A stretch of DNA of 48,543 nucleotides from Gemmatimonadota bacterium (GTDB lineage: Bacteria; Gemmatimonadota; Gemmatimonadetes; Gemmatimonadales; Gemmatimonadaceae). Positions within the stretch are counted from its first letter, which is position 1. Each line of letters begins with the position of its first letter. Both the position numbers and the translations under genes were made by a program. This document shows, one piece after another, positions 1-48,543 of this stretch. The stretch covers positions 1 through 48,543 of the forward strand of contig VGVM01000014.1 in assembly GCA_016874035.1 (NCBI GenBank), read 5' to 3'. Under the pieces are notes generated by a model. It was not told the DNA's origin. It saw nothing but the letters and a program-made list of their open reading frames with translations, and ran no database searches.

Positions 1-387
1 GTCGTCGGTGAAGGTGATCGTGTTGAAGGGCAGCGTCACGGCCGTCAGCGCGCGGCGCACCTGCGGCCCGAGCGCCTCGGCGATGCGCGCGTGATCGAAT
101 GCCGGCGCCTTGGTACCGGTTGCCGCGTCCGCCAGCACGAACGAGTTCCCGCCTCGCGCGCCCTTCCGGTACCAGAAGCGTGAGGAGTTCCCGATCCAGT
201 TCGCCGGCTCCGGCGCGTCCACCACGAGGCCCTCCCAGCGCCGTCGCAGCGAGTCCGCACGGGCGTAGTCAGCGGCGGTGCCCTGGGCATCGGCCGATCC
301 CGTCGCGCCAACGGCGGCGAGGAGCGTGACGCTCATGAGCGGCATGGCGAAGCGAAGTCGGGTCACGAAGCGGGCGAAAGCGGTCAT
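1..387 (-). CDS. S9 family (DPP-IV-like) peptidase, N-terminal fragment
   Basis: The reading frame starts with ATG at 387 on the minus strand and runs off the left edge of the window, so only the first 129 codons are visible. The N-terminus is a secretion signal: a basic start (MTAFARFVTRLRF) followed by a hydrophobic stretch and a probable cleavage after ADAQ. The mature part contains NWIGNSSRFWYRKG and a following FVLADAATG stretch, which match the start of the beta-propeller domain of secreted S9 peptidases in Gemmatimonadota. The catalytic domain lies outside the window, so activity cannot be judged. A second M at codon 15 (MPLMS) is an alternative start. A good promoter lies just upstream. 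A second S9-type gene begins at 47861. Confidence 0.75.
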   Translation of the reverse strand, partial: MTAFARFVTRLRFAMPLMSVTLLAAVGATGSADAQGTAADYARADSLRRRWEGLVVDAPEPANWIGNSSRFWYRKGARGGNSFVLADAATGTKAPAFDHARIAEALGPQVRRALTAVTLPFNTITFTDD

Positions 388-421
388 GGATGCCGGCCTG
401 TTGCGGGGGGTTAGCACACTC

Positions 422-451
422 CTATATGCGGTCCGAGCGCCTTGCGTTCAA
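422..451 (-). promoter_or_regulatory. Sigma70-like promoter for the S9 peptidase gene
   Basis: On the minus strand TTGAAC (446-451) is followed by exactly 17 bases and then CATATA (423-428), about 36 bases before the ATG at 387. The spacing is ideal for a housekeeping sigma factor. The -10 region continues as CATATAGGAGTGT, resembling the AT-rich elements before three other genes in this window. Confidence 0.5.
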
Positions 452-495
452 GCGCGGCAGTCGTAAGGGTTCATTCGTCCCCTACGGAGAGCAAT

Positions 496-834
496 GTGTA
501 CGTCACGACCACGCTGGCGTTCGAGGGCTACCGGATCAAGGAGTACAAGGGTGTGGTGCGCGGCATTGTCGTGCGCGCGCCCACGATCGCGCAGGGCATC
601 ATGGGCGGCCTCAAGACCATCATCGGCGGCAACATTGCCGCCTACACCGAGATGTGCGAGCAGGCCCGCGAGGAAGCGTTCGACCTGCTCGTGCAACACG
701 CGGACCAGCGCGGCGCCAACGCGATCATCGGCATGCACTACGACGCGTCGGACATCGGCGGCGGGGGCACCGGCCGTCATGCCACCGAAGTACTCTGCTA
801 CGGAACCGCCGTCGTGATCGAGCCGGTCGCATGA
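496..834 (+). CDS. YbjQ/DUF74 family protein
   Basis: A 112-residue protein of the YbjQ (heavy-metal-binding domain, DUF74) family, whose members are small pentameric proteins of about 105 residues with no firmly established function. The family pattern is visible: an N-terminal strand, then YKGVVRGIVVRAPT, IAQGIMGGLKTIIGGN, the helix around EMCEQAREEAFDLLVQHA, and GANAIIGMHYDAS. The GTG at 496 is chosen because GGAGA (485-489) lies at the right distance and the family does not extend upstream. The same frame is open back to an ATG at 442, which would add 18 residues unlike the family. The stop overlaps the next start by ATGA, so the two genes are probably translationally coupled. Confidence 0.85.
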   Translation: MYVTTTLAFEGYRIKEYKGVVRGIVVRAPTIAQGIMGGLKTIIGGNIAAYTEMCEQAREEAFDLLVQHADQRGANAIIGMHYDASDIGGGGTGRHATEVLCYGTAVVIEPVA

Positions 835-1946
835 GCCTCGTTCCACCGTCCGGGCTGCGGACGCCCGCGCTCCTGCTCGACCTTGGCGCGGTGGACCAGA
901 ACCTGGACGCCATGATTCGCGCGGTCGGGGGCACGGCGACCCGCTGGCGCCCACACGTCAAGACGGCGAAGCTCGGCGCCGTCATGCAGCGCATGGTCCG
1001 CCGCGGCCTCACGCGCTTCAAGTGCGCGACCACGCTCGAACTTTCGGTCGCGCTCGAGGCCGGCGCTACCGATGTGCTCGTCGCGTTTCCGCACGTCGGC
1101 GCGAACGCCGCGCGGATCGTCGAGATCGCGCGTGCGCACCCGACGGCGCGCGTGTCCGGCCTGGTCGAAACCGAAACCCACGTTGACTCCTGGCGCGACT
1201 CCGGACTCGCGCTCTTCGCCGACCTCAACTCCGGAATGAACCGGACCGGTGGCGTGCCCGACGCGCCGCGTATCGTCGCGCTGGCGCGTGCAATCACCGG
1301 GTCGGGGTGCACGTTCGGCGGGCTTCACTGGTACGACGGTCACATGCACGGGCTCGGTGACTTGGGCGAACGGGAACGCGCGGCCCATGCCGGATATCGC
1401 GCGCTCGGGGCGCTGGTTACCGCACTTGCCGCCGCCGGCGTGAGGGTGCCCGAGGTCATCGTTGCGGGCACCCCGGCCGCGGTGCCGGCCGCGAGCTACC
1501 GCGAGTTCAAGGATTGGCCATCGGATGTGCAGCTCTCGCCCGGGACGGTCGTGTACAACGACCTGACCAGTCTCTCGCAGATCCCCGAGGCGTGGGGGCT
1601 CGCCGCCGCCGTGCATGTGCTCGCGACGGTCGTCAGCCACCCGACGCCGACCCGCTTCACCTGCGACGCCGGCCACAAGGCGGTGAGTGCCGATGCCGGC
1701 GTCCCGACCTGCGCCGTGGTCGGGCACCCGGAGTGGACGCCCACCAAACCCAGCGAGGAGCACCTCCCAATAGATGTGCCGCCGGGGACGCCGCTTCCCG
1801 CGATCGGCACGCAACTCATGCTGCTGCCCGTTCACGTCTGCCCGACCGTCAACAACTTTGATGACGCCGTGGCACACGAAAAAGGTGCCGGCTGGCACCG
1901 TCTTCCGGTGACCGCCCGCGGGCGCGAGGCACCGGTTGGCACCTGA
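831..1946 (+). CDS. D-serine dehydratase / D-threonine aldolase-like PLP enzyme
   Basis: A 371-residue fold-type III PLP enzyme of the DSD1/D-threonine-aldolase group: an alanine-racemase-like barrel followed by a C-terminal metal-binding domain. The PLP lysine motif HVKTAK is at residues 42-47 and the zinc pair typical of eukaryote-type D-serine dehydratases (HxC) is HVC at 335-337, followed by PTVNN. It should cleave or dehydrate a D-beta-hydroxy amino acid; D-serine, D-threonine and related substrates cannot be told apart from sequence. There is no signal peptide, so it is cytoplasmic. The ATG at 831 overlaps the stop of the YbjQ-like gene, suggesting a two-gene operon. Confidence 0.88.
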   Translation: MSLVPPSGLRTPALLLDLGAVDQNLDAMIRAVGGTATRWRPHVKTAKLGAVMQRMVRRGLTRFKCATTLELSVALEAGATDVLVAFPHVGANAARIVEIARAHPTARVSGLVETETHVDSWRDSGLALFADLNSGMNRTGGVPDAPRIVALARAITGSGCTFGGLHWYDGHMHGLGDLGERERAAHAGYRALGALVTALAAAGVRVPEVIVAGTPAAVPAASYREFKDWPSDVQLSPGTVVYNDLTSLSQIPEAWGLAAAVHVLATVVSHPTPTRFTCDAGHKAVSADAGVPTCAVVGHPEWTPTKPSEEHLPIDVPPGTPLPAIGTQLMLLPVHVCPTVNNFDDAVAHEKGAGWHRLPVTARGREAPVGT

Positions 1947-1973
1947 GCGGGAAATTCGCTACCGTATGGCGCC

Positions 1974-3926
1974 GTGACTGATCAACCCGCCGAGTTTCGC
2001 CGTTCCCCGGGACGGCGCACGTCCGACACGCTCCTCCGGCGTGCCGTCGAGCTCGCGCACCTCGGCGGGTGGTCGCTGGCCCTGCATCCGTCCGGCGACG
2101 TCATGCTGAGCGATATGCTGTGGTCCGACGAGATGTTCCGGCTCATGGGCCACGCGCCAAAGGCGTTTCCACCGACCGTGGCGCGCGCCTTTGCGCAGGT
2201 GCCGTCGGACGATCATCCGCAGCTGCTCGCGGCGCTCGAAGGCGCGGTCAAGGGCGAGGGCGCCGAGTTCGTCGTCGAACACCGGATCATCCGTGCGGAC
2301 GGCGAGGTGCGGCTGGTCGAGCAGAGCGGGTTCGGCGAACGCGACGAGGGTGGTGGGTCCGTGCGCCTCATCGGCACGATGGTGGACATCACCGACCGCC
2401 GGCACATCGAGGGTGCGCTGCGCGGGCAGGCCGCGGGCGCACTCGCCTACGAGCAGCTCGTCCAGCATTCGCACGACGCCATCATCTCCTGCACGCTCGA
2501 TGGCACGATCTCGACCTGGAATCCCGCGGCCGAGCATGTCTTCGGCTAGAAAGCGGACGAAGTGATCGGCACCTCGTTCGAGCGGCTCGTGCCGGACGAC
2601 CGCGTGGAGGAGATGCGCGCGAACCTCGCGCGCATCTCGCGCGGCGAGGCGTTCACGCAGTTCCGGACCGTGCGCCTCAAGCGCGATGGCTCGCTGGTCG
2701 AGGTCGAACTCACCGGATCGCCCGTGCGAAACGATGCCGGCACGATTCTCGGGGTGAGCGCCATCGTCCGCGATGTCACCGCGCAGAAGCGCCTGGCCGA
2801 GCAAGTGCAGCACGCCCAGCGGCTCAAGAGCATCGGCCGCCTGGCAGGCGGGGTCGCGCATGACTTCAACAACCTGCTCATGGCGATCTCCGGGTACGCC
2901 GAGCTGGTGATGCTCGACCTGCCGGAGGACGCGCCCGGTCGCGAAGACCTGCGCGCGCTGCTCACGGCGGCGGATCGCGGCGCGCGACTCACGCGGCAGC
3001 TCCTGGCGTTCGGCCGGCGGCAGGTGCTCCACGCCGTCCCGCTCGACCTGAACACCGTGCTGCGCGAGATGGAAGGCGTGCTGCGCCCGCTGACCGCGGG
3101 GGACGTGACGCTGCAGACACGCCTCGGCACCGAGGCGATGATGGTGCAAGCCGACCGCGCGCAAATCGAGCAGGTGCTCGTCAACCTCGTCGCCAACGCG
3201 CGCGACGCGATGCCGCGCGGCGGTGTCGTGAGCATCGAAACCGACCACATCACGATCGGCGAGACGACCCCGCGGCCGCATCCATCGGTCCAGCAGGGCG
3301 ATTATGTCCGGCTGACAGTGCGCGATACGGGCATCGGGATGCACCCCGAGGTGCAGGCGCGGCTGTTCGAGCCGTTCTTCACGACCAAGCCGCGCGGACA
3401 GAGCACCGGCATGGGGCTCGCGACGGTGTACGGCATCGTCAAGCAGAGCGGCGGGTTCATTACGGTGGAGAGCGAGTGGGGCCGCGGGTCGGTGTTTCGT
3501 GTGCTGTTGCCGGTCCGCGCGACGGCGCTGCCAGGCGCGGAGGCGCAGCGCTCCGACCCCGGCGCGCGCACCGTGCTGCTGGTCGAGGATGACGAGGGCG
3601 TGCGCCGCATGGCGATCGTGATGCTCGAGCGCCTGCACTTCACGGTGATCGAAGCGCCCGCTCCGTCCGATGCCATCCGGCTGCTTCGGGAGTCGGCGCA
3701 CCGCGTGGACCTCGTGCTGACGGACATCAGCCTGCCCGAGATGACCGGCATCCAGCTCGGCGAGATCATCGCGTCGCAGCGGCCCGGGCTGCCGATCGTG
3801 TACATGAGCGGCTTCGCCGACGCCGTCGAGCGCCACCAGAACCTCGAGCCGGGCGTCAACTTCCTGCAGAAGCCGTTCTCTATAGATGCCTTGGCCAAGG
3901 CGCTGCGCGGCGCGCCCGTGCGCTGA
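1974..3926 (+). pseudogene. PAS-PAS hybrid histidine kinase interrupted by one in-frame TAG
   Basis: One frame of 651 codons (GTG start at 1974) encodes two PAS domains (about 15-150 and 155-275), a HisKA domain with the phosphoacceptor in GGVAHDFNN (His296), a HATPase domain (NARDAMP, DTGIGM, FEPFFTTK, GMGLATVYG) and a C-terminal receiver domain (VEDDEG, phosphoacceptor Asp584 in LTDISLPEM, KPFS). Codon 192 (2547-2549) is TAG inside the second PAS domain. It sits where the conserved FGY of PAS domains expects tyrosine (VFG-stop-KADEVIG), and the frame resumes at once. A single TAC/TAT to TAG change or a base error explains it. Translation could restart at GTG 2562, giving 454 residues with the kinase and receiver intact. 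Every catalytic motif is intact, so any loss of function would be recent. Confidence 0.75.
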
Positions 3927-3961
3927 GCGGCCGATACTCAAGACCGGAGTCCGCTGATCGC

Positions 3962-3991
3962 TTGACTTTTTCCCGCCTCGTGCCGTAGCTT
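3962..3991 (+). promoter_or_regulatory. Promoter of the SAM-riboswitch/panB transcript
   Basis: TTGACT (3962-3967) and TAGCTT (3986-3991) are separated by 18 bases. Predicted transcription starts near 3998, a few bases before the riboswitch structure, so the leader begins directly with the aptamer. Confidence 0.6.
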
Positions 3992-4004
3992 CTCTTCACA
4001 ATCG

Positions 4005-4060
4005 AAGTCGTGGTCATTTGCCGCCTATTGCAGCCACGTAAAAGAAATGCTAAAACGCGA
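4005..4060 (+). promoter_or_regulatory. SAM-II-type (SAM-II/SAM-V superfamily) riboswitch
   Basis: The leader matches the known SAM-II aptamer in order and spacing. Stem P1 is CGTGG (4009-4013) with CCACG (4034-4038). The loop carries TCATTTG (4014-4020) and TATTGCA (4026-4032). Behind P1 comes GTAAAAGAAAT and then GCTAAAA (4049-4055), the conserved 3' strand of the pseudoknot. In known SAM-II examples these elements read GAUUU, AUUGCA, an A/U linker and GCUAAA. The identification rests on recalled consensus, not a covariance-model run. SAM-II normally lowers expression of methionine/SAM synthesis genes when SAM is high. Here it lies between a promoter and an intrinsic terminator, upstream of panB and sulfur-transfer genes. 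Confidence 0.82.
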
Positions 4061-4103
4061 CCGCCGGGCGGCGTCGTATTCTGCCCCGGCGATTTTGTTT
4101 TCA

Positions 4104-4139
4104 GGCGGCCGTTTTCCCACATGGGAGACGGCCTTTTTT
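4104..4139 (+). terminator. Intrinsic terminator in the panB leader (expression platform)
   Basis: GGCCGTTTTCCC (4107-4118) pairs with GGGAGACGGCC (4123-4133), a long stem with a four-base loop, followed directly by six T (4134-4139). It ends 15 bases before the panB start, so it can only act as an attenuator for the downstream operon. The 5' arm GGCGG (4104-4108) can also pair with CCGCC (4061-4065) just behind the aptamer, a possible antiterminator. In such GC-rich sequence that alternative pairing is only suggestive. Confidence 0.75.
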
Positions 4140-4154
4140 CGTTGGAGGATGGGC

Positions 4155-5069
4155 ATGAGCGACACCGTTTCCACCCCGGTCCGGCTCGCGAACCGCGAAC
4201 CAGCACCCGCCGCGAAAGTCACCACGCACACGCTCCGCACGCTCAAGGCGCGCGGCCGACGCGTGGTCTGCGTGACGGCGTACGACTACCCCACCGCCGT
4301 GTTCGCCGAACGCGCGGGCGTGGACCTGATCCTTGTCGGCGACTCGGCCGCGATGACCGTGCTCGGCCTACCCAACACGCTCGGCGTCGGCATGGATGAG
4401 ATGCTCGTCTTCGCCAAGGCGGTTGCGCGCGGCGGAGGCCGGGCGTTCGTCGTGGGAGACCTGCCGTTTCTCTCGTACCAGGTGTCCGACGCGGAGGCCG
4501 TTCGCAACGCGGGCGCCTTCGTGCGCGCCGGCTGCGACGCCGTGAAGCTCGAGGGCGGCACCCGCGTGGTCCGCCGCGTCCGCGCCATCGCCGACGCGGG
4601 GATCGCCGTCATGGGCCACATCGGACTCACGCCGCAGGCGCTCGGTCCGCAGGGCGGATATCGCGTGCAAGGCAAGACGCGCGAAGCCACCGAACGCATC
4701 ATCGCCGACGCACGGGCCCTCGAGGACGCGGGGGCGTTTGCCATCCTGCTCGAGGCGCTCCCACCGGAGAGCGCCGCGCGCGTCCGCGAACACGTCAGCG
4801 TCCCGGTGTACGGGATCGGCGCAGGCCCGCACGTGGACGGCCAGCTCGTCATCTCGCACGACCTGCTCGGCAACTTCGTCGGTGACGTCTCGCCACGGTT
4901 CGTATCGCGGCTCGCGTCGCTGGATGCCACGGTCACCACTGCGTTCCAGCTCTACGCCACCAGCGTGCGCACCGGGGCGTTCCCCGAGCCGCGCCACTGC
5001 TACTCCGCAACGCCCGAGCCGGCGACCGCCGGCCCCGCACTCACGCTGTCTCACGCCGCATCCAACTGA
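4155..5069 (+). CDS. panB: 3-methyl-2-oxobutanoate hydroxymethyltransferase (PanB)
   Basis: A 304-residue PanB barrel enzyme, which transfers a hydroxymethyl group from 5,10-methylene-tetrahydrofolate to 2-oxoisovalerate, giving ketopantoate for pantothenate and CoA. All active-site positions known from E. coli PanB are present with constant offset: Asp63 and Asp102 (metal), Lys131, Glu133, His155 and Glu200. Further family motifs are TAYDYP, GHIGLTPQ, GGYRVQGK, YGIGAG and HDLLG. The ATG at 4155 has GGAGG at 4144-4148; an ATG at 4149 is too close to it, and the frame is open further upstream only through the leader RNA. It is the first gene behind the SAM-II leader, which is unexpected for a pantothenate gene. 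The C-terminal 25 residues extend past the usual PanB end. Confidence 0.92.
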   Translation: MSDTVSTPVRLANREPAPAAKVTTHTLRTLKARGRRVVCVTAYDYPTAVFAERAGVDLILVGDSAAMTVLGLPNTLGVGMDEMLVFAKAVARGGGRAFVVGDLPFLSYQVSDAEAVRNAGAFVRAGCDAVKLEGGTRVVRRVRAIADAGIAVMGHIGLTPQALGPQGGYRVQGKTREATERIIADARALEDAGAFAILLEALPPESAARVREHVSVPVYGIGAGPHVDGQLVISHDLLGNFVGDVSPRFVSRLASLDATVTTAFQLYATSVRTGAFPEPRHCYSATPEPATAGPALTLSHAASN

Positions 5070-5080
5070 GCACTTCATCC

Positions 5081-5353
5081 ATGGCCACCACCGTCTTCCT
5101 GCCCGCCATCCTCGCGAAACTCGCCGATGCCAAGCAGCTCCAGGCACCGGGCGAGACCGTCGGCGCCGTCGTCAACGACGTCGCGACCCGATTCCCCGAC
5201 CTCGGCGAACGCCTCCGCGACAGCAAGGGCGAGCCGTACCCGTTCGTGACGTTCTACCTCAACGATGAGGACATCCGCTTTCACGGCGGCTTCGCCGCCA
5301 CTGTCCGCGACGGGGACGAACTCACGGTCGTGCCTTCGATCGCGGGGGGCTGA
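5081..5353 (+). CDS. MoaD/ThiS-family sulfur carrier protein
   Basis: A 90-residue ubiquitin-fold sulfur carrier. It has the family beta-grasp pattern (GETVGAVVNDVATRFPDL, then YLNDEDIRFHGGFAATVRDGDELTVVPSIAGG) and ends exactly in Gly-Gly, the residue pair adenylated and converted to a thiocarboxylate. No residues follow the Gly-Gly, so no Mec-type protease is needed, unlike mycobacterial CysO. It lies 11 bases after panB and 3 bases before a MoeB-type activating enzyme. This points to a dedicated carrier for an amino-acid or cofactor sulfur relay. Molybdopterin synthesis (MoaD) is possible because formate dehydrogenase is nearby, but no moaE is present and the next PLP gene favours amino-acid sulfur transfer. 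Confidence 0.88.
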   Translation: MATTVFLPAILAKLADAKQLQAPGETVGAVVNDVATRFPDLGERLRDSKGEPYPFVTFYLNDEDIRFHGGFAATVRDGDELTVVPSIAGG

Positions 5354-5356
5354 TCC

Positions 5357-6610
5357 GTGACGACCACACTCGACACCCCCCGCCCCGAACGAACCCGCCC
5401 ACCTGCGCGGCATATTTCCACGCAGGCAACGGCCACCCGTGAAACTCCCGTGACACCACGCGAACTCCCCGCCCTCTCGCACGAGGAGATCCTGCGCTAC
5501 AGCAGGCATCTCATCCTGCCCGATGTCGGCGTCGAGGGACAGCGCAAGCTCAAGGCCGCGCGCGTGCTCCTGATCGGCGCGGGCGGGCTCGGGTCGCCGC
5601 TCGCGCTCTACCTCGCGGCCGCGGGCGTGGGCACGATCGGCCTCGTGGACTTCGACGTCGTGGATGTCACCAACCTGCAGCGCCAGGTCCTGCACGGCAC
5701 CAGCGACGTCGGTACGCCCAAGCTCGTCTCCGCGCGCAAGCGCATCGCGGAGGTCAATCCGCATGTCGAGCTGGTGACGTATGAGGAACCGCTGACATCG
5801 GAGAACGCGCTCCGGATCTTCGAGGGCTACGACATCGTCGTGGACGGCACGGACAACTTCCCGACGCGCTACCTCGTCAACGACGCGTGCGTGCTGCTGG
5901 GGATCCCGAACGTGTACGGCAGCATTTATCGCTTCGAGGGCCAGGCCTCGGTCTTCGCGACCAAGGACGGCCCCTGCTACCGCTGCCTGTATCCGGAACC
6001 GCCGCCGCCGGGACTGGTACCCAGCTGCGCCGAAGGCGGCGTACTCGGGGTGCTCCCGGGACTCGTGGGCACGCTGCAGGCCACCGAGGCGATCAAGCTC
6101 ATCCTGGGCGCCGGCGATTCGCTCGCGGGCCGGCTGCTGCTCATTGATGCGCTCGGCGCGAGCTTCCGCACCGTAAAGGTGCGCAAGGACCCCAACTGCC
6201 CCGCCTGCGGCACGCGCACGCTCACCACGCTGATAGACTACGAGCAGTTCTGCGGCTCGCCGCATGTCGGAGGAGATCCCAAGGTGGCATTCAACGTTCC
6301 GGAAATCGAGCCGCGCGACGCGGCCGCGCGCCTCGCGAAAGGCGACGTGGACATCGTGGACGTGCGTGAACCGCACGAACTGCAGATCGCCAAGTACCCG
6401 AAGGTGACGGCGATCCCGCTCGGCCAGTTGCCCAACCGCATCGCCGAACTCCCGCGCGATCGCGACCTCGTGCTTGCCTGCCGCACCGGCGTGCGCAGCG
6501 CCAAGGCCGTGCAGCAGCTGCAGGCCGCCGGGTTCACGCGGGTGTGGAACCTCGCGGGTGGTATCCACCGCTGGATTGACGAAGTAGACCCGTCGCAGCC
6601 GAAGTACTAG
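5357..6610 (+). CDS. moeB: MoeB/ThiF-type adenylyltransferase with C-terminal rhodanese domain (MoeZ-like)
   Basis: A 417-residue E1-like enzyme that adenylates the C-terminal glycine of a sulfur carrier and loads sulfur through its rhodanese domain. The ATP-binding motif GAGGLGS is at 74-80, followed by DFDVVDVTNLQRQ. Zinc-site pairs CYRC and CPAC and a conserved Cys in SCAEGGVLG are present. The rhodanese active-site loop is CRTGVRS (Cys375). The GTG start at 5357 gives a 40-residue polar leader before the conserved SHEEILRYSRH; a GTG at 5450 (VTPRELPALS) would make a more typical length. It is 3 bases behind the carrier gene, which is its likely substrate. Confidence 0.9.
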   Translation: MTTTLDTPRPERTRPPARHISTQATATRETPVTPRELPALSHEEILRYSRHLILPDVGVEGQRKLKAARVLLIGAGGLGSPLALYLAAAGVGTIGLVDFDVVDVTNLQRQVLHGTSDVGTPKLVSARKRIAEVNPHVELVTYEEPLTSENALRIFEGYDIVVDGTDNFPTRYLVNDACVLLGIPNVYGSIYRFEGQASVFATKDGPCYRCLYPEPPPPGLVPSCAEGGVLGVLPGLVGTLQATEAIKLILGAGDSLAGRLLLIDALGASFRTVKVRKDPNCPACGTRTLTTLIDYEQFCGSPHVGGDPKVAFNVPEIEPRDAAARLAKGDVDIVDVREPHELQIAKYPKVTAIPLGQLPNRIAELPRDRDLVLACRTGVRSAKAVQQLQAAGFTRVWNLAGGIHRWIDEVDPSQPKY

Positions 6611-6621
6611 CCGAGGCCGCG

Positions 6622-7881
6622 ATGACAACAACACACGCTGCAGCGTCGCCCACGAGGCTGACGCTGCTGCCGCAGCGCTGCACGCTCTGCGGCACCGAAT
6701 ACCCGGCCGAGGCGAACGCGATCTGCGCGCAGTGCCTCGGCCCGCTCGAGCCGCTGTACCCGAAGCACCGCGTACTCCCGGACCGCGAGGACATCGCGCG
6801 GCGCGCGCCGTCGCTGTGGCGGTATCGCGAGTGGCTGCCGTTCTCCGGCGAGCCCGTGCACTCGCACGACACGGGGTTCACGCCGTTGATTGAAGCGCCG
6901 CGGCTCGCCGCGCGGCTCGGTGTCGCGCGTGCGTGGGTGAAGAACGATGCCGTGTCCCAGCCCACGCTGTCGTTCAAGGATCGCGTCGTGACCACGGCGA
7001 TCAACGCCGCTCACGCGCTCGGCCTCGGGGTCGTCGGCTGCGCGAGCACGGGCAACCTGGCGAATGCCGTGGCCTCGCACGCGGCGCGCGCGGGCCTGAG
7101 CGCGTGGATCTTCATCCCCGAAGATCTCGAGCCGGCGAAGATCATCAATACGGCCGTCTTCGGTGCGAACCTGGTGCGCGTGCGCGGGCACTACGACGAC
7201 GTGAACCGTTTGTGCGCGCTGCTTGCGGATCGCTTCGGCTGGGGAATCGTGAACGTGAACCTGCGCGGCTACTACGGCGAGGGTTCGAAGACGATGGCCT
7301 TTGAGATCGCCGAGCAGCTGGGCTGGCGGTTGCCGACCGCGGTGGTCGCCCCGATGGCCGGCGGCTCGCTGGTCACCAAGCTCCGGAAGGGGTTCGGCGA
7401 GTTCCAGCGGGCCGAGCTCGTGAACGGGCCCAGCCCGCGGCTGTACGGCGCGCAGGCCAGCGGCTGCGCGCCGATCGTGCGACTCGTGCAGTCCGGTGCG
7501 GCCACGCTCACGCCGGAGATTCCGCACACGATTGCGCGTTCCATCGCGATCGGGAACCCGGCGGACGGCCCGTTCGCCGCCAAGGCGATGGTGGAAAGCG
7601 GCGGATGGGGCGCGCACGTGAGCGACGAGGAGATCGTGGCCGGTATCCGGCTGCTCGCCGAGACCACGGGCGTGTTCGCCGAGACGGCGGGCGGCACGAC
7701 GGTCGCGGCAGCGGTGAACCTGGCCCGGGAGGGTCGCCTGACCGCGGATGACGAAGTGGTCCTCTGCATCACCGGCAACGGGCTCAAGACGACAGACGTG
7801 GTGCGCGACGTCCTGCCCGCGGCGCCGGTCGTGGACGCGAAGGTGCGCGAGGTGGCGGCGCTGGTGGCCGAGCGGGGGTAA
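6622..7881 (+). CDS. thrC: Threonine-synthase-like PLP enzyme
   Basis: A 419-residue fold-type II PLP enzyme of the threonine-synthase group. An N-terminal zinc ribbon (Cys20, Cys23, Cys35, Cys38) is followed by the PLP lysine in LSFKDR (Lys119), the CASTGNLANAVA phosphate/substrate loop and GNGLKTTD near the end. Family reaction: O-phospho-L-homoserine to L-threonine by elimination and water addition. Clustering with a sulfur carrier, its activating enzyme and a SAM-II switch suggests it could instead, or also, accept sulfur from the carrier thiocarboxylate, giving homocysteine from phosphohomoserine or cysteine from phosphoserine. That is inference; sequence alone says threonine synthase. 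The ATG follows the MoeB-type stop by 11 bases. Confidence 0.85.
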   Translation: MTTTHAAASPTRLTLLPQRCTLCGTEYPAEANAICAQCLGPLEPLYPKHRVLPDREDIARRAPSLWRYREWLPFSGEPVHSHDTGFTPLIEAPRLAARLGVARAWVKNDAVSQPTLSFKDRVVTTAINAAHALGLGVVGCASTGNLANAVASHAARAGLSAWIFIPEDLEPAKIINTAVFGANLVRVRGHYDDVNRLCALLADRFGWGIVNVNLRGYYGEGSKTMAFEIAEQLGWRLPTAVVAPMAGGSLVTKLRKGFGEFQRAELVNGPSPRLYGAQASGCAPIVRLVQSGAATLTPEIPHTIARSIAIGNPADGPFAAKAMVESGGWGAHVSDEEIVAGIRLLAETTGVFAETAGGTTVAAAVNLAREGRLTADDEVVLCITGNGLKTTDVVRDVLPAAPVVDAKVREVAALVAERG

Positions 7882-7916
7882 CCCGCCCCCGACTCGCGCC
7901 TCCCCCGTCCCGCCTC

Positions 7917-7927
7917 TTATAGTTGTG
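7917..7927 (+). promoter_or_regulatory. Candidate -10 region of the formate dehydrogenase operon
   Basis: TTATAGTTGTG stands out in a GC-rich 82-base gap, 36 bases before the fdhA start. No convincing -35 hexamer is visible. Similar elements precede the genes starting at 45205 and 47861. Confidence 0.35.
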
Positions 7928-7963
7928 CGGAGCAGTTTCGCCGCCCAACCGAGGAGGGTTTTC

Positions 7964-9933
7964 GTGGTCGCTGGCAGTCCCGTCCAACAGGCCAACAAGC
8001 GCAGGAACAACCGCACCGCCAGGGAATACGCCCGTATTACGCAGCCGATGGTCCGCGAAAACGGCGTCCTCGTCCCGACATCGTGGGAGCATGCCCTCGA
8101 TGTCGCTGCCGAAGGATTCCGTCGCAACATCGCGGCCCGCGGTCCGAACGCGCTCGGCATCTTCTCGTGCTCGAAGTCCACGAACGAAGTGAACTTCGCC
8201 GCGCAGAAGCTCGCCCGCATCGCGTTCGGTACCCACAACATCGATAGCTGCAACAGGACGTGACACGCACCTAGCGTCGTCGGTCTGGCGACGGTCTTTG
8301 GTGCAGGCGGGGGCACAAGTTCCTACGCAGAGGTGGAGGACACGGACGTCATCCTCCTCTGGGGCTCGAACGCGCGCAATGCGCACCCGATCTGGTTCCA
8401 TCACCTCCTCAAGGGGGTGCGGAACGGGGCGCGCTTGTACGTGATTGATCCCCGGCGGACGGAGTCTGCCCAATGGGCTGATGTCTGGTTGGGCAACCAC
8501 GTGGGCAGCGACATCGCGCTCTCGAACACCATGGCGCGCGAGATCATCCACGCGGGCCTGCACCACAAGGACTTCATCGCCAACGGCTGCTCGGGCTTCG
8601 ACGAATACGCGGCCAGCGTCGAGTCGTACACGCTCGAGCGCGGCGAGACGCTCACCGGCGTGCCGGCCGCGGTGATCCGCGAGTGCGCGCACGCCTACGC
8701 CAAGGCCGACAAGGCGATGATCTGCTGGACGCTGGGCATCACCGAGCACCACGACGCGGCCGACAACGTGCTCGCGCTGATCAACCTCGCGCTGCTCACG
8801 GGGCATGTCGGCAAGTGGGGTTCCGGCTGCAATCCGCTCCGCGGCCAGAACAACGTGCAGGGCGGCGGCGACATGGGCGCGATCCCGAACCGCTTGCCCG
8901 GCTTCCAGACCATGCTCGACCCGGCGATCTGCGAACGATTCGAGAAGCACTGGGGCGTCGCGCTGCAGCCCAATGAGGGCCTGAACCTCACGCAGATGAT
9001 CCACGCGATGGCGCACAAGGAGCTCACCGCGCTGTTCGTGATCGGCGAGAACCCGGCGCAGTCGGATGCCGACGCGAACCACGTGCGCGCCGCGCTCGCC
9101 GGGCTCGATCACCTCGTCGTGCAGGAGATCTGCATGACGAAGACCGCCGAGATGGCGCATGTACTGCTGCCCGCGGCGGCGAGCTGGTGCGAAAGCGACG
9201 GCACGGTCACCAACAGCGAACGGCGTGTCCAGCGCTGCCGGAAAGCCGTTGACCCACCGGCGGGCGCGAAGGACGAACTCTGGATCATCAACGAGATCGG
9301 CAAGCGACTGGGCAAGGAACTGAACGTCACCGACCCCGAAACCGTGTGGAACGAGTTCCGCACCGTGGCGCCCAACTTCGCCGGCGGCATGAGCTACGCG
9401 CGACTCGAGGAACACCACGGGCTCCAGTGGCCCTGCCCGGACGAATCGCACCCGGGCGCCACGTTCCTGCACGGGCGACTCTGGGAGCAGGGCGACGCGC
9501 GCGGTCGCGCGGCGCCGTTCACGGTCGTGAAGCATGAAGGGCCCGTCGAGATGCCGGACGCTGACTTTCCGTTCCTGCTCACCACGGGCCGTCACCTCGA
9601 CGCTTACAACACCGGCGTGCAGACCGCCGGCTTCGGTTCGCCGCTCTTCCGCGGCGAGACGCTCGACATGTCGCCGGAAGACGCGAGCGTTTACGGCATC
9701 CATGAAGGCGACAAGGTGCGCGTGACCTCTCGCCGCGGCAGCCTCACCACGATCGCGCGAGTGGACCGCGCGCTGCGGCCCGGGCTCGTCTTCATGACGC
9801 TGCACTACCCGGACGAGGCGATGACGAACGTCCTCACGATTGACGCGAGCGATCCGAAGTCCGGCACCGCCGAGTTCAAGGCCTGCGCGGTGAACGTCAC
9901 GCTGGCGACCTCCGCGATCCCCGCCTTCCGATA

Positions 9934-9934
<1 letters not shown>
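7964..9934 (+). CDS. fdhA: Formate dehydrogenase molybdenum subunit, selenocysteine-containing, lacking the N-terminal Fe-S domain
   Basis: A continuous frame of 657 codons with one internal TGA (8261-8263, codon 100). Read as selenocysteine it gives IDSCNRT-Sec-HAPSVVGL, the active-site signature of selenocysteine formate dehydrogenases (E. coli FdhF has CARV-Sec-HGPSV), with the conserved His next to Sec. The frame continues through LLWGSNARNAHP, GHVGKWGSGCNPLRGQNNVQGGGDMG and a C-terminal MolyDop_binding domain (TTGRHLDAYNTG). The GTG at 7964 has GAGGAGGG upstream. The protein begins at REYARITQPMVRENG, which in usual enzymes comes after the N-terminal [4Fe-4S] domain. That domain is encoded at the end of the gene at 11874. 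It oxidises formate to CO2 and passes electrons to the NuoEF-like subunit, whose start overlaps its stop (TAATG). Confidence 0.93.
8264..8304 (+). promoter_or_regulatory. SECIS element (selenocysteine insertion hairpin)
   Basis: Directly behind the TGA the RNA folds into a bacterial SECIS. Lower stem GCACC (8267-8271) pairs with GGTGC (8300-8304); upper stem CGTCG (8275-8279) pairs with CGACG (8289-8293). A bulged T (8280) and a C-G pair close the apical loop GGTCTG (8282-8287). A bulged U below a GGUCU loop is what SelB recognises in E. coli fdhF. Confidence 0.88.
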
Positions 9935-11873
<1,939 letters not shown>

Positions 11874-11877
<4 letters not shown>

Positions 11878-12773
11878 CGATGCCCCACCTCAAGCTGGTC
11901 CAGCTCTCGCGCCCCACGCGCGAACCGAAGCGCATGATTGAGCTCACGATAGACGGGCGCGCGGTGAGCGTGCCCGAGGGCTCGACGATCCTCAACGCCT
12001 GCCAGGCGCTCGGGATCGAGGTGCCCACGCTGTGCTGGCTCGAGACGCTGACGCCGGTGAACGTCTGCCGCGTGTGCGTGGTGGAGGTCGAGGGCGCGCG
12101 CGTGCTGGCGCCGAGTTGTTCGCGCGAGGTCGAGGCGGGAATGAAGGTGAAGTCGCGGAGCGAGCGCGTGGACCTCACGCGCAAGCTCGTCTTGGAGATG
12201 CTCGCGTCGTCGGTGGACCTGTCCACAAGCCCCGGCATGGCGGAGATGCTGGCGGAATACGGCGCGGCGCCGGAGAGGTTCGGTGAATGCGAGACCGTGG
12301 CGCAGCCCGTGAAGGTGGACAACGATCTCTACGTGCGCGACTACGCGAAGTGCGTCCTCTGCTACAAGTGCGTGGAGGCCTGCGGCGAGGACCACCAGAA
12401 CACGTTTGCGATCGCGGTAGCGGGGCGCGGGTTCCACGCGCACATCTCGACCGAGTTCGCGGTGGACCTGCCCGAGAGTGCCTGCGTGTACTGCGGCAAC
12501 TGCATCGCCGTGTGCCCGACCGGCGCGCTGATGAGCAAGCGCGAGTGGGAGCTGCGCGAAGCCGGCCAGTGGGATGAATCGAAGCAGACGCAGACGGACA
12601 CGGTCTGCCCCTTCTGCGGCGTGGGATGCACGCTGACGCTCCATGTGCAGGAGGGCGAGATCGTGAAGGCGACGAGCCCGCTCGACAACGACATCACGGT
12701 CGGGAACCTCTGCGTCAAGGGCCGGTTCGGCTGGCGGCACGTGCAGAACGGGCGCACGCCCAGCGCGTCGTAG
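11874..12773 (+). CDS. Formate dehydrogenase Fe-S subunit: ferredoxin, 4Fe-4S and Molybdop_Fe4S4 domains (detached N-terminus of FdhA)
   Basis: A 299-residue protein with the domain order of the N-terminus of NAD-linked FdhA/NuoG. It has a [2Fe-2S] ferredoxin (Cys54, Cys65, Cys68, Cys82), two [4Fe-4S] clusters (CVLCYKCVEAC at 160-170; CVYCGNCIAVCP at 204-215) and, at the very end, the Molybdop_Fe4S4 domain (CPFCGVGC at 245-252 with fourth ligand Cys280 in NLCVKGRFG). It stops a few residues later, exactly where the catalytic molybdopterin domain would begin; that domain is the separate protein encoded at 7964-9934. The two must associate for electrons to leave the Mo site. The start overlaps the stop of the NuoEF-like gene by ATGA. 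Confidence 0.92.
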
Positions 12774-12790
12774 CACCACGCCGGGCGCGC

Positions 12791-13660
12791 ATGACCAACC
12801 TCGGCGGCCTTTCCCCTTCGCAGCGTCGCGCGTTCCTCGCGATCGCGGCGAGCGGACGCAGCGACGTTGAGTCCGAAGTCGCCGAGGAAGTGCCCGTGGC
12901 TTTCGTGTATGGCGGCAAGCCGCATGTGGTGATGATGTGCACGCCGGCGGACCTCGAGGACCTCGCGCTCGGGTTCACGCTGACGGAGGAGATCGCGGCC
13001 AGCCCCGCCGATATCCGGCGCATGGAAGTCGTGCGTCACGCGCGCGGGATCGAGGTGCAGATGGAGCTGGCGCCGGAGGCCCAGGCGCGCGTGGCGGACC
13101 GCTCGCGCGCATTGGCCGGCCGCACCGGTTGCGGGCTGTGCGGCATTGACGCGATCGAGCATGCGATTCGCACCCCGCGTCGCGTCGCTGACACCGGTGC
13201 GGCGATTTCCGCGCGGGCCATCGCGCGTGCCGGCGCTGCGCTCGAGGCGCAACAGCCACTCAACAATGCCACGCGCGCGGTGCACGCTGCTGCCTGGGCG
13301 AATGCTGATGGCGAGCTGGTGTTTGTGCGCGAGGATGTCGGGCGGCACAACGCGCTCGACAAGGTGATCGGCGCGATGCTGCGTGGGGCGGGCCTTCCGG
13401 GGCACGCGTCTGCCGCGTCACCCGCGTCTCCCGCGTCTCCCGCTCACTCCGCCGCCGCCGGGTTCTTCCTCGTCACCAGTCGCGCGAGCTACGAACTCGT
13501 GCAGAAGGTCGCCGTGGCGGGCGCGCCCATGCTCGCGGCGGTTTCGCGCCCGACCGGCATGGCAATCCGGTTCGCCGAGGAGGCCGGGATAACCCTCGTA
13601 GGCCTGCTCCGCGGGGAATCGGCGAACGTGTACTCGCACCCGGCACGTATCAGCGAGTAG
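12791..13660 (+). CDS. fdhD: FdhD, formate dehydrogenase sulfurtransferase
   Basis: A 289-residue FdhD, which carries sulfur from a cysteine desulfurase to the molybdenum cofactor of formate dehydrogenase and is needed for its activity. The essential CxxC loop is CGLCG (Cys114, Cys117); other motifs are LALGFTLTEEI, VREDVGRHNALDKVIG, TSRASYELVQK and the C-terminal GLLRGESANVY. Residues near 205-220 form a low-complexity Ala/Ser/Pro insert encoded by a tandem CCCGCGTCT repeat (about 13420-13445), probably slippage-prone. The ATG at 12791 lies 17 bases behind the Fe-S subunit gene and fits family length. Confidence 0.93.
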   Translation: MTNLGGLSPSQRRAFLAIAASGRSDVESEVAEEVPVAFVYGGKPHVVMMCTPADLEDLALGFTLTEEIAASPADIRRMEVVRHARGIEVQMELAPEAQARVADRSRALAGRTGCGLCGIDAIEHAIRTPRRVADTGAAISARAIARAGAALEAQQPLNNATRAVHAAAWANADGELVFVREDVGRHNALDKVIGAMLRGAGLPGHASAASPASPASPAHSAAAGFFLVTSRASYELVQKVAVAGAPMLAAVSRPTGMAIRFAEEAGITLVGLLRGESANVYSHPARISE

Positions 13661-13721
13661 CTTTGCGAGGTTTTTTCGCGGCACCCGTTTCACCGGTTTC
13701 ACCCTTACGACCCGGACACAC

Positions 13722-15386
13722 GTGCTCTCCGATATCGAAATCGCCCAGTCGGTCACTCCGCGCCCCATCGCCGACGTTGCGAAGGAACTCGGCTTCGGTG
13801 CCGACGACATTGACCTCTACGGCAAGTACAAGGCGAAGATTCCGCTCGACGTGAGCCAGCGGCCGGCCAGGGGCAAGCTGGTGCTTGTCACGGCGATCAG
13901 CCCGACGCCCGCGGGCGAGGGCAAGAGCACCGTGAGCGTGGGGCTCGCGCAGGCCATGCGTCGGATCGGCACGAACGTCGTGCTGTGCCTCCGCGAGCCA
14001 TCGCTGGGCCCCGTGTTCGGCGTGAAGGGTGGCGCGGCGGGTGGCGGCTACGCGCAGGTAATCCCGATGGAGGACATCAACCTCCATTTCACGGGCGACT
14101 TCCACGCGATCTCGAGCGCGCATTCGCTGCTCAGCGCGATGCTCGACAACTCGCTGTTTCAGGACAACCCGCTCGGCCTCGACCCTGCGAAGGTGACGTG
14201 GCCGCGCACGATTGACATGAATGACCGTTCGCTGCGGCGCGCGAAGATCGCCGTGGGCGGCGGCACCGCGGGCGTTGAGCGCGACGAGCGCTGGGTGATC
14301 ATCCCCGGCTCAGAAGTGATGGCGATCGTTGCGTTGGCGTCGAGCCGCGCGGACCTCGAGAAGCGACTCGGCGACATCGTGGTCGGCCGCGCGAAGGATG
14401 GCGACCGGCCCGTGCGCGCGCGCGAACTCAAGGCAGTGGGCGCCATGTCCATCCTATTGAAGGATGCCATTCGCCCGAACCTCGTGCAGACGCTCGAGGG
14501 CGGCCCTGCCCTGCTGCACGCGGGCCCCTTCGGCAACATCGCCCATGGCTGCAATTCGATCCTCGCGACGAAGAGCGGGCTCGCGCTCGGCGACGTGGTG
14601 GTGACCGAAGCCGGGTTCGGTTCGGACCTGGGCGCGGAGAAGTTCTTAGACATCAAGTGCCGGTTTGGCGGGCTCAAGCCGGAGGCGGCGGTACTCGTCG
14701 CCACGGTGCGCTCGCTCAAGATGCAGGGCGGACTCGACAAGAAGCAGCTCACGACCGAGGACGTCGGTGCGCTCGAGAAGGGCCTGCCGCACCTGGAGCA
14801 TCACATCCGGAACGTGCAGCAGTTCGGCGTGCCCGTCGTGGTGGCGATCAATCGTTTCGCGGCCGACACCGAGCGTGAACTAAAGATGGTCGAGGCGCAC
14901 GCGGCGAAGCTCGGCGTGCGGGTGGTGCTGTGCGAGGTGCACGCGAAGGGTGGCGCCGGCGGCGAGACGCTCGCGCGTGAAGTGTTGCAGATGCTGAAGG
15001 ACGGCAAGTCGAGCTACGCGCCCATCTACGACGCGAAGCGTCCGATCAAGGAGAAGATCGAGACCATCGTGAAGAAGGTGTACGGCGGCGACGGCGCCGA
15101 CTACACGCCGGCGGCGGAAGAGCAGGTCAAGTATCTCGAGTCGAACGGGATGGGCGAGACGCCCGTGTGCATCGCGAAGACGCAGACGTCGTTGAGCGAT
15201 GACCCGGCCAAACTCTGCAAGCCGACCGGGTTCCGGATCACGGTGAAGGAAGTGTACGGATCCGCGGGCGCCGGGTTCGTGGTGGCGAAGGCCGGGACGA
15301 TCATGACCATGCCCGGGCTGCCGAAGGTTCCGGCGGCCGAGGGGATGTCGGTGAACGACCGGGGGGAGATCGTCGGGTTGTCGTAG
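13722..15386 (+). CDS. fhs: Formate-tetrahydrofolate ligase
   Basis: A 554-residue formyltetrahydrofolate synthetase, ATP + formate + THF to 10-formyl-THF. Family features are present: the nucleotide loop TPAGEGKSTVSVGL, REPSLGPVFGVKGGAAGGGYAQV, MEDINLHFTGDFHAI, EAGFGSDLGAEKF and TIMTMPGLPK near the end. The GTG at 13722 fits the usual N-terminus (SDIEIAQ). It sits 61 bases behind fdhD, so formate can be either oxidised by the preceding enzyme or activated to the folate pool. Length is normal and no defects are seen. Confidence 0.96.
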   Translation: MLSDIEIAQSVTPRPIADVAKELGFGADDIDLYGKYKAKIPLDVSQRPARGKLVLVTAISPTPAGEGKSTVSVGLAQAMRRIGTNVVLCLREPSLGPVFGVKGGAAGGGYAQVIPMEDINLHFTGDFHAISSAHSLLSAMLDNSLFQDNPLGLDPAKVTWPRTIDMNDRSLRRAKIAVGGGTAGVERDERWVIIPGSEVMAIVALASSRADLEKRLGDIVVGRAKDGDRPVRARELKAVGAMSILLKDAIRPNLVQTLEGGPALLHAGPFGNIAHGCNSILATKSGLALGDVVVTEAGFGSDLGAEKFLDIKCRFGGLKPEAAVLVATVRSLKMQGGLDKKQLTTEDVGALEKGLPHLEHHIRNVQQFGVPVVVAINRFAADTERELKMVEAHAAKLGVRVVLCEVHAKGGAGGETLAREVLQMLKDGKSSYAPIYDAKRPIKEKIETIVKKVYGGDGADYTPAAEEQVKYLESNGMGETPVCIAKTQTSLSDDPAKLCKPTGFRITVKEVYGSAGAGFVVAKAGTIMTMPGLPKVPAAEGMSVNDRGEIVGLS

Positions 15387-15478
15387 GGGGCGGCGCCGCA
15401 TCTTGCGCGGCGCGAAAAGGATGAGTGTCGCACGGAATTGGGACGGCACGGCGCGCTAAGCGTGCGCATCTTCGGCGC

Positions 15479-17095
15479 ATGTCTCCCGCACGACCGACGG
15501 TACTCACCGTATTGATCGAACGGTTGAGGCTCCGCCACGCCAGTCCGCGGACCATCGCGGCGTATCGCGGGTGGGTGCTGCGTTACATGCGCTTCCACCG
15601 CGGGCGCCATCCTCGCGATCTGGGCGAACGTGATGTGACGGGTTTCTTGTCAGCACTCGCCACACGCCGGTCGGTTGCCGCTGCAACTCAGAACCAGGCG
15701 CTGGCTGCCTTGTTGTTCCTGTATCGCGAGGTGTTGCAGCAACCCTTCGGCTGGCTTGACGCGCTCGTGCGCGCCAAGCGGCCCCACCGCACACCGACCG
15801 TGCTGTCGCGCGACGAGGCTCGGCGGGTCATCGAGGCCATGGACGGAACTGAACGACTCGTGGCCATGGTCCTGTATGGGACCGGTGCGCGACTGGGTGA
15901 GGCGCTTTCGTTGCGGGTGAAGGATGTGGACCTGGATCGGTACGAAGTGGTCATCCGGCGCGGGAAAGGTGGGCGCGATCGCATGACCATGCTGCCCGAG
16001 TCGCTCCGCTCCGCGATAGCTGCGCAGCTCAACCACGTGGCCGAGCTGCATCGGCGCGACGTCGCGGCAGGGCGTGGATCAGTGATGTTGCCGGATGCGT
16101 TTGGGACCAAGTCGCCCGGCGCGGCGTTTGACCTGCGATGGCAGTGGCTCTTCCCGGCCACGCGATCGTACGTTGACTCCGAAACGGGCCGACTCATGCG
16201 CTACCACTTGCATCACGCGGCAGTACAGCGCGCCGTTGTGGCGGCGGCGCGGCGCGCGGGCGTGACCAAGCGGGTAACCTGCCACACCTTCCGTCATTCG
16301 TTTGCGACCCACTTGCTCAAGGCCGGCTATGACATTCGTACCGTGCAAGAGCTGCTCGGACACCGCGATGTGATGACGACGATGATCTACACGCATGTGC
16401 TCAATCGCGGTGGCCATGGTGTGCGGAGCCCGCTCAACGGACTGGATATTGCACGGGCGCGCGCCGAGTCCCCTCCGATCGCGGATGCTATGCCCTCCAC
16501 CCACCTCACCCCCGGTCCTGCTCTCAGCCTAGAACTGGAGAAAGCACGGGGGGAACGTCATCGGGAACAGGACCGCCGCGCCGTCTACCAATGGCTCGCG
16601 CAATCGGACCTGACACCGTCGATGATGGGACTGCCCGACTTTCCTGACTCCCCGGTCCCAACCTGGGAGGAGTTTTGCGGAGACTACGGGCCCCATTTTT
16701 TCGACGGGTCGCGTCCGGAAGTCGGGAGGTCCTTCCTCATCGAAGTCGCTGGCGAGGCGGTTGGCCACGTGAACTACGACGGGCTCGACTCAGGCCGCGG
16801 CATCGCGGAGCTGGACATCTGGCTCCGCTCCAGCGCGGACTGCGGGCTTGGATATGGCCCGGAAGCCCTGCGCGCGCTCACCCGATCCCTGCACGAGGCG
16901 TTCGGGATCACCGAGTTCATTTTGCGACCGTCGCGGCGCAACGTGCGCGCGATCCATGCCTACACGAAGGCCGGCTTCTCCATGCTGCCGCTGACCAACG
17001 AGGAACAAGCGAAGGTCTACGGAGCCGGCGACTATCGCGATACCGTGGTCCTGCACCTGCGGTGGCCGACGACCGACGCGATTCGTCCGGGGTAG
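15479..17095 (+). CDS. intI: Integron integrase (IntI) fused to a GNAT acetyltransferase
   Basis: A 538-residue two-domain protein. Residues 1-322 are an integron-type tyrosine recombinase. The catalytic set Arg138, Lys163, His269, Arg272, His295, Tyr304 lies at a constant offset of eight from IntI1, and the IntI-specific region between boxes (FDLRWQWLFPATRSYVD) is present. It ends with the family C-terminus YTHVLNRGGHGVRSPLNGL. With no stop, a short linker leads into a GNAT domain (about 350-530) with QDRRAVYQWLAQSDLTP, GEAVGHVNYDG, the acetyl-CoA loop LGYGPEAL and RNVRAIHAYTKAGF, resembling AAC(6')/RimJ-type enzymes. An internal ATG at 16490 could be the old acetyltransferase start. The integrase start is ATG 15479; a GTG at 15425 is possible. 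No clear attI is seen. Confidence 0.9.
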   Translation: MSPARPTVLTVLIERLRLRHASPRTIAAYRGWVLRYMRFHRGRHPRDLGERDVTGFLSALATRRSVAAATQNQALAALLFLYREVLQQPFGWLDALVRAKRPHRTPTVLSRDEARRVIEAMDGTERLVAMVLYGTGARLGEALSLRVKDVDLDRYEVVIRRGKGGRDRMTMLPESLRSAIAAQLNHVAELHRRDVAAGRGSVMLPDAFGTKSPGAAFDLRWQWLFPATRSYVDSETGRLMRYHLHHAAVQRAVVAAARRAGVTKRVTCHTFRHSFATHLLKAGYDIRTVQELLGHRDVMTTMIYTHVLNRGGHGVRSPLNGLDIARARAESPPIADAMPSTHLTPGPALSLELEKARGERHREQDRRAVYQWLAQSDLTPSMMGLPDFPDSPVPTWEEFCGDYGPHFFDGSRPEVGRSFLIEVAGEAVGHVNYDGLDSGRGIAELDIWLRSSADCGLGYGPEALRALTRSLHEAFGITEFILRPSRRNVRAIHAYTKAGFSMLPLTNEEQAKVYGAGDYRDTVVLHLRWPTTDAIRPG

Positions 17096-17107
17096 ATTCT
17101 CTCGTTG

Positions 17108-17983
17108 ATGCTTCACAACATGGTCGCTGGTGAACGTCTCCTGCTCGATGGCGCGACCGGCACGGAACTGACGCGGCGCGGTGTGGACACCGGCTTGCCG
17201 TTGTGGTCGGCGAACGCGCTCACCACCGAGACCGGACTGAATGTCCTGCGCCAGGTTCACCTGGACTACCTGCACGCAGGCGCGGATGTGCTCACCACCA
17301 ACACCTTTCGCACCCATCGCCGTGCGTTGGCGGGCCCGGGGCACGGCGCGCGCGAGCTGACCAGCCGCGCGGTAGCGACCGCCCGCGAGGCCGTCGCGCA
17401 GTTCGGTCAGCGTGCGAGAGTGGCCGGCTCGGTGGCCCCACTGGAAGACTGTTACCGCCCCGACCTGGTGCCGACCGACGACGAATGCCGCGCCGAGCAC
17501 GCCGAGCGCATCACTCATCTTGTCGAGGCGGGCGTTGACCTCCTGTTGATCGAGACGATGAACTCGATCCGCGAAGCCGTGATCGCGGCCCAGCAGGCGA
17601 CGAGCACCGGGCGGCCCACTTGGGTCAGCCTGGTGTGCGACCGTGAAGGCCGAATGCTGTCCGGCGAATCGGTGGCGGTCGCCGCCGAGATGTTGTTACC
17701 ACTGGGAGTGCGGGCACTTGGCGTGAACTGTGGCCCGGCTCACACCCTGGCGAAGCCGCTGGCCGAGTTGCGGGCGATCTGTGGCCCCGATTTTCCGCTC
17801 ATGGCGTATGGGAACATTGGCCATGCCGACGAGACGCAAGGCTGGATCAACACCGACGCCGTAAGCCCGGAGAGTTACGCGCAATGGGCCCACACGTGGC
17901 CGGCGCAAATCGTGGGCGGCTGTTGCGGCACGACGCCGGAGCACATTCGCAAACTGAGAGTGGATAGAAGCCAGGCGACATGA
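17108..17983 (+). CDS. Homocysteine S-methyltransferase (BHMT/MmuM family)
   Basis: A 291-residue zinc-dependent methyltransferase that moves a methyl group to homocysteine to make methionine. The family opening LLDGATGTELTRRG and the three zinc thiolates (Cys208 in GVNCGP; Cys272 and Cys273 in GGCCGTTPEHI) are present. The donor may be glycine betaine, S-methylmethionine or another small methyl donor. The next gene encodes a dimethylglycine/sarcosine-dehydrogenase-type enzyme that would consume the product of betaine demethylation, so betaine is the best guess. The start is ATG 17108, 12 bases after the integrase-GNAT stop; TTG 17105 and ATG 17120 are alternatives, and no strong ribosome site is visible. 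Confidence 0.87.
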   Translation: MLHNMVAGERLLLDGATGTELTRRGVDTGLPLWSANALTTETGLNVLRQVHLDYLHAGADVLTTNTFRTHRRALAGPGHGARELTSRAVATAREAVAQFGQRARVAGSVAPLEDCYRPDLVPTDDECRAEHAERITHLVEAGVDLLLIETMNSIREAVIAAQQATSTGRPTWVSLVCDREGRMLSGESVAVAAEMLLPLGVRALGVNCGPAHTLAKPLAELRAICGPDFPLMAYGNIGHADETQGWINTDAVSPESYAQWAHTWPAQIVGGCCGTTPEHIRKLRVDRSQAT

Positions 17984-18058
17984 ACTCGACGCGGCGGGCA
18001 AAGTGCGCGTCGGGGATAGACCAGGTGCGCATGAACGACAGCCACCCGTGAGCGGGCG

Positions 18059-20479
18059 ATGAAGAGCAGAACGAATGTGCTCATCATCGGTGGCGGCGTC
18101 GCCGGGTGCAGCTTGCTATATCACCTGGCAAAGCGCGGCTTCACGGACGCCGTGTTGGTGGAGAAGAACGAGCTGACGAGCGGCTCGACGTGGCATGCGG
18201 CTGGACTCTGCACCCAGTTCAACGCGAGCTTCAACATGATGAAGCTCCTCCGATACAGTGTCGAGCTTTACCAAACACTCGAATCCGAGACCGGGCAGCC
18301 CGTCGGTTACCACCGTTGCGGCAGCCTGCGTCTCGCCACCTCCGAGGCGCGGCTCGATGAGTATCGCCACCGCAAAGGGATGGCGGATACGTTAGGCATC
18401 CCGTTCGAGATCGTCTCTCCCGAAAGAGCATTGGAGCTCTTCCCGCTCGCCGATCTCTCCGATGTCCATGGCGCCGCCTATCTACCGTCGGACGGTCACG
18501 TGGACCCGAGCGGCGTCACCCAAGCCTTTGCGAAAGGCGCGCAGTCGAAGGGCGCCGAGATCGTTCGTCATGCGGCAGTGACCGGTATCGAGCGCGCGGG
18601 CGGGTCCTGGATCGTCCATACGTCGCAGGGCGACATCCGTGCAGAGACTGTCGTCAATGCCGCTGGCCAGTGGGCACGTTCACTCGGGCGGCTCGTTGGG
18701 ATCGACCTCCCGATCGTCCCGCTCGAGCACCACTTTCTCGTCACGGAAGCCATCGATGCGGTCGCCGCCATGGGCGTCGAGCTTCCGGTTCTCCGCGATG
18801 CCGACGCGTCGTTCTACGTCCGGCGTGAGGGAGATGGGCTTCTCGTAGGTCCCTTCGAGCCGCATACGAAGCCGTGGGGCCTCGACGGTATCCCTGACGA
18901 TTTTCATAGCCGCCTGCTGGAGCCGTCGCTCGATCGTCTCGGAGAGGTGCTCAAGGCCGCGGCGAAGCGCGTGCCGCTGCTCGCCGATGCAGGCATCAAG
19001 ACCATCGTGAACGGGCCCGATGGCTACACACCGGATGGACGGTGTGTGATGGGGCCGGTGCCGGGACTTCCCAATTTTCACGTGCTCGCGGGCTTCAGCA
19101 TCTTCGGGATCGTGTTCGGAGGCGGTGCTGGAAAGTATGCCGCCGAGTGGATCGTGGACGGACAGCCGAGCGACAACATGTGGGAAGTCGATGTGCGTCG
19201 CTTTGGTGATTATGCGCGCTCGACGCAATATGTGGCGGAGCGCGCCGTCGAGGTCTACGGGCACGAATACGCGATCCACTATCCCGAGCTCGAGCGATAC
19301 GCGGGCCGCCCCCTCAAGACCGGACCTCTCTACGATCGGCTTCTCGATAGAGGCGCTGTGTACGGCGCGCGTTTCGGTTGGGAGCGGCCCTTGTGGTTCG
19401 CGCCCGAGCGCGGCGCAGAAGACGTCTATTCGTTTCGCCGCGGCGGCTGGCACGACGCCGTCGGGGCGGAGTGCCGGGCGGTACGCGCGCGCGTCGGCGT
19501 GCTCGACCAGACGAGCTTCGCAAAGTACGAAGTCTCGGGACCTGGCGCCACCGCGTTTCTGGATCGGATGTGTGCGAACAAGCTCCCACGAGCCGAGGGC
19601 CGTATGGCGCTCACTCAGATGTGTACGCCGAAAGGCGGGATCGAGTGCGACCTCACGGTGACGAAGCTCGGTTGCGACCATTATTACGTCGTCTCCGCCG
19701 CCGGCACCGAGAGCCACGACCTCGCCTGGATCCAACGTCACCTGCCCGGGGACGGCTCGGTTCGTCTCGACAATGTCACCGGACGCTACGGGGTCTTGAC
19801 GATCGCTGGGCCTCGCTCGCGCGATCTGTTGCAAGCACTGACGGAGGCGGATTGCTCGAACGAGGCGTTTCGCTTCTTCCGCTATCGGGAGCTCGTTATC
19901 GGGATGGCGCCGGTACGAGCGCTTCGGGTGTCTTACGTCGGCGAGCTCGGCTACGAGCTCCATCACCCGCTCGAGTACCAAAGGCATCTCTACGACCTGT
20001 TGATGGCCGCGGGAGAAGAACATGGCATCGTGGACTTCGGCTATCGCGCACTCGACGCGATGCGCCTCGAAAAAGCCTATCGACTCTGGGGCGTCGACAT
20101 CTCCGCGGACTACACGCCGATCGAGGCCGGGCTCGATCGTTTCGTGGACTTTGGCAAGGGCGACTTCATCGGCCGAGACGCTCTCGTCCAGCAGCGCGAC
20201 GAAGGTGCGACAAGAGGGCTCGCGTGCCTCGCGATCGAGACCCAGGACTGTGACGCGCACGGATACGAACCCGTACGCGCGGGAAGGCGGATCATCGGCT
20301 ATGTTGCGGCGGGGGGGTACGGCCCCGTGGTCGAGGCGTCGATAGCGCTCGCCTATCTCCCGGCGGAGTTCCTTGCTCCAGGGATCGAGCTGACGGTCGA
20401 GTTGCTGGGAGTCGAGCGCAAGGCGACGGTCGTGGCGCAGCCCTTGTACGACCCCAAGAACGAGAAGCTTGTGAGCTGA
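18059..20479 (+). CDS. Dimethylglycine/sarcosine dehydrogenase-type flavoprotein with folate-binding GcvT domain
   Basis: An 806-residue enzyme with the DMGDH layout: a DAO-type FAD domain (GGGVAGCSLLYHLAKRG), an FAO middle domain, then GCV_T and GCV_T_C aminomethyltransferase domains. The covalent-flavin histidine motif GSTWHAAG is present (His46). It should oxidatively demethylate dimethylglycine or sarcosine and hand the one-carbon unit to tetrahydrofolate as 5,10-methylene-THF. No signal peptide. The gene lies 75 bases behind the homocysteine methyltransferase and one base before the next gene. Substrate (dimethylglycine, sarcosine or another N-methyl amine) cannot be fixed from sequence. 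By eye the region is somewhat less GC-rich than its surroundings. Confidence 0.88.
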   Translation: MKSRTNVLIIGGGVAGCSLLYHLAKRGFTDAVLVEKNELTSGSTWHAAGLCTQFNASFNMMKLLRYSVELYQTLESETGQPVGYHRCGSLRLATSEARLDEYRHRKGMADTLGIPFEIVSPERALELFPLADLSDVHGAAYLPSDGHVDPSGVTQAFAKGAQSKGAEIVRHAAVTGIERAGGSWIVHTSQGDIRAETVVNAAGQWARSLGRLVGIDLPIVPLEHHFLVTEAIDAVAAMGVELPVLRDADASFYVRREGDGLLVGPFEPHTKPWGLDGIPDDFHSRLLEPSLDRLGEVLKAAAKRVPLLADAGIKTIVNGPDGYTPDGRCVMGPVPGLPNFHVLAGFSIFGIVFGGGAGKYAAEWIVDGQPSDNMWEVDVRRFGDYARSTQYVAERAVEVYGHEYAIHYPELERYAGRPLKTGPLYDRLLDRGAVYGARFGWERPLWFAPERGAEDVYSFRRGGWHDAVGAECRAVRARVGVLDQTSFAKYEVSGPGATAFLDRMCANKLPRAEGRMALTQMCTPKGGIECDLTVTKLGCDHYYVVSAAGTESHDLAWIQRHLPGDGSVRLDNVTGRYGVLTIAGPRSRDLLQALTEADCSNEAFRFFRYRELVIGMAPVRALRVSYVGELGYELHHPLEYQRHLYDLLMAAGEEHGIVDFGYRALDAMRLEKAYRLWGVDISADYTPIEAGLDRFVDFGKGDFIGRDALVQQRDEGATRGLACLAIETQDCDAHGYEPVRAGRRIIGYVAAGGYGPVVEASIALAYLPAEFLAPGIELTVELLGVERKATVVAQPLYDPKNEKLVS

Positions 20480-20480
20480 C

Positions 20481-22379
20481 ATGACATTCAGCGACAAAGA
20501 ACTCGGAATGGACCGCGTCATCTCGCGGCGCGATTTCGTCAATGGCGTCGCCGCGTTGACCGCAGCCGCGGCGATGCCCGACTGCGGGCTTGCGTGCGCT
20601 CCGCAAGCGGCACAGGGCGACTACCCACCACGCCGTACCGGCCTTCGCGGGAGCCATCCCGGCTCCTACGAAGCGGCCCACCGGCTGGCACGGAGCGACC
20701 GACAGGATTGGGGCCCCGTTCGGAATGCGGAGCCCCACGCCTACGACTTGATCATCGTCGGCGCGGGCATCAGCGGATTGTCGGCTGCCCACTTCTATCG
20801 GAAGGAACATCCCGAAGCACGCATCTTGATCCTCGACAACCACGATGACTTCGGCGGTCATGCGAAGCGCAATGAGTTCGCGCTCGACGGGCGCACGGTC
20901 ATAAGCTACGGTGGGAGCCAGGTGCTCCAGGATCCCGGCAGCTATAGTGCCGTCGCCAAGGGCCTGCTCGAAGATCTCGGGGTCGACACAAGGACTTTCA
21001 AGACCGCCTACGATCACGAGTTCTATCGGCGAAACGGTCTCGCGGGTGCCACCTATTTCGACAGCGAGACCTATGGCAGCGATCGGCTGGTCGGTCGCTC
21101 CCTGGTCGACTATGCGTTCCTGCCGCTCGCTCCATACGCACTCGATGTGAAAGAGGCCGTAGCGCAGATGCCTCTGGGGGAGAACGCTCGCCGTGAGCTT
21201 CTGGAGCTACTCCAGGCCCGCGGCAATCGCCTGCCTGAGATCCCGAAGAGCGACCAGGCACGATACCTTCGGCGGCTGAGCTACCGAGACTTCCTCGCAC
21301 GCCACATGGGAGTCACCGACCCCGAGGTCTTCGCGCTCTATCAAGGTTTGACCGCGGATTCGACGGCCAGCATCGAGGCCTCTTCGGCGCTGGACGTCAT
21401 GAGCTATAACGGACTTCCGGGATTACGGGCGACCGCCATCGCCGATTTCAACGACGATTCAGAGCCTTACATCTTTCATTTTCCCGACGGAAACGCATCA
21501 ATCGCGCGGCTCCTGGTGCGGAACATGATTCCCGGCGCGGCACCGGGAACGACGATGCACGACATCGTATTGGCGAGATTCGACTACTCGAAGCTGGACG
21601 AGCAAGAGGCGAGCGTCCGCCTGCGTCTGAACAGTACGGTCGTCCGTCTGGAGCACGACGGCGCGGTCGACCAGGCGAGGCAGGTGACAGCGACCTACGT
21701 CAGGGACGGCAAAGCCTATCGGGTGCGTGGCAAGCACTGCGTCATGGCCGGATACAACGCCATGATCCCGCACATGTGTCCGGAGCTTCCCGCGGGGCAG
21801 CGCGAGGCGCTTTCATTCGCCATCAAGGCCCCCATCGTGTACACGAGCGTATTGCTCAGGAACTGGCGCGCCTGGAAGAGACTGGGGATCGGTTTCTTCG
21901 CCGGTCCGGGCGCGTACTACGCGGTCTCGATGCTCGACTTTCCCGTCAGCATGGGTGGTTATGCGTTCTCGGCGAATCCGGATGAGCCGATCGTCGTGCA
22001 CATGGAGAGATTCGCCGTGGGGAACGATCCGAAAGCGACGAGGAGACAGCAGCGGCTCGCGGGTCGACGAGAGTTGTTCACCACGTCCTTCGAGACCCTC
22101 GAGCGCAAGACGCGTCGCCAACTTGCGGGAGCGCTCGTCGGAGGCGGGTTCGCGCCAGCGGAAGACATCGCCGCGATCACCGTGAATCGTTGGGGACACG
22201 GCTATTCGTATCGGTACCGCCCGGAATGGGACTCCGGGTACGAGGGCGACGAGGCGCCGCACGTCGTGGGCCGTCGCAGATTCGGACGCATCACGATCGC
22301 CAATGCCGACGCCGGCGCAAGCGCCTCCGTCGACGCGGCGATCGATCAGGCACATCGCGCGATTGAGGAGCTCGACTAA
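20481..22379 (+). CDS. Spermidine-dehydrogenase-like FAD protein with Tat signal
   Basis: A 632-residue flavoprotein resembling Pseudomonas SpdH. The N-terminus has a twin-arginine motif ISRRDFVNG (residues 14-22) and a hydrophobic stretch, so it is likely exported folded. The FAD motif is IIVGAGISGL (residues 91-100), followed by ILDNHDDFGGHAKRNEF, a conserved SpdH-like block. The C-terminus has NRWGHGYSYRY and FGRITIANADAGA. Family role: oxidation of spermidine or related polyamines in the periplasm. The ATG at 20481 follows the dehydrogenase stop by one base; a start at 20508 (MDRVISRRDF) would also keep the Tat motif. Co-transcription with a methylamine-type dehydrogenase suggests shared amine breakdown. 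Confidence 0.8.
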   Translation: MTFSDKELGMDRVISRRDFVNGVAALTAAAAMPDCGLACAPQAAQGDYPPRRTGLRGSHPGSYEAAHRLARSDRQDWGPVRNAEPHAYDLIIVGAGISGLSAAHFYRKEHPEARILILDNHDDFGGHAKRNEFALDGRTVISYGGSQVLQDPGSYSAVAKGLLEDLGVDTRTFKTAYDHEFYRRNGLAGATYFDSETYGSDRLVGRSLVDYAFLPLAPYALDVKEAVAQMPLGENARRELLELLQARGNRLPEIPKSDQARYLRRLSYRDFLARHMGVTDPEVFALYQGLTADSTASIEASSALDVMSYNGLPGLRATAIADFNDDSEPYIFHFPDGNASIARLLVRNMIPGAAPGTTMHDIVLARFDYSKLDEQEASVRLRLNSTVVRLEHDGAVDQARQVTATYVRDGKAYRVRGKHCVMAGYNAMIPHMCPELPAGQREALSFAIKAPIVYTSVLLRNWRAWKRLGIGFFAGPGAYYAVSMLDFPVSMGGYAFSANPDEPIVVHMERFAVGNDPKATRRQQRLAGRRELFTTSFETLERKTRRQLAGALVGGGFAPAEDIAAITVNRWGHGYSYRYRPEWDSGYEGDEAPHVVGRRRFGRITIANADAGASASVDAAIDQAHRAIEELD

Positions 22380-22431
22380 ACCGAGAAGCGGAGGAGCTTC
22401 TTCCAGTAGCAAATGCGCCACCTCCTTCGGA

Positions 22432-22477
22432 ATCCAACACTTGATCTGAGCGCCCGCTGAAGGGGCCGGCGTTGGAA
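22432..22477 (+). other. Weak attC-like inverted core sites in the 22380-22616 gap
   Basis: ATCCAAC (22432-22438) fits RYYYAAC and GTTGGAA (22471-22477) nearly fits GTTRRRY. They are inverted to each other (TCCAAC/GTTGGA), 46 bases end to end, the order expected for an integron attC. The inner arms pair poorly and the element is short. The gap otherwise shows no gene; a minus-strand frame through it has no recognisable domain. Confidence 0.2.
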
Positions 22478-22602
22478 AGACTTGTCTCGCCTCATGACGA
22501 GCGATCCAGGCGGCCGTTGATCGCGGTCGTCGCGCCTCGGTAGGGCCTGTGCCGTGGCGGCTGTTCCTGGGTGAGACCGCGACGCGCTTCGACCGCGCAG
22601 CG

Positions 22603-22608
22603 TATATT
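22603..22608 (+). promoter_or_regulatory. TATATT -10-like element, possible leaderless start
   Basis: TATATT ends eight bases before the ATG at 22617 in an otherwise GC-rich gap. If used, transcription would begin at or next to the start codon. No good -35 and no Shine-Dalgarno sequence are seen. Confidence 0.3.
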
Positions 22609-22616
22609 TTCGCCGC

Positions 22617-25160
22617 ATGCTGACTCCTCGACTCGCCGCGTTCGCGGCTAGCGTCGCGCTCGCGACCAGCGCGACCCACGTGTGCGCGCAGCAGGGCGCC
22701 CCACGCCCGGCAACGCCGGCCCCAGGGCAACCTCCGGCGCCCCTCGGCCCGGGCGAACTCCGCCTCACCTACCTCGGCAACGCCGGCTGGGAAATCACGG
22801 ACGGGCGCCGCGTGGTGCTCGTGGACCCGTTCCTGACGCAGTTCGCGCGCTGGCGCCCGGGAGCGGCGCCCGAAGGCCCGGACCCCAATGCACTGTATGC
22901 CCCGGACACGACGCTGATCAACCAACATGTCAGCCGGGCCGATTACGTCCTCATCACGCACGGGCATTCGGATCACGCGCTCGACGCCGGCTACATCGCG
23001 CGGAAGACGGGCGCCGCGATCATCGGAAGCGAGACGGCGGCCAACCTGGCGCGCGCCTACGCCGTACCGGAGCAGCAACTCATCACCGTGCGTGGCGGTG
23101 AAGACTACGACTTCGACGATTTCTCGCTTCGGGTCATCCCCAGCATTCACAGCGCCCTCGACGACAAACGCTACTTCAGCAACGGCCGCGACATCGCCGG
23201 CACCGCTCCGCGCGGGCTCAAGGCGCCGCTCCGCCGCCGCGACTACCAGGAAGGCGGCAGCTTCGCGTACCTGCTCCGCATGAGCGGCCACGAAGTGCTG
23301 ATGATGGGCTCGATGAACTTCATCGAGCGTGAGATGGTTGGCTTGCGGCCGAACGTTGCGCTCGTGGGCGCCAACAGCCAGCGGCTCGAGATCTACGACT
23401 TCACCGGCCGCCTCCTGCGAGCGCTCGGCCACCCCGCGTTGGTGATCCCGAGCCACGCCGACGCGTACGGCAACCCGCGGCCGCCTGCGGCCGTACTGGC
23501 AGACCGCGCGAAGTTCTTCGATGAGGTACGCGCGGCCTCGCCCGGCAGCCGGACGATCGCTCCGACGTGGTTCACGCCGATCGTCGTGCCGGCGCGCGGC
23601 GCGGCAATGACGGCCGCGAGCACGGCCAGCGGTCGCGAAGTGATCAACCCGCCGGGACTCAAGCCGCTGGTGCCGGCGTATTCGGTCGCGATTCGTGACG
23701 GCGACTGGGTGTTCGTCTCGGGGATGACAGGCGTGAAGCCCGGCACGCAGGACATCATCGAAGGCGGCGCGGCCGTGCAGACCCGTCAGACCATGGAGAA
23801 CATCAAGGCGGCAGTCGAGTCTGGCGGCGCAACGATGGCGGATGTCGCCGAGTGTACGGTGTACCTGAAGGACATGGCCGACTACGCGGCGATGAACGCC
23901 GAGTACATCAAGTTCTTCCCAGTCAACCCGCCGGCGCGCGCGACACTCGCCGTGACGGCGATGCCGCGGCCCGCAGCGGTCGTCGAGATCAAGTGCAGCG
24001 CGAGACGGACGCGCGAGGCGACGGCGCGGCCGGACGCACCGGCTCCCAATGCGGCTGCTGCGAATCCGACGGCTCCCGAGGCGCAAGCCGTCACCGCGGG
24101 GGCTGGCGCGCGCAGCTTTGTGAGAGCACTCGCGCTCGAGGATTCCGGGTTCACTTCGGCGAACGCCAGCATCGGCGACGTCAATCGCGACGGACACCTC
24201 GACATCGTGCTCGTGAAGGGGCGCCACTGGCCCTTGCAGAACCTGGTGATGCTCGGCAATGGCAACGGCACGTTCCAGAAACCGCTGCCCGTGGACACGG
24301 CGGCGGATCGCTCGTATTCCGGCGTGCTCGTGGACCTCGATCGCGACGGCGCGCTCGACATCGTGGTCAGCAACGATGCGCCCGACGAGAAGAAGGTGTA
24401 CCGCAACGACGGGACGGGGCGGTTCGCGCTCGTCTCGAAGTTCGGCAAGCCGGAATGGAACACGCGGCACGTCGCCGTCGGCGATGTGAGTGGGGACGGC
24501 ATTCCGGATCTCGTGCTCGCCAACCGCGGCAGTCGCGAGCCGACAGCGAGCTTTCTCTGCCTTGGGCTCGGCGGTGGCCGGATCGCGGAGCGGTGCCAGG
24601 AAGTGTCCCGTGGGTCCGCCACGACGATCACGATGGCGGACGTGAACCGCGATGGCTCGCTCGACTTGATTGTGCCGTACCGCGACGGCGGGCAGGGCTA
24701 CGTGTACTTCAATGATGGCCGCGGCACGTTTGCGAGACGTCAGCCGTTCGGACCTGACAAGGCAACCATCCGCAGCGCCTACGCAGCCGACTTTGACGGC
24801 GATGGGATCATGGACCTCGCCGCCATTGATGAACTCGGCAGCGCAATGACCATGAACGGCCTGCGCGGTGGCGCGTTCGCCGCTCCCGTATTGATGGGCC
24901 CTGCAGGTGCGCGGCCGTACGCGCTCGCCGTACACGACGTGGACGGCAATGGCCGACCCGACGTACTCGTGGGCTACACCCGCGGTCGCTCGATCGTGTT
25001 CTTCAACGACGCGCCGGGGCGATTCACACCGGTGCCGTTCGGCGGCGCCGAGGGCGTCGTGTACGGGTTCGCGGTGGCGGACCTGGACAAGGACGGCAAG
25101 AACGACATCGTGGTCGCGCGCTCGGACGCGCGCAACATGGTGTACTTCGGCAAGCCGTAG
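22617..25160 (+). CDS. Secreted fusion: metallo-beta-lactamase-fold hydrolase, RidA domain, FG-GAP/VCBS propeller
   Basis: An 847-residue protein with a signal peptide (cleavage near residue 24). Residues 45-330 are an UlaG-like MBL-fold hydrolase: TYLGNAGWEI, metal motif HGHSDHALD (His115, His117, Asp119, His120) and a late SHAD. Residues 335-465 are a RidA/YjgF domain: VFVSGMTG, VYLKDMADYAAMN, and NPPARATLAV with the substrate arginine (Arg441). Residues 500-847 hold about seven FG-GAP/VCBS repeats with Ca-binding motifs such as DVNRDGHLDIV, DLDRDGALDIV and DLDKDGKNDIV, probably a beta-propeller. No frame break is visible across the joins. The combination suggests an extracytoplasmic enzyme on an adhesive or scaffold domain; the substrate is unknown. 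Confidence 0.85.
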   Translation: MLTPRLAAFAASVALATSATHVCAQQGAPRPATPAPGQPPAPLGPGELRLTYLGNAGWEITDGRRVVLVDPFLTQFARWRPGAAPEGPDPNALYAPDTTLINQHVSRADYVLITHGHSDHALDAGYIARKTGAAIIGSETAANLARAYAVPEQQLITVRGGEDYDFDDFSLRVIPSIHSALDDKRYFSNGRDIAGTAPRGLKAPLRRRDYQEGGSFAYLLRMSGHEVLMMGSMNFIEREMVGLRPNVALVGANSQRLEIYDFTGRLLRALGHPALVIPSHADAYGNPRPPAAVLADRAKFFDEVRAASPGSRTIAPTWFTPIVVPARGAAMTAASTASGREVINPPGLKPLVPAYSVAIRDGDWVFVSGMTGVKPGTQDIIEGGAAVQTRQTMENIKAAVESGGATMADVAECTVYLKDMADYAAMNAEYIKFFPVNPPARATLAVTAMPRPAAVVEIKCSARRTREATARPDAPAPNAAAANPTAPEAQAVTAGAGARSFVRALALEDSGFTSANASIGDVNRDGHLDIVLVKGRHWPLQNLVMLGNGNGTFQKPLPVDTAADRSYSGVLVDLDRDGALDIVVSNDAPDEKKVYRNDGTGRFALVSKFGKPEWNTRHVAVGDVSGDGIPDLVLANRGSREPTASFLCLGLGGGRIAERCQEVSRGSATTITMADVNRDGSLDLIVPYRDGGQGYVYFNDGRGTFARRQPFGPDKATIRSAYAADFDGDGIMDLAAIDELGSAMTMNGLRGGAFAAPVLMGPAGARPYALAVHDVDGNGRPDVLVGYTRGRSIVFFNDAPGRFTPVPFGGAEGVVYGFAVADLDKDGKNDIVVARSDARNMVYFGKP

Positions 25161-25230
25161 CACACGCTGCGGAAGCCGCGGACGCGGCGTCCGCCCTGCC
25201 TCCCTCAGTCGCGGATTCCGCAGGATGTGT
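25161..25230. repeat. Nested inverted repeat between convergent genes
   Basis: The outer arms CTGCGGAA (25167-25174) and TTCCGCAG (25216-25223) are extended by CACA (25161-25164) and TGTG (25226-25229). Inside is a perfect hairpin, GCGGAC (25178-25183) with GTCCGC (25189-25194). It begins at the base after the stop of the preceding gene and may stop transcription or protect the 3' end, but lacks a T-tract. Confidence 0.5.
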
Positions 25231-25296
25231 CATCGATAAAGGAACTCCTGCGTTTCGACAACGGCCCCTCGTGCTTCAGGTCCGCTCGCGCGACAG

Positions 25297-26475
25297 CTAC
25301 GCCACAAAGGTGCGGGAGAGCTCCGTTACGCGGTCAATGTCCGCCATGTTGTTCCAGAGCCCGCAACCAAAGCGGAGCACCCCTTGGCGAATGGACAGCT
25401 TGACTCCATGCTCGCCCAGGTGGCGGTACAGCGCATTCATCCGGGGATCATCGGCCGTGTAGTGGCGCCCGCCGCCACTCGCACCGACCGCGACGATGTG
25501 CGCCCTGTGCGGACCTGACCTCCCACCGACCACCGGGAGGCCGGCGTCGGCCAGACCGTCGGCAAGCCGAGCGCCCAGTCCCCGCACGTGCGCCTCAACT
25601 TCCTTGACGCCAAGCGATAAGAGCAGGTCGAGCGCAGCCTCTGCCGCCGCGATCCCAACGTAGTTGTAGTTGCCGAGGTCAAATCGTTTCGCGCCCTGCT
25701 TGAATACGAGCTCCCCGCCGGTTGAACCCAGCGCCGTTTCGTGGGCACCCGCGCCCAGGTCGATGCCGTAGCGCGCGACAAACGCGGGGGTGAGCTGCGC
25801 GGCCAGGGAGCGGCGGATCCACAGGAAGCCGATGCCGTACAACGCGAGCATGCTCTTCTGCGTGGCGGTAACCATGGCGTCCACGCCAAGCGTGCGCACA
25901 TCGCAGTGGATGGCACCCACGCTTTGCGCCGCATCAAGCAGTACGAGCGCCTCGTGCGCATGTGCGGCCCGCGTCAACAGCGGAAGGTCGGTGATGAAAC
26001 CGGGTGAGAACGAGATGTGTGGACAGGTGACGACCCGCGTGCGACGATCGATCGCCGCCGCCATGCGTTCCACCGGCACGCGTCCATCATCGGGCGCTAC
26101 CTCTCGCACCTCAATGCCACGCAACGTCCTGAGGTTGTACCACAGGTACACGTTGTTCGGATGCTCGAGCTCGGGGCAGAGCACGACGTTGTCGCCGCGC
26201 TCCCACGGAAGGCTCGAGGCGAACAGGTTCAGCCCCTCGGAGACGTTCTTGGTAACGGCGACTTCATCAGCGTCCGCCCCAATCAACTCCGCAAAGCGCG
26301 CCCGGGTGCGCTCCACCATCGCGAGCAAATCATCCTTGACGCTCGCCCCGGTCGTGCAGTCGTCGAGCACTCGTTCCACAGCCGATCGCACCGGTGCGGG
26401 CAACAGCCCCGTCACGCCGGCGTCGAGGTAGATCCGCCTCGACGCGCCAGGAAAGAGCTCCCGGACGTCCTTCAA
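25297..26475 (-). CDS. Class V aminotransferase (cysteine desulfurase/selenocysteine lyase-like)
   Basis: A 392-residue fold-type I PLP enzyme of the class V group. PLP contacts are visible: Asp181 and Gln184 in LLDAAQSVGA and the Schiff-base lysine in TATQKSMLALYGIGFLW (Lys207). In most relatives the residue before that lysine is His; here it is Gln206. EHPNN and RYGID fit the isopenicillin-N-epimerase/Csd branch. No desulfurase-type catalytic cysteine loop is obvious near the C-terminus, so a transaminase, lyase or epimerase role is as likely as sulfur mobilisation. The start overlaps the stop of the symporter gene (ATGA, 26472-26475), so it is the last gene of a three-gene operon. Confidence 0.85.
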   Translation of the reverse strand: MKDVRELFPGASRRIYLDAGVTGLLPAPVRSAVERVLDDCTTGASVKDDLLAMVERTRARFAELIGADADEVAVTKNVSEGLNLFASSLPWERGDNVVLCPELEHPNNVYLWYNLRTLRGIEVREVAPDDGRVPVERMAAAIDRRTRVVTCPHISFSPGFITDLPLLTRAAHAHEALVLLDAAQSVGAIHCDVRTLGVDAMVTATQKSMLALYGIGFLWIRRSLAAQLTPAFVARYGIDLGAGAHETALGSTGGELVFKQGAKRFDLGNYNYVGIAAAEAALDLLLSLGVKEVEAHVRGLGARLADGLADAGLPVVGGRSGPHRAHIVAVGASGGGRHYTADDPRMNALYRHLGEHGVKLSIRQGVLRFGCGLWNNMADIDRVTELSRTFVA

Positions 26476-27683
26476 GCGCTCGCCCCGCGGGTTCGTTCCG
26501 CTTCTGAGTGCGCGACGATGGTGGTCCCGACCATATCTCCCATGACGTTCACCGTGGTTATGCCCATGTCAATCAACCGATACACCCCCGCCACGATCCC
26601 GGCGATCTCCAGGGGGAGGTTGAAGGCCTTCACGAAGATGAAGGCGACCACGAGCCCACCGCCTGGAATGCCACCCGAGCCCTCGGACAGGAGGAGCCCG
26701 ACGAGGAGGATGGACACCAGTTCTCCGGGCGAGAAGCCAACACCGGCCGCCTGCGCGGTAAACAACAGGATCCCAGTGAGCATGATGCTCGTGCCGTCCT
26801 TGTTGATCTGCGCGCCGAGCGGGAGTGTCAGCGAGTAGACCGACCGCGGAAGGCCCATGCGTTCGGCCACCTCCAGCGATACCGAGAGCGAAGCAAGACT
26901 TGACGAGGTGGCGGTCGTCGTGGCCCAGAGCGCCCCGGTCTGTCGAAGGAATCGCCAGGGCGTAGTACTCGACAGCAGGCGGAGAAGGATCATGTACACG
27001 ACGACCATGGCGATCAGCGCCGCGTACGTGCCGCCGACAAACTTCGCCAGCGGTCCGAACAGTTCCGCCCCGTACCGGCCGACCGTCACGGCGAAGAGCG
27101 CGCCGATTCCGACCGGTGCAGTGATGAGCACGATATCAACCAGCTTCCGGAAGAGTTCCGCGACTATCGCGTAGCCGGAACGCAGCGTGTCCCTGCTCTT
27201 CTCGGGCAGGAAGAGTGTGCTGATGCCGAGGAGGATCGCAAACACGACGATCTGCGCCACCTTACCTTCGGCGAAGGCGGCGAACACGTTGGTCGGCACG
27301 AGGTCGATCAACACGCTGCCGATTGTCGGCACGTCACCGACCGTGGCCGACACGGGGTCCGTCAACTGGACACCGATACCCGGTTGCACGACGCCCATGA
27401 CCACCACGCCCATGATGAGCGCGAGAACGGTCGTGAGCATGTAGTAGGCGACGATCTTGCCCGCGAGCCGGCCAAAGGTTCGCAGGTCGGTGAGCGCGGT
27501 GAGCCCCGCCAGCAGATTGAAGAAGACCAGCGGAATGGCGGCGGCCATCAGCAGGCGAATGAAGATCTGGCCGACGGGCTCAATGACCTCGACCGACCTT
27601 CCGAACCACGCGCCGGCTGCCGCGCCGGCAACCATGCCGAGTAGGATTCGCGTGCCCAGCCCCGGCTTGAACTTCCTGGTCAG
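26472..27683 (-). CDS. Dicarboxylate/amino acid:cation symporter family protein (DAACS)
   Basis: A 403-residue membrane transporter of the GltP/GltPh fold, with many hydrophobic segments, the HP1 serine-rich loop (TTTATSSSLASL), PLGAQINKDGTS, the HP2 region and DMGITTVNVMGDMVGT. Compared with GltPh two signature residues differ: NMDGT reads NKDGT, and the arginine in DMGRT that binds acidic side chains is Ile. Substrate and ion coupling may therefore differ from aspartate/sodium. The frame has no ATG, GTG or TTG at a sensible place. The best start is CTG at 27683, overlapping the upstream stop as CTGA, with GGGGGAA nine bases upstream. Longer starts would lie inside the preceding gene. Confidence 0.85.
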   Translation of the reverse strand: MTRKFKPGLGTRILLGMVAGAAAGAWFGRSVEVIEPVGQIFIRLLMAAAIPLVFFNLLAGLTALTDLRTFGRLAGKIVAYYMLTTVLALIMGVVVMGVVQPGIGVQLTDPVSATVGDVPTIGSVLIDLVPTNVFAAFAEGKVAQIVVFAILLGISTLFLPEKSRDTLRSGYAIVAELFRKLVDIVLITAPVGIGALFAVTVGRYGAELFGPLAKFVGGTYAALIAMVVVYMILLRLLSSTTPWRFLRQTGALWATTTATSSSLASLSVSLEVAERMGLPRSVYSLTLPLGAQINKDGTSIMLTGILLFTAQAAGVGFSPGELVSILLVGLLLSEGSGGIPGGGLVVAFIFVKAFNLPLEIAGIVAGVYRLIDMGITTVNVMGDMVGTTIVAHSEAERTRGASA

Positions 27684-29314
27684 CGCTTGTTCCCCCGGCC
27701 GGCTGGATGCCCCACACTGCCGAAGTACTCGATCGCCTTGCCATAGAGCGTACCGTACCAGGTGAGCGCCTCGGCCCTGCTCAGCGGCACCGGAATATCC
27801 GGCGCGGGCGCGTTCCCCTCGAGGACCTCGCCATTGGGGCGGATGGTGTGTCCGATGGACCACATGAAGGACACCAGTGGCTTCCCCGTGCCCGGCATGG
27901 TGAGCACTTCAGTCCATTCCCAAGTGTTGGAGTATCCACCCGCCGACATGCCGATCACGGGCCCAAGCGCATTGTCCTTGACGATCGCGACAAACTGGTC
28001 GACATGCGACCCGCGGCGAGGTGCGCTCAGCACGGCGAGCGGTCCGCGAAAGTGAACGGCCGCCGGCTTGAGGATGCCGTCCGAGTTCTTGGGCGCATGC
28101 GCCAGCTTGAACGGCACCGGCTTGGTGATGGAGTCGCCGCGGGCAACCGCCTCCCTCAGGTCGTTCTCGAACCAATCGCGTTGCCACCGGCCGTTGTCCA
28201 GCGCCTCGGAACTCCCGGCATCGAGCACCTGCCCGCGCTCGAAGTCTCCCGCTCGCTGCGCAATCATGAGCGGCACGATGTCACTGATGCGCACCGTGCC
28301 GAAGGTGGTCTTGAACCGCTTCGGCTGGATGCGCTGCACGGCATACGCACCCAGCGAGCCACCCCGGCTTCTCGTCATGTCGACGATCATGGCACGGTCG
28401 AGCCAACCGTTGCGCGCGCCGAGCGCAACCAGCGAATCCACGTCCTTCACCAGCGTTTCGCGGAATACGTGCCACTTCAGGACAATCACCGGGCGACCGT
28501 CGTCGGGGACGAGCACGTCAAACGTGCCAGTCTTGAGCCTGGTGGAGAATCCGGGATACGTCGGCTCCGAGAGATCGCGCCACTTGATGGAATCGGCGGC
28601 GAGCCATGGGAACGCATAGCGGGCTGGCCCGCTGTCCGTCTCGACCTCCACGCGGAAATCGGCGCCATGCAACGACGCGGGAATCTCCGCGGTGCGGATG
28701 GTCATCGTCTCGGCGACGCGCCACAACGACCCTTCACGGCTCGATGCGCGCACATACGGCGTGATCGCGTTCGCGTACTCGGCGACGGGCATGCCATTGA
28801 CCGCAATCACGCGACTGCCCGCCTTCGGTCCGTCAACGCCTTCCGCAAGATCCGCGACAAACCACGTGCGACCAGGCTCCGCGAAGTCCGCCATGATCTT
28901 GATCGGCGCCTCTCGGGCGCTGCCGACCGTGACGCCCTCGTCGGCATCCAGGCCATCGGTGAACGAGGGCTTGATGCCATTCGGAACCAGCCCTACCGAA
29001 AGGTGTCGGTCGCGCCTGGCGTTGCTCATCCGCAGGATGGCATAGAAGAGCTTGTCGTCGTCATCCGCCGCGATGAGGGTGTCGCGCCACGCCGCCATGT
29101 CCTTGAGCGCGTCGAAGCCCTGGGTGGTCTGCTTCGGGACCGAGAACGCCTCACGGCGTGCCGTGCGCGCGAGGATCGTATCGGCGAGGGCGGCACGCTG
29201 TTCGGCGGTCCCCACGACTTCGCTGGACGGCGCACCATCGCACGCTGAGGCAGACCACAATGCGCCGAGGCTGACGGCGAGGGGAAGAATGCGGCGACGC
29301 GAGAATGAGCGCAC
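27680..29314 (-). CDS. S41-peptidase-like secreted lipoprotein
   Basis: A 544-residue protein starting at GTG 29314 with an arginine-rich signal (VRSFSRRRILPLAVSLGALW) and a weak lipobox ending SASAC. A PDZ-like segment (GPKAGSRVIAVNGMPVAEY) and a later domain (VDMTRSRGGSLGAYA, GPVIGMSAGGYSNTWEW, then HTIRPNGEVLEGN and PDIPVPLS) resemble tail-specific (S41) proteases. Catalytic residues cannot be assigned with confidence, so it may be a degenerate member. It opens an operon with a transporter and an aminotransferase and is divergent to a DUF885 peptidase gene. It probably acts on peptides in the periplasm. The longer frame to 29422 lacks a signal at its own N-terminus. Confidence 0.65.
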   Translation of the reverse strand: MRSFSRRRILPLAVSLGALWSASACDGAPSSEVVGTAEQRAALADTILARTARREAFSVPKQTTQGFDALKDMAAWRDTLIAADDDDKLFYAILRMSNARRDRHLSVGLVPNGIKPSFTDGLDADEGVTVGSAREAPIKIMADFAEPGRTWFVADLAEGVDGPKAGSRVIAVNGMPVAEYANAITPYVRASSREGSLWRVAETMTIRTAEIPASLHGADFRVEVETDSGPARYAFPWLAADSIKWRDLSEPTYPGFSTRLKTGTFDVLVPDDGRPVIVLKWHVFRETLVKDVDSLVALGARNGWLDRAMIVDMTRSRGGSLGAYAVQRIQPKRFKTTFGTVRISDIVPLMIAQRAGDFERGQVLDAGSSEALDNGRWQRDWFENDLREAVARGDSITKPVPFKLAHAPKNSDGILKPAAVHFRGPLAVLSAPRRGSHVDQFVAIVKDNALGPVIGMSAGGYSNTWEWTEVLTMPGTGKPLVSFMWSIGHTIRPNGEVLEGNAPAPDIPVPLSRAEALTWYGTLYGKAIEYFGSVGHPAGRGNKR

Positions 29315-29425
29315 GGGGCGAAAGTACCGCGCGCGCAAAGCGCCCGGCACTTGGTCAGGTGGGCGCACCAGTACATTCTGCCCATGCGCTCCGCCGCCGA
29401 ATCCCACGCCTATCACCGGCACGCC

Positions 29426-31198
29426 ATGCTACGAAGGATCCTTGCGCCTATCGCAGTGCTTGCGGCCATCACGTCCACGGCCGCGGCTCAACAGGCAACC
29501 GCGAACGCGGCGCGGAGCTCGCCTGCCATCACCGCGCTCTCCGACAGCCTCCGCGCCGCTCGGCGTGGGGGCGGTCCGCTGCCGCTGCCCGAGGGCAGCG
29601 ACCCGCGCTACAGGGATCGACTGGGCGTCGTGTCGCTGGACCTGTTCGAACGGGAGCGCGCGAACCTCGAGCGACTGGTTCCCTACGTCGCGGCGATCGA
29701 CCGGCGCGCGTTCACGCGTGCGGACTCACTCGACCTCGCCATTCTCGAGCGGCAGTTCACCGATCGGCTCGCGGAACTGCGGTTCCGGAGCTACCTGCTG
29801 CCGCTCGGCAGCCGCAGCGGCTTTCACTTCGACTTTGCGGGCCTGCCGAAGTCGAGCCCCTTCGAGACGGTAGCAGACTACGACCGATACATCGCGCGCA
29901 TGCAGTCGTGGCGCGTGCACGTCGCACAGCAGGCCGCGCTGCTCCGCGAGGGCATCCGGCGCGGGATGGTCATGCCGCGCGCGGTACTCCAGGGCTATGA
30001 CCGCACCGCCGGCACGTATGTCGTGGACGATCCCGGCCAGAGCGCATTCGCTGAACCGCTCCGACGCCTGCCCTCGACCTTCTCCGCCGACGATCGCGCG
30101 CGCATCCAGAGAGACGGCATGGCGGCCATCCGCGAGTCGGTGCTCCCAGGGTTCGCCGAGCTCGCGCGGTTCTTCCGTGAGGAGTACATCCCGGCGGGCC
30201 AGGCGTCGCTTGCCGCGACGGCACTGCCGGACGGCCGCGACTTCTACGCGCACCGCGTGCGGATGTACACCACACTGGACGTGACGCCGGAACAGGTGCA
30301 CGAAACCGGACTGCGCGAGGTCGCGCGCATCCGAAGCGAGATGGACGCTATCCGGCGCGAGGTTGGATTCCGCGGTGACCACGCGGCGTTTGTGGAGTTC
30401 CTGCGCAACGATCCGCGCTTCACCGTGGCGACCGAGGCGGAGTACCTCGCACTGGTATCGCATGCGGCCAAGTTGATGGACGGCAACCTGCCGCGGCTGT
30501 TCGGTCGCCTGCCTGTAACTCCCTACGGTGTGCGCGCAATGCCGGCGCACGTCGCACTGCGGCAATCCGCCGGCTACTACGACCGCGGCGCCGCCGACGG
30601 CACGCAGGCGGGGTGGGTGAACATCAACACGTCGATGCTGGCCTCGCGGCCCACTTGGGCAGCGCGGGCGTTGGCGTTCCATGAAGGCGCGCCGGGACAC
30701 CATCTGCAGATCATGATGGCGCTGGAGAATCCCGCGCTCTCGCAGACCCGACGCAATGCCTCGATTACGGTGTTTGTCGAAGGCTGGGGCCTGTACGCCG
30801 AGCGCCTCGGCGTCGACGTCGGCCTCTACAACGATCCGTACGACCGCTTCGGTATGTGGAGCTACCAGATCTGGCGCGCCTGCCGCCTCGTCGTGGATAC
30901 GGGCATGCACGCGCTCGGTTGGACCCGCGAGCGCGCGATCGCATACATGGCCGAGCATACGGGTATGACCGTCGAGGCGGTCACGGCGGAAATCGACCGG
31001 CACATCACCGAGCCCGGCCAGGGACTCGCGTACACGATTGGCGAACTGGTCATCAGTGAACTGCGTCGTGACGCCGAGCAGCGCCGCGGATCCCGCTTCG
31101 ACATCCGTGCGTTCCATGAGGCGGTCCTGCGGAACGGGGCGCTGCCGCTGGGGTTGCTGCGGGAGGAAGTGCAACGCTGGATCGCTGCGGCGCGTTAG
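29426..31198 (+). CDS. DUF885 family secreted metallo-enzyme
   Basis: A 590-residue protein of the DUF885 family, helical zinc-peptidase-like proteins related in motif to M32/M3 peptidases. The metal motif HEGAPGHH and the downstream glutamate motif VEGWGLYAERLG are both present, with the C-terminal AYTIGELVI. A signal peptide starts at ATG 29426 (MLRRILAPIAVLAAITSTAAAQQ); ATG 29384 and an upstream start at 29351 only add residues before it. It is likely a periplasmic carboxypeptidase or aminopeptidase of unknown specificity. It ends 21 bases before the end of the convergent M1 peptidase gene. Confidence 0.85.
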   Translation: MLRRILAPIAVLAAITSTAAAQQATANAARSSPAITALSDSLRAARRGGGPLPLPEGSDPRYRDRLGVVSLDLFERERANLERLVPYVAAIDRRAFTRADSLDLAILERQFTDRLAELRFRSYLLPLGSRSGFHFDFAGLPKSSPFETVADYDRYIARMQSWRVHVAQQAALLREGIRRGMVMPRAVLQGYDRTAGTYVVDDPGQSAFAEPLRRLPSTFSADDRARIQRDGMAAIRESVLPGFAELARFFREEYIPAGQASLAATALPDGRDFYAHRVRMYTTLDVTPEQVHETGLREVARIRSEMDAIRREVGFRGDHAAFVEFLRNDPRFTVATEAEYLALVSHAAKLMDGNLPRLFGRLPVTPYGVRAMPAHVALRQSAGYYDRGAADGTQAGWVNINTSMLASRPTWAARALAFHEGAPGHHLQIMMALENPALSQTRRNASITVFVEGWGLYAERLGVDVGLYNDPYDRFGMWSYQIWRACRLVVDTGMHALGWTRERAIAYMAEHTGMTVEAVTAEIDRHITEPGQGLAYTIGELVISELRRDAEQRRGSRFDIRAFHEAVLRNGALPLGLLREEVQRWIAAAR

Positions 31199-31219
31199 GG
31201 TGCAGCCGTCCGCCGCGCG

Positions 31220-32872
31220 CTACGGCCCCTTCGCGACGGACGCCTCCATCAGGACCCACTGGTTCGGATCCAGCCGCACGTCGGTCGGCTCGGACGCGAC
31301 GTCGATCAGGAAGGTCTCGACCTTCCCGGTCACCTGCACCCGGTGGATCGTCGGCGTGGCCTGCCCGGCAACCTGGACCGCGACCTCGAGCGGCATCGCG
31401 ATCAGGCTTCCCGCCTGTACCTGCTCGAGCGTGAGCCGCACCTGCTTGGCGGACGCATCGTAGCTCCAACGGCCGGCGAGCTTGAGGTTGCCCGGCTCGT
31501 AGAGCCACTGCTGGAAGAACCGACCCAGGTCGCGGCCTGACGCTTCTTCCATCGCCCGGCGGAAGTCGGCCGTCGTCGCGGTCGCGTTGAAATGGCGCTG
31601 GTAGTAGGTGCGGATCCCGCGACGGAACGCCTCGTCGCCGATCACACCGCGCAACATGTGCAGGACCCAGCTCCCCTTCTGGTAGGTGTGCGAGCTGGTG
31701 ACATCCTCCATGCGGCTCAGGTTCTTGTGGATGATGGTGTAGCCGGGATTCGCCGCGCCGAAGGTCATCACGGTGCGCCGGCTCGCCTCGAGGCCCCGCA
31801 CGAACTCATCGCGCCCGTACGCGTGCTCGATGAACATCAGCGTGAAGTACGTGGCAAACCCCTCGCTCAGCCACACGTCGTCCCAGTCGGCCTCGGTCAC
31901 CGAGTTCCCGAACCACTGATGGGCGACCTCGTGGATCACGACGTTGCGCCAGCGGACGCTTCGCGTGCCGGTCACGGAACTCTCGTGATACAGGATCGCC
32001 GAGGCGGACTCCATGCCTCCCGCCACACTGCTGGCCTGGATGTTGGCGAGTCGCTCGTACGCGAACGGGCCCACGTAGTCACTGTAGTACGCGAGGACGT
32101 CCTTGGTGGGAGTCGCGAAGTCGGCGAACCCTGCGTCGCGGTCCTGGGGATAGACCCAGGTCTCGATCGGCTTCCCCTCGAACGTGTCCACCCGCTGCAT
32201 CGCGAACCGCGCCACGCCGAGCACGTAGAGCCAGGGCGAGATGGGTACCGAGTTCCGCCAGTGCGTGCGGCGGCGGCCACCGGGCAGGTCGGTCGCCTCG
32301 ACCACGAGACCGTTGGACACGACCTGATAGTGGCTGGGCGCCGTGACGATAAACTCGCTCGTCGCCTTGTCGTACGGATGGTCAATCGTCGGCAGCCACT
32401 GCCGCGTCCTGTTGGGCCAGTTGTCGCTGAAGAAGGTGCGATCGCCGTGCTTGTTACGGCCGATGATAAGTCCGGTGGCCGGAATGCCCGCGTATCGCAC
32501 GACGACGCGCGAACGCTGCTGTACACGCGGCGCGGCGCCGAGCGGGATGAGCAGCTCGTCGTTCGCATGCGTGAAGCGCACCGCGGCGCCATCCAGCAGG
32601 ACCGACGAGACCTGCATGCCTTTCCCGCCGCGCGCCGGCGACGTGTTGGTCAGGTCGAGCCGCACCGCCCGGACATCGGCGGAGAGGAAGCGCACGTCCA
32701 TGGACAGCTCGCCCACGATCGCGTCGGTCGTGTCGGAGAGCTCGATCCGGAAGGCGTAGTTGATCGCGTCGATCGCGGGGTTCTTGGGGTACGTGTCGAA
32801 CGCGGGAGCCGGCGCGACGAACACCGCCGCCATCGCGAGGCGCGAGCCGAGTGCCAGGAGTCGGCGGCTCAT
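31220..32872 (-). CDS. M1 family metallo-aminopeptidase
   Basis: A 550-residue secreted peptidase with a signal peptide (MSRRLLALGSRLAMAAVFVAPAPA), an N-terminal beta-domain and a gluzincin catalytic domain. The zinc site is HEVAHQWFGN with the third ligand in LSEGFATYF. The exopeptidase motif, GAMEN in typical members, reads GGMES. The long C-terminal helical domain of classical PepN is absent, as in short bacterial M1 enzymes. It should release N-terminal residues from peptides. The start overlaps the stop of the M24B peptidase gene (ATGA), so the two are coupled and may act together on proline-containing peptides. Confidence 0.92.
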   Translation of the reverse strand: MSRRLLALGSRLAMAAVFVAPAPAFDTYPKNPAIDAINYAFRIELSDTTDAIVGELSMDVRFLSADVRAVRLDLTNTSPARGGKGMQVSSVLLDGAAVRFTHANDELLIPLGAAPRVQQRSRVVVRYAGIPATGLIIGRNKHGDRTFFSDNWPNRTRQWLPTIDHPYDKATSEFIVTAPSHYQVVSNGLVVEATDLPGGRRRTHWRNSVPISPWLYVLGVARFAMQRVDTFEGKPIETWVYPQDRDAGFADFATPTKDVLAYYSDYVGPFAYERLANIQASSVAGGMESASAILYHESSVTGTRSVRWRNVVIHEVAHQWFGNSVTEADWDDVWLSEGFATYFTLMFIEHAYGRDEFVRGLEASRRTVMTFGAANPGYTIIHKNLSRMEDVTSSHTYQKGSWVLHMLRGVIGDEAFRRGIRTYYQRHFNATATTADFRRAMEEASGRDLGRFFQQWLYEPGNLKLAGRWSYDASAKQVRLTLEQVQAGSLIAMPLEVAVQVAGQATPTIHRVQVTGKVETFLIDVASEPTDVRLDPNQWVLMEASVAKGP

Positions 32873-34326
32873 GGACGCACCCCCGACGGTGGCACCGGCT
32901 TGTGCATCTGCACCATCCCCTGCTCGGCGATCACCTGCTGCACATCGCTGATGCGCGCCGGCACGAACCCGCTGAGGTTCTCCACGCCGTCCGCAGTGAC
33001 GAGCGCCACGTCCTCGATGCGGATGTAGAGCCGCTCCTCGGGGATCCAGATCATCGGATCAATCGTGAAGACCATGCCCGCCTTGAGCGGCACGCCACGC
33101 ACGCGTCCCACGTCGTGCACCGCCATCCCCACCGGGTGCTGGAAGTGTCCGCGGAAAACGAGCCCTTCCTCGACCGCCTTGCGGTGGGCGGGTGAGGCAA
33201 ACGTCTTCCCGACGAGCCACTGCCGCATGTCCGCCGCCGCGCGGTCGAGCACCTGGTCGGCGGTGACGTCCGGCTTGATGTGACGGAAGAAGGCATCGCG
33301 GTACTCGACGATGAACTCGTACAGCGCAGCCTGCGCCTTCGTGAACGTCCCGTTCACCGGCCAGATGCGCGTGACGTCGCTCGTGTAGTAGCGGTAGTCG
33401 GGCGCGTAGTCCATCAGCACCAGGTCACCGTCGCGCAGCGGGTCGGTCTTGCGGAAGTAGTGCCCCATGAACGCGTTCGTCCCGCCGCCGATGATCGAGG
33501 AGTAGCCATCGCCGCGCGCGCCGTTCAGGTAGTGCACGTATTTGGCGGCGGCGTCGAGCTGGTACTCGTACACGCCGGCGGCCGTCGATCGCATCGCCTC
33601 CATGATCCCGAGCCCCGCGAGCTGCGTGGCGCGCCTGATGAGCGCGATCTCCGCGGCGCTCTTGATGGTGCGCATCGCATCGAGCGTCGGGGAGAGGTCG
33701 CGCACCGCGAACTGCGGGAAGCGTTCCGCGACGAGCCGGACGAAGTGGGCCTCGCGCGATGGGCGGCCGTCCCAGGGATCGGCAGCGATGCGGGCCTGGC
33801 CGGCAAGCAGTTCGTCGCGACTGTCGTTGCCCGTTTCCATCGGGGCGAGCGGCGTAAACAGGGTCATCGCCGGCGGGCGGAGGAGATCCGCGCCCGTGAG
33901 GTCCTCCGAGAGACCCTCGAGCCCGCGCACGCGATCGACGCCGCTGAGCTGGATGAGGAGCAGGCTGTCCTCGACCGAGAGCACCTTCCCTTCCCCGCGC
34001 TCGCGGTCGTCGTCCCGCCGCGGGAGGTACAGCGTGGTCCGCCGCGTGCGGCCGTTCAGCAGCAGGTAGGCCTGCGCCGACTCGACGCCGCTCAGGTAAT
34101 AGAAGTCGTTCGACTGGCGGACCAGGCTGAATCCCGGCACGCCGCTCGTGCCCTGCACGACTGCGATCCCCTGCGTGCCGATGGCGTCGTACACGCGCGC
34201 GCGGCGGGAAGCGAGTTCCGCGGCGCTGAAGTCCGTCTGGTAGTAGTGCGGCGCCTGCGCGTGGCCGCCGAGTGGCAGCGCGAGGACAAGTCCGGCTGCG
34301 AGGACGAGAGGAGGGCGAGTCGGCAT
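32869..34326 (-). CDS. Secreted Xaa-Pro aminopeptidase (M24B)
   Basis: A 485-residue pita-bread metallopeptidase that removes N-terminal residues preceding proline. An aminopeptidase-P N-terminal domain (FYYLSGVESAQAYLLL) leads into the M24 fold with the metal ligands: two Asp in LVLMDYAPDYRYYTSDVTR, His in GHFQHPVGMAVHDVG, Glu in FTIDPMIWIPEE and Glu in RIEDVALV. The ATG at 34326 gives a clear signal peptide (MPTRPPLVLAAGLVLALPLGGHAQ); the frame extends to 34488 but without family similarity. It is first in the operon with the M1 peptidase. Confidence 0.92.
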   Translation of the reverse strand: MPTRPPLVLAAGLVLALPLGGHAQAPHYYQTDFSAAELASRRARVYDAIGTQGIAVVQGTSGVPGFSLVRQSNDFYYLSGVESAQAYLLLNGRTRRTTLYLPRRDDDRERGEGKVLSVEDSLLLIQLSGVDRVRGLEGLSEDLTGADLLRPPAMTLFTPLAPMETGNDSRDELLAGQARIAADPWDGRPSREAHFVRLVAERFPQFAVRDLSPTLDAMRTIKSAAEIALIRRATQLAGLGIMEAMRSTAAGVYEYQLDAAAKYVHYLNGARGDGYSSIIGGGTNAFMGHYFRKTDPLRDGDLVLMDYAPDYRYYTSDVTRIWPVNGTFTKAQAALYEFIVEYRDAFFRHIKPDVTADQVLDRAAADMRQWLVGKTFASPAHRKAVEEGLVFRGHFQHPVGMAVHDVGRVRGVPLKAGMVFTIDPMIWIPEERLYIRIEDVALVTADGVENLSGFVPARISDVQQVIAEQGMVQMHKPVPPSGVRP

Positions 34327-34503
34327 TCGGGGTCCCAGGGCAGGGTCGAGACGGGAAGCGCGGGGTCGAGGGATCTGGGGCGAATGTATGGGAGCGCCGT
34401 CGGGCCCGCTATCGCACAGCGAGGCTGGCGCGCCGATCGGAACGCCTGCAAACTCATCCATCCGCCAGCACGACGGGCATCGCGGCACTTTTCACACGGC
34501 AAC

Positions 34504-34875
34504 ATGCGCAAGCAGTACTTCTTCCGTGAATCGCCACGGGGTATCCTCGCCTGGGATGTTGATCGCCTGGTGGCGGCGTCGGCTGCGTTCGTCCCTAGGC
34601 GGGTTGCCCTGTCGAGTATCCGGGAACTGCGCCAAGCGTGGTCCGGGGACGGCGAAACGCAGACATGTGAAGAACTGATCGCGCACGTTCGCCTCATCGA
34701 GGCGGCGGAATTGGCGTATCCCATTATTCTCTCGGCAGATGGCTCAGTCATGGATGGCATGCACCGCATTGCCAAGGCCGTGCTCGCCGGGCATGGCGAT
34801 ATTGTCGCCGTGCAGTTTGATCGGGATCCCGAACCCGACTTTGTCGGTCGAGGACCGAATGACCTGCCGTACTGA
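34504..34875 (+). CDS. Small ParB-like nuclease-domain protein
   Basis: A 123-residue protein with a ParB/Srx-like fold signature: EELIAHVRLIEAAELAYPIIL, then SADGSVMDGMHRIAKAVLAGHGDIVAVQFDRDPEPD. The DGMHR box corresponds to the GxxR/GERR nucleotide-binding motif of the ParB N-terminal domain. There is no helix-turn-helix part, so it is not a partition protein; free-standing versions are common and of unknown role. It starts at ATG 34504 with no strong ribosome site. The 177-base gap upstream shows no gene or clear promoter. Confidence 0.7.
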   Translation: MRKQYFFRESPRGILAWDVDRLVAASAAFVPRRVALSSIRELRQAWSGDGETQTCEELIAHVRLIEAAELAYPIILSADGSVMDGMHRIAKAVLAGHGDIVAVQFDRDPEPDFVGRGPNDLPY

Positions 34876-34917
34876 TCTGCCGGGAAACCAATGCCTGCAC
34901 TTCACGCGGAGCGATTG

Positions 34918-35403
34918 ATGCGTGCCTCACTTACGACTGTGCTCACGCTGTTCCTCGCCACCGGCTGCGCCCGTCCACCGGGACCGCTGAGCGCCGAACA
35001 CGCGGCCGCGCTTGGAGACAGTGCGCGCGCCTTCCTCACTGATTTCTCGCGCCTGTCGTCCACCGCCGAGTGGGATTCGCTGAGCCAGCTGTACTCCGCT
35101 CGCGCCGACTTCCGCTTCCTCGAGAGCGGCGAGGTCCGGTACGCCAGCGCGACCGCGATTCGCGATGCGCTGCGCGCCGTGCCGGCCGGCACGCGCATCC
35201 GGACCGAGTACTCGGACGTGAGCGTGCAGCCGATCGCCCCGGGCCTCGCCGGCGTGTCGGCGCTGTTTGCCACACAGTTCGTTGACTCCGCAGGCGCCGG
35301 GTTCGGGTTTTCAGGCGCCATGTCCCTCACGCTGCAGCACGAGCCGGCCGGCTGGCGCATCATCTCGGGGCATTCCTCCGCCCCGGTGCCACGCGGACGG
35401 TAG
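34918..35403 (+). CDS. Secreted NTF2-like (SnoaL/DUF4440-type) protein
   Basis: A 161-residue protein with a signal peptide and a lipobox-like end (LTLFLATGC). The mature part has an NTF2-like pattern: a first helix (GDSARAFLTDFSRLSSTAEWDSL), LYSARADFRF, IRDALRAVP and a final sheet ending in GWRIISGHSSAPV. The family binds small molecules or serves as a scaffold; no function can be assigned. The ATG at 34918 is preferred over 34891 because CGGAG lies at the right distance and the signal starts there. Confidence 0.7.
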   Translation: MRASLTTVLTLFLATGCARPPGPLSAEHAAALGDSARAFLTDFSRLSSTAEWDSLSQLYSARADFRFLESGEVRYASATAIRDALRAVPAGTRIRTEYSDVSVQPIAPGLAGVSALFATQFVDSAGAGFGFSGAMSLTLQHEPAGWRIISGHSSAPVPRGR

Positions 35404-35452
35404 CCGCGGCGGCGCGTGACGACGCATCCCGATAACATCCGCAGGTGCCGGA

Positions 35453-35506
35453 GCGGGTGGACGGCCCCACGGTCGACTTCAGGGTCGGCTTTGGCCGACC
35501 ACCCGC
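35453..35506. repeat. Nested inverted repeats in the gap before the 35561 gene
   Basis: GCGGGTGG (35453-35460) and CCACCCGC (35499-35506) enclose GGTCGGC (35483-35489) and GCCGACC (35494-35500) around a TTTG loop. The second arms overlap by two bases, so the two pairings compete at that point. It could be a terminator of the NTF2-like gene; there is no T-tract. Confidence 0.4.
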
Positions 35507-35560
35507 AGTGGTTGAATCGGCCACGGCACACCTCAACGTTACGCGGCAAGACCTGACCTC

Positions 35561-36067
35561 ATGAAGAAACGGCGAATCCAAGTCAATGACCTCATGCAGC
35601 AAGGGTACTGGTACTTCCTGACGGAACCGCCCGGGAAGAACTTCCACCCCGACTTTCGGCCGGAACTGACCCCGAAGGAGATGCTCGCCCTGGGTGTGTT
35701 CGGCGGCAAATACATGACCGACTGCAGGAAGGAGTTTCCGGCAGACTGGTTTGCCAAGGCCCGACTGTGCGCCGAACGCCACGATCCCAAGTTGAACTTC
35801 TTCGGGGTCAATGCGTCACAGCCACTTTCGAGATGGCGACGCAACGGGTGGATCTACCCTGAGGATCCGCGCGGGTGGTTCCAGTGGTACTGCCGCTACT
35901 ACATGGGTCGGCGATGCCTCGACGACGAGCGCCAAATCAAGCGGTGGCGCGCCATCCGTCGCCACATCGCACAGATTGAAGGCAACTGCTGGAAGGGCGA
36001 CCTGTCCTGTCGCCCAAGACAGCGCCAAGCCGTGCTGCACTGGGCGTACGATTCACGGCGAATCTGA
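35561..36067 (+). CDS. Conserved hypothetical protein rich in Trp, Tyr and Cys
   Basis: A 168-residue soluble protein, strongly basic at the ends (MKKRRIQV start; RPRQRQAVLHWAYDSRRI end) with many aromatic residues: QQGYWYFLTEPPGKNF, FGGKYMTDCRKEFPADWF, GWIYPEDPRGWFQWYCRYYMG and GNCWKGDLSC. It looks like a conserved single-domain family seen scattered in bacteria, but I cannot name a function. Codon use looks normal and the ATG at 35561 lacks a visible ribosome site. It is followed 19 bases later by an SDR gene, so the two may be co-transcribed. Confidence 0.75.
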   Translation: MKKRRIQVNDLMQQGYWYFLTEPPGKNFHPDFRPELTPKEMLALGVFGGKYMTDCRKEFPADWFAKARLCAERHDPKLNFFGVNASQPLSRWRRNGWIYPEDPRGWFQWYCRYYMGRRCLDDERQIKRWRAIRRHIAQIEGNCWKGDLSCRPRQRQAVLHWAYDSRRI

Positions 36068-36086
36068 CACAACCAACAGCCAGCGC

Positions 36087-37586
36087 ATGCCCGCCGCGGA
36101 TCAACCCAAGCCGATGATTCTGCTCACAGGTGCCACCGGGTATGTCGGGGGGCGGCTCCTGCCGTTGCTGGTGGGAGCCGACTGGCGCGTGCGGTGCCTC
36201 ACGAAGCAGCCCGAACGCTTGGCTTCACGCGTACCGCCGGGCGTGGAAGTGGTGCGCGGGGATGTACTGGATTCCGCGTCGCTGACGCCGGCCATGCACG
36301 GCGTCGAAGCCGCGTACTACCTGGTGCACTCCATGGGTGCCACGGGCGACTTCGAGGCGCAGGACCGGATCGGCGCGGATCAGTTCGCCGCGGCCGCGCG
36401 CGCGGCGGGCGTGCGCCGGATCATCTACCTCGGCGGCCTGGGTGAGGAAGATGCCGGGCTGTCGGCGCACTTGCGCAGTCGGCACGAGGTCGGGGAGCGG
36501 CTGCGCGCGCACGGTGTGCCGGTGGTCGAACTGCGCGCCTCCATCATCATCGGTTCCGGCAGCCTGTCGTTTGAGATGATTCGCGCGCTCGTCGAGCGAC
36601 TACCGGTGATGGTGACGCCGCGGTGGGTGCGGGTCAAGGCGCAGCCGATCGCGATCGGCGACGTGCTGCAGTACATGTGCGGGGCGCTGACGCTGGAAAC
36701 CGGCGATCTCAACCTCACCATCGAGATCGGCGGACCGGAGCAGGTCTCCTACGGTGAGCTGATGCGCGAGTATGCCCGACAGCGTGGGCTACGGCGCTGG
36801 ATGATCCCCGTACCGTTGCTGACGCCGCGGCTCTCCAGTCTCTGGCTGGGCCTGGTCACACCGTTGTATGCCCGGGTTGGACGCAAGTTGATTGACAGCC
36901 TGCGGCACCCCACCGTGGTGCGCAACGACAACGCCATGAACCTGTTCCCGGTCCGCCCTGTTGGCGTGGCGGACGCGATCGCGAGTGCGCTGAGAAACGA
37001 GGACTCGGTCTTCGCCCAGACTCGCTGGTCGGACGCCTTGTCCGCCGCCGGGGAGTCCCGGCTCTGGGGCGGGGCGCGCTTTGGCAACCGGCTGGTGGAC
37101 TCCCGATCCACGCTGGTGGCGAGCCCGCTGTCGGTGGTGTTTGACGCCGTGGAGCGCATCGGTGGCAAGTCAGGTTGGTACTACGCGAACTGGCTCTGGG
37201 CACTGCGCGGCTGGTTCGACCTGCTCGCCGGCGGTGTGGGAATGCGCCGGGGGCGTCGCGACCCGCAGCGGGTGCTGGTAGGTGATGCGCTGGACTGCTG
37301 GCGGGTCGAGTGCATCGAGCCCGGCCAGCGGCTGCGCCTGGCCGCCGAGATGAAACTGCCGGGGCGGGCGTGGCTCGAGTTCGAGTTGCAGTCGCGCGAT
37401 GACGGAACCGAACTGCGCCAGACGGCGACCTTCGACCCGTTGGGACTCATGGGGCTGGCCTACTGGTACGCGGTCTGGCCCCTGCATCAGTTCGTGTTCG
37501 AAGGCATGCTGCGCGGCATTGCGCGTGCCGCCGAAAACACCATCATTCGGCCCGAGGTGCACGAGCACGGGCACCATGCGGGCTGA
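36087..37586 (+). CDS. NAD(P)-binding SDR protein with C-terminal DUF2867 domain (YbjT-like)
   Basis: A 499-residue protein. Residues 8-290 are an atypical extended SDR/NmrA-type Rossmann domain: LLTGATGYVGGRLLPLL, AAYYLVHSMG, YLGGLGEE, and VVELRASIIIGSGSLSFEMIRALVERLP. The C-terminal 150 residues (GWYYANWLWALRGWFDLLAGGVGMRRGRR..., then GLMGLAYWYAVWPLHQFVF) are the DUF2867 polyketide-cyclase-like domain usual in this family. Substrate unknown; relatives are annotated as putative NADH-ubiquinone-related or sugar epimerase-like proteins. The ATG at 36087 begins just before the Rossmann strand; the frame is open further upstream but only through the preceding gene. Confidence 0.85.
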   Translation: MPAADQPKPMILLTGATGYVGGRLLPLLVGADWRVRCLTKQPERLASRVPPGVEVVRGDVLDSASLTPAMHGVEAAYYLVHSMGATGDFEAQDRIGADQFAAAARAAGVRRIIYLGGLGEEDAGLSAHLRSRHEVGERLRAHGVPVVELRASIIIGSGSLSFEMIRALVERLPVMVTPRWVRVKAQPIAIGDVLQYMCGALTLETGDLNLTIEIGGPEQVSYGELMREYARQRGLRRWMIPVPLLTPRLSSLWLGLVTPLYARVGRKLIDSLRHPTVVRNDNAMNLFPVRPVGVADAIASALRNEDSVFAQTRWSDALSAAGESRLWGGARFGNRLVDSRSTLVASPLSVVFDAVERIGGKSGWYYANWLWALRGWFDLLAGGVGMRRGRRDPQRVLVGDALDCWRVECIEPGQRLRLAAEMKLPGRAWLEFELQSRDDGTELRQTATFDPLGLMGLAYWYAVWPLHQFVFEGMLRGIARAAENTIIRPEVHEHGHHAG

Positions 37587-37648
37587 CCACCGATTGCATC
37601 GGACGGCGCTCCCATCCACTGCCGATGCGAAGCGTGAGGCGGGCGACA

Positions 37649-38117
37649 ATGACTATCCGATCGCTTGACGTACACGTGGCGACGCTGCCGGCCGTTCCGC
37701 TGGCTGTTGTGCAAAGCCGGGTTTCGCGCGCCACCGTAGGCGCAACCGTGCGCGAGAGCTGCGGCGTAGTCTGGGCGTTCGCCCGCGAGCGCATGCTGCC
37801 TGCCGGCCGCAACGTAGCCGTCTATTGGGACGGGTCCATCCGCCTCGAGGCCGGTGTGGAACTGAACGTTCCCTTCGAGGAAGGACACGGCGTCGTGCGG
37901 TCCGCGACGCCGGCGGGCCCGACGGCCTCAGTCACGCTGGTCGGTCCCTACGATCAGCTCGGTCTTGCGCACGCCGCCGTTCGCGAGTGGTGCAAGGCAC
38001 ATGGTCATGAGCTCGCCGGCCCGAACTGGGAGATCTACGGACATTGGCAAGCGGAGTGGAATACCAACCCCCTCCCTGATTCGCACCGATGTCCACTACC
38101 AGCTCGTCTCCCGCTGA
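37649..38117 (+). pseudogene. GyrI-like (AraC effector-binding) small protein, frameshifted near the end
   Basis: The frame from ATG 37649 encodes a GyrI-like fold: VATLPAVPLAVVQSRVSRATVG, GRNVAVYWDG, VELNVPFEEGHGVVRSATPAG, TLVGPYDQLGLAHAAVREW and GPNWEIYGHWQAEW. After NTNP the frame becomes unrelated and runs on to 38194. Removing one C from the C5 run at 38068-38072 restores the expected ending SLIRTDVHYQLVSR with a stop at 38115-38117. So a one-base insertion in a homopolymer, real or an assembly error, displaces the last 14 residues. These proteins bind small ligands, often as stand-alone sensors. If the shift is real the product has an altered 40-residue tail. Confidence 0.75.
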
Positions 38118-38187
38118 CGTGGCGGCCGGCGCTGCCGCAGGGCACGCCGTCGCAGCAGTCATCTGCGCCGCCTGCGCATCCGCGACA

Positions 38188-38202
38188 TCTATAATATATA
38201 GA
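38188..38202. promoter_or_regulatory. AT-rich palindrome, possible promoter or operator
   Basis: TCTATA-ATA-TATAGA is a perfect inverted repeat and the most AT-rich stretch in this part of the window. It lies between the end of the GyrI-like gene and the end of the minus-strand gene at 38254, so no downstream gene on either strand is obviously served. Confidence 0.25.
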
Positions 38203-38253
38203 AGCCGAGCGCGACCGGGCCCGTCCGGGCGACGCTGACGTCGATCGTTGCCG

Positions 38254-39054
38254 CTAACGCCGGATCGAGTTGATGACGATCGCCCCGCACCGATCGGGCC
38301 GCATCGCCAGGCCGGTCAACTGGACGGTATGCGGATAGACCTCGACGCTGCGGAAGGTCATGGGGTCGAGCGCCGCCACACTCTCATTGTCAATCGGGGT
38401 GTTGTTGAGGTAGAACTGGAGCTGGCAGGCGATCCCTTCGATGTTCGACACGCCGACCCCTGCGCGGGTCGTGGTGGCCACGATCTCGTTCTGCCCGCGC
38501 TTCACCGCGACACCGGGAATCCCCCAGACCAGTTCCGCGATCGAGTACGGGCGCATCACGAGGATCTGCTCGCGGGTGAACAGGCGGCCTGATCCCACCC
38601 GCATCTGCAGTAGGCGGTCGGCCTGGATTTCCGCGGAACTCGTCACGAGGGTCATGCGCTCGCGGACCTGTACGGGGGACAGCGCCTGCGGCAGGCGGTG
38701 AAGGAGCAGCGTCACGGTGTCGTTCGTTGCGCTCCCGACGTGGATCTCGCGCACGTACGGCAGGTAGCCCACCAGGCGCGCGACCACGACGCGGGGACCG
38801 ATGGGAGGGGCCGGGAATCGCCAGACCCCGCGGGCGTCCGTTCGCGTGACGAGCGACGTCCCGGCGATGTACACCTCGATGCCCGGCATGGGGCGGCCGA
38901 TTACGTCTACGACCGTTCCCGTGAGCACCCCTCCCGTGCGCGGCGCCTCCTGCGACGGGCGCTGTTCTTGCCCCTGCGCCGAGGAAGCGCCAACCGCGAC
39001 GATTATCGCGGCCCCGATGGCGAGACGGCAGGCGACGGTGAGCCGGTTGCGCAT
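38254..39054 (-). CDS. Carboxypeptidase-regulatory-like plus TonB-plug-domain protein without a barrel
   Basis: A 266-residue secreted protein with a signal peptide (MRNRLTVACRLAIGAAIIVAVGASSAQG), a CarboxypepD_reg-like beta-sandwich (GVLTGTVVDVIGRPMPGIEVYIAGT..., ARLVGYLPYVREIHVG) and a plug-like segment (REQILVMRPYSIAELVWGIPGVAVKRG, then FYLNNTPIDNESVAALDPMTFRSVEVYP, RCGAIVINSIRR). It stops where a TonB-dependent receptor would begin its barrel. Such barrel-less plug proteins occur repeatedly in Gemmatimonadota (from memory); their role is unknown. It is divergent from the SusC-like gene with a 124-base shared upstream region. The ATG at 39072 is an alternative start. Confidence 0.7.
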   Translation of the reverse strand: MRNRLTVACRLAIGAAIIVAVGASSAQGQEQRPSQEAPRTGGVLTGTVVDVIGRPMPGIEVYIAGTSLVTRTDARGVWRFPAPPIGPRVVVARLVGYLPYVREIHVGSATNDTVTLLLHRLPQALSPVQVRERMTLVTSSAEIQADRLLQMRVGSGRLFTREQILVMRPYSIAELVWGIPGVAVKRGQNEIVATTTRAGVGVSNIEGIACQLQFYLNNTPIDNESVAALDPMTFRSVEVYPHTVQLTGLAMRPDRCGAIVINSIRR

Positions 39055-39178
39055 GCCCAAAGGTGCCTCCATAGCGGCCAGCGTACAAGCGACTGGCGCG
39101 CCGCCGAGGACCACCGCATTATTGCCATGTACGGAAGTATCCCTGACCCCCAGTCAGTCCTCCGTCACCCGACTCCCC

Positions 39179-42100
39179 ATGCCTAAGACGCACGGACTCC
39201 GCACGCGCACGCCACTCGCTCGCGCCCGCATCGCCGTTGGCAGGGCGGTGCTCGCCGTCCTCACCGTCGCCGGAACGATCCAGGCGCAAGCGGCGCCTCC
39301 GCAGCAGCCGGCCGCCGCCGGCGCGCGCCGTGCCCGTATCACCGGAATCGTGAGGGACCTCAGCACGCAGCAACCGCTGGCATCGGTGAACGTGGTGATC
39401 GTCGGCACGCCGGTCACGGCAACGTCCGGCCCCGACGGCCGGTATGTCATCGTGAGCGCGCCGACGGGCATCTTCGCGATCGAGGCCAAGCGAATCGGAT
39501 TCGCGGCGACCAGGCACGAGAATATCCGGCTCTTGGCCGACAGCGTCATCACGGTCAACTTCGCCATGAACCAGAGCGCCCTGCGCCTCGACCAGGTGAC
39601 CGTCTCCGGCACGATCGAGGAGACGTCGGTCGCCAAGTCGACCATCACGGTGGAAAAGGTCTCGGTCGAGGAGATTCCCGTGCCGCCCACCTCGTCGGCG
39701 GCCGGCATCCTCGCCGGCAAGGTCGCCGGCCTCGCGATCACGCGGCCGAGCGGCCAACCGGGCGCGGGCGTCAACATCGTGATGCGCACGCCGATCTCGG
39801 GCATCACGGAGGGCGGCGCAGTGCCCTCGCCGCTGTTCGTCGTTGACGGCGTCTTCCTGAACCAGGGCCAGTCAGTCACGACGCAGGACATCGAGTCGAT
39901 GGACATCGAGAGCATCGAGGTCATCAAGGGAGCCGCCGCCGCCTCGCTGTACGGCTCTCGGGCCGCCGCCGGCGTCATTGCGATCACGACGAAGCGCGGC
40001 CGGGGACTCGCGCTCGGCTCGACCCAGTTCCAGCTGCGCAACGAGATGGGCGTGGACAAGTACCAGGTGACGTTGAACAAGAACCAGCACCACCAGTTCA
40101 GGCAGGACCCGCAAGGCAACTGGCTGAACGCCACCGGCGCGATCGTGCCCCGTGAACAACGCGCCCTGACGCCCTTCGGCATCATGGACGCGCCCTACAC
40201 CTCGCCGACGTACAACCACGCCGCACTGTTCTACCAGCCGGGGTCGTACAACAGCCAGACGATCACGGTGCAGGGCAACAGCGCCGCGTCGAACTTCAAC
40301 ATGGCGTACACGCGCACGATCAACCCGGGCGTGCTCGAGAACAACGAGGGATACCAGCGAGGGTCGCTCCGGGTGAACGTGGACTCGCGACTCAGCGAAC
40401 GGCTGAGCATCGGCGTCTCGGCGAACCACACGCGCGGCAGGCAGGACGTCTCCGCGCCCTCGTTCAACAACTTCTACCGCATTGACACGGACGTGAACCT
40501 GCGCCAGGCGGCGCCGTTCCCGCAGTTCCGTGGATTCCCGTACGTCATCGTGCCCGACTCGGTGACCCTCTACACGAACCCGCTCTATTCGCAGTTCATC
40601 GCCGACAACGTCGTGTCGCGCGCCCGCACGCTGATCAACGTCAACGGCGTGTATCGCCCCTTCGACTGGCTCTCCATCTCCGCCGATGGCAACTACGATC
40701 GCGGCGACCTGAACCAGATCTCGTACACCGCGAAGGGAACGCCGCTGGTGACGAGCACGGGCGGCCTCAGCCCGAGCACGGGCAACCTCTTCATCTCCAA
40801 CAACATCACCGACGGTTTCATCTTCACCAGCACGGCCACCGCGACGAAGCAGTTCTTCGACCACCTCACGGTCCGCCTGTCGGAGCGCGGGGAAGTGCGC
40901 CGCGAGTACAACCCCTCGGTCTCGGCCACCGGCACCGACTTCGCTACCGAGGGGCTCAAGGCGATGGCCCAGGCCCGTACCAAGGCCGCCGCGCAGAGCA
41001 TCACCGATTACCGCGTGCTCGGCGCCATCACCTCGCTTGGCCTCAGCTGGAAGGACAAGTACATCGGCGACTTCCTGTGGCGCCGCGAGGGCAACTCGCT
41101 CTTCGGCGCGGCGAACCGATGGAACACCTTCGGACGCGCCTCGGCCGCGTGGCTGCTCTCGGAGGAGTCGTGGTTCCCGTGGACCCGGTTCAACAACTTC
41201 AAGCTGCGCTACAGCTTCGGCGTGACCGGCGTGAGCCCGAGCTTCTCCAGTCAGTACGAGGCGATGTCGTCCGACGGCAGCGGAGCCATTCGCCGCAGCA
41301 GCCTCGGCAACGTGAACATCACCCCCACGTTCACCCAGGAGCAGGAGCTGGGCCTCGACCTCTCGTTTGACAACCGGATCTCCGCCTCGCTCACGTACGT
41401 GGACAACTCCAGCAAGGACGTCTTCGTCAACATCCCGGCGCCGGCGGTGTCCGGATACCAGATCGTCGTCACGAATCCTGCCCGGCTCGGCGGCAAGGTC
41501 GTCGAGGCCACCATCCAGGGCGCGATCCTCACGAAGCCGACGGGGCTGCAGTGGACGATGCTCTTCGTGGCCGACCGCTCGCAGCTGAGCACCGGTCGCT
41601 TCGGCCGCACCTGCTTCGACGACGGGCTGCAGTACAAGTGCGACGGCATTCGCCTCAGCGAGATGTGGGGCAACGAGATCGTGCGCGACAAGGCGCATCT
41701 TCCGGCGCGTCACGCGAACTCGCAAGGACAGTTCGACATCAACGATGAGGGTTTCGTGGTGCCCGTTGGCACCGGGAACACCTGGCGCGACGGCATCGCC
41801 AAGTCGCTCTGGGGGACGAATGTCCTGATTGACGGCGTGAGCTACGGCTGGGGCCTCCCGCTCCCGCGCTATGACGCAGACGGCCAGCTCGTGTACCGGA
41901 AGATCGGCGACAGCAACCCCGCGATGAAGTACGGATGGAACAACAACTTCCGCTACGGCAACTTCCGACTGTATGTCCAGGCGGCAGGCCAGTTCGGCGG
42001 GAACGTGTACGCGAACAGCAACCAGACCTTCTACGCGTCCGGCGACCACCCTGACGTGGACAACTTCGGCAGGTCGGATGAGTTCAAGAAGCCGGTGCGC

Positions 42101-42397
42101 TACTACAACGCCGTCTCGAACAACAACAACCTGTATCTCGCCAACTTCGTAGAAAGCGGGACGCACCTCGCCGTCTCCGAAGTGCTGTTCGGCTACACGA
42201 TGGAATCCAAGCAGTACCCCTGGCTCTCGCGCATCGGTGTTGAGCGCGCGCAGATCGACCTGACCGGCCGCAACCTCAAGACGTTCACCGGCTACTCCGG
42301 CCTGAACGTCCTCGCGGGCTCGCCGACCGTTCGCTTCGACGACGCCACGTACCCACTGACGCGCACGTTCACGGGCGTCATCACGCTCACGTTCTGA
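39179..42397 (+). CDS. SusC/RagA-type TonB-linked outer membrane protein
   Basis: A 1072-residue outer-membrane importer. The signal peptide (to about residue 38, TIQAQA) is followed by a CarboxypepD_reg-like domain (ARITGIVRDLSTQQPLASVN), a plug (SAAGILAGKVAGLAITRPSG, PLFVVDGVFLN, IESIEVIKGAAAASLYGSRAAAGVIAITTKRG) and a long barrel ending in the hydrophobic ITLTF expected of BAM substrates. With the SusD-like lipoprotein encoded 11 bases downstream it forms a TonB-driven uptake pair. No glycoside hydrolase or sensor gene is adjacent, and peptidases dominate the surroundings, so the ligand may be a peptide rather than a glycan; that is inference. The ATG at 39179 is chosen for the signal peptide. 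Confidence 0.93.
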   Translation: MPKTHGLRTRTPLARARIAVGRAVLAVLTVAGTIQAQAAPPQQPAAAGARRARITGIVRDLSTQQPLASVNVVIVGTPVTATSGPDGRYVIVSAPTGIFAIEAKRIGFAATRHENIRLLADSVITVNFAMNQSALRLDQVTVSGTIEETSVAKSTITVEKVSVEEIPVPPTSSAAGILAGKVAGLAITRPSGQPGAGVNIVMRTPISGITEGGAVPSPLFVVDGVFLNQGQSVTTQDIESMDIESIEVIKGAAAASLYGSRAAAGVIAITTKRGRGLALGSTQFQLRNEMGVDKYQVTLNKNQHHQFRQDPQGNWLNATGAIVPREQRALTPFGIMDAPYTSPTYNHAALFYQPGSYNSQTITVQGNSAASNFNMAYTRTINPGVLENNEGYQRGSLRVNVDSRLSERLSIGVSANHTRGRQDVSAPSFNNFYRIDTDVNLRQAAPFPQFRGFPYVIVPDSVTLYTNPLYSQFIADNVVSRARTLINVNGVYRPFDWLSISADGNYDRGDLNQISYTAKGTPLVTSTGGLSPSTGNLFISNNITDGFIFTSTATATKQFFDHLTVRLSERGEVRREYNPSVSATGTDFATEGLKAMAQARTKAAAQSITDYRVLGAITSLGLSWKDKYIGDFLWRREGNSLFGAANRWNTFGRASAAWLLSEESWFPWTRFNNFKLRYSFGVTGVSPSFSSQYEAMSSDGSGAIRRSSLGNVNITPTFTQEQELGLDLSFDNRISASLTYVDNSSKDVFVNIPAPAVSGYQIVVTNPARLGGKVVEATIQGAILTKPTGLQWTMLFVADRSQLSTGRFGRTCFDDGLQYKCDGIRLSEMWGNEIVRDKAHLPARHANSQGQFDINDEGFVVPVGTGNTWRDGIAKSLWGTNVLIDGVSYGWGLPLPRYDADGQLVYRKIGDSNPAMKYGWNNNFRYGNFRLYVQAAGQFGGNVYANSNQTFYASGDHPDVDNFGRSDEFKKPVRYYNAVSNNNNLYLANFVESGTHLAVSEVLFGYTMESKQYPWLSRIGVERAQIDLTGRNLKTFTGYSGLNVLAGSPTVRFDDATYPLTRTFTGVITLTF

Positions 42398-42408
42398 GGT
42401 ATACCGAC

Positions 42409-43986
42409 ATGACCTTCAGTCATCGCAGGTCCGCGTCGCGGGGCGTGGGAACGGCGCGCCGCACCGGGCTCGCCCTGATCGCCGCCGCCGGCATCGCCGG
42501 TTGCATCTCGCTCGACGTCACCAACCCGAACGGGCTCGGCATCACGACGGTCTTCAACAACGCCGCGAACACCGAGGCGGCGCTGATCGGTTCATGGAAG
42601 GCGTACACCGCGGTCGGGCTCTCTAGCTGTCCGACGCTGCCCCTCGGCATCTGGGGCGACGAGATCACCTCGACGAGCATCTCGTACATCGACTACTCGG
42701 GGGAGCCGCGAATCCCGATCAACAACCGTGACAACCTCAACTGCACCACGCGGTCCGGCTACTGGACGCCGTACGAGTCCATGGCCGGGGCGCGCGAGTC
42801 GTTCCAGGGCATTCGGGCCAACAACCTGGTGTTCGGCACCGTCAACGCCACGACACCCGGCGGCGCCGACACGCCCAACCGCGTGCTCTTCGCCAAGTTC
42901 ATCATCGCCATCAACACGCTGCGGCATGCCCTGTACTTCGACCAGGCGTTCATCACCGACACGGCCACCCCGCCGGGCGAGAAGGGCACGAACTTGAGCC
43001 CCGCGGCGCAGGTTCTCGCCACGGCAAAGGCCCAGCTCCGGAACGTGATCGCAGAGGCGCAAGCCATGCCGGCGTTTACCTGGCCGGCCCTGTTCATCAA
43101 CGGCCGAACCATCACCCGGGACGAGCTGGTTCGCATCTGCTACTCGTACCTGGTACGGGCGGACGTGTATTCGCCTCGCAATCCCGCTGAGCGTGCAGCC
43201 GTGAACTGGGGCGCGGTTCTGGCGCGACTCGACTCGGGAATCACGCGGGATTTCGGCCATCAGGCCGATCCGGCGATCGCCGGCACGGGCTCGACGTATC
43301 TCACCAACTCCTTCGCGCAGAACACCGTGCGTATCAGCAACCGGCTCATCGGACCCGCCGACACCTCCGGGGTCTACCAGGCCTGGTTGGCGAAGCCCAT
43401 TGCGGACCGCACGGCATTCACGATCACTACGCCCGATCGCCGCATTCACGGTGCGACGAACTCGACAGCCGGAACCCGGTTCACGCGACTCACCACGACG
43501 ATGGGCAGCGCCACCAACGGCCCGTACCTCACATCGTCGTACCGCAGCACGCGCTACCTCAACACGGCTGCGGACTCAGGGAGTCGCGCCTTCGTTGTCG
43601 AGATCGCGCTCGACGAAATGAAGTTCATTCGCGCCGAGGCGCTGTTCCGGCTCAATCGCGGCGCGGAAGCGGCTGCGCTCATCAACCCGACGCGCGTGGC
43701 GGCCAACCTGAAGCCCGTTGACGCCAACGGACCGCCCGCCGGGCGCGACTGCGTGCCGCGCAAGAACGATGGAGCATGCGGCAACCTGTTCGACGCGATC
43801 CAGTACGAGAAGCGCATTGAGCTCTACCCGTACCGCTCCGAGGTTACCTGGTTCGATGCGCGCGGCTGGGGAAAGCTGGTCCCGGGCACACCGTTCCAGT
43901 TGCCCGTCTCGGGCCGAGAGCTCCTTACGCAGGGACTCACCTACTACACGTTCGGTGGTGTTGGCCTGCCCGGCGGAGCGCCCTGA
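42409..43986 (+). CDS. SusD/RagB-family outer membrane lipoprotein
   Basis: A 525-residue substrate-binding lipoprotein with an arginine-rich signal and lipobox IAGC (ALIAAAGIAGC). It has the helical TPR-like organisation of SusD proteins and the family C-terminus around FDAIQYEKRIELYPYRSEVTWFDARGWGKLVPGTPFQLPVSGRELL. It would cap the SusC-like barrel at the cell surface and choose the ligand. The gene is 11 bases behind the SusC-like gene and is followed by a strong hairpin. Confidence 0.92.
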   Translation: MTFSHRRSASRGVGTARRTGLALIAAAGIAGCISLDVTNPNGLGITTVFNNAANTEAALIGSWKAYTAVGLSSCPTLPLGIWGDEITSTSISYIDYSGEPRIPINNRDNLNCTTRSGYWTPYESMAGARESFQGIRANNLVFGTVNATTPGGADTPNRVLFAKFIIAINTLRHALYFDQAFITDTATPPGEKGTNLSPAAQVLATAKAQLRNVIAEAQAMPAFTWPALFINGRTITRDELVRICYSYLVRADVYSPRNPAERAAVNWGAVLARLDSGITRDFGHQADPAIAGTGSTYLTNSFAQNTVRISNRLIGPADTSGVYQAWLAKPIADRTAFTITTPDRRIHGATNSTAGTRFTRLTTTMGSATNGPYLTSSYRSTRYLNTAADSGSRAFVVEIALDEMKFIRAEALFRLNRGAEAAALINPTRVAANLKPVDANGPPAGRDCVPRKNDGACGNLFDAIQYEKRIELYPYRSEVTWFDARGWGKLVPGTPFQLPVSGRELLTQGLTYYTFGGVGLPGGAP

Positions 43987-44014
43987 TCGCCGGCTGCAAT
44001 CGCGGGTGATGCGC

Positions 44015-44048
44015 AACGGGGTGGCGCCGGAAGCGGCGCCACCCCGTT
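44015..44048. terminator. Strong hairpin terminator between convergent genes
   Basis: AACGGGGTGGCGCC (44015-44028) and GGCGCCACCCCGTT (44035-44048) are perfect 14-base inverted arms around a six-base loop, followed by GTCGTTT. It lies 29 bases behind the SusD-like stop and 20 bases before the end of the minus-strand gene at 44068, so it can serve both directions. Confidence 0.85.
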
Positions 44049-44067
44049 GTCGTTTGATGGGTATGGC

Positions 44068-44514
44068 CTAGGACTCTTTTTCGCTCAGGTTCGCGCACCC
44101 GTAGGCATTGGAGTCCGTTGGCACCGACTTCGGGTTGAACACGCGAACGTAGTACTTCTTGCCGCTCTCCAGCTTGGGGAGGTTCGCGGTGGCGGACCCG
44201 CCCCCGTCCAGCTGCGTCTGCACCTGGGTGAACGCCGCCTGCGCCGCGATCGGCGCGCCCTCGTCGCGGCAGCTGCCCACGACGATGTCCCACGCAAGCT
44301 GCATGTCACGCCTGGTGTTGCGGAACGTGATCTTCACGCGCGACTGCTTGTCGTTGCGCGGCTCGACAGTGAGGTCGGCGGCGCCACCGCCATTGGTGAG
44401 CTGCGTGATGGTCGCAACCCACTTCCCGGTCTGCGCGTGCCCAGCGCCGGGCACCACTGCGACAGCAAGGCCAAGCCCGAAGGCAATGATCGCGGAACGT
44501 GTCAACGTGCGCAT
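44068..44514 (-). CDS. Secreted hypothetical protein
   Basis: A 148-residue protein with a signal peptide (MRTLTRSAIIAFGLGLAVAVVPGAGHAQ). The mature part has alternating beta-like strands (WVATITQLTNGGGAADLTVEP, SRVKITFRN, LAWDIVVGSCRDEG, GSATANLPKLESGKKYYVRVFN) and two cysteines that could form a disulfide. It resembles a small immunoglobulin-like or fibronectin-like sandwich, but no family is recognised. It is a single gene, convergent with the SusD-like gene. Confidence 0.7.
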   Translation of the reverse strand: MRTLTRSAIIAFGLGLAVAVVPGAGHAQTGKWVATITQLTNGGGAADLTVEPRNDKQSRVKITFRNTRRDMQLAWDIVVGSCRDEGAPIAAQAAFTQVQTQLDGGGSATANLPKLESGKKYYVRVFNPKSVPTDSNAYGCANLSEKES

Positions 44515-44596
44515 AGATCAGATCTCGCGGAAGATGAGCCTTGATGATGCGACCGATTGCACGAGCGGTCAAGGCTTTCGGGGTCGAGAGGGGAGC

Positions 44597-45094
44597 TTAC
44601 CCCGGACGATGGGAACCAGGACTCGGCCCGGCGGTAAGCTGCCGCTCCGCCCGCCGCGCGAGCCGCAGCGACGCGGCCGCCGACGCCGCGCCGAACACGA
44701 CAAACGGACCGGTCACGACGAGTAGCGCCTGCAACAGCCGCACATAGCCGCCCGAGCCGCTGAGCATCCCGAACAGCAGGAGTCCGAGCGGGATCGCGCT
44801 GAGCATCAGCCCGCCGAGCCCTCCCCACATGGCGAAGCGCCGCATCGAGAGATCCTCGAACTTGCGGTTCCTGCCGGCGATGCCGAGGACGATCGAGAAA
44901 CAGAACCCGCCGAAGAACCCGGGCACCGCCATGGCGGGAAGCGGCGCGTCGAACACGTCGAAGAAGAGGTTCCACGGGAGCCACGGGAGCAGGATGCTGG
45001 CCACCCCGATCATCAACCCGGCGACCGCCCAGAAGATCGCCCATGTGATCCCCATCCCGATCGCCCCTCGAATCCGCCGCAGCCACATCCCCAT
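44597..45094 (-). CDS. Hypothetical integral membrane protein
   Basis: A 165-residue protein with four likely membrane helices (ITWAIFWAVAGLMIGVASIL; AMAVPGFFGGFCFSIVLGIA; FAMWGGLGGLMLSAIPLGLL; LLQALLVVTGPFVVFGAASA) and a positively charged loop after helix two (GRNRKFEDLSMRR). It looks like a small conserved membrane protein of actinobacterial and Gemmatimonadota type; function unknown. It is divergent from the amidohydrolase gene, and its start (ATG 45094) lies near the shared AT-rich promoter element. Confidence 0.65.
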   Translation of the reverse strand: MGMWLRRIRGAIGMGITWAIFWAVAGLMIGVASILLPWLPWNLFFDVFDAPLPAMAVPGFFGGFCFSIVLGIAGRNRKFEDLSMRRFAMWGGLGGLMLSAIPLGLLLFGMLSGSGGYVRLLQALLVVTGPFVVFGAASAAASLRLARRAERQLTAGPSPGSHRPG

Positions 45095-45115
45095 GTAACG
45101 CTCCGCGAGTGCCTT

Positions 45116-45128
45116 CTATATAGTAGTG
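45116..45128 (+). promoter_or_regulatory. Candidate -10 region of the amidohydrolase gene
   Basis: CTATATAGTAGTG is the only AT-rich element in the 110-base divergent gap, 77 bases before the GTG at 45205. It shares ATAG plus a GTG a few bases on with the elements at 422-428 (minus) and 7917-7927. Confidence 0.35.
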
Positions 45129-45204
45129 TTGGCGGCCGCCCCGTTTCCGGGTACCGGCGAACCGAACGCAGTCGGCCAACCGACCACTTGTACGGGAGAG
45201 ACTC

Positions 45205-46743
45205 GTGAACCGTTCCACGATCCGAATCACCGCGGGAGTCGGCGCCCTCGCGACCGCAGCCGCGATCATCGCAACGTTGACCGCATCCGCACCGCCCCAG
45301 GGCGCACGCGCCGACATCCTGATCACGGGCGGTACCGTGATCACGATGGACTCGACGCGCCGCATCCTCGAGGACGGCGCCGTCGCGATCGCCGGCGACC
45401 GCATCGTCGCGGTCGGCTCGACCGCCGAGCTTCGCGCACGGTTCCGCGCCGGCCAGGAGATTGACGCCCGCCGCAAGATCGTCATGCCCGGCCTCATTGA
45501 CGGTCACGGCCATGCCGGCCACGGACTCCTCAAGACACTCGGCACCGATATCGGTCAGTGGAACTCGGCCGCCGAGCGCATGTACGCCCGCGGCTCGACT
45601 CCCGACTTCTGGCGCGCCGAAGGACAGCTCGCCGCGCTCGAGCGCCTGCAGTTCGGTGTGACCACGTCGGTCACGCTGTTCGGCGGCGGCAGTGACGTGT
45701 ACCGCACCGACGATATCCGCTACGGCGACGCGTACATGGAAGCCGTGCGGCGCGTCGGCGTGCGGTGGTTCCTCGCCGTCGGTCCCGCACGCGGGCCGTT
45801 CCCGCGCACGTTCACGGATTGGACCGGCGGGAGCCCGCGCGACAACCCGGTCACCTTCGAGCAGCAGATGAGCGTGTCGGACGCGCTGATCCGGAAATGG
45901 CACAACACCGAGAACGGCCGCCTGAAGATGGCCGTGGTGTTCCCGACCTCGAACCCGAGCGAGAGTCTCAGCGTCGCGGCGCTCGCGGAGCGCAAGGCGC
46001 AGGCGCGCGCCGCGCGCGACCTCTCGAAACAGCGCGGCGTGTTCTTCGTACAGGATGGGCACACCCGCGGCACGGTGAAGTTCGCGCACGAGCAGCTGAA
46101 CCTCCTCGGCCCCGACGCCATCTTCTCGCACGCGACCGAGCTCACCGAGGAGGAGATCCGCCTCGTCGCCTCGACCGGCACGCGCATCTCGCACAACCCG
46201 AGCGCGATCTTCTCGATTCGCGGCCGGAACCCGACCACGGAGCTGATTGATGCGGGCGCGATCGTCATGCTCGGCTCCGACGGCCCGGCGCCCGACCGCA
46301 GCTACGACATGTTCCGCCACATGTTTCAGGCCACGCGCTACCACCGGTTTCATTTCCGCGATCCGAACGTGCTGCCCGCGGGGAAGGTCCTCGAGATGGC
46401 GACGGTGGACGCCGCGCGCGCGCTCGGCATGGAGAAGGAGATCGGCTCGCTCGAGCCCGGCAAGAAGGCCGACGTGATTCTCGTGGACTGGTTCAAGCCG
46501 CACATGGTTCCGATGAACATGCCGGTGTACCGGCTGGTGTACTTCGCCGAGGGCACCGACGTGGCGACGGTGATCGTGGATGGGCGCATCCTGATGCGGG
46601 ACCGGCGCCTGCTCACGGTGAACCAGGACGAGATCCTGAACCTTGCGCAGGCCGAGGCCGATGCGGCGATCCGGCGCGCGGGGCTGGAGTCGCTCACGGC
46701 GATGCCGGAAGGGTTCTGGGGCAGGACGCGGTTGGGCCGATGA
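45205..46743 (+). CDS. Secreted amidohydrolase-superfamily protein
   Basis: A 512-residue metal-dependent hydrolase with a signal peptide (GTG start, MNRSTIRITAGVGALATAAA). It has the N-terminal beta-sandwich (ADILITGGTVITMDSTRRILEDGAVAIAGDRIVAVG), the metal motif PGLIDGHGHAGHG, later histidines in FFVQDGHT, FSHATEL and ISHNPSAIFS, the catalytic Asp in MLGSDGPAPD, and the C-terminal IGSLEPGKKADVILVD. This fits the TRZ/ATZ, cytosine-deaminase-like branch (aminohydrolase or deaminase on a heterocycle). Export is unusual for a deaminase, and the substrate is open. GGGAGAGA precedes the GTG. Confidence 0.88.
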   Translation: MNRSTIRITAGVGALATAAAIIATLTASAPPQGARADILITGGTVITMDSTRRILEDGAVAIAGDRIVAVGSTAELRARFRAGQEIDARRKIVMPGLIDGHGHAGHGLLKTLGTDIGQWNSAAERMYARGSTPDFWRAEGQLAALERLQFGVTTSVTLFGGGSDVYRTDDIRYGDAYMEAVRRVGVRWFLAVGPARGPFPRTFTDWTGGSPRDNPVTFEQQMSVSDALIRKWHNTENGRLKMAVVFPTSNPSESLSVAALAERKAQARAARDLSKQRGVFFVQDGHTRGTVKFAHEQLNLLGPDAIFSHATELTEEEIRLVASTGTRISHNPSAIFSIRGRNPTTELIDAGAIVMLGSDGPAPDRSYDMFRHMFQATRYHRFHFRDPNVLPAGKVLEMATVDAARALGMEKEIGSLEPGKKADVILVDWFKPHMVPMNMPVYRLVYFAEGTDVATVIVDGRILMRDRRLLTVNQDEILNLAQAEADAAIRRAGLESLTAMPEGFWGRTRLGR

Positions 46744-46818
46744 GCCGCCGGGCGCCCTGCCCGGCCCGGCCCTCTTGCGAGTATCGTTAATAATCCAGTT
46801 GACCCCGGGAGAATGCCG

Positions 46819-47763
46819 ATGCGAACTGCCTTAGTCCTCGCCGTCACCTGCGCGATCGCCGTGCCGACAGCGGACGGTCAGGGAATCCTCAACCGCATGA
46901 AGAAGAAGGCGGCTGAGGCCGTCGAGAAGAAGGCCGAGGACAAGATGAACGCCAAGCTCGACGAGCTGTCGAGCAAACTGGTGGACAACTCCTTCAACGC
47001 GATCTTCGGCGAAGCGACGCCGGGCGCGGGCGGTGGGAGCGGAAGTGCCGGTGGTGCAGGCGGTGGCGCGGGCAGCGGCGGTGCGTCGCGCCTGCCCTTC
47101 TCGATCGGGACCAACGCCAAGACCGAGGCCGTGTACACGTTCAACGTTGTCGTGGCCACCGAGCTCGACGCGACGGACCGCAGTGGCAAGGGCGGCAAGG
47201 CGGCCATCACCATGCACTTCAACACGAACGAGGCCTACACCGGCACGAAGATCGAATCGGCCGACGGCAAGCAGCCCGAAGGCGCGCCCTTCATCGTGCT
47301 CGACGCCAAGAACCAGGCCATGGTGATGATGATGTCCGGCGACAAGAAGTTCTCGATCGCCTACGACTGGAAGGACGCCGCGCGATACGCACAGTCCGCG
47401 CCAGCGGAGCAGGTGAACTGGGATACCGTGACCACTTGGCGGAACTACCGGAAGATCGGCACGAAGACGATCGCCGGGTTCACGGCTGACGGGTATCGCA
47501 CGGAGTCGCCTGATGGCAACGCCGAGGTGTGGGTCTCGCGCGATCGGCGGCTTGGCGACGGTCGGCTGTTCAGCGCCAACTCGGGGCTGAAGCAGATGAA
47601 GGGCAGCATGCCGGCCGAGTTCCCGCACGGCATGGTGCTGGAGATGTCGAGCGAGCGAGCCAACGGCGACAAGGTCACCATGCGGGTGACGAGGGTGGAC
47701 ACCAACGCCCGGGGCAGCTACTCGATGACCGACTACCCGAAGATGGAGCTGGGCAAGAAGTAG
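46819..47763 (+). CDS. Secreted DUF4412-like protein
   Basis: A 314-residue protein with a signal peptide (MRTALVLAVTCAIAVPTADGQG), a charged helical segment (NRMKKKAAEAVEKKAEDKMN), a Gly/Ser/Ala-rich linker (residues about 70-90) and a beta-rich domain with MHFNTNEAYTGTKI, IVLDAKNQAMVMMM, KTIAGFTADGYRTE and AEVWVSRDRRLGDG. The last part matches the DUF4412 type, an LolA/LppX-like fold that may bind lipids. The ATG at 46819 is preferred to 46813 because GGGAGA (46807-46812) leaves proper spacing. Confidence 0.75.
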   Translation: MRTALVLAVTCAIAVPTADGQGILNRMKKKAAEAVEKKAEDKMNAKLDELSSKLVDNSFNAIFGEATPGAGGGSGSAGGAGGGAGSGGASRLPFSIGTNAKTEAVYTFNVVVATELDATDRSGKGGKAAITMHFNTNEAYTGTKIESADGKQPEGAPFIVLDAKNQAMVMMMSGDKKFSIAYDWKDAARYAQSAPAEQVNWDTVTTWRNYRKIGTKTIAGFTADGYRTESPDGNAEVWVSRDRRLGDGRLFSANSGLKQMKGSMPAEFPHGMVLEMSSERANGDKVTMRVTRVDTNARGSYSMTDYPKMELGKK

Positions 47764-47786
47764 CGCGCCGCGCCGGCCCAACCTTA

Positions 47787-47822
47787 TTAATAGTTGTCGC
47801 GGCGGGCCTTGCGGCCCGCCGC
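47787..47822 (+). promoter_or_regulatory. AT-rich -10-like element followed by a perfect hairpin
   Basis: TTAATAGTTGT (47787-47797) resembles TTATAGTTGTG before fdhA. Directly behind it GCGGCGGGCC (47799-47808) pairs with GGCCCGCCGC (47813-47822) around TTGC. The hairpin could terminate the DUF4412-like gene or sit at the 5' end of the next transcript. Confidence 0.4.
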
Positions 47823-47860
47823 GTCCGCATCGGTACCCGTTCGCCCCCCGGAGGAATCCC

Positions 47861-48543
47861 GTGTTGTCCATGAGTTTCCGCATTGCCCGGTCGTTCAGCG
47901 TTCGCACGTTTGCGAGCGCGGTGGCCCTCGTCGTCCTGACCCTGAGCGCCGACGCTCGCCTTGCAACCGCGCAAGCGGCTGCCCAGGCGGCTGCCGCGAC
48001 GACGAACCCAGCGAAACGTGCGCTGAGTTCCGCCGACTACACTCGCTGGCGCCAGATCGAAGGCGCCCAGATCTCGAGCGACGGCAAGTGGGTCGCGAGC
48101 GTGTGGCGGTTCACGAACGTGCCGCAGGCGGACACCAAGCCCGAGCTGCATCTCCGCAACACGGAGACGAACCAAGAGGTCGTGATCCCGAACGCGTCGA
48201 ACTCGAGTTTCTCGCTCGACGCCAAGTGGGTGGTGTACCAAGTGGACTCGGTTCCCGTGCGGGCGCCGGCTGGACGTGGCGGGCGCGGCGGCGCGGCCGA
48301 TTCGTCGGGCGGGGCCGCGGTTCCGGGAAGCGGCGGGGCCGGTGGTGGTGCGGGTCAGGGCGCCGCTCCGGCCGCCCAGGGCGGGCGCGGCAATGCGAAC
48401 ACCCCGCTTCGGCGCTTTGACCTGCGCGAGCTCGCGACAGGCACGACGACTTCATGGAAGGACATCGCGAGCGCGACGTTCTCGGCGACGTCGTCGCACC
48501 TGCTGCTGCGGCGCCGGCCGGCGACCGCCGGTGGCGCTGCGGG
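47861..48543 (+). CDS. S9 family prolyl oligopeptidase-like protein, N-terminal fragment
   Basis: The frame from GTG 47861 (GGAGGA seven bases upstream; ATG 47870 is an alternative) stays open to the right edge, 227 codons. It has a signal peptide (FRIARSFSVRTFASAVALVVLTLSADA), then a propeller start typical of secreted S9 enzymes: KRALSSADYTRWRQIEGAQI, SSDGKWVASVWRF and FSLDAKWVVYQVD. A Gly/Ala-rich linker follows (GRGGRGGAADSSGGAA...GQGGRG-like, about residues 130-180). The catalytic domain is outside the window. Confidence 0.8.
   Translation, partial: MLSMSFRIARSFSVRTFASAVALVVLTLSADARLATAQAAAQAAAATTNPAKRALSSADYTRWRQIEGAQISSDGKWVASVWRFTNVPQADTKPELHLRNTETNQEVVIPNASNSSFSLDAKWVVYQVDSVPVRAPAGRGGRGGAADSSGGAAVPGSGGAGGGAGQGAAPAAQGGRGNANTPLRRFDLRELATGTTTSWKDIASATFSATSSHLLLRRRPATAGGAA

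Follow-up and report, generated by a model that had tools for sequence, protein, structure and literature searches.

The window analysed here, a 48,543-nt stretch of DNA from a Gemmatimonadota bacterium, encodes a protein in which an MBL-fold hydrolase, a RidA domain and an FG-GAP propeller follow a signal-like N-terminus in a single reading frame. RidA accompanies this MBL or a close relative of it at all 25 loci counted, fused to it at 18 and encoded by an adjacent gene at 7, and in another class of the same phylum related MBLs are paired with other Rid modules and with propellers. Because of these two observations, the MBL-RidA-propeller partnership is, as judged by sequence, real, old and extracytoplasmic. 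The repeated fusion and splitting, and the varied Rid modules found with one MBL family, favour a shared pathway for these predicted activities.

A three-part fusion encoded by one gene

The gene occupies a single uninterrupted ORF at positions 22617–25160 (+ strand) with an ATG start, 847 codons for amino acids and no internal stop. Its definition as a predicted exported MBL-RidA-FG-GAP fusion rests on the ORF, on Pfam matches and on homologues with the same domain order. The earlier note had described a three-part secreted protein and suggested a domain-architecture search; when this was run, PF13483/PF12706, PF01042 and PF13517 were all matched in the one ORF behind the signal-like start, in keeping with that description. 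Residues 1–25 (22617–22691, +) read by eye as signal-peptide-like, with a basic start, a hydrophobic run and V-C-A|QQ, and resemble a Sec signal; export of the window protein is thus predicted by eye from the N-terminal sequence. The MBL-fold domain follows at aa 45–330 (22749–23606, +; PF13483/PF12706, structure model and VIA-align to 3x2y), then the RidA domain at aa 340–466 (23634–24014, +; PF01042 and fold match to 1x25), an Ala/Pro low-complexity linker at aa 467–499 (24015–24113, +; read from the sequence and weakly conserved among homologues) and a seven-blade FG-GAP propeller with seven calcium-type loops at aa 500–847 (24114–25157, +; Pfam, model and Foldseek). An ORF of 1116 aa overlaps the gene on the opposite strand and, since G+C content is high, was taken for a by-product of it. 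A promoter and terminator scan returned nothing exceeding shuffled sequences.

The source genome is MAG-like (3.08 Mb in 191 contigs, of which the window is contig 14) and some relatives encode the parts apart, both of which would fit separate genes joined by assembly or gene calling. Against this, the MBL-RidA-propeller order is intact in two further assemblies, L039 (a protein of 866 aa) and L049 (848 aa, encoded on a contig of 720 kb). The same order is present in L038, with the propeller broken through a frame change. In comparisons among the window, L039 and L049, dN/dS was 0.075–0.096 for the MBL, 0.087–0.165 for RidA and 0.090–0.147 for the propeller, while the second linker was short and partly saturated. 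High values over aa 1–44 (0.27–0.75) fit the expectation for a signal region. By these ratios MBL, RidA and propeller are all under strong purifying selection. An assembly join is therefore excluded and an artefact of any such kind is extremely improbable. Of the two observations that the earlier note had named as refuting it, an assembly join and homologues always encoded apart, neither was made, 18 of 25 loci being fused.

The MBL domain and its metal site

The MBL domain matched PF13483 (Lactamase_B_3) at aa 49–186 with an E-value of 2.7e-9 (37.6 bits against a gathering score of 24) and, more weakly, PF12706 (Lactamase_B_2; 3e-7). A single-chain model of aa 26–466 built with 48 aligned rows had a mean pLDDT of 88.2, and its MBL part superposed on TM1162 (3x2y) with Z 23.8 and 2.7 Å over 218 residues (VIA-align). 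The least certain segment is the loop between H178 and S232, where model residues 157–164 have pLDDT below 50. The domain shares with UPF0173/UlaG-like MBL hydrolases such as TM1162 the fold and the H-x-H-x-D-H, His, His ligands, and differs from them by a motif-4 Asp to Ser replacement, an extra loop between H178 and S232 and predicted export. Since it scored 55.2 bits against a cut-off of 144 for NCBIfam PRK00685 (UPF0173), it is UPF0173-like in fold without being a member of UPF0173. A β-lactamase role was rejected, the NCBIfam bla_class_B_core score being 17.6 bits against a cut-off of 100.

The usual MBL metal-ligand set comprises seven residues, the motif-4 Asp among them. The earlier statement that the metal ligands are kept stands for six residues, H115, H117, D119 and H120 in the HGHSDH motif (22959–22976, +), H178 and H280, and falls for the seventh: the motif-4 Asp of TM1162 aligns with Ser232 in GSMN (23310–23312, +; GS over GD). 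All six ligand residues are invariant in a 22-row alignment and in 14 more diverse rows, two alignments that have loci in common. At the motif-4 position Ser was found in 22/22 rows of the first and in 13/14 of the second, the remaining row carrying Gly.

This replacement may have altered the metal centre. Taken further, it could mean that the MBL has ceased to be a hydrolase and serves as a binding or regulatory domain instead; the presence of Ser or Gly for Asp in every row of both overlapping alignments, and of Thr in a Streptomyces relative (L187), goes in this direction. The invariance of the other six ligand residues speaks against it. Moreover, subclass B3 β-lactamases carry Ser at the comparable place, bind two zincs and are active, so that the change need not abolish hydrolysis by this MBL. 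Loss of hydrolytic activity thus appears quite improbable, and we proceed with the MBL as a putative hydrolase.

The RidA domain

RidA is recognised by PF01042 at aa 354–462 (E 9.4e-26; 90.6 bits against a gathering score of 27.3), and the RidA part of the model superposed on 1x25 with Z 22.4 and 1.3 Å over 128 residues (VIA-align). Because it scored 88.7 bits against a cut-off of 106.25 for NCBIfam TIGR00004 (Rid family detoxifying hydrolase), we file it as a Rid-domain protein outside that named subfamily. The active-site residues R441 (23937–23939, +; in PPARAT, by motif reading and RidA alignment) and E457 (in VEI) are both present, and the earlier note was right that the RidA arginine is kept. 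Catalytic roles of Arg105 (in TdcF) and Glu120 are described for RidA (PMC4433059). The domain thus has in common with the Rid family (RidA/YjgF/YER057c/UK114, PF01042) the fold and the catalytic Arg and Glu, and differs from its usual members in being predicted as exported and in having an MBL joined on one side and a propeller on the other.

Rid proteins are typically trimers (PMC4433059), and in Escherichia coli HOCl can activate RidA as a chaperone (PMC4284807). One could therefore regard the RidA part mainly as a trimerising scaffold or holdase, with the MBL as the only enzyme that matters. The Arg motif, however, was found in 30/30 rows of Gemmatimonadaceae-type RidA and in 3/3 rows of PF14588-type Rid, as well as in 5/5 outgroup rows; in two triple-RidA proteins, four of the six units have it and the third unit of each does not. 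In addition, among the matches listed in a 298-genome phylum sample, 9 genomes have a close RidA without a close MBL. A purely structural RidA seems improbable in view of this, and a catalytic RidA is the reading retained here.

The earlier note had taken RidA for a normally cytoplasmic, single-domain protein. This needs correcting, as among the nearest relatives found 44/59 have signal-like or lipoprotein-like starts, by a crude, home-made hydrophobicity rule that misses short signals (e.g. L004 of the same genome) and is possibly fooled by long upstream reading frames, and in a biased sample obtained by a six-peptide-pattern scan. Many RidA relatives with such starts, some of them beyond Gemmatimonadota, are among L060–L114. 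This group of exported Rid proteins seems little studied.

The FG-GAP propeller

PF13517 (FG-GAP_3) matched the C-terminal part in four stretches with an E-value of 1.4e-43 (147.7 bits against a gathering score of 26.9). Loops of the form D-x-[DNS]-x-[DNS]-G-x-x-D lie at seven places (residues 521, 573, 623, 675, 725, 774 and 822), and the single-chain model (22 rows, pLDDT 93.5) has seven blades, which agrees with the calcium-type propeller announced earlier. The best Foldseek match was 9etn (CRTAC1; E 2.5e-12), with lectins and integrins lower in the list. Fold and seven calcium-type loops are common to FG-GAP/VCBS propellers (CRTAC1, PVL lectin, integrin alpha), while sequence identity to the structural matches listed is 10–20%.

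Arrangements of the modules in close relatives

The close MBLs in these counts have 68–90% identity over the whole protein or the MBL part, with one entry per genome; L059 was dropped, its contig ending inside the MBL. The window order, MBL-RidA-propeller, recurs in L039, L049 and the broken L038, whereas the propeller comes first (propeller-MBL-RidA) in L043, L044 and L045. An MBL-RidA fusion adjoins a separate propeller gene in L042, L047 and L048, and has no propeller within the stretch covered in L018, L040, L041, L046, L050, L057, L115 and L151 (contig ends truncate the stretches of L018, L050 and L151). MBL and RidA are adjoining genes in L017 and L051–L056, with a divergent propeller gene at three of these split loci (L053, L054 and L056). 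Without MBL, RidA is fused to a propeller in L138 and stands alone in L139–L144, L157 and L172, with a propeller gene adjoining in L142. Where a separate gene encodes RidA, the start of the protein reads by eye as a signal of lipoprotein or Sec type, and in split versions each part has its own export signal.

Most loci of the close group belong to Gemmatimonadaceae; L050 and L115 are from Sphingomonadales, and L046 comes from a genome (G294) assigned to another class, which is either transfer or mis-binning. In L115, from Sphingomonas sp. 35-24ZXX, the MBL-RidA fusion occupies 7899–9260. In the sample of 298 genomes of the phylum, at least 15 have a close MBL, in-frame with RidA in at least 11 and with RidA adjacent in at least 4.

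Phylogeny of MBL and RidA

In an MBL tree of 41 rows, the four propeller-last rows form a clade (100/98); L043 and L044 pair with each other outside this clade (100/99), and the position of L045 is open. The three propeller-first rows form a clade in the RidA tree (99/97). Since propeller-first and propeller-last rows lie apart in both trees, the propeller was probably acquired in two or more separate events, at opposite ends. Rows with split MBL and RidA are found in at least two places beside fused rows: L056, L054 and L053 with the fused L042 (100/97), and L055 and L051 near L050 and L115 (87/84). Both Sphingomonadales rows nest inside the Gemmatimonadaceae group, which suggests that these copies were gained by transfer. 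The standalone RidA genes of L140, L141 and L157 lie among propeller-last rows in the RidA tree, where many forks are open, suggesting a loss of the other parts. The very long branch of the Streptomyces row and the long branch of L145 make their placements in the MBL tree unsure.

A second class of Gemmatimonadota and plasmid relatives

Another Gemmatimonadota class carries MBLs with 45–51% identity to the window MBL. The set comprises 20 loci, one of which (L145) belongs to the window's own family. At 10/20 loci at least one partner was found; the other ten are without, some of them on short contigs. A predicted exported PF14588/PF01042 Rid is fused N-terminal to the MBL in L153, L155 and L181, three fusions that may represent one event. 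A predicted exported triple-RidA gene adjoins the MBL in L154 and L179. Three tandem RidA domains are also found in the 3x-RidA proteins noted in PMC4433059, along with rare double or quadruple Rid-Rid fusions; compared with 3x-RidA proteins as given there, those of L154 and L179 have a signal-like start and that of L179 also has an amidohydrolase fusion. In the latter (L179:3100–5121, − strand), the predicted exported triple RidA is fused to Amidohydro_2 and the third RidA unit is without the catalytic Arg. A propeller gene adjoins the MBL in L153, L179 and L182–L185 (the last four from one genus), with 4-bp overlaps except in L179. L180 has an amidohydrolase adjoining the MBL, and in 15/20 loci no Rid adjoins it. 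A PQQ dehydrogenase-FG-GAP propeller fusion is convergent with the MBL gene in L149 (2794–6141, +). Since 18 genomes of 2.0–5.5 Mb had 5–12 Rid-domain and 11–79 FG-GAP repeat matches each, adjacency to any one given gene by chance should be rare (around 1% for Rid, a rough estimate).

Spread by plasmids was rejected: 4 of 72,556 plasmid records matched, each of them along the MBL part alone and with less than 80% of the query covered. On pSCAT of Streptantibioticus cattleyicolor, an ORF for which the plasmid table lists no gene (L187:14794–15825, +) encodes an MBL relative of 41% identity, which has a Tat-like start and reads GTAN where the window protein has GSMN. The ORFs read beside it, judged by eye, included no Rid gene.

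Possible function of the fusion

Work on Rid proteins has treated them as a defence of the cytoplasm against imines and enamines. The domains of the window protein are each known; their exported, repeatedly rebuilt combination appears undescribed in the open-access literature searched.

We propose, at a little under an even chance, that the fusion is an extracytoplasmic bifunctional enzyme with MBL hydrolysis, RidA imine/enamine removal and a propeller for anchoring or binding. The metal-bound MBL would act on a nitrogen-containing compound by cutting an amide, lactam or lactone bond in it. RidA would then hydrolyse the imine or enamine that this reaction, or else a partner oxidase or peptidase, sets free; ammonia and a carbonyl compound would result, and the reactive intermediate would be removed before it spreads. 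Imines made by FAD amine oxidases can be hydrolysed by Arg-bearing RidA (PMC4433059), which would make such an oxidase a realistic imine source. Assembled as the usual RidA trimer, the protein would have three arms of each kind, MBL and propeller, and the propeller might keep the enzyme on the cell surface or attach it to a polymer or partner supplying the substrate. The strict two-step reaction on a scaffold suggested by the earlier note is something that we infer; in some genomes RidA is present without a close MBL, or an MBL has no Rid beside it.

Alternatively, the two enzymes could work in parallel instead of in series, sharing an extracytoplasmic clean-up or nitrogen-scavenging role on different compounds, with fusion ensuring the same place and dose. 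In some genomes each part is alone and predicted as exported, and PF14588-type Rid, RidA and triple RidA all pair with the MBL, so an exact fit between active sites would scarcely be needed. This reading is nevertheless unlikely, though it deserves consideration, given that the close MBL is always with RidA, at 25/25 loci.

Returning to the bifunctional enzyme, a broader and more tentative proposal is that Gemmatimonadota possess a dedicated extracytoplasmic Rid system of MBL, Rid of several types and propeller, assembled more than once, as a fusion or an operon, and processing a reactive nitrogen compound. If true, imines and enamines would be kept under control in the envelope and not only in the cytoplasm: with a conserved exported Rid joined to a hydrolase and a surface-type propeller, imines would be handled outside the cytoplasm too. 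With the partner hydrolase named, the substrate question becomes directly testable, and the fused, split and permuted natural forms constitute a ready construct series.

Genomic neighbours

Directly upstream, a Tat-signal-like FAD oxidoreductase (20481–22379, +; Pfam, with no NCBIfam model above its cut-off) was an attractive candidate imine source, given that FAD amine oxidases are encoded in clusters with Rid genes (PMC4433059). It was rejected and placed outside the conserved system, since a homologue was found in 1/58 loci, the window itself. No conserved oxidase or other imine source was found as a neighbour among the 58 loci, several of which are closely related. Peptidase genes (M1 in 4/58, M24 in 4/58 and S9 in 9/58 loci) and, with names given by eye, malic-enzyme-like (4/58), acetamidase/formamidase-like (5/58) and creatininase-like (2/58) genes were too patchy to be parts of the system. 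Further amide-type neighbours were Amidohydro_2 (2/58) and amidase-like genes (4/58; names partly by eye). Such amide-type hydrolases, not conserved as neighbours, are compatible with nitrogen-compound breakdown.

Elsewhere in the window, DUF885, M1 and M24 peptidase genes cluster at 29351–34488, and M1 and M24 homologues are near the system in L039 too. One-carbon genes lie at 13722–20479 (+), with a formate-THF ligase (PF01268), a homocysteine methyltransferase (PF02574) and a DAO-GCV_T dehydrogenase. Between the first two of them, an ORF at 15425–17095 (+) carries a GNAT acetyltransferase domain (PF13302) after a phage-type integrase (PF00589, PF13495), which is either an unusual pairing or a merged start. 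Finally, one ORF at 9934–11877 (+) combines 2Fe-2S thioredoxin-like, Nuo51 and SLBB domains in a fusion of the NuoE-NuoF type.
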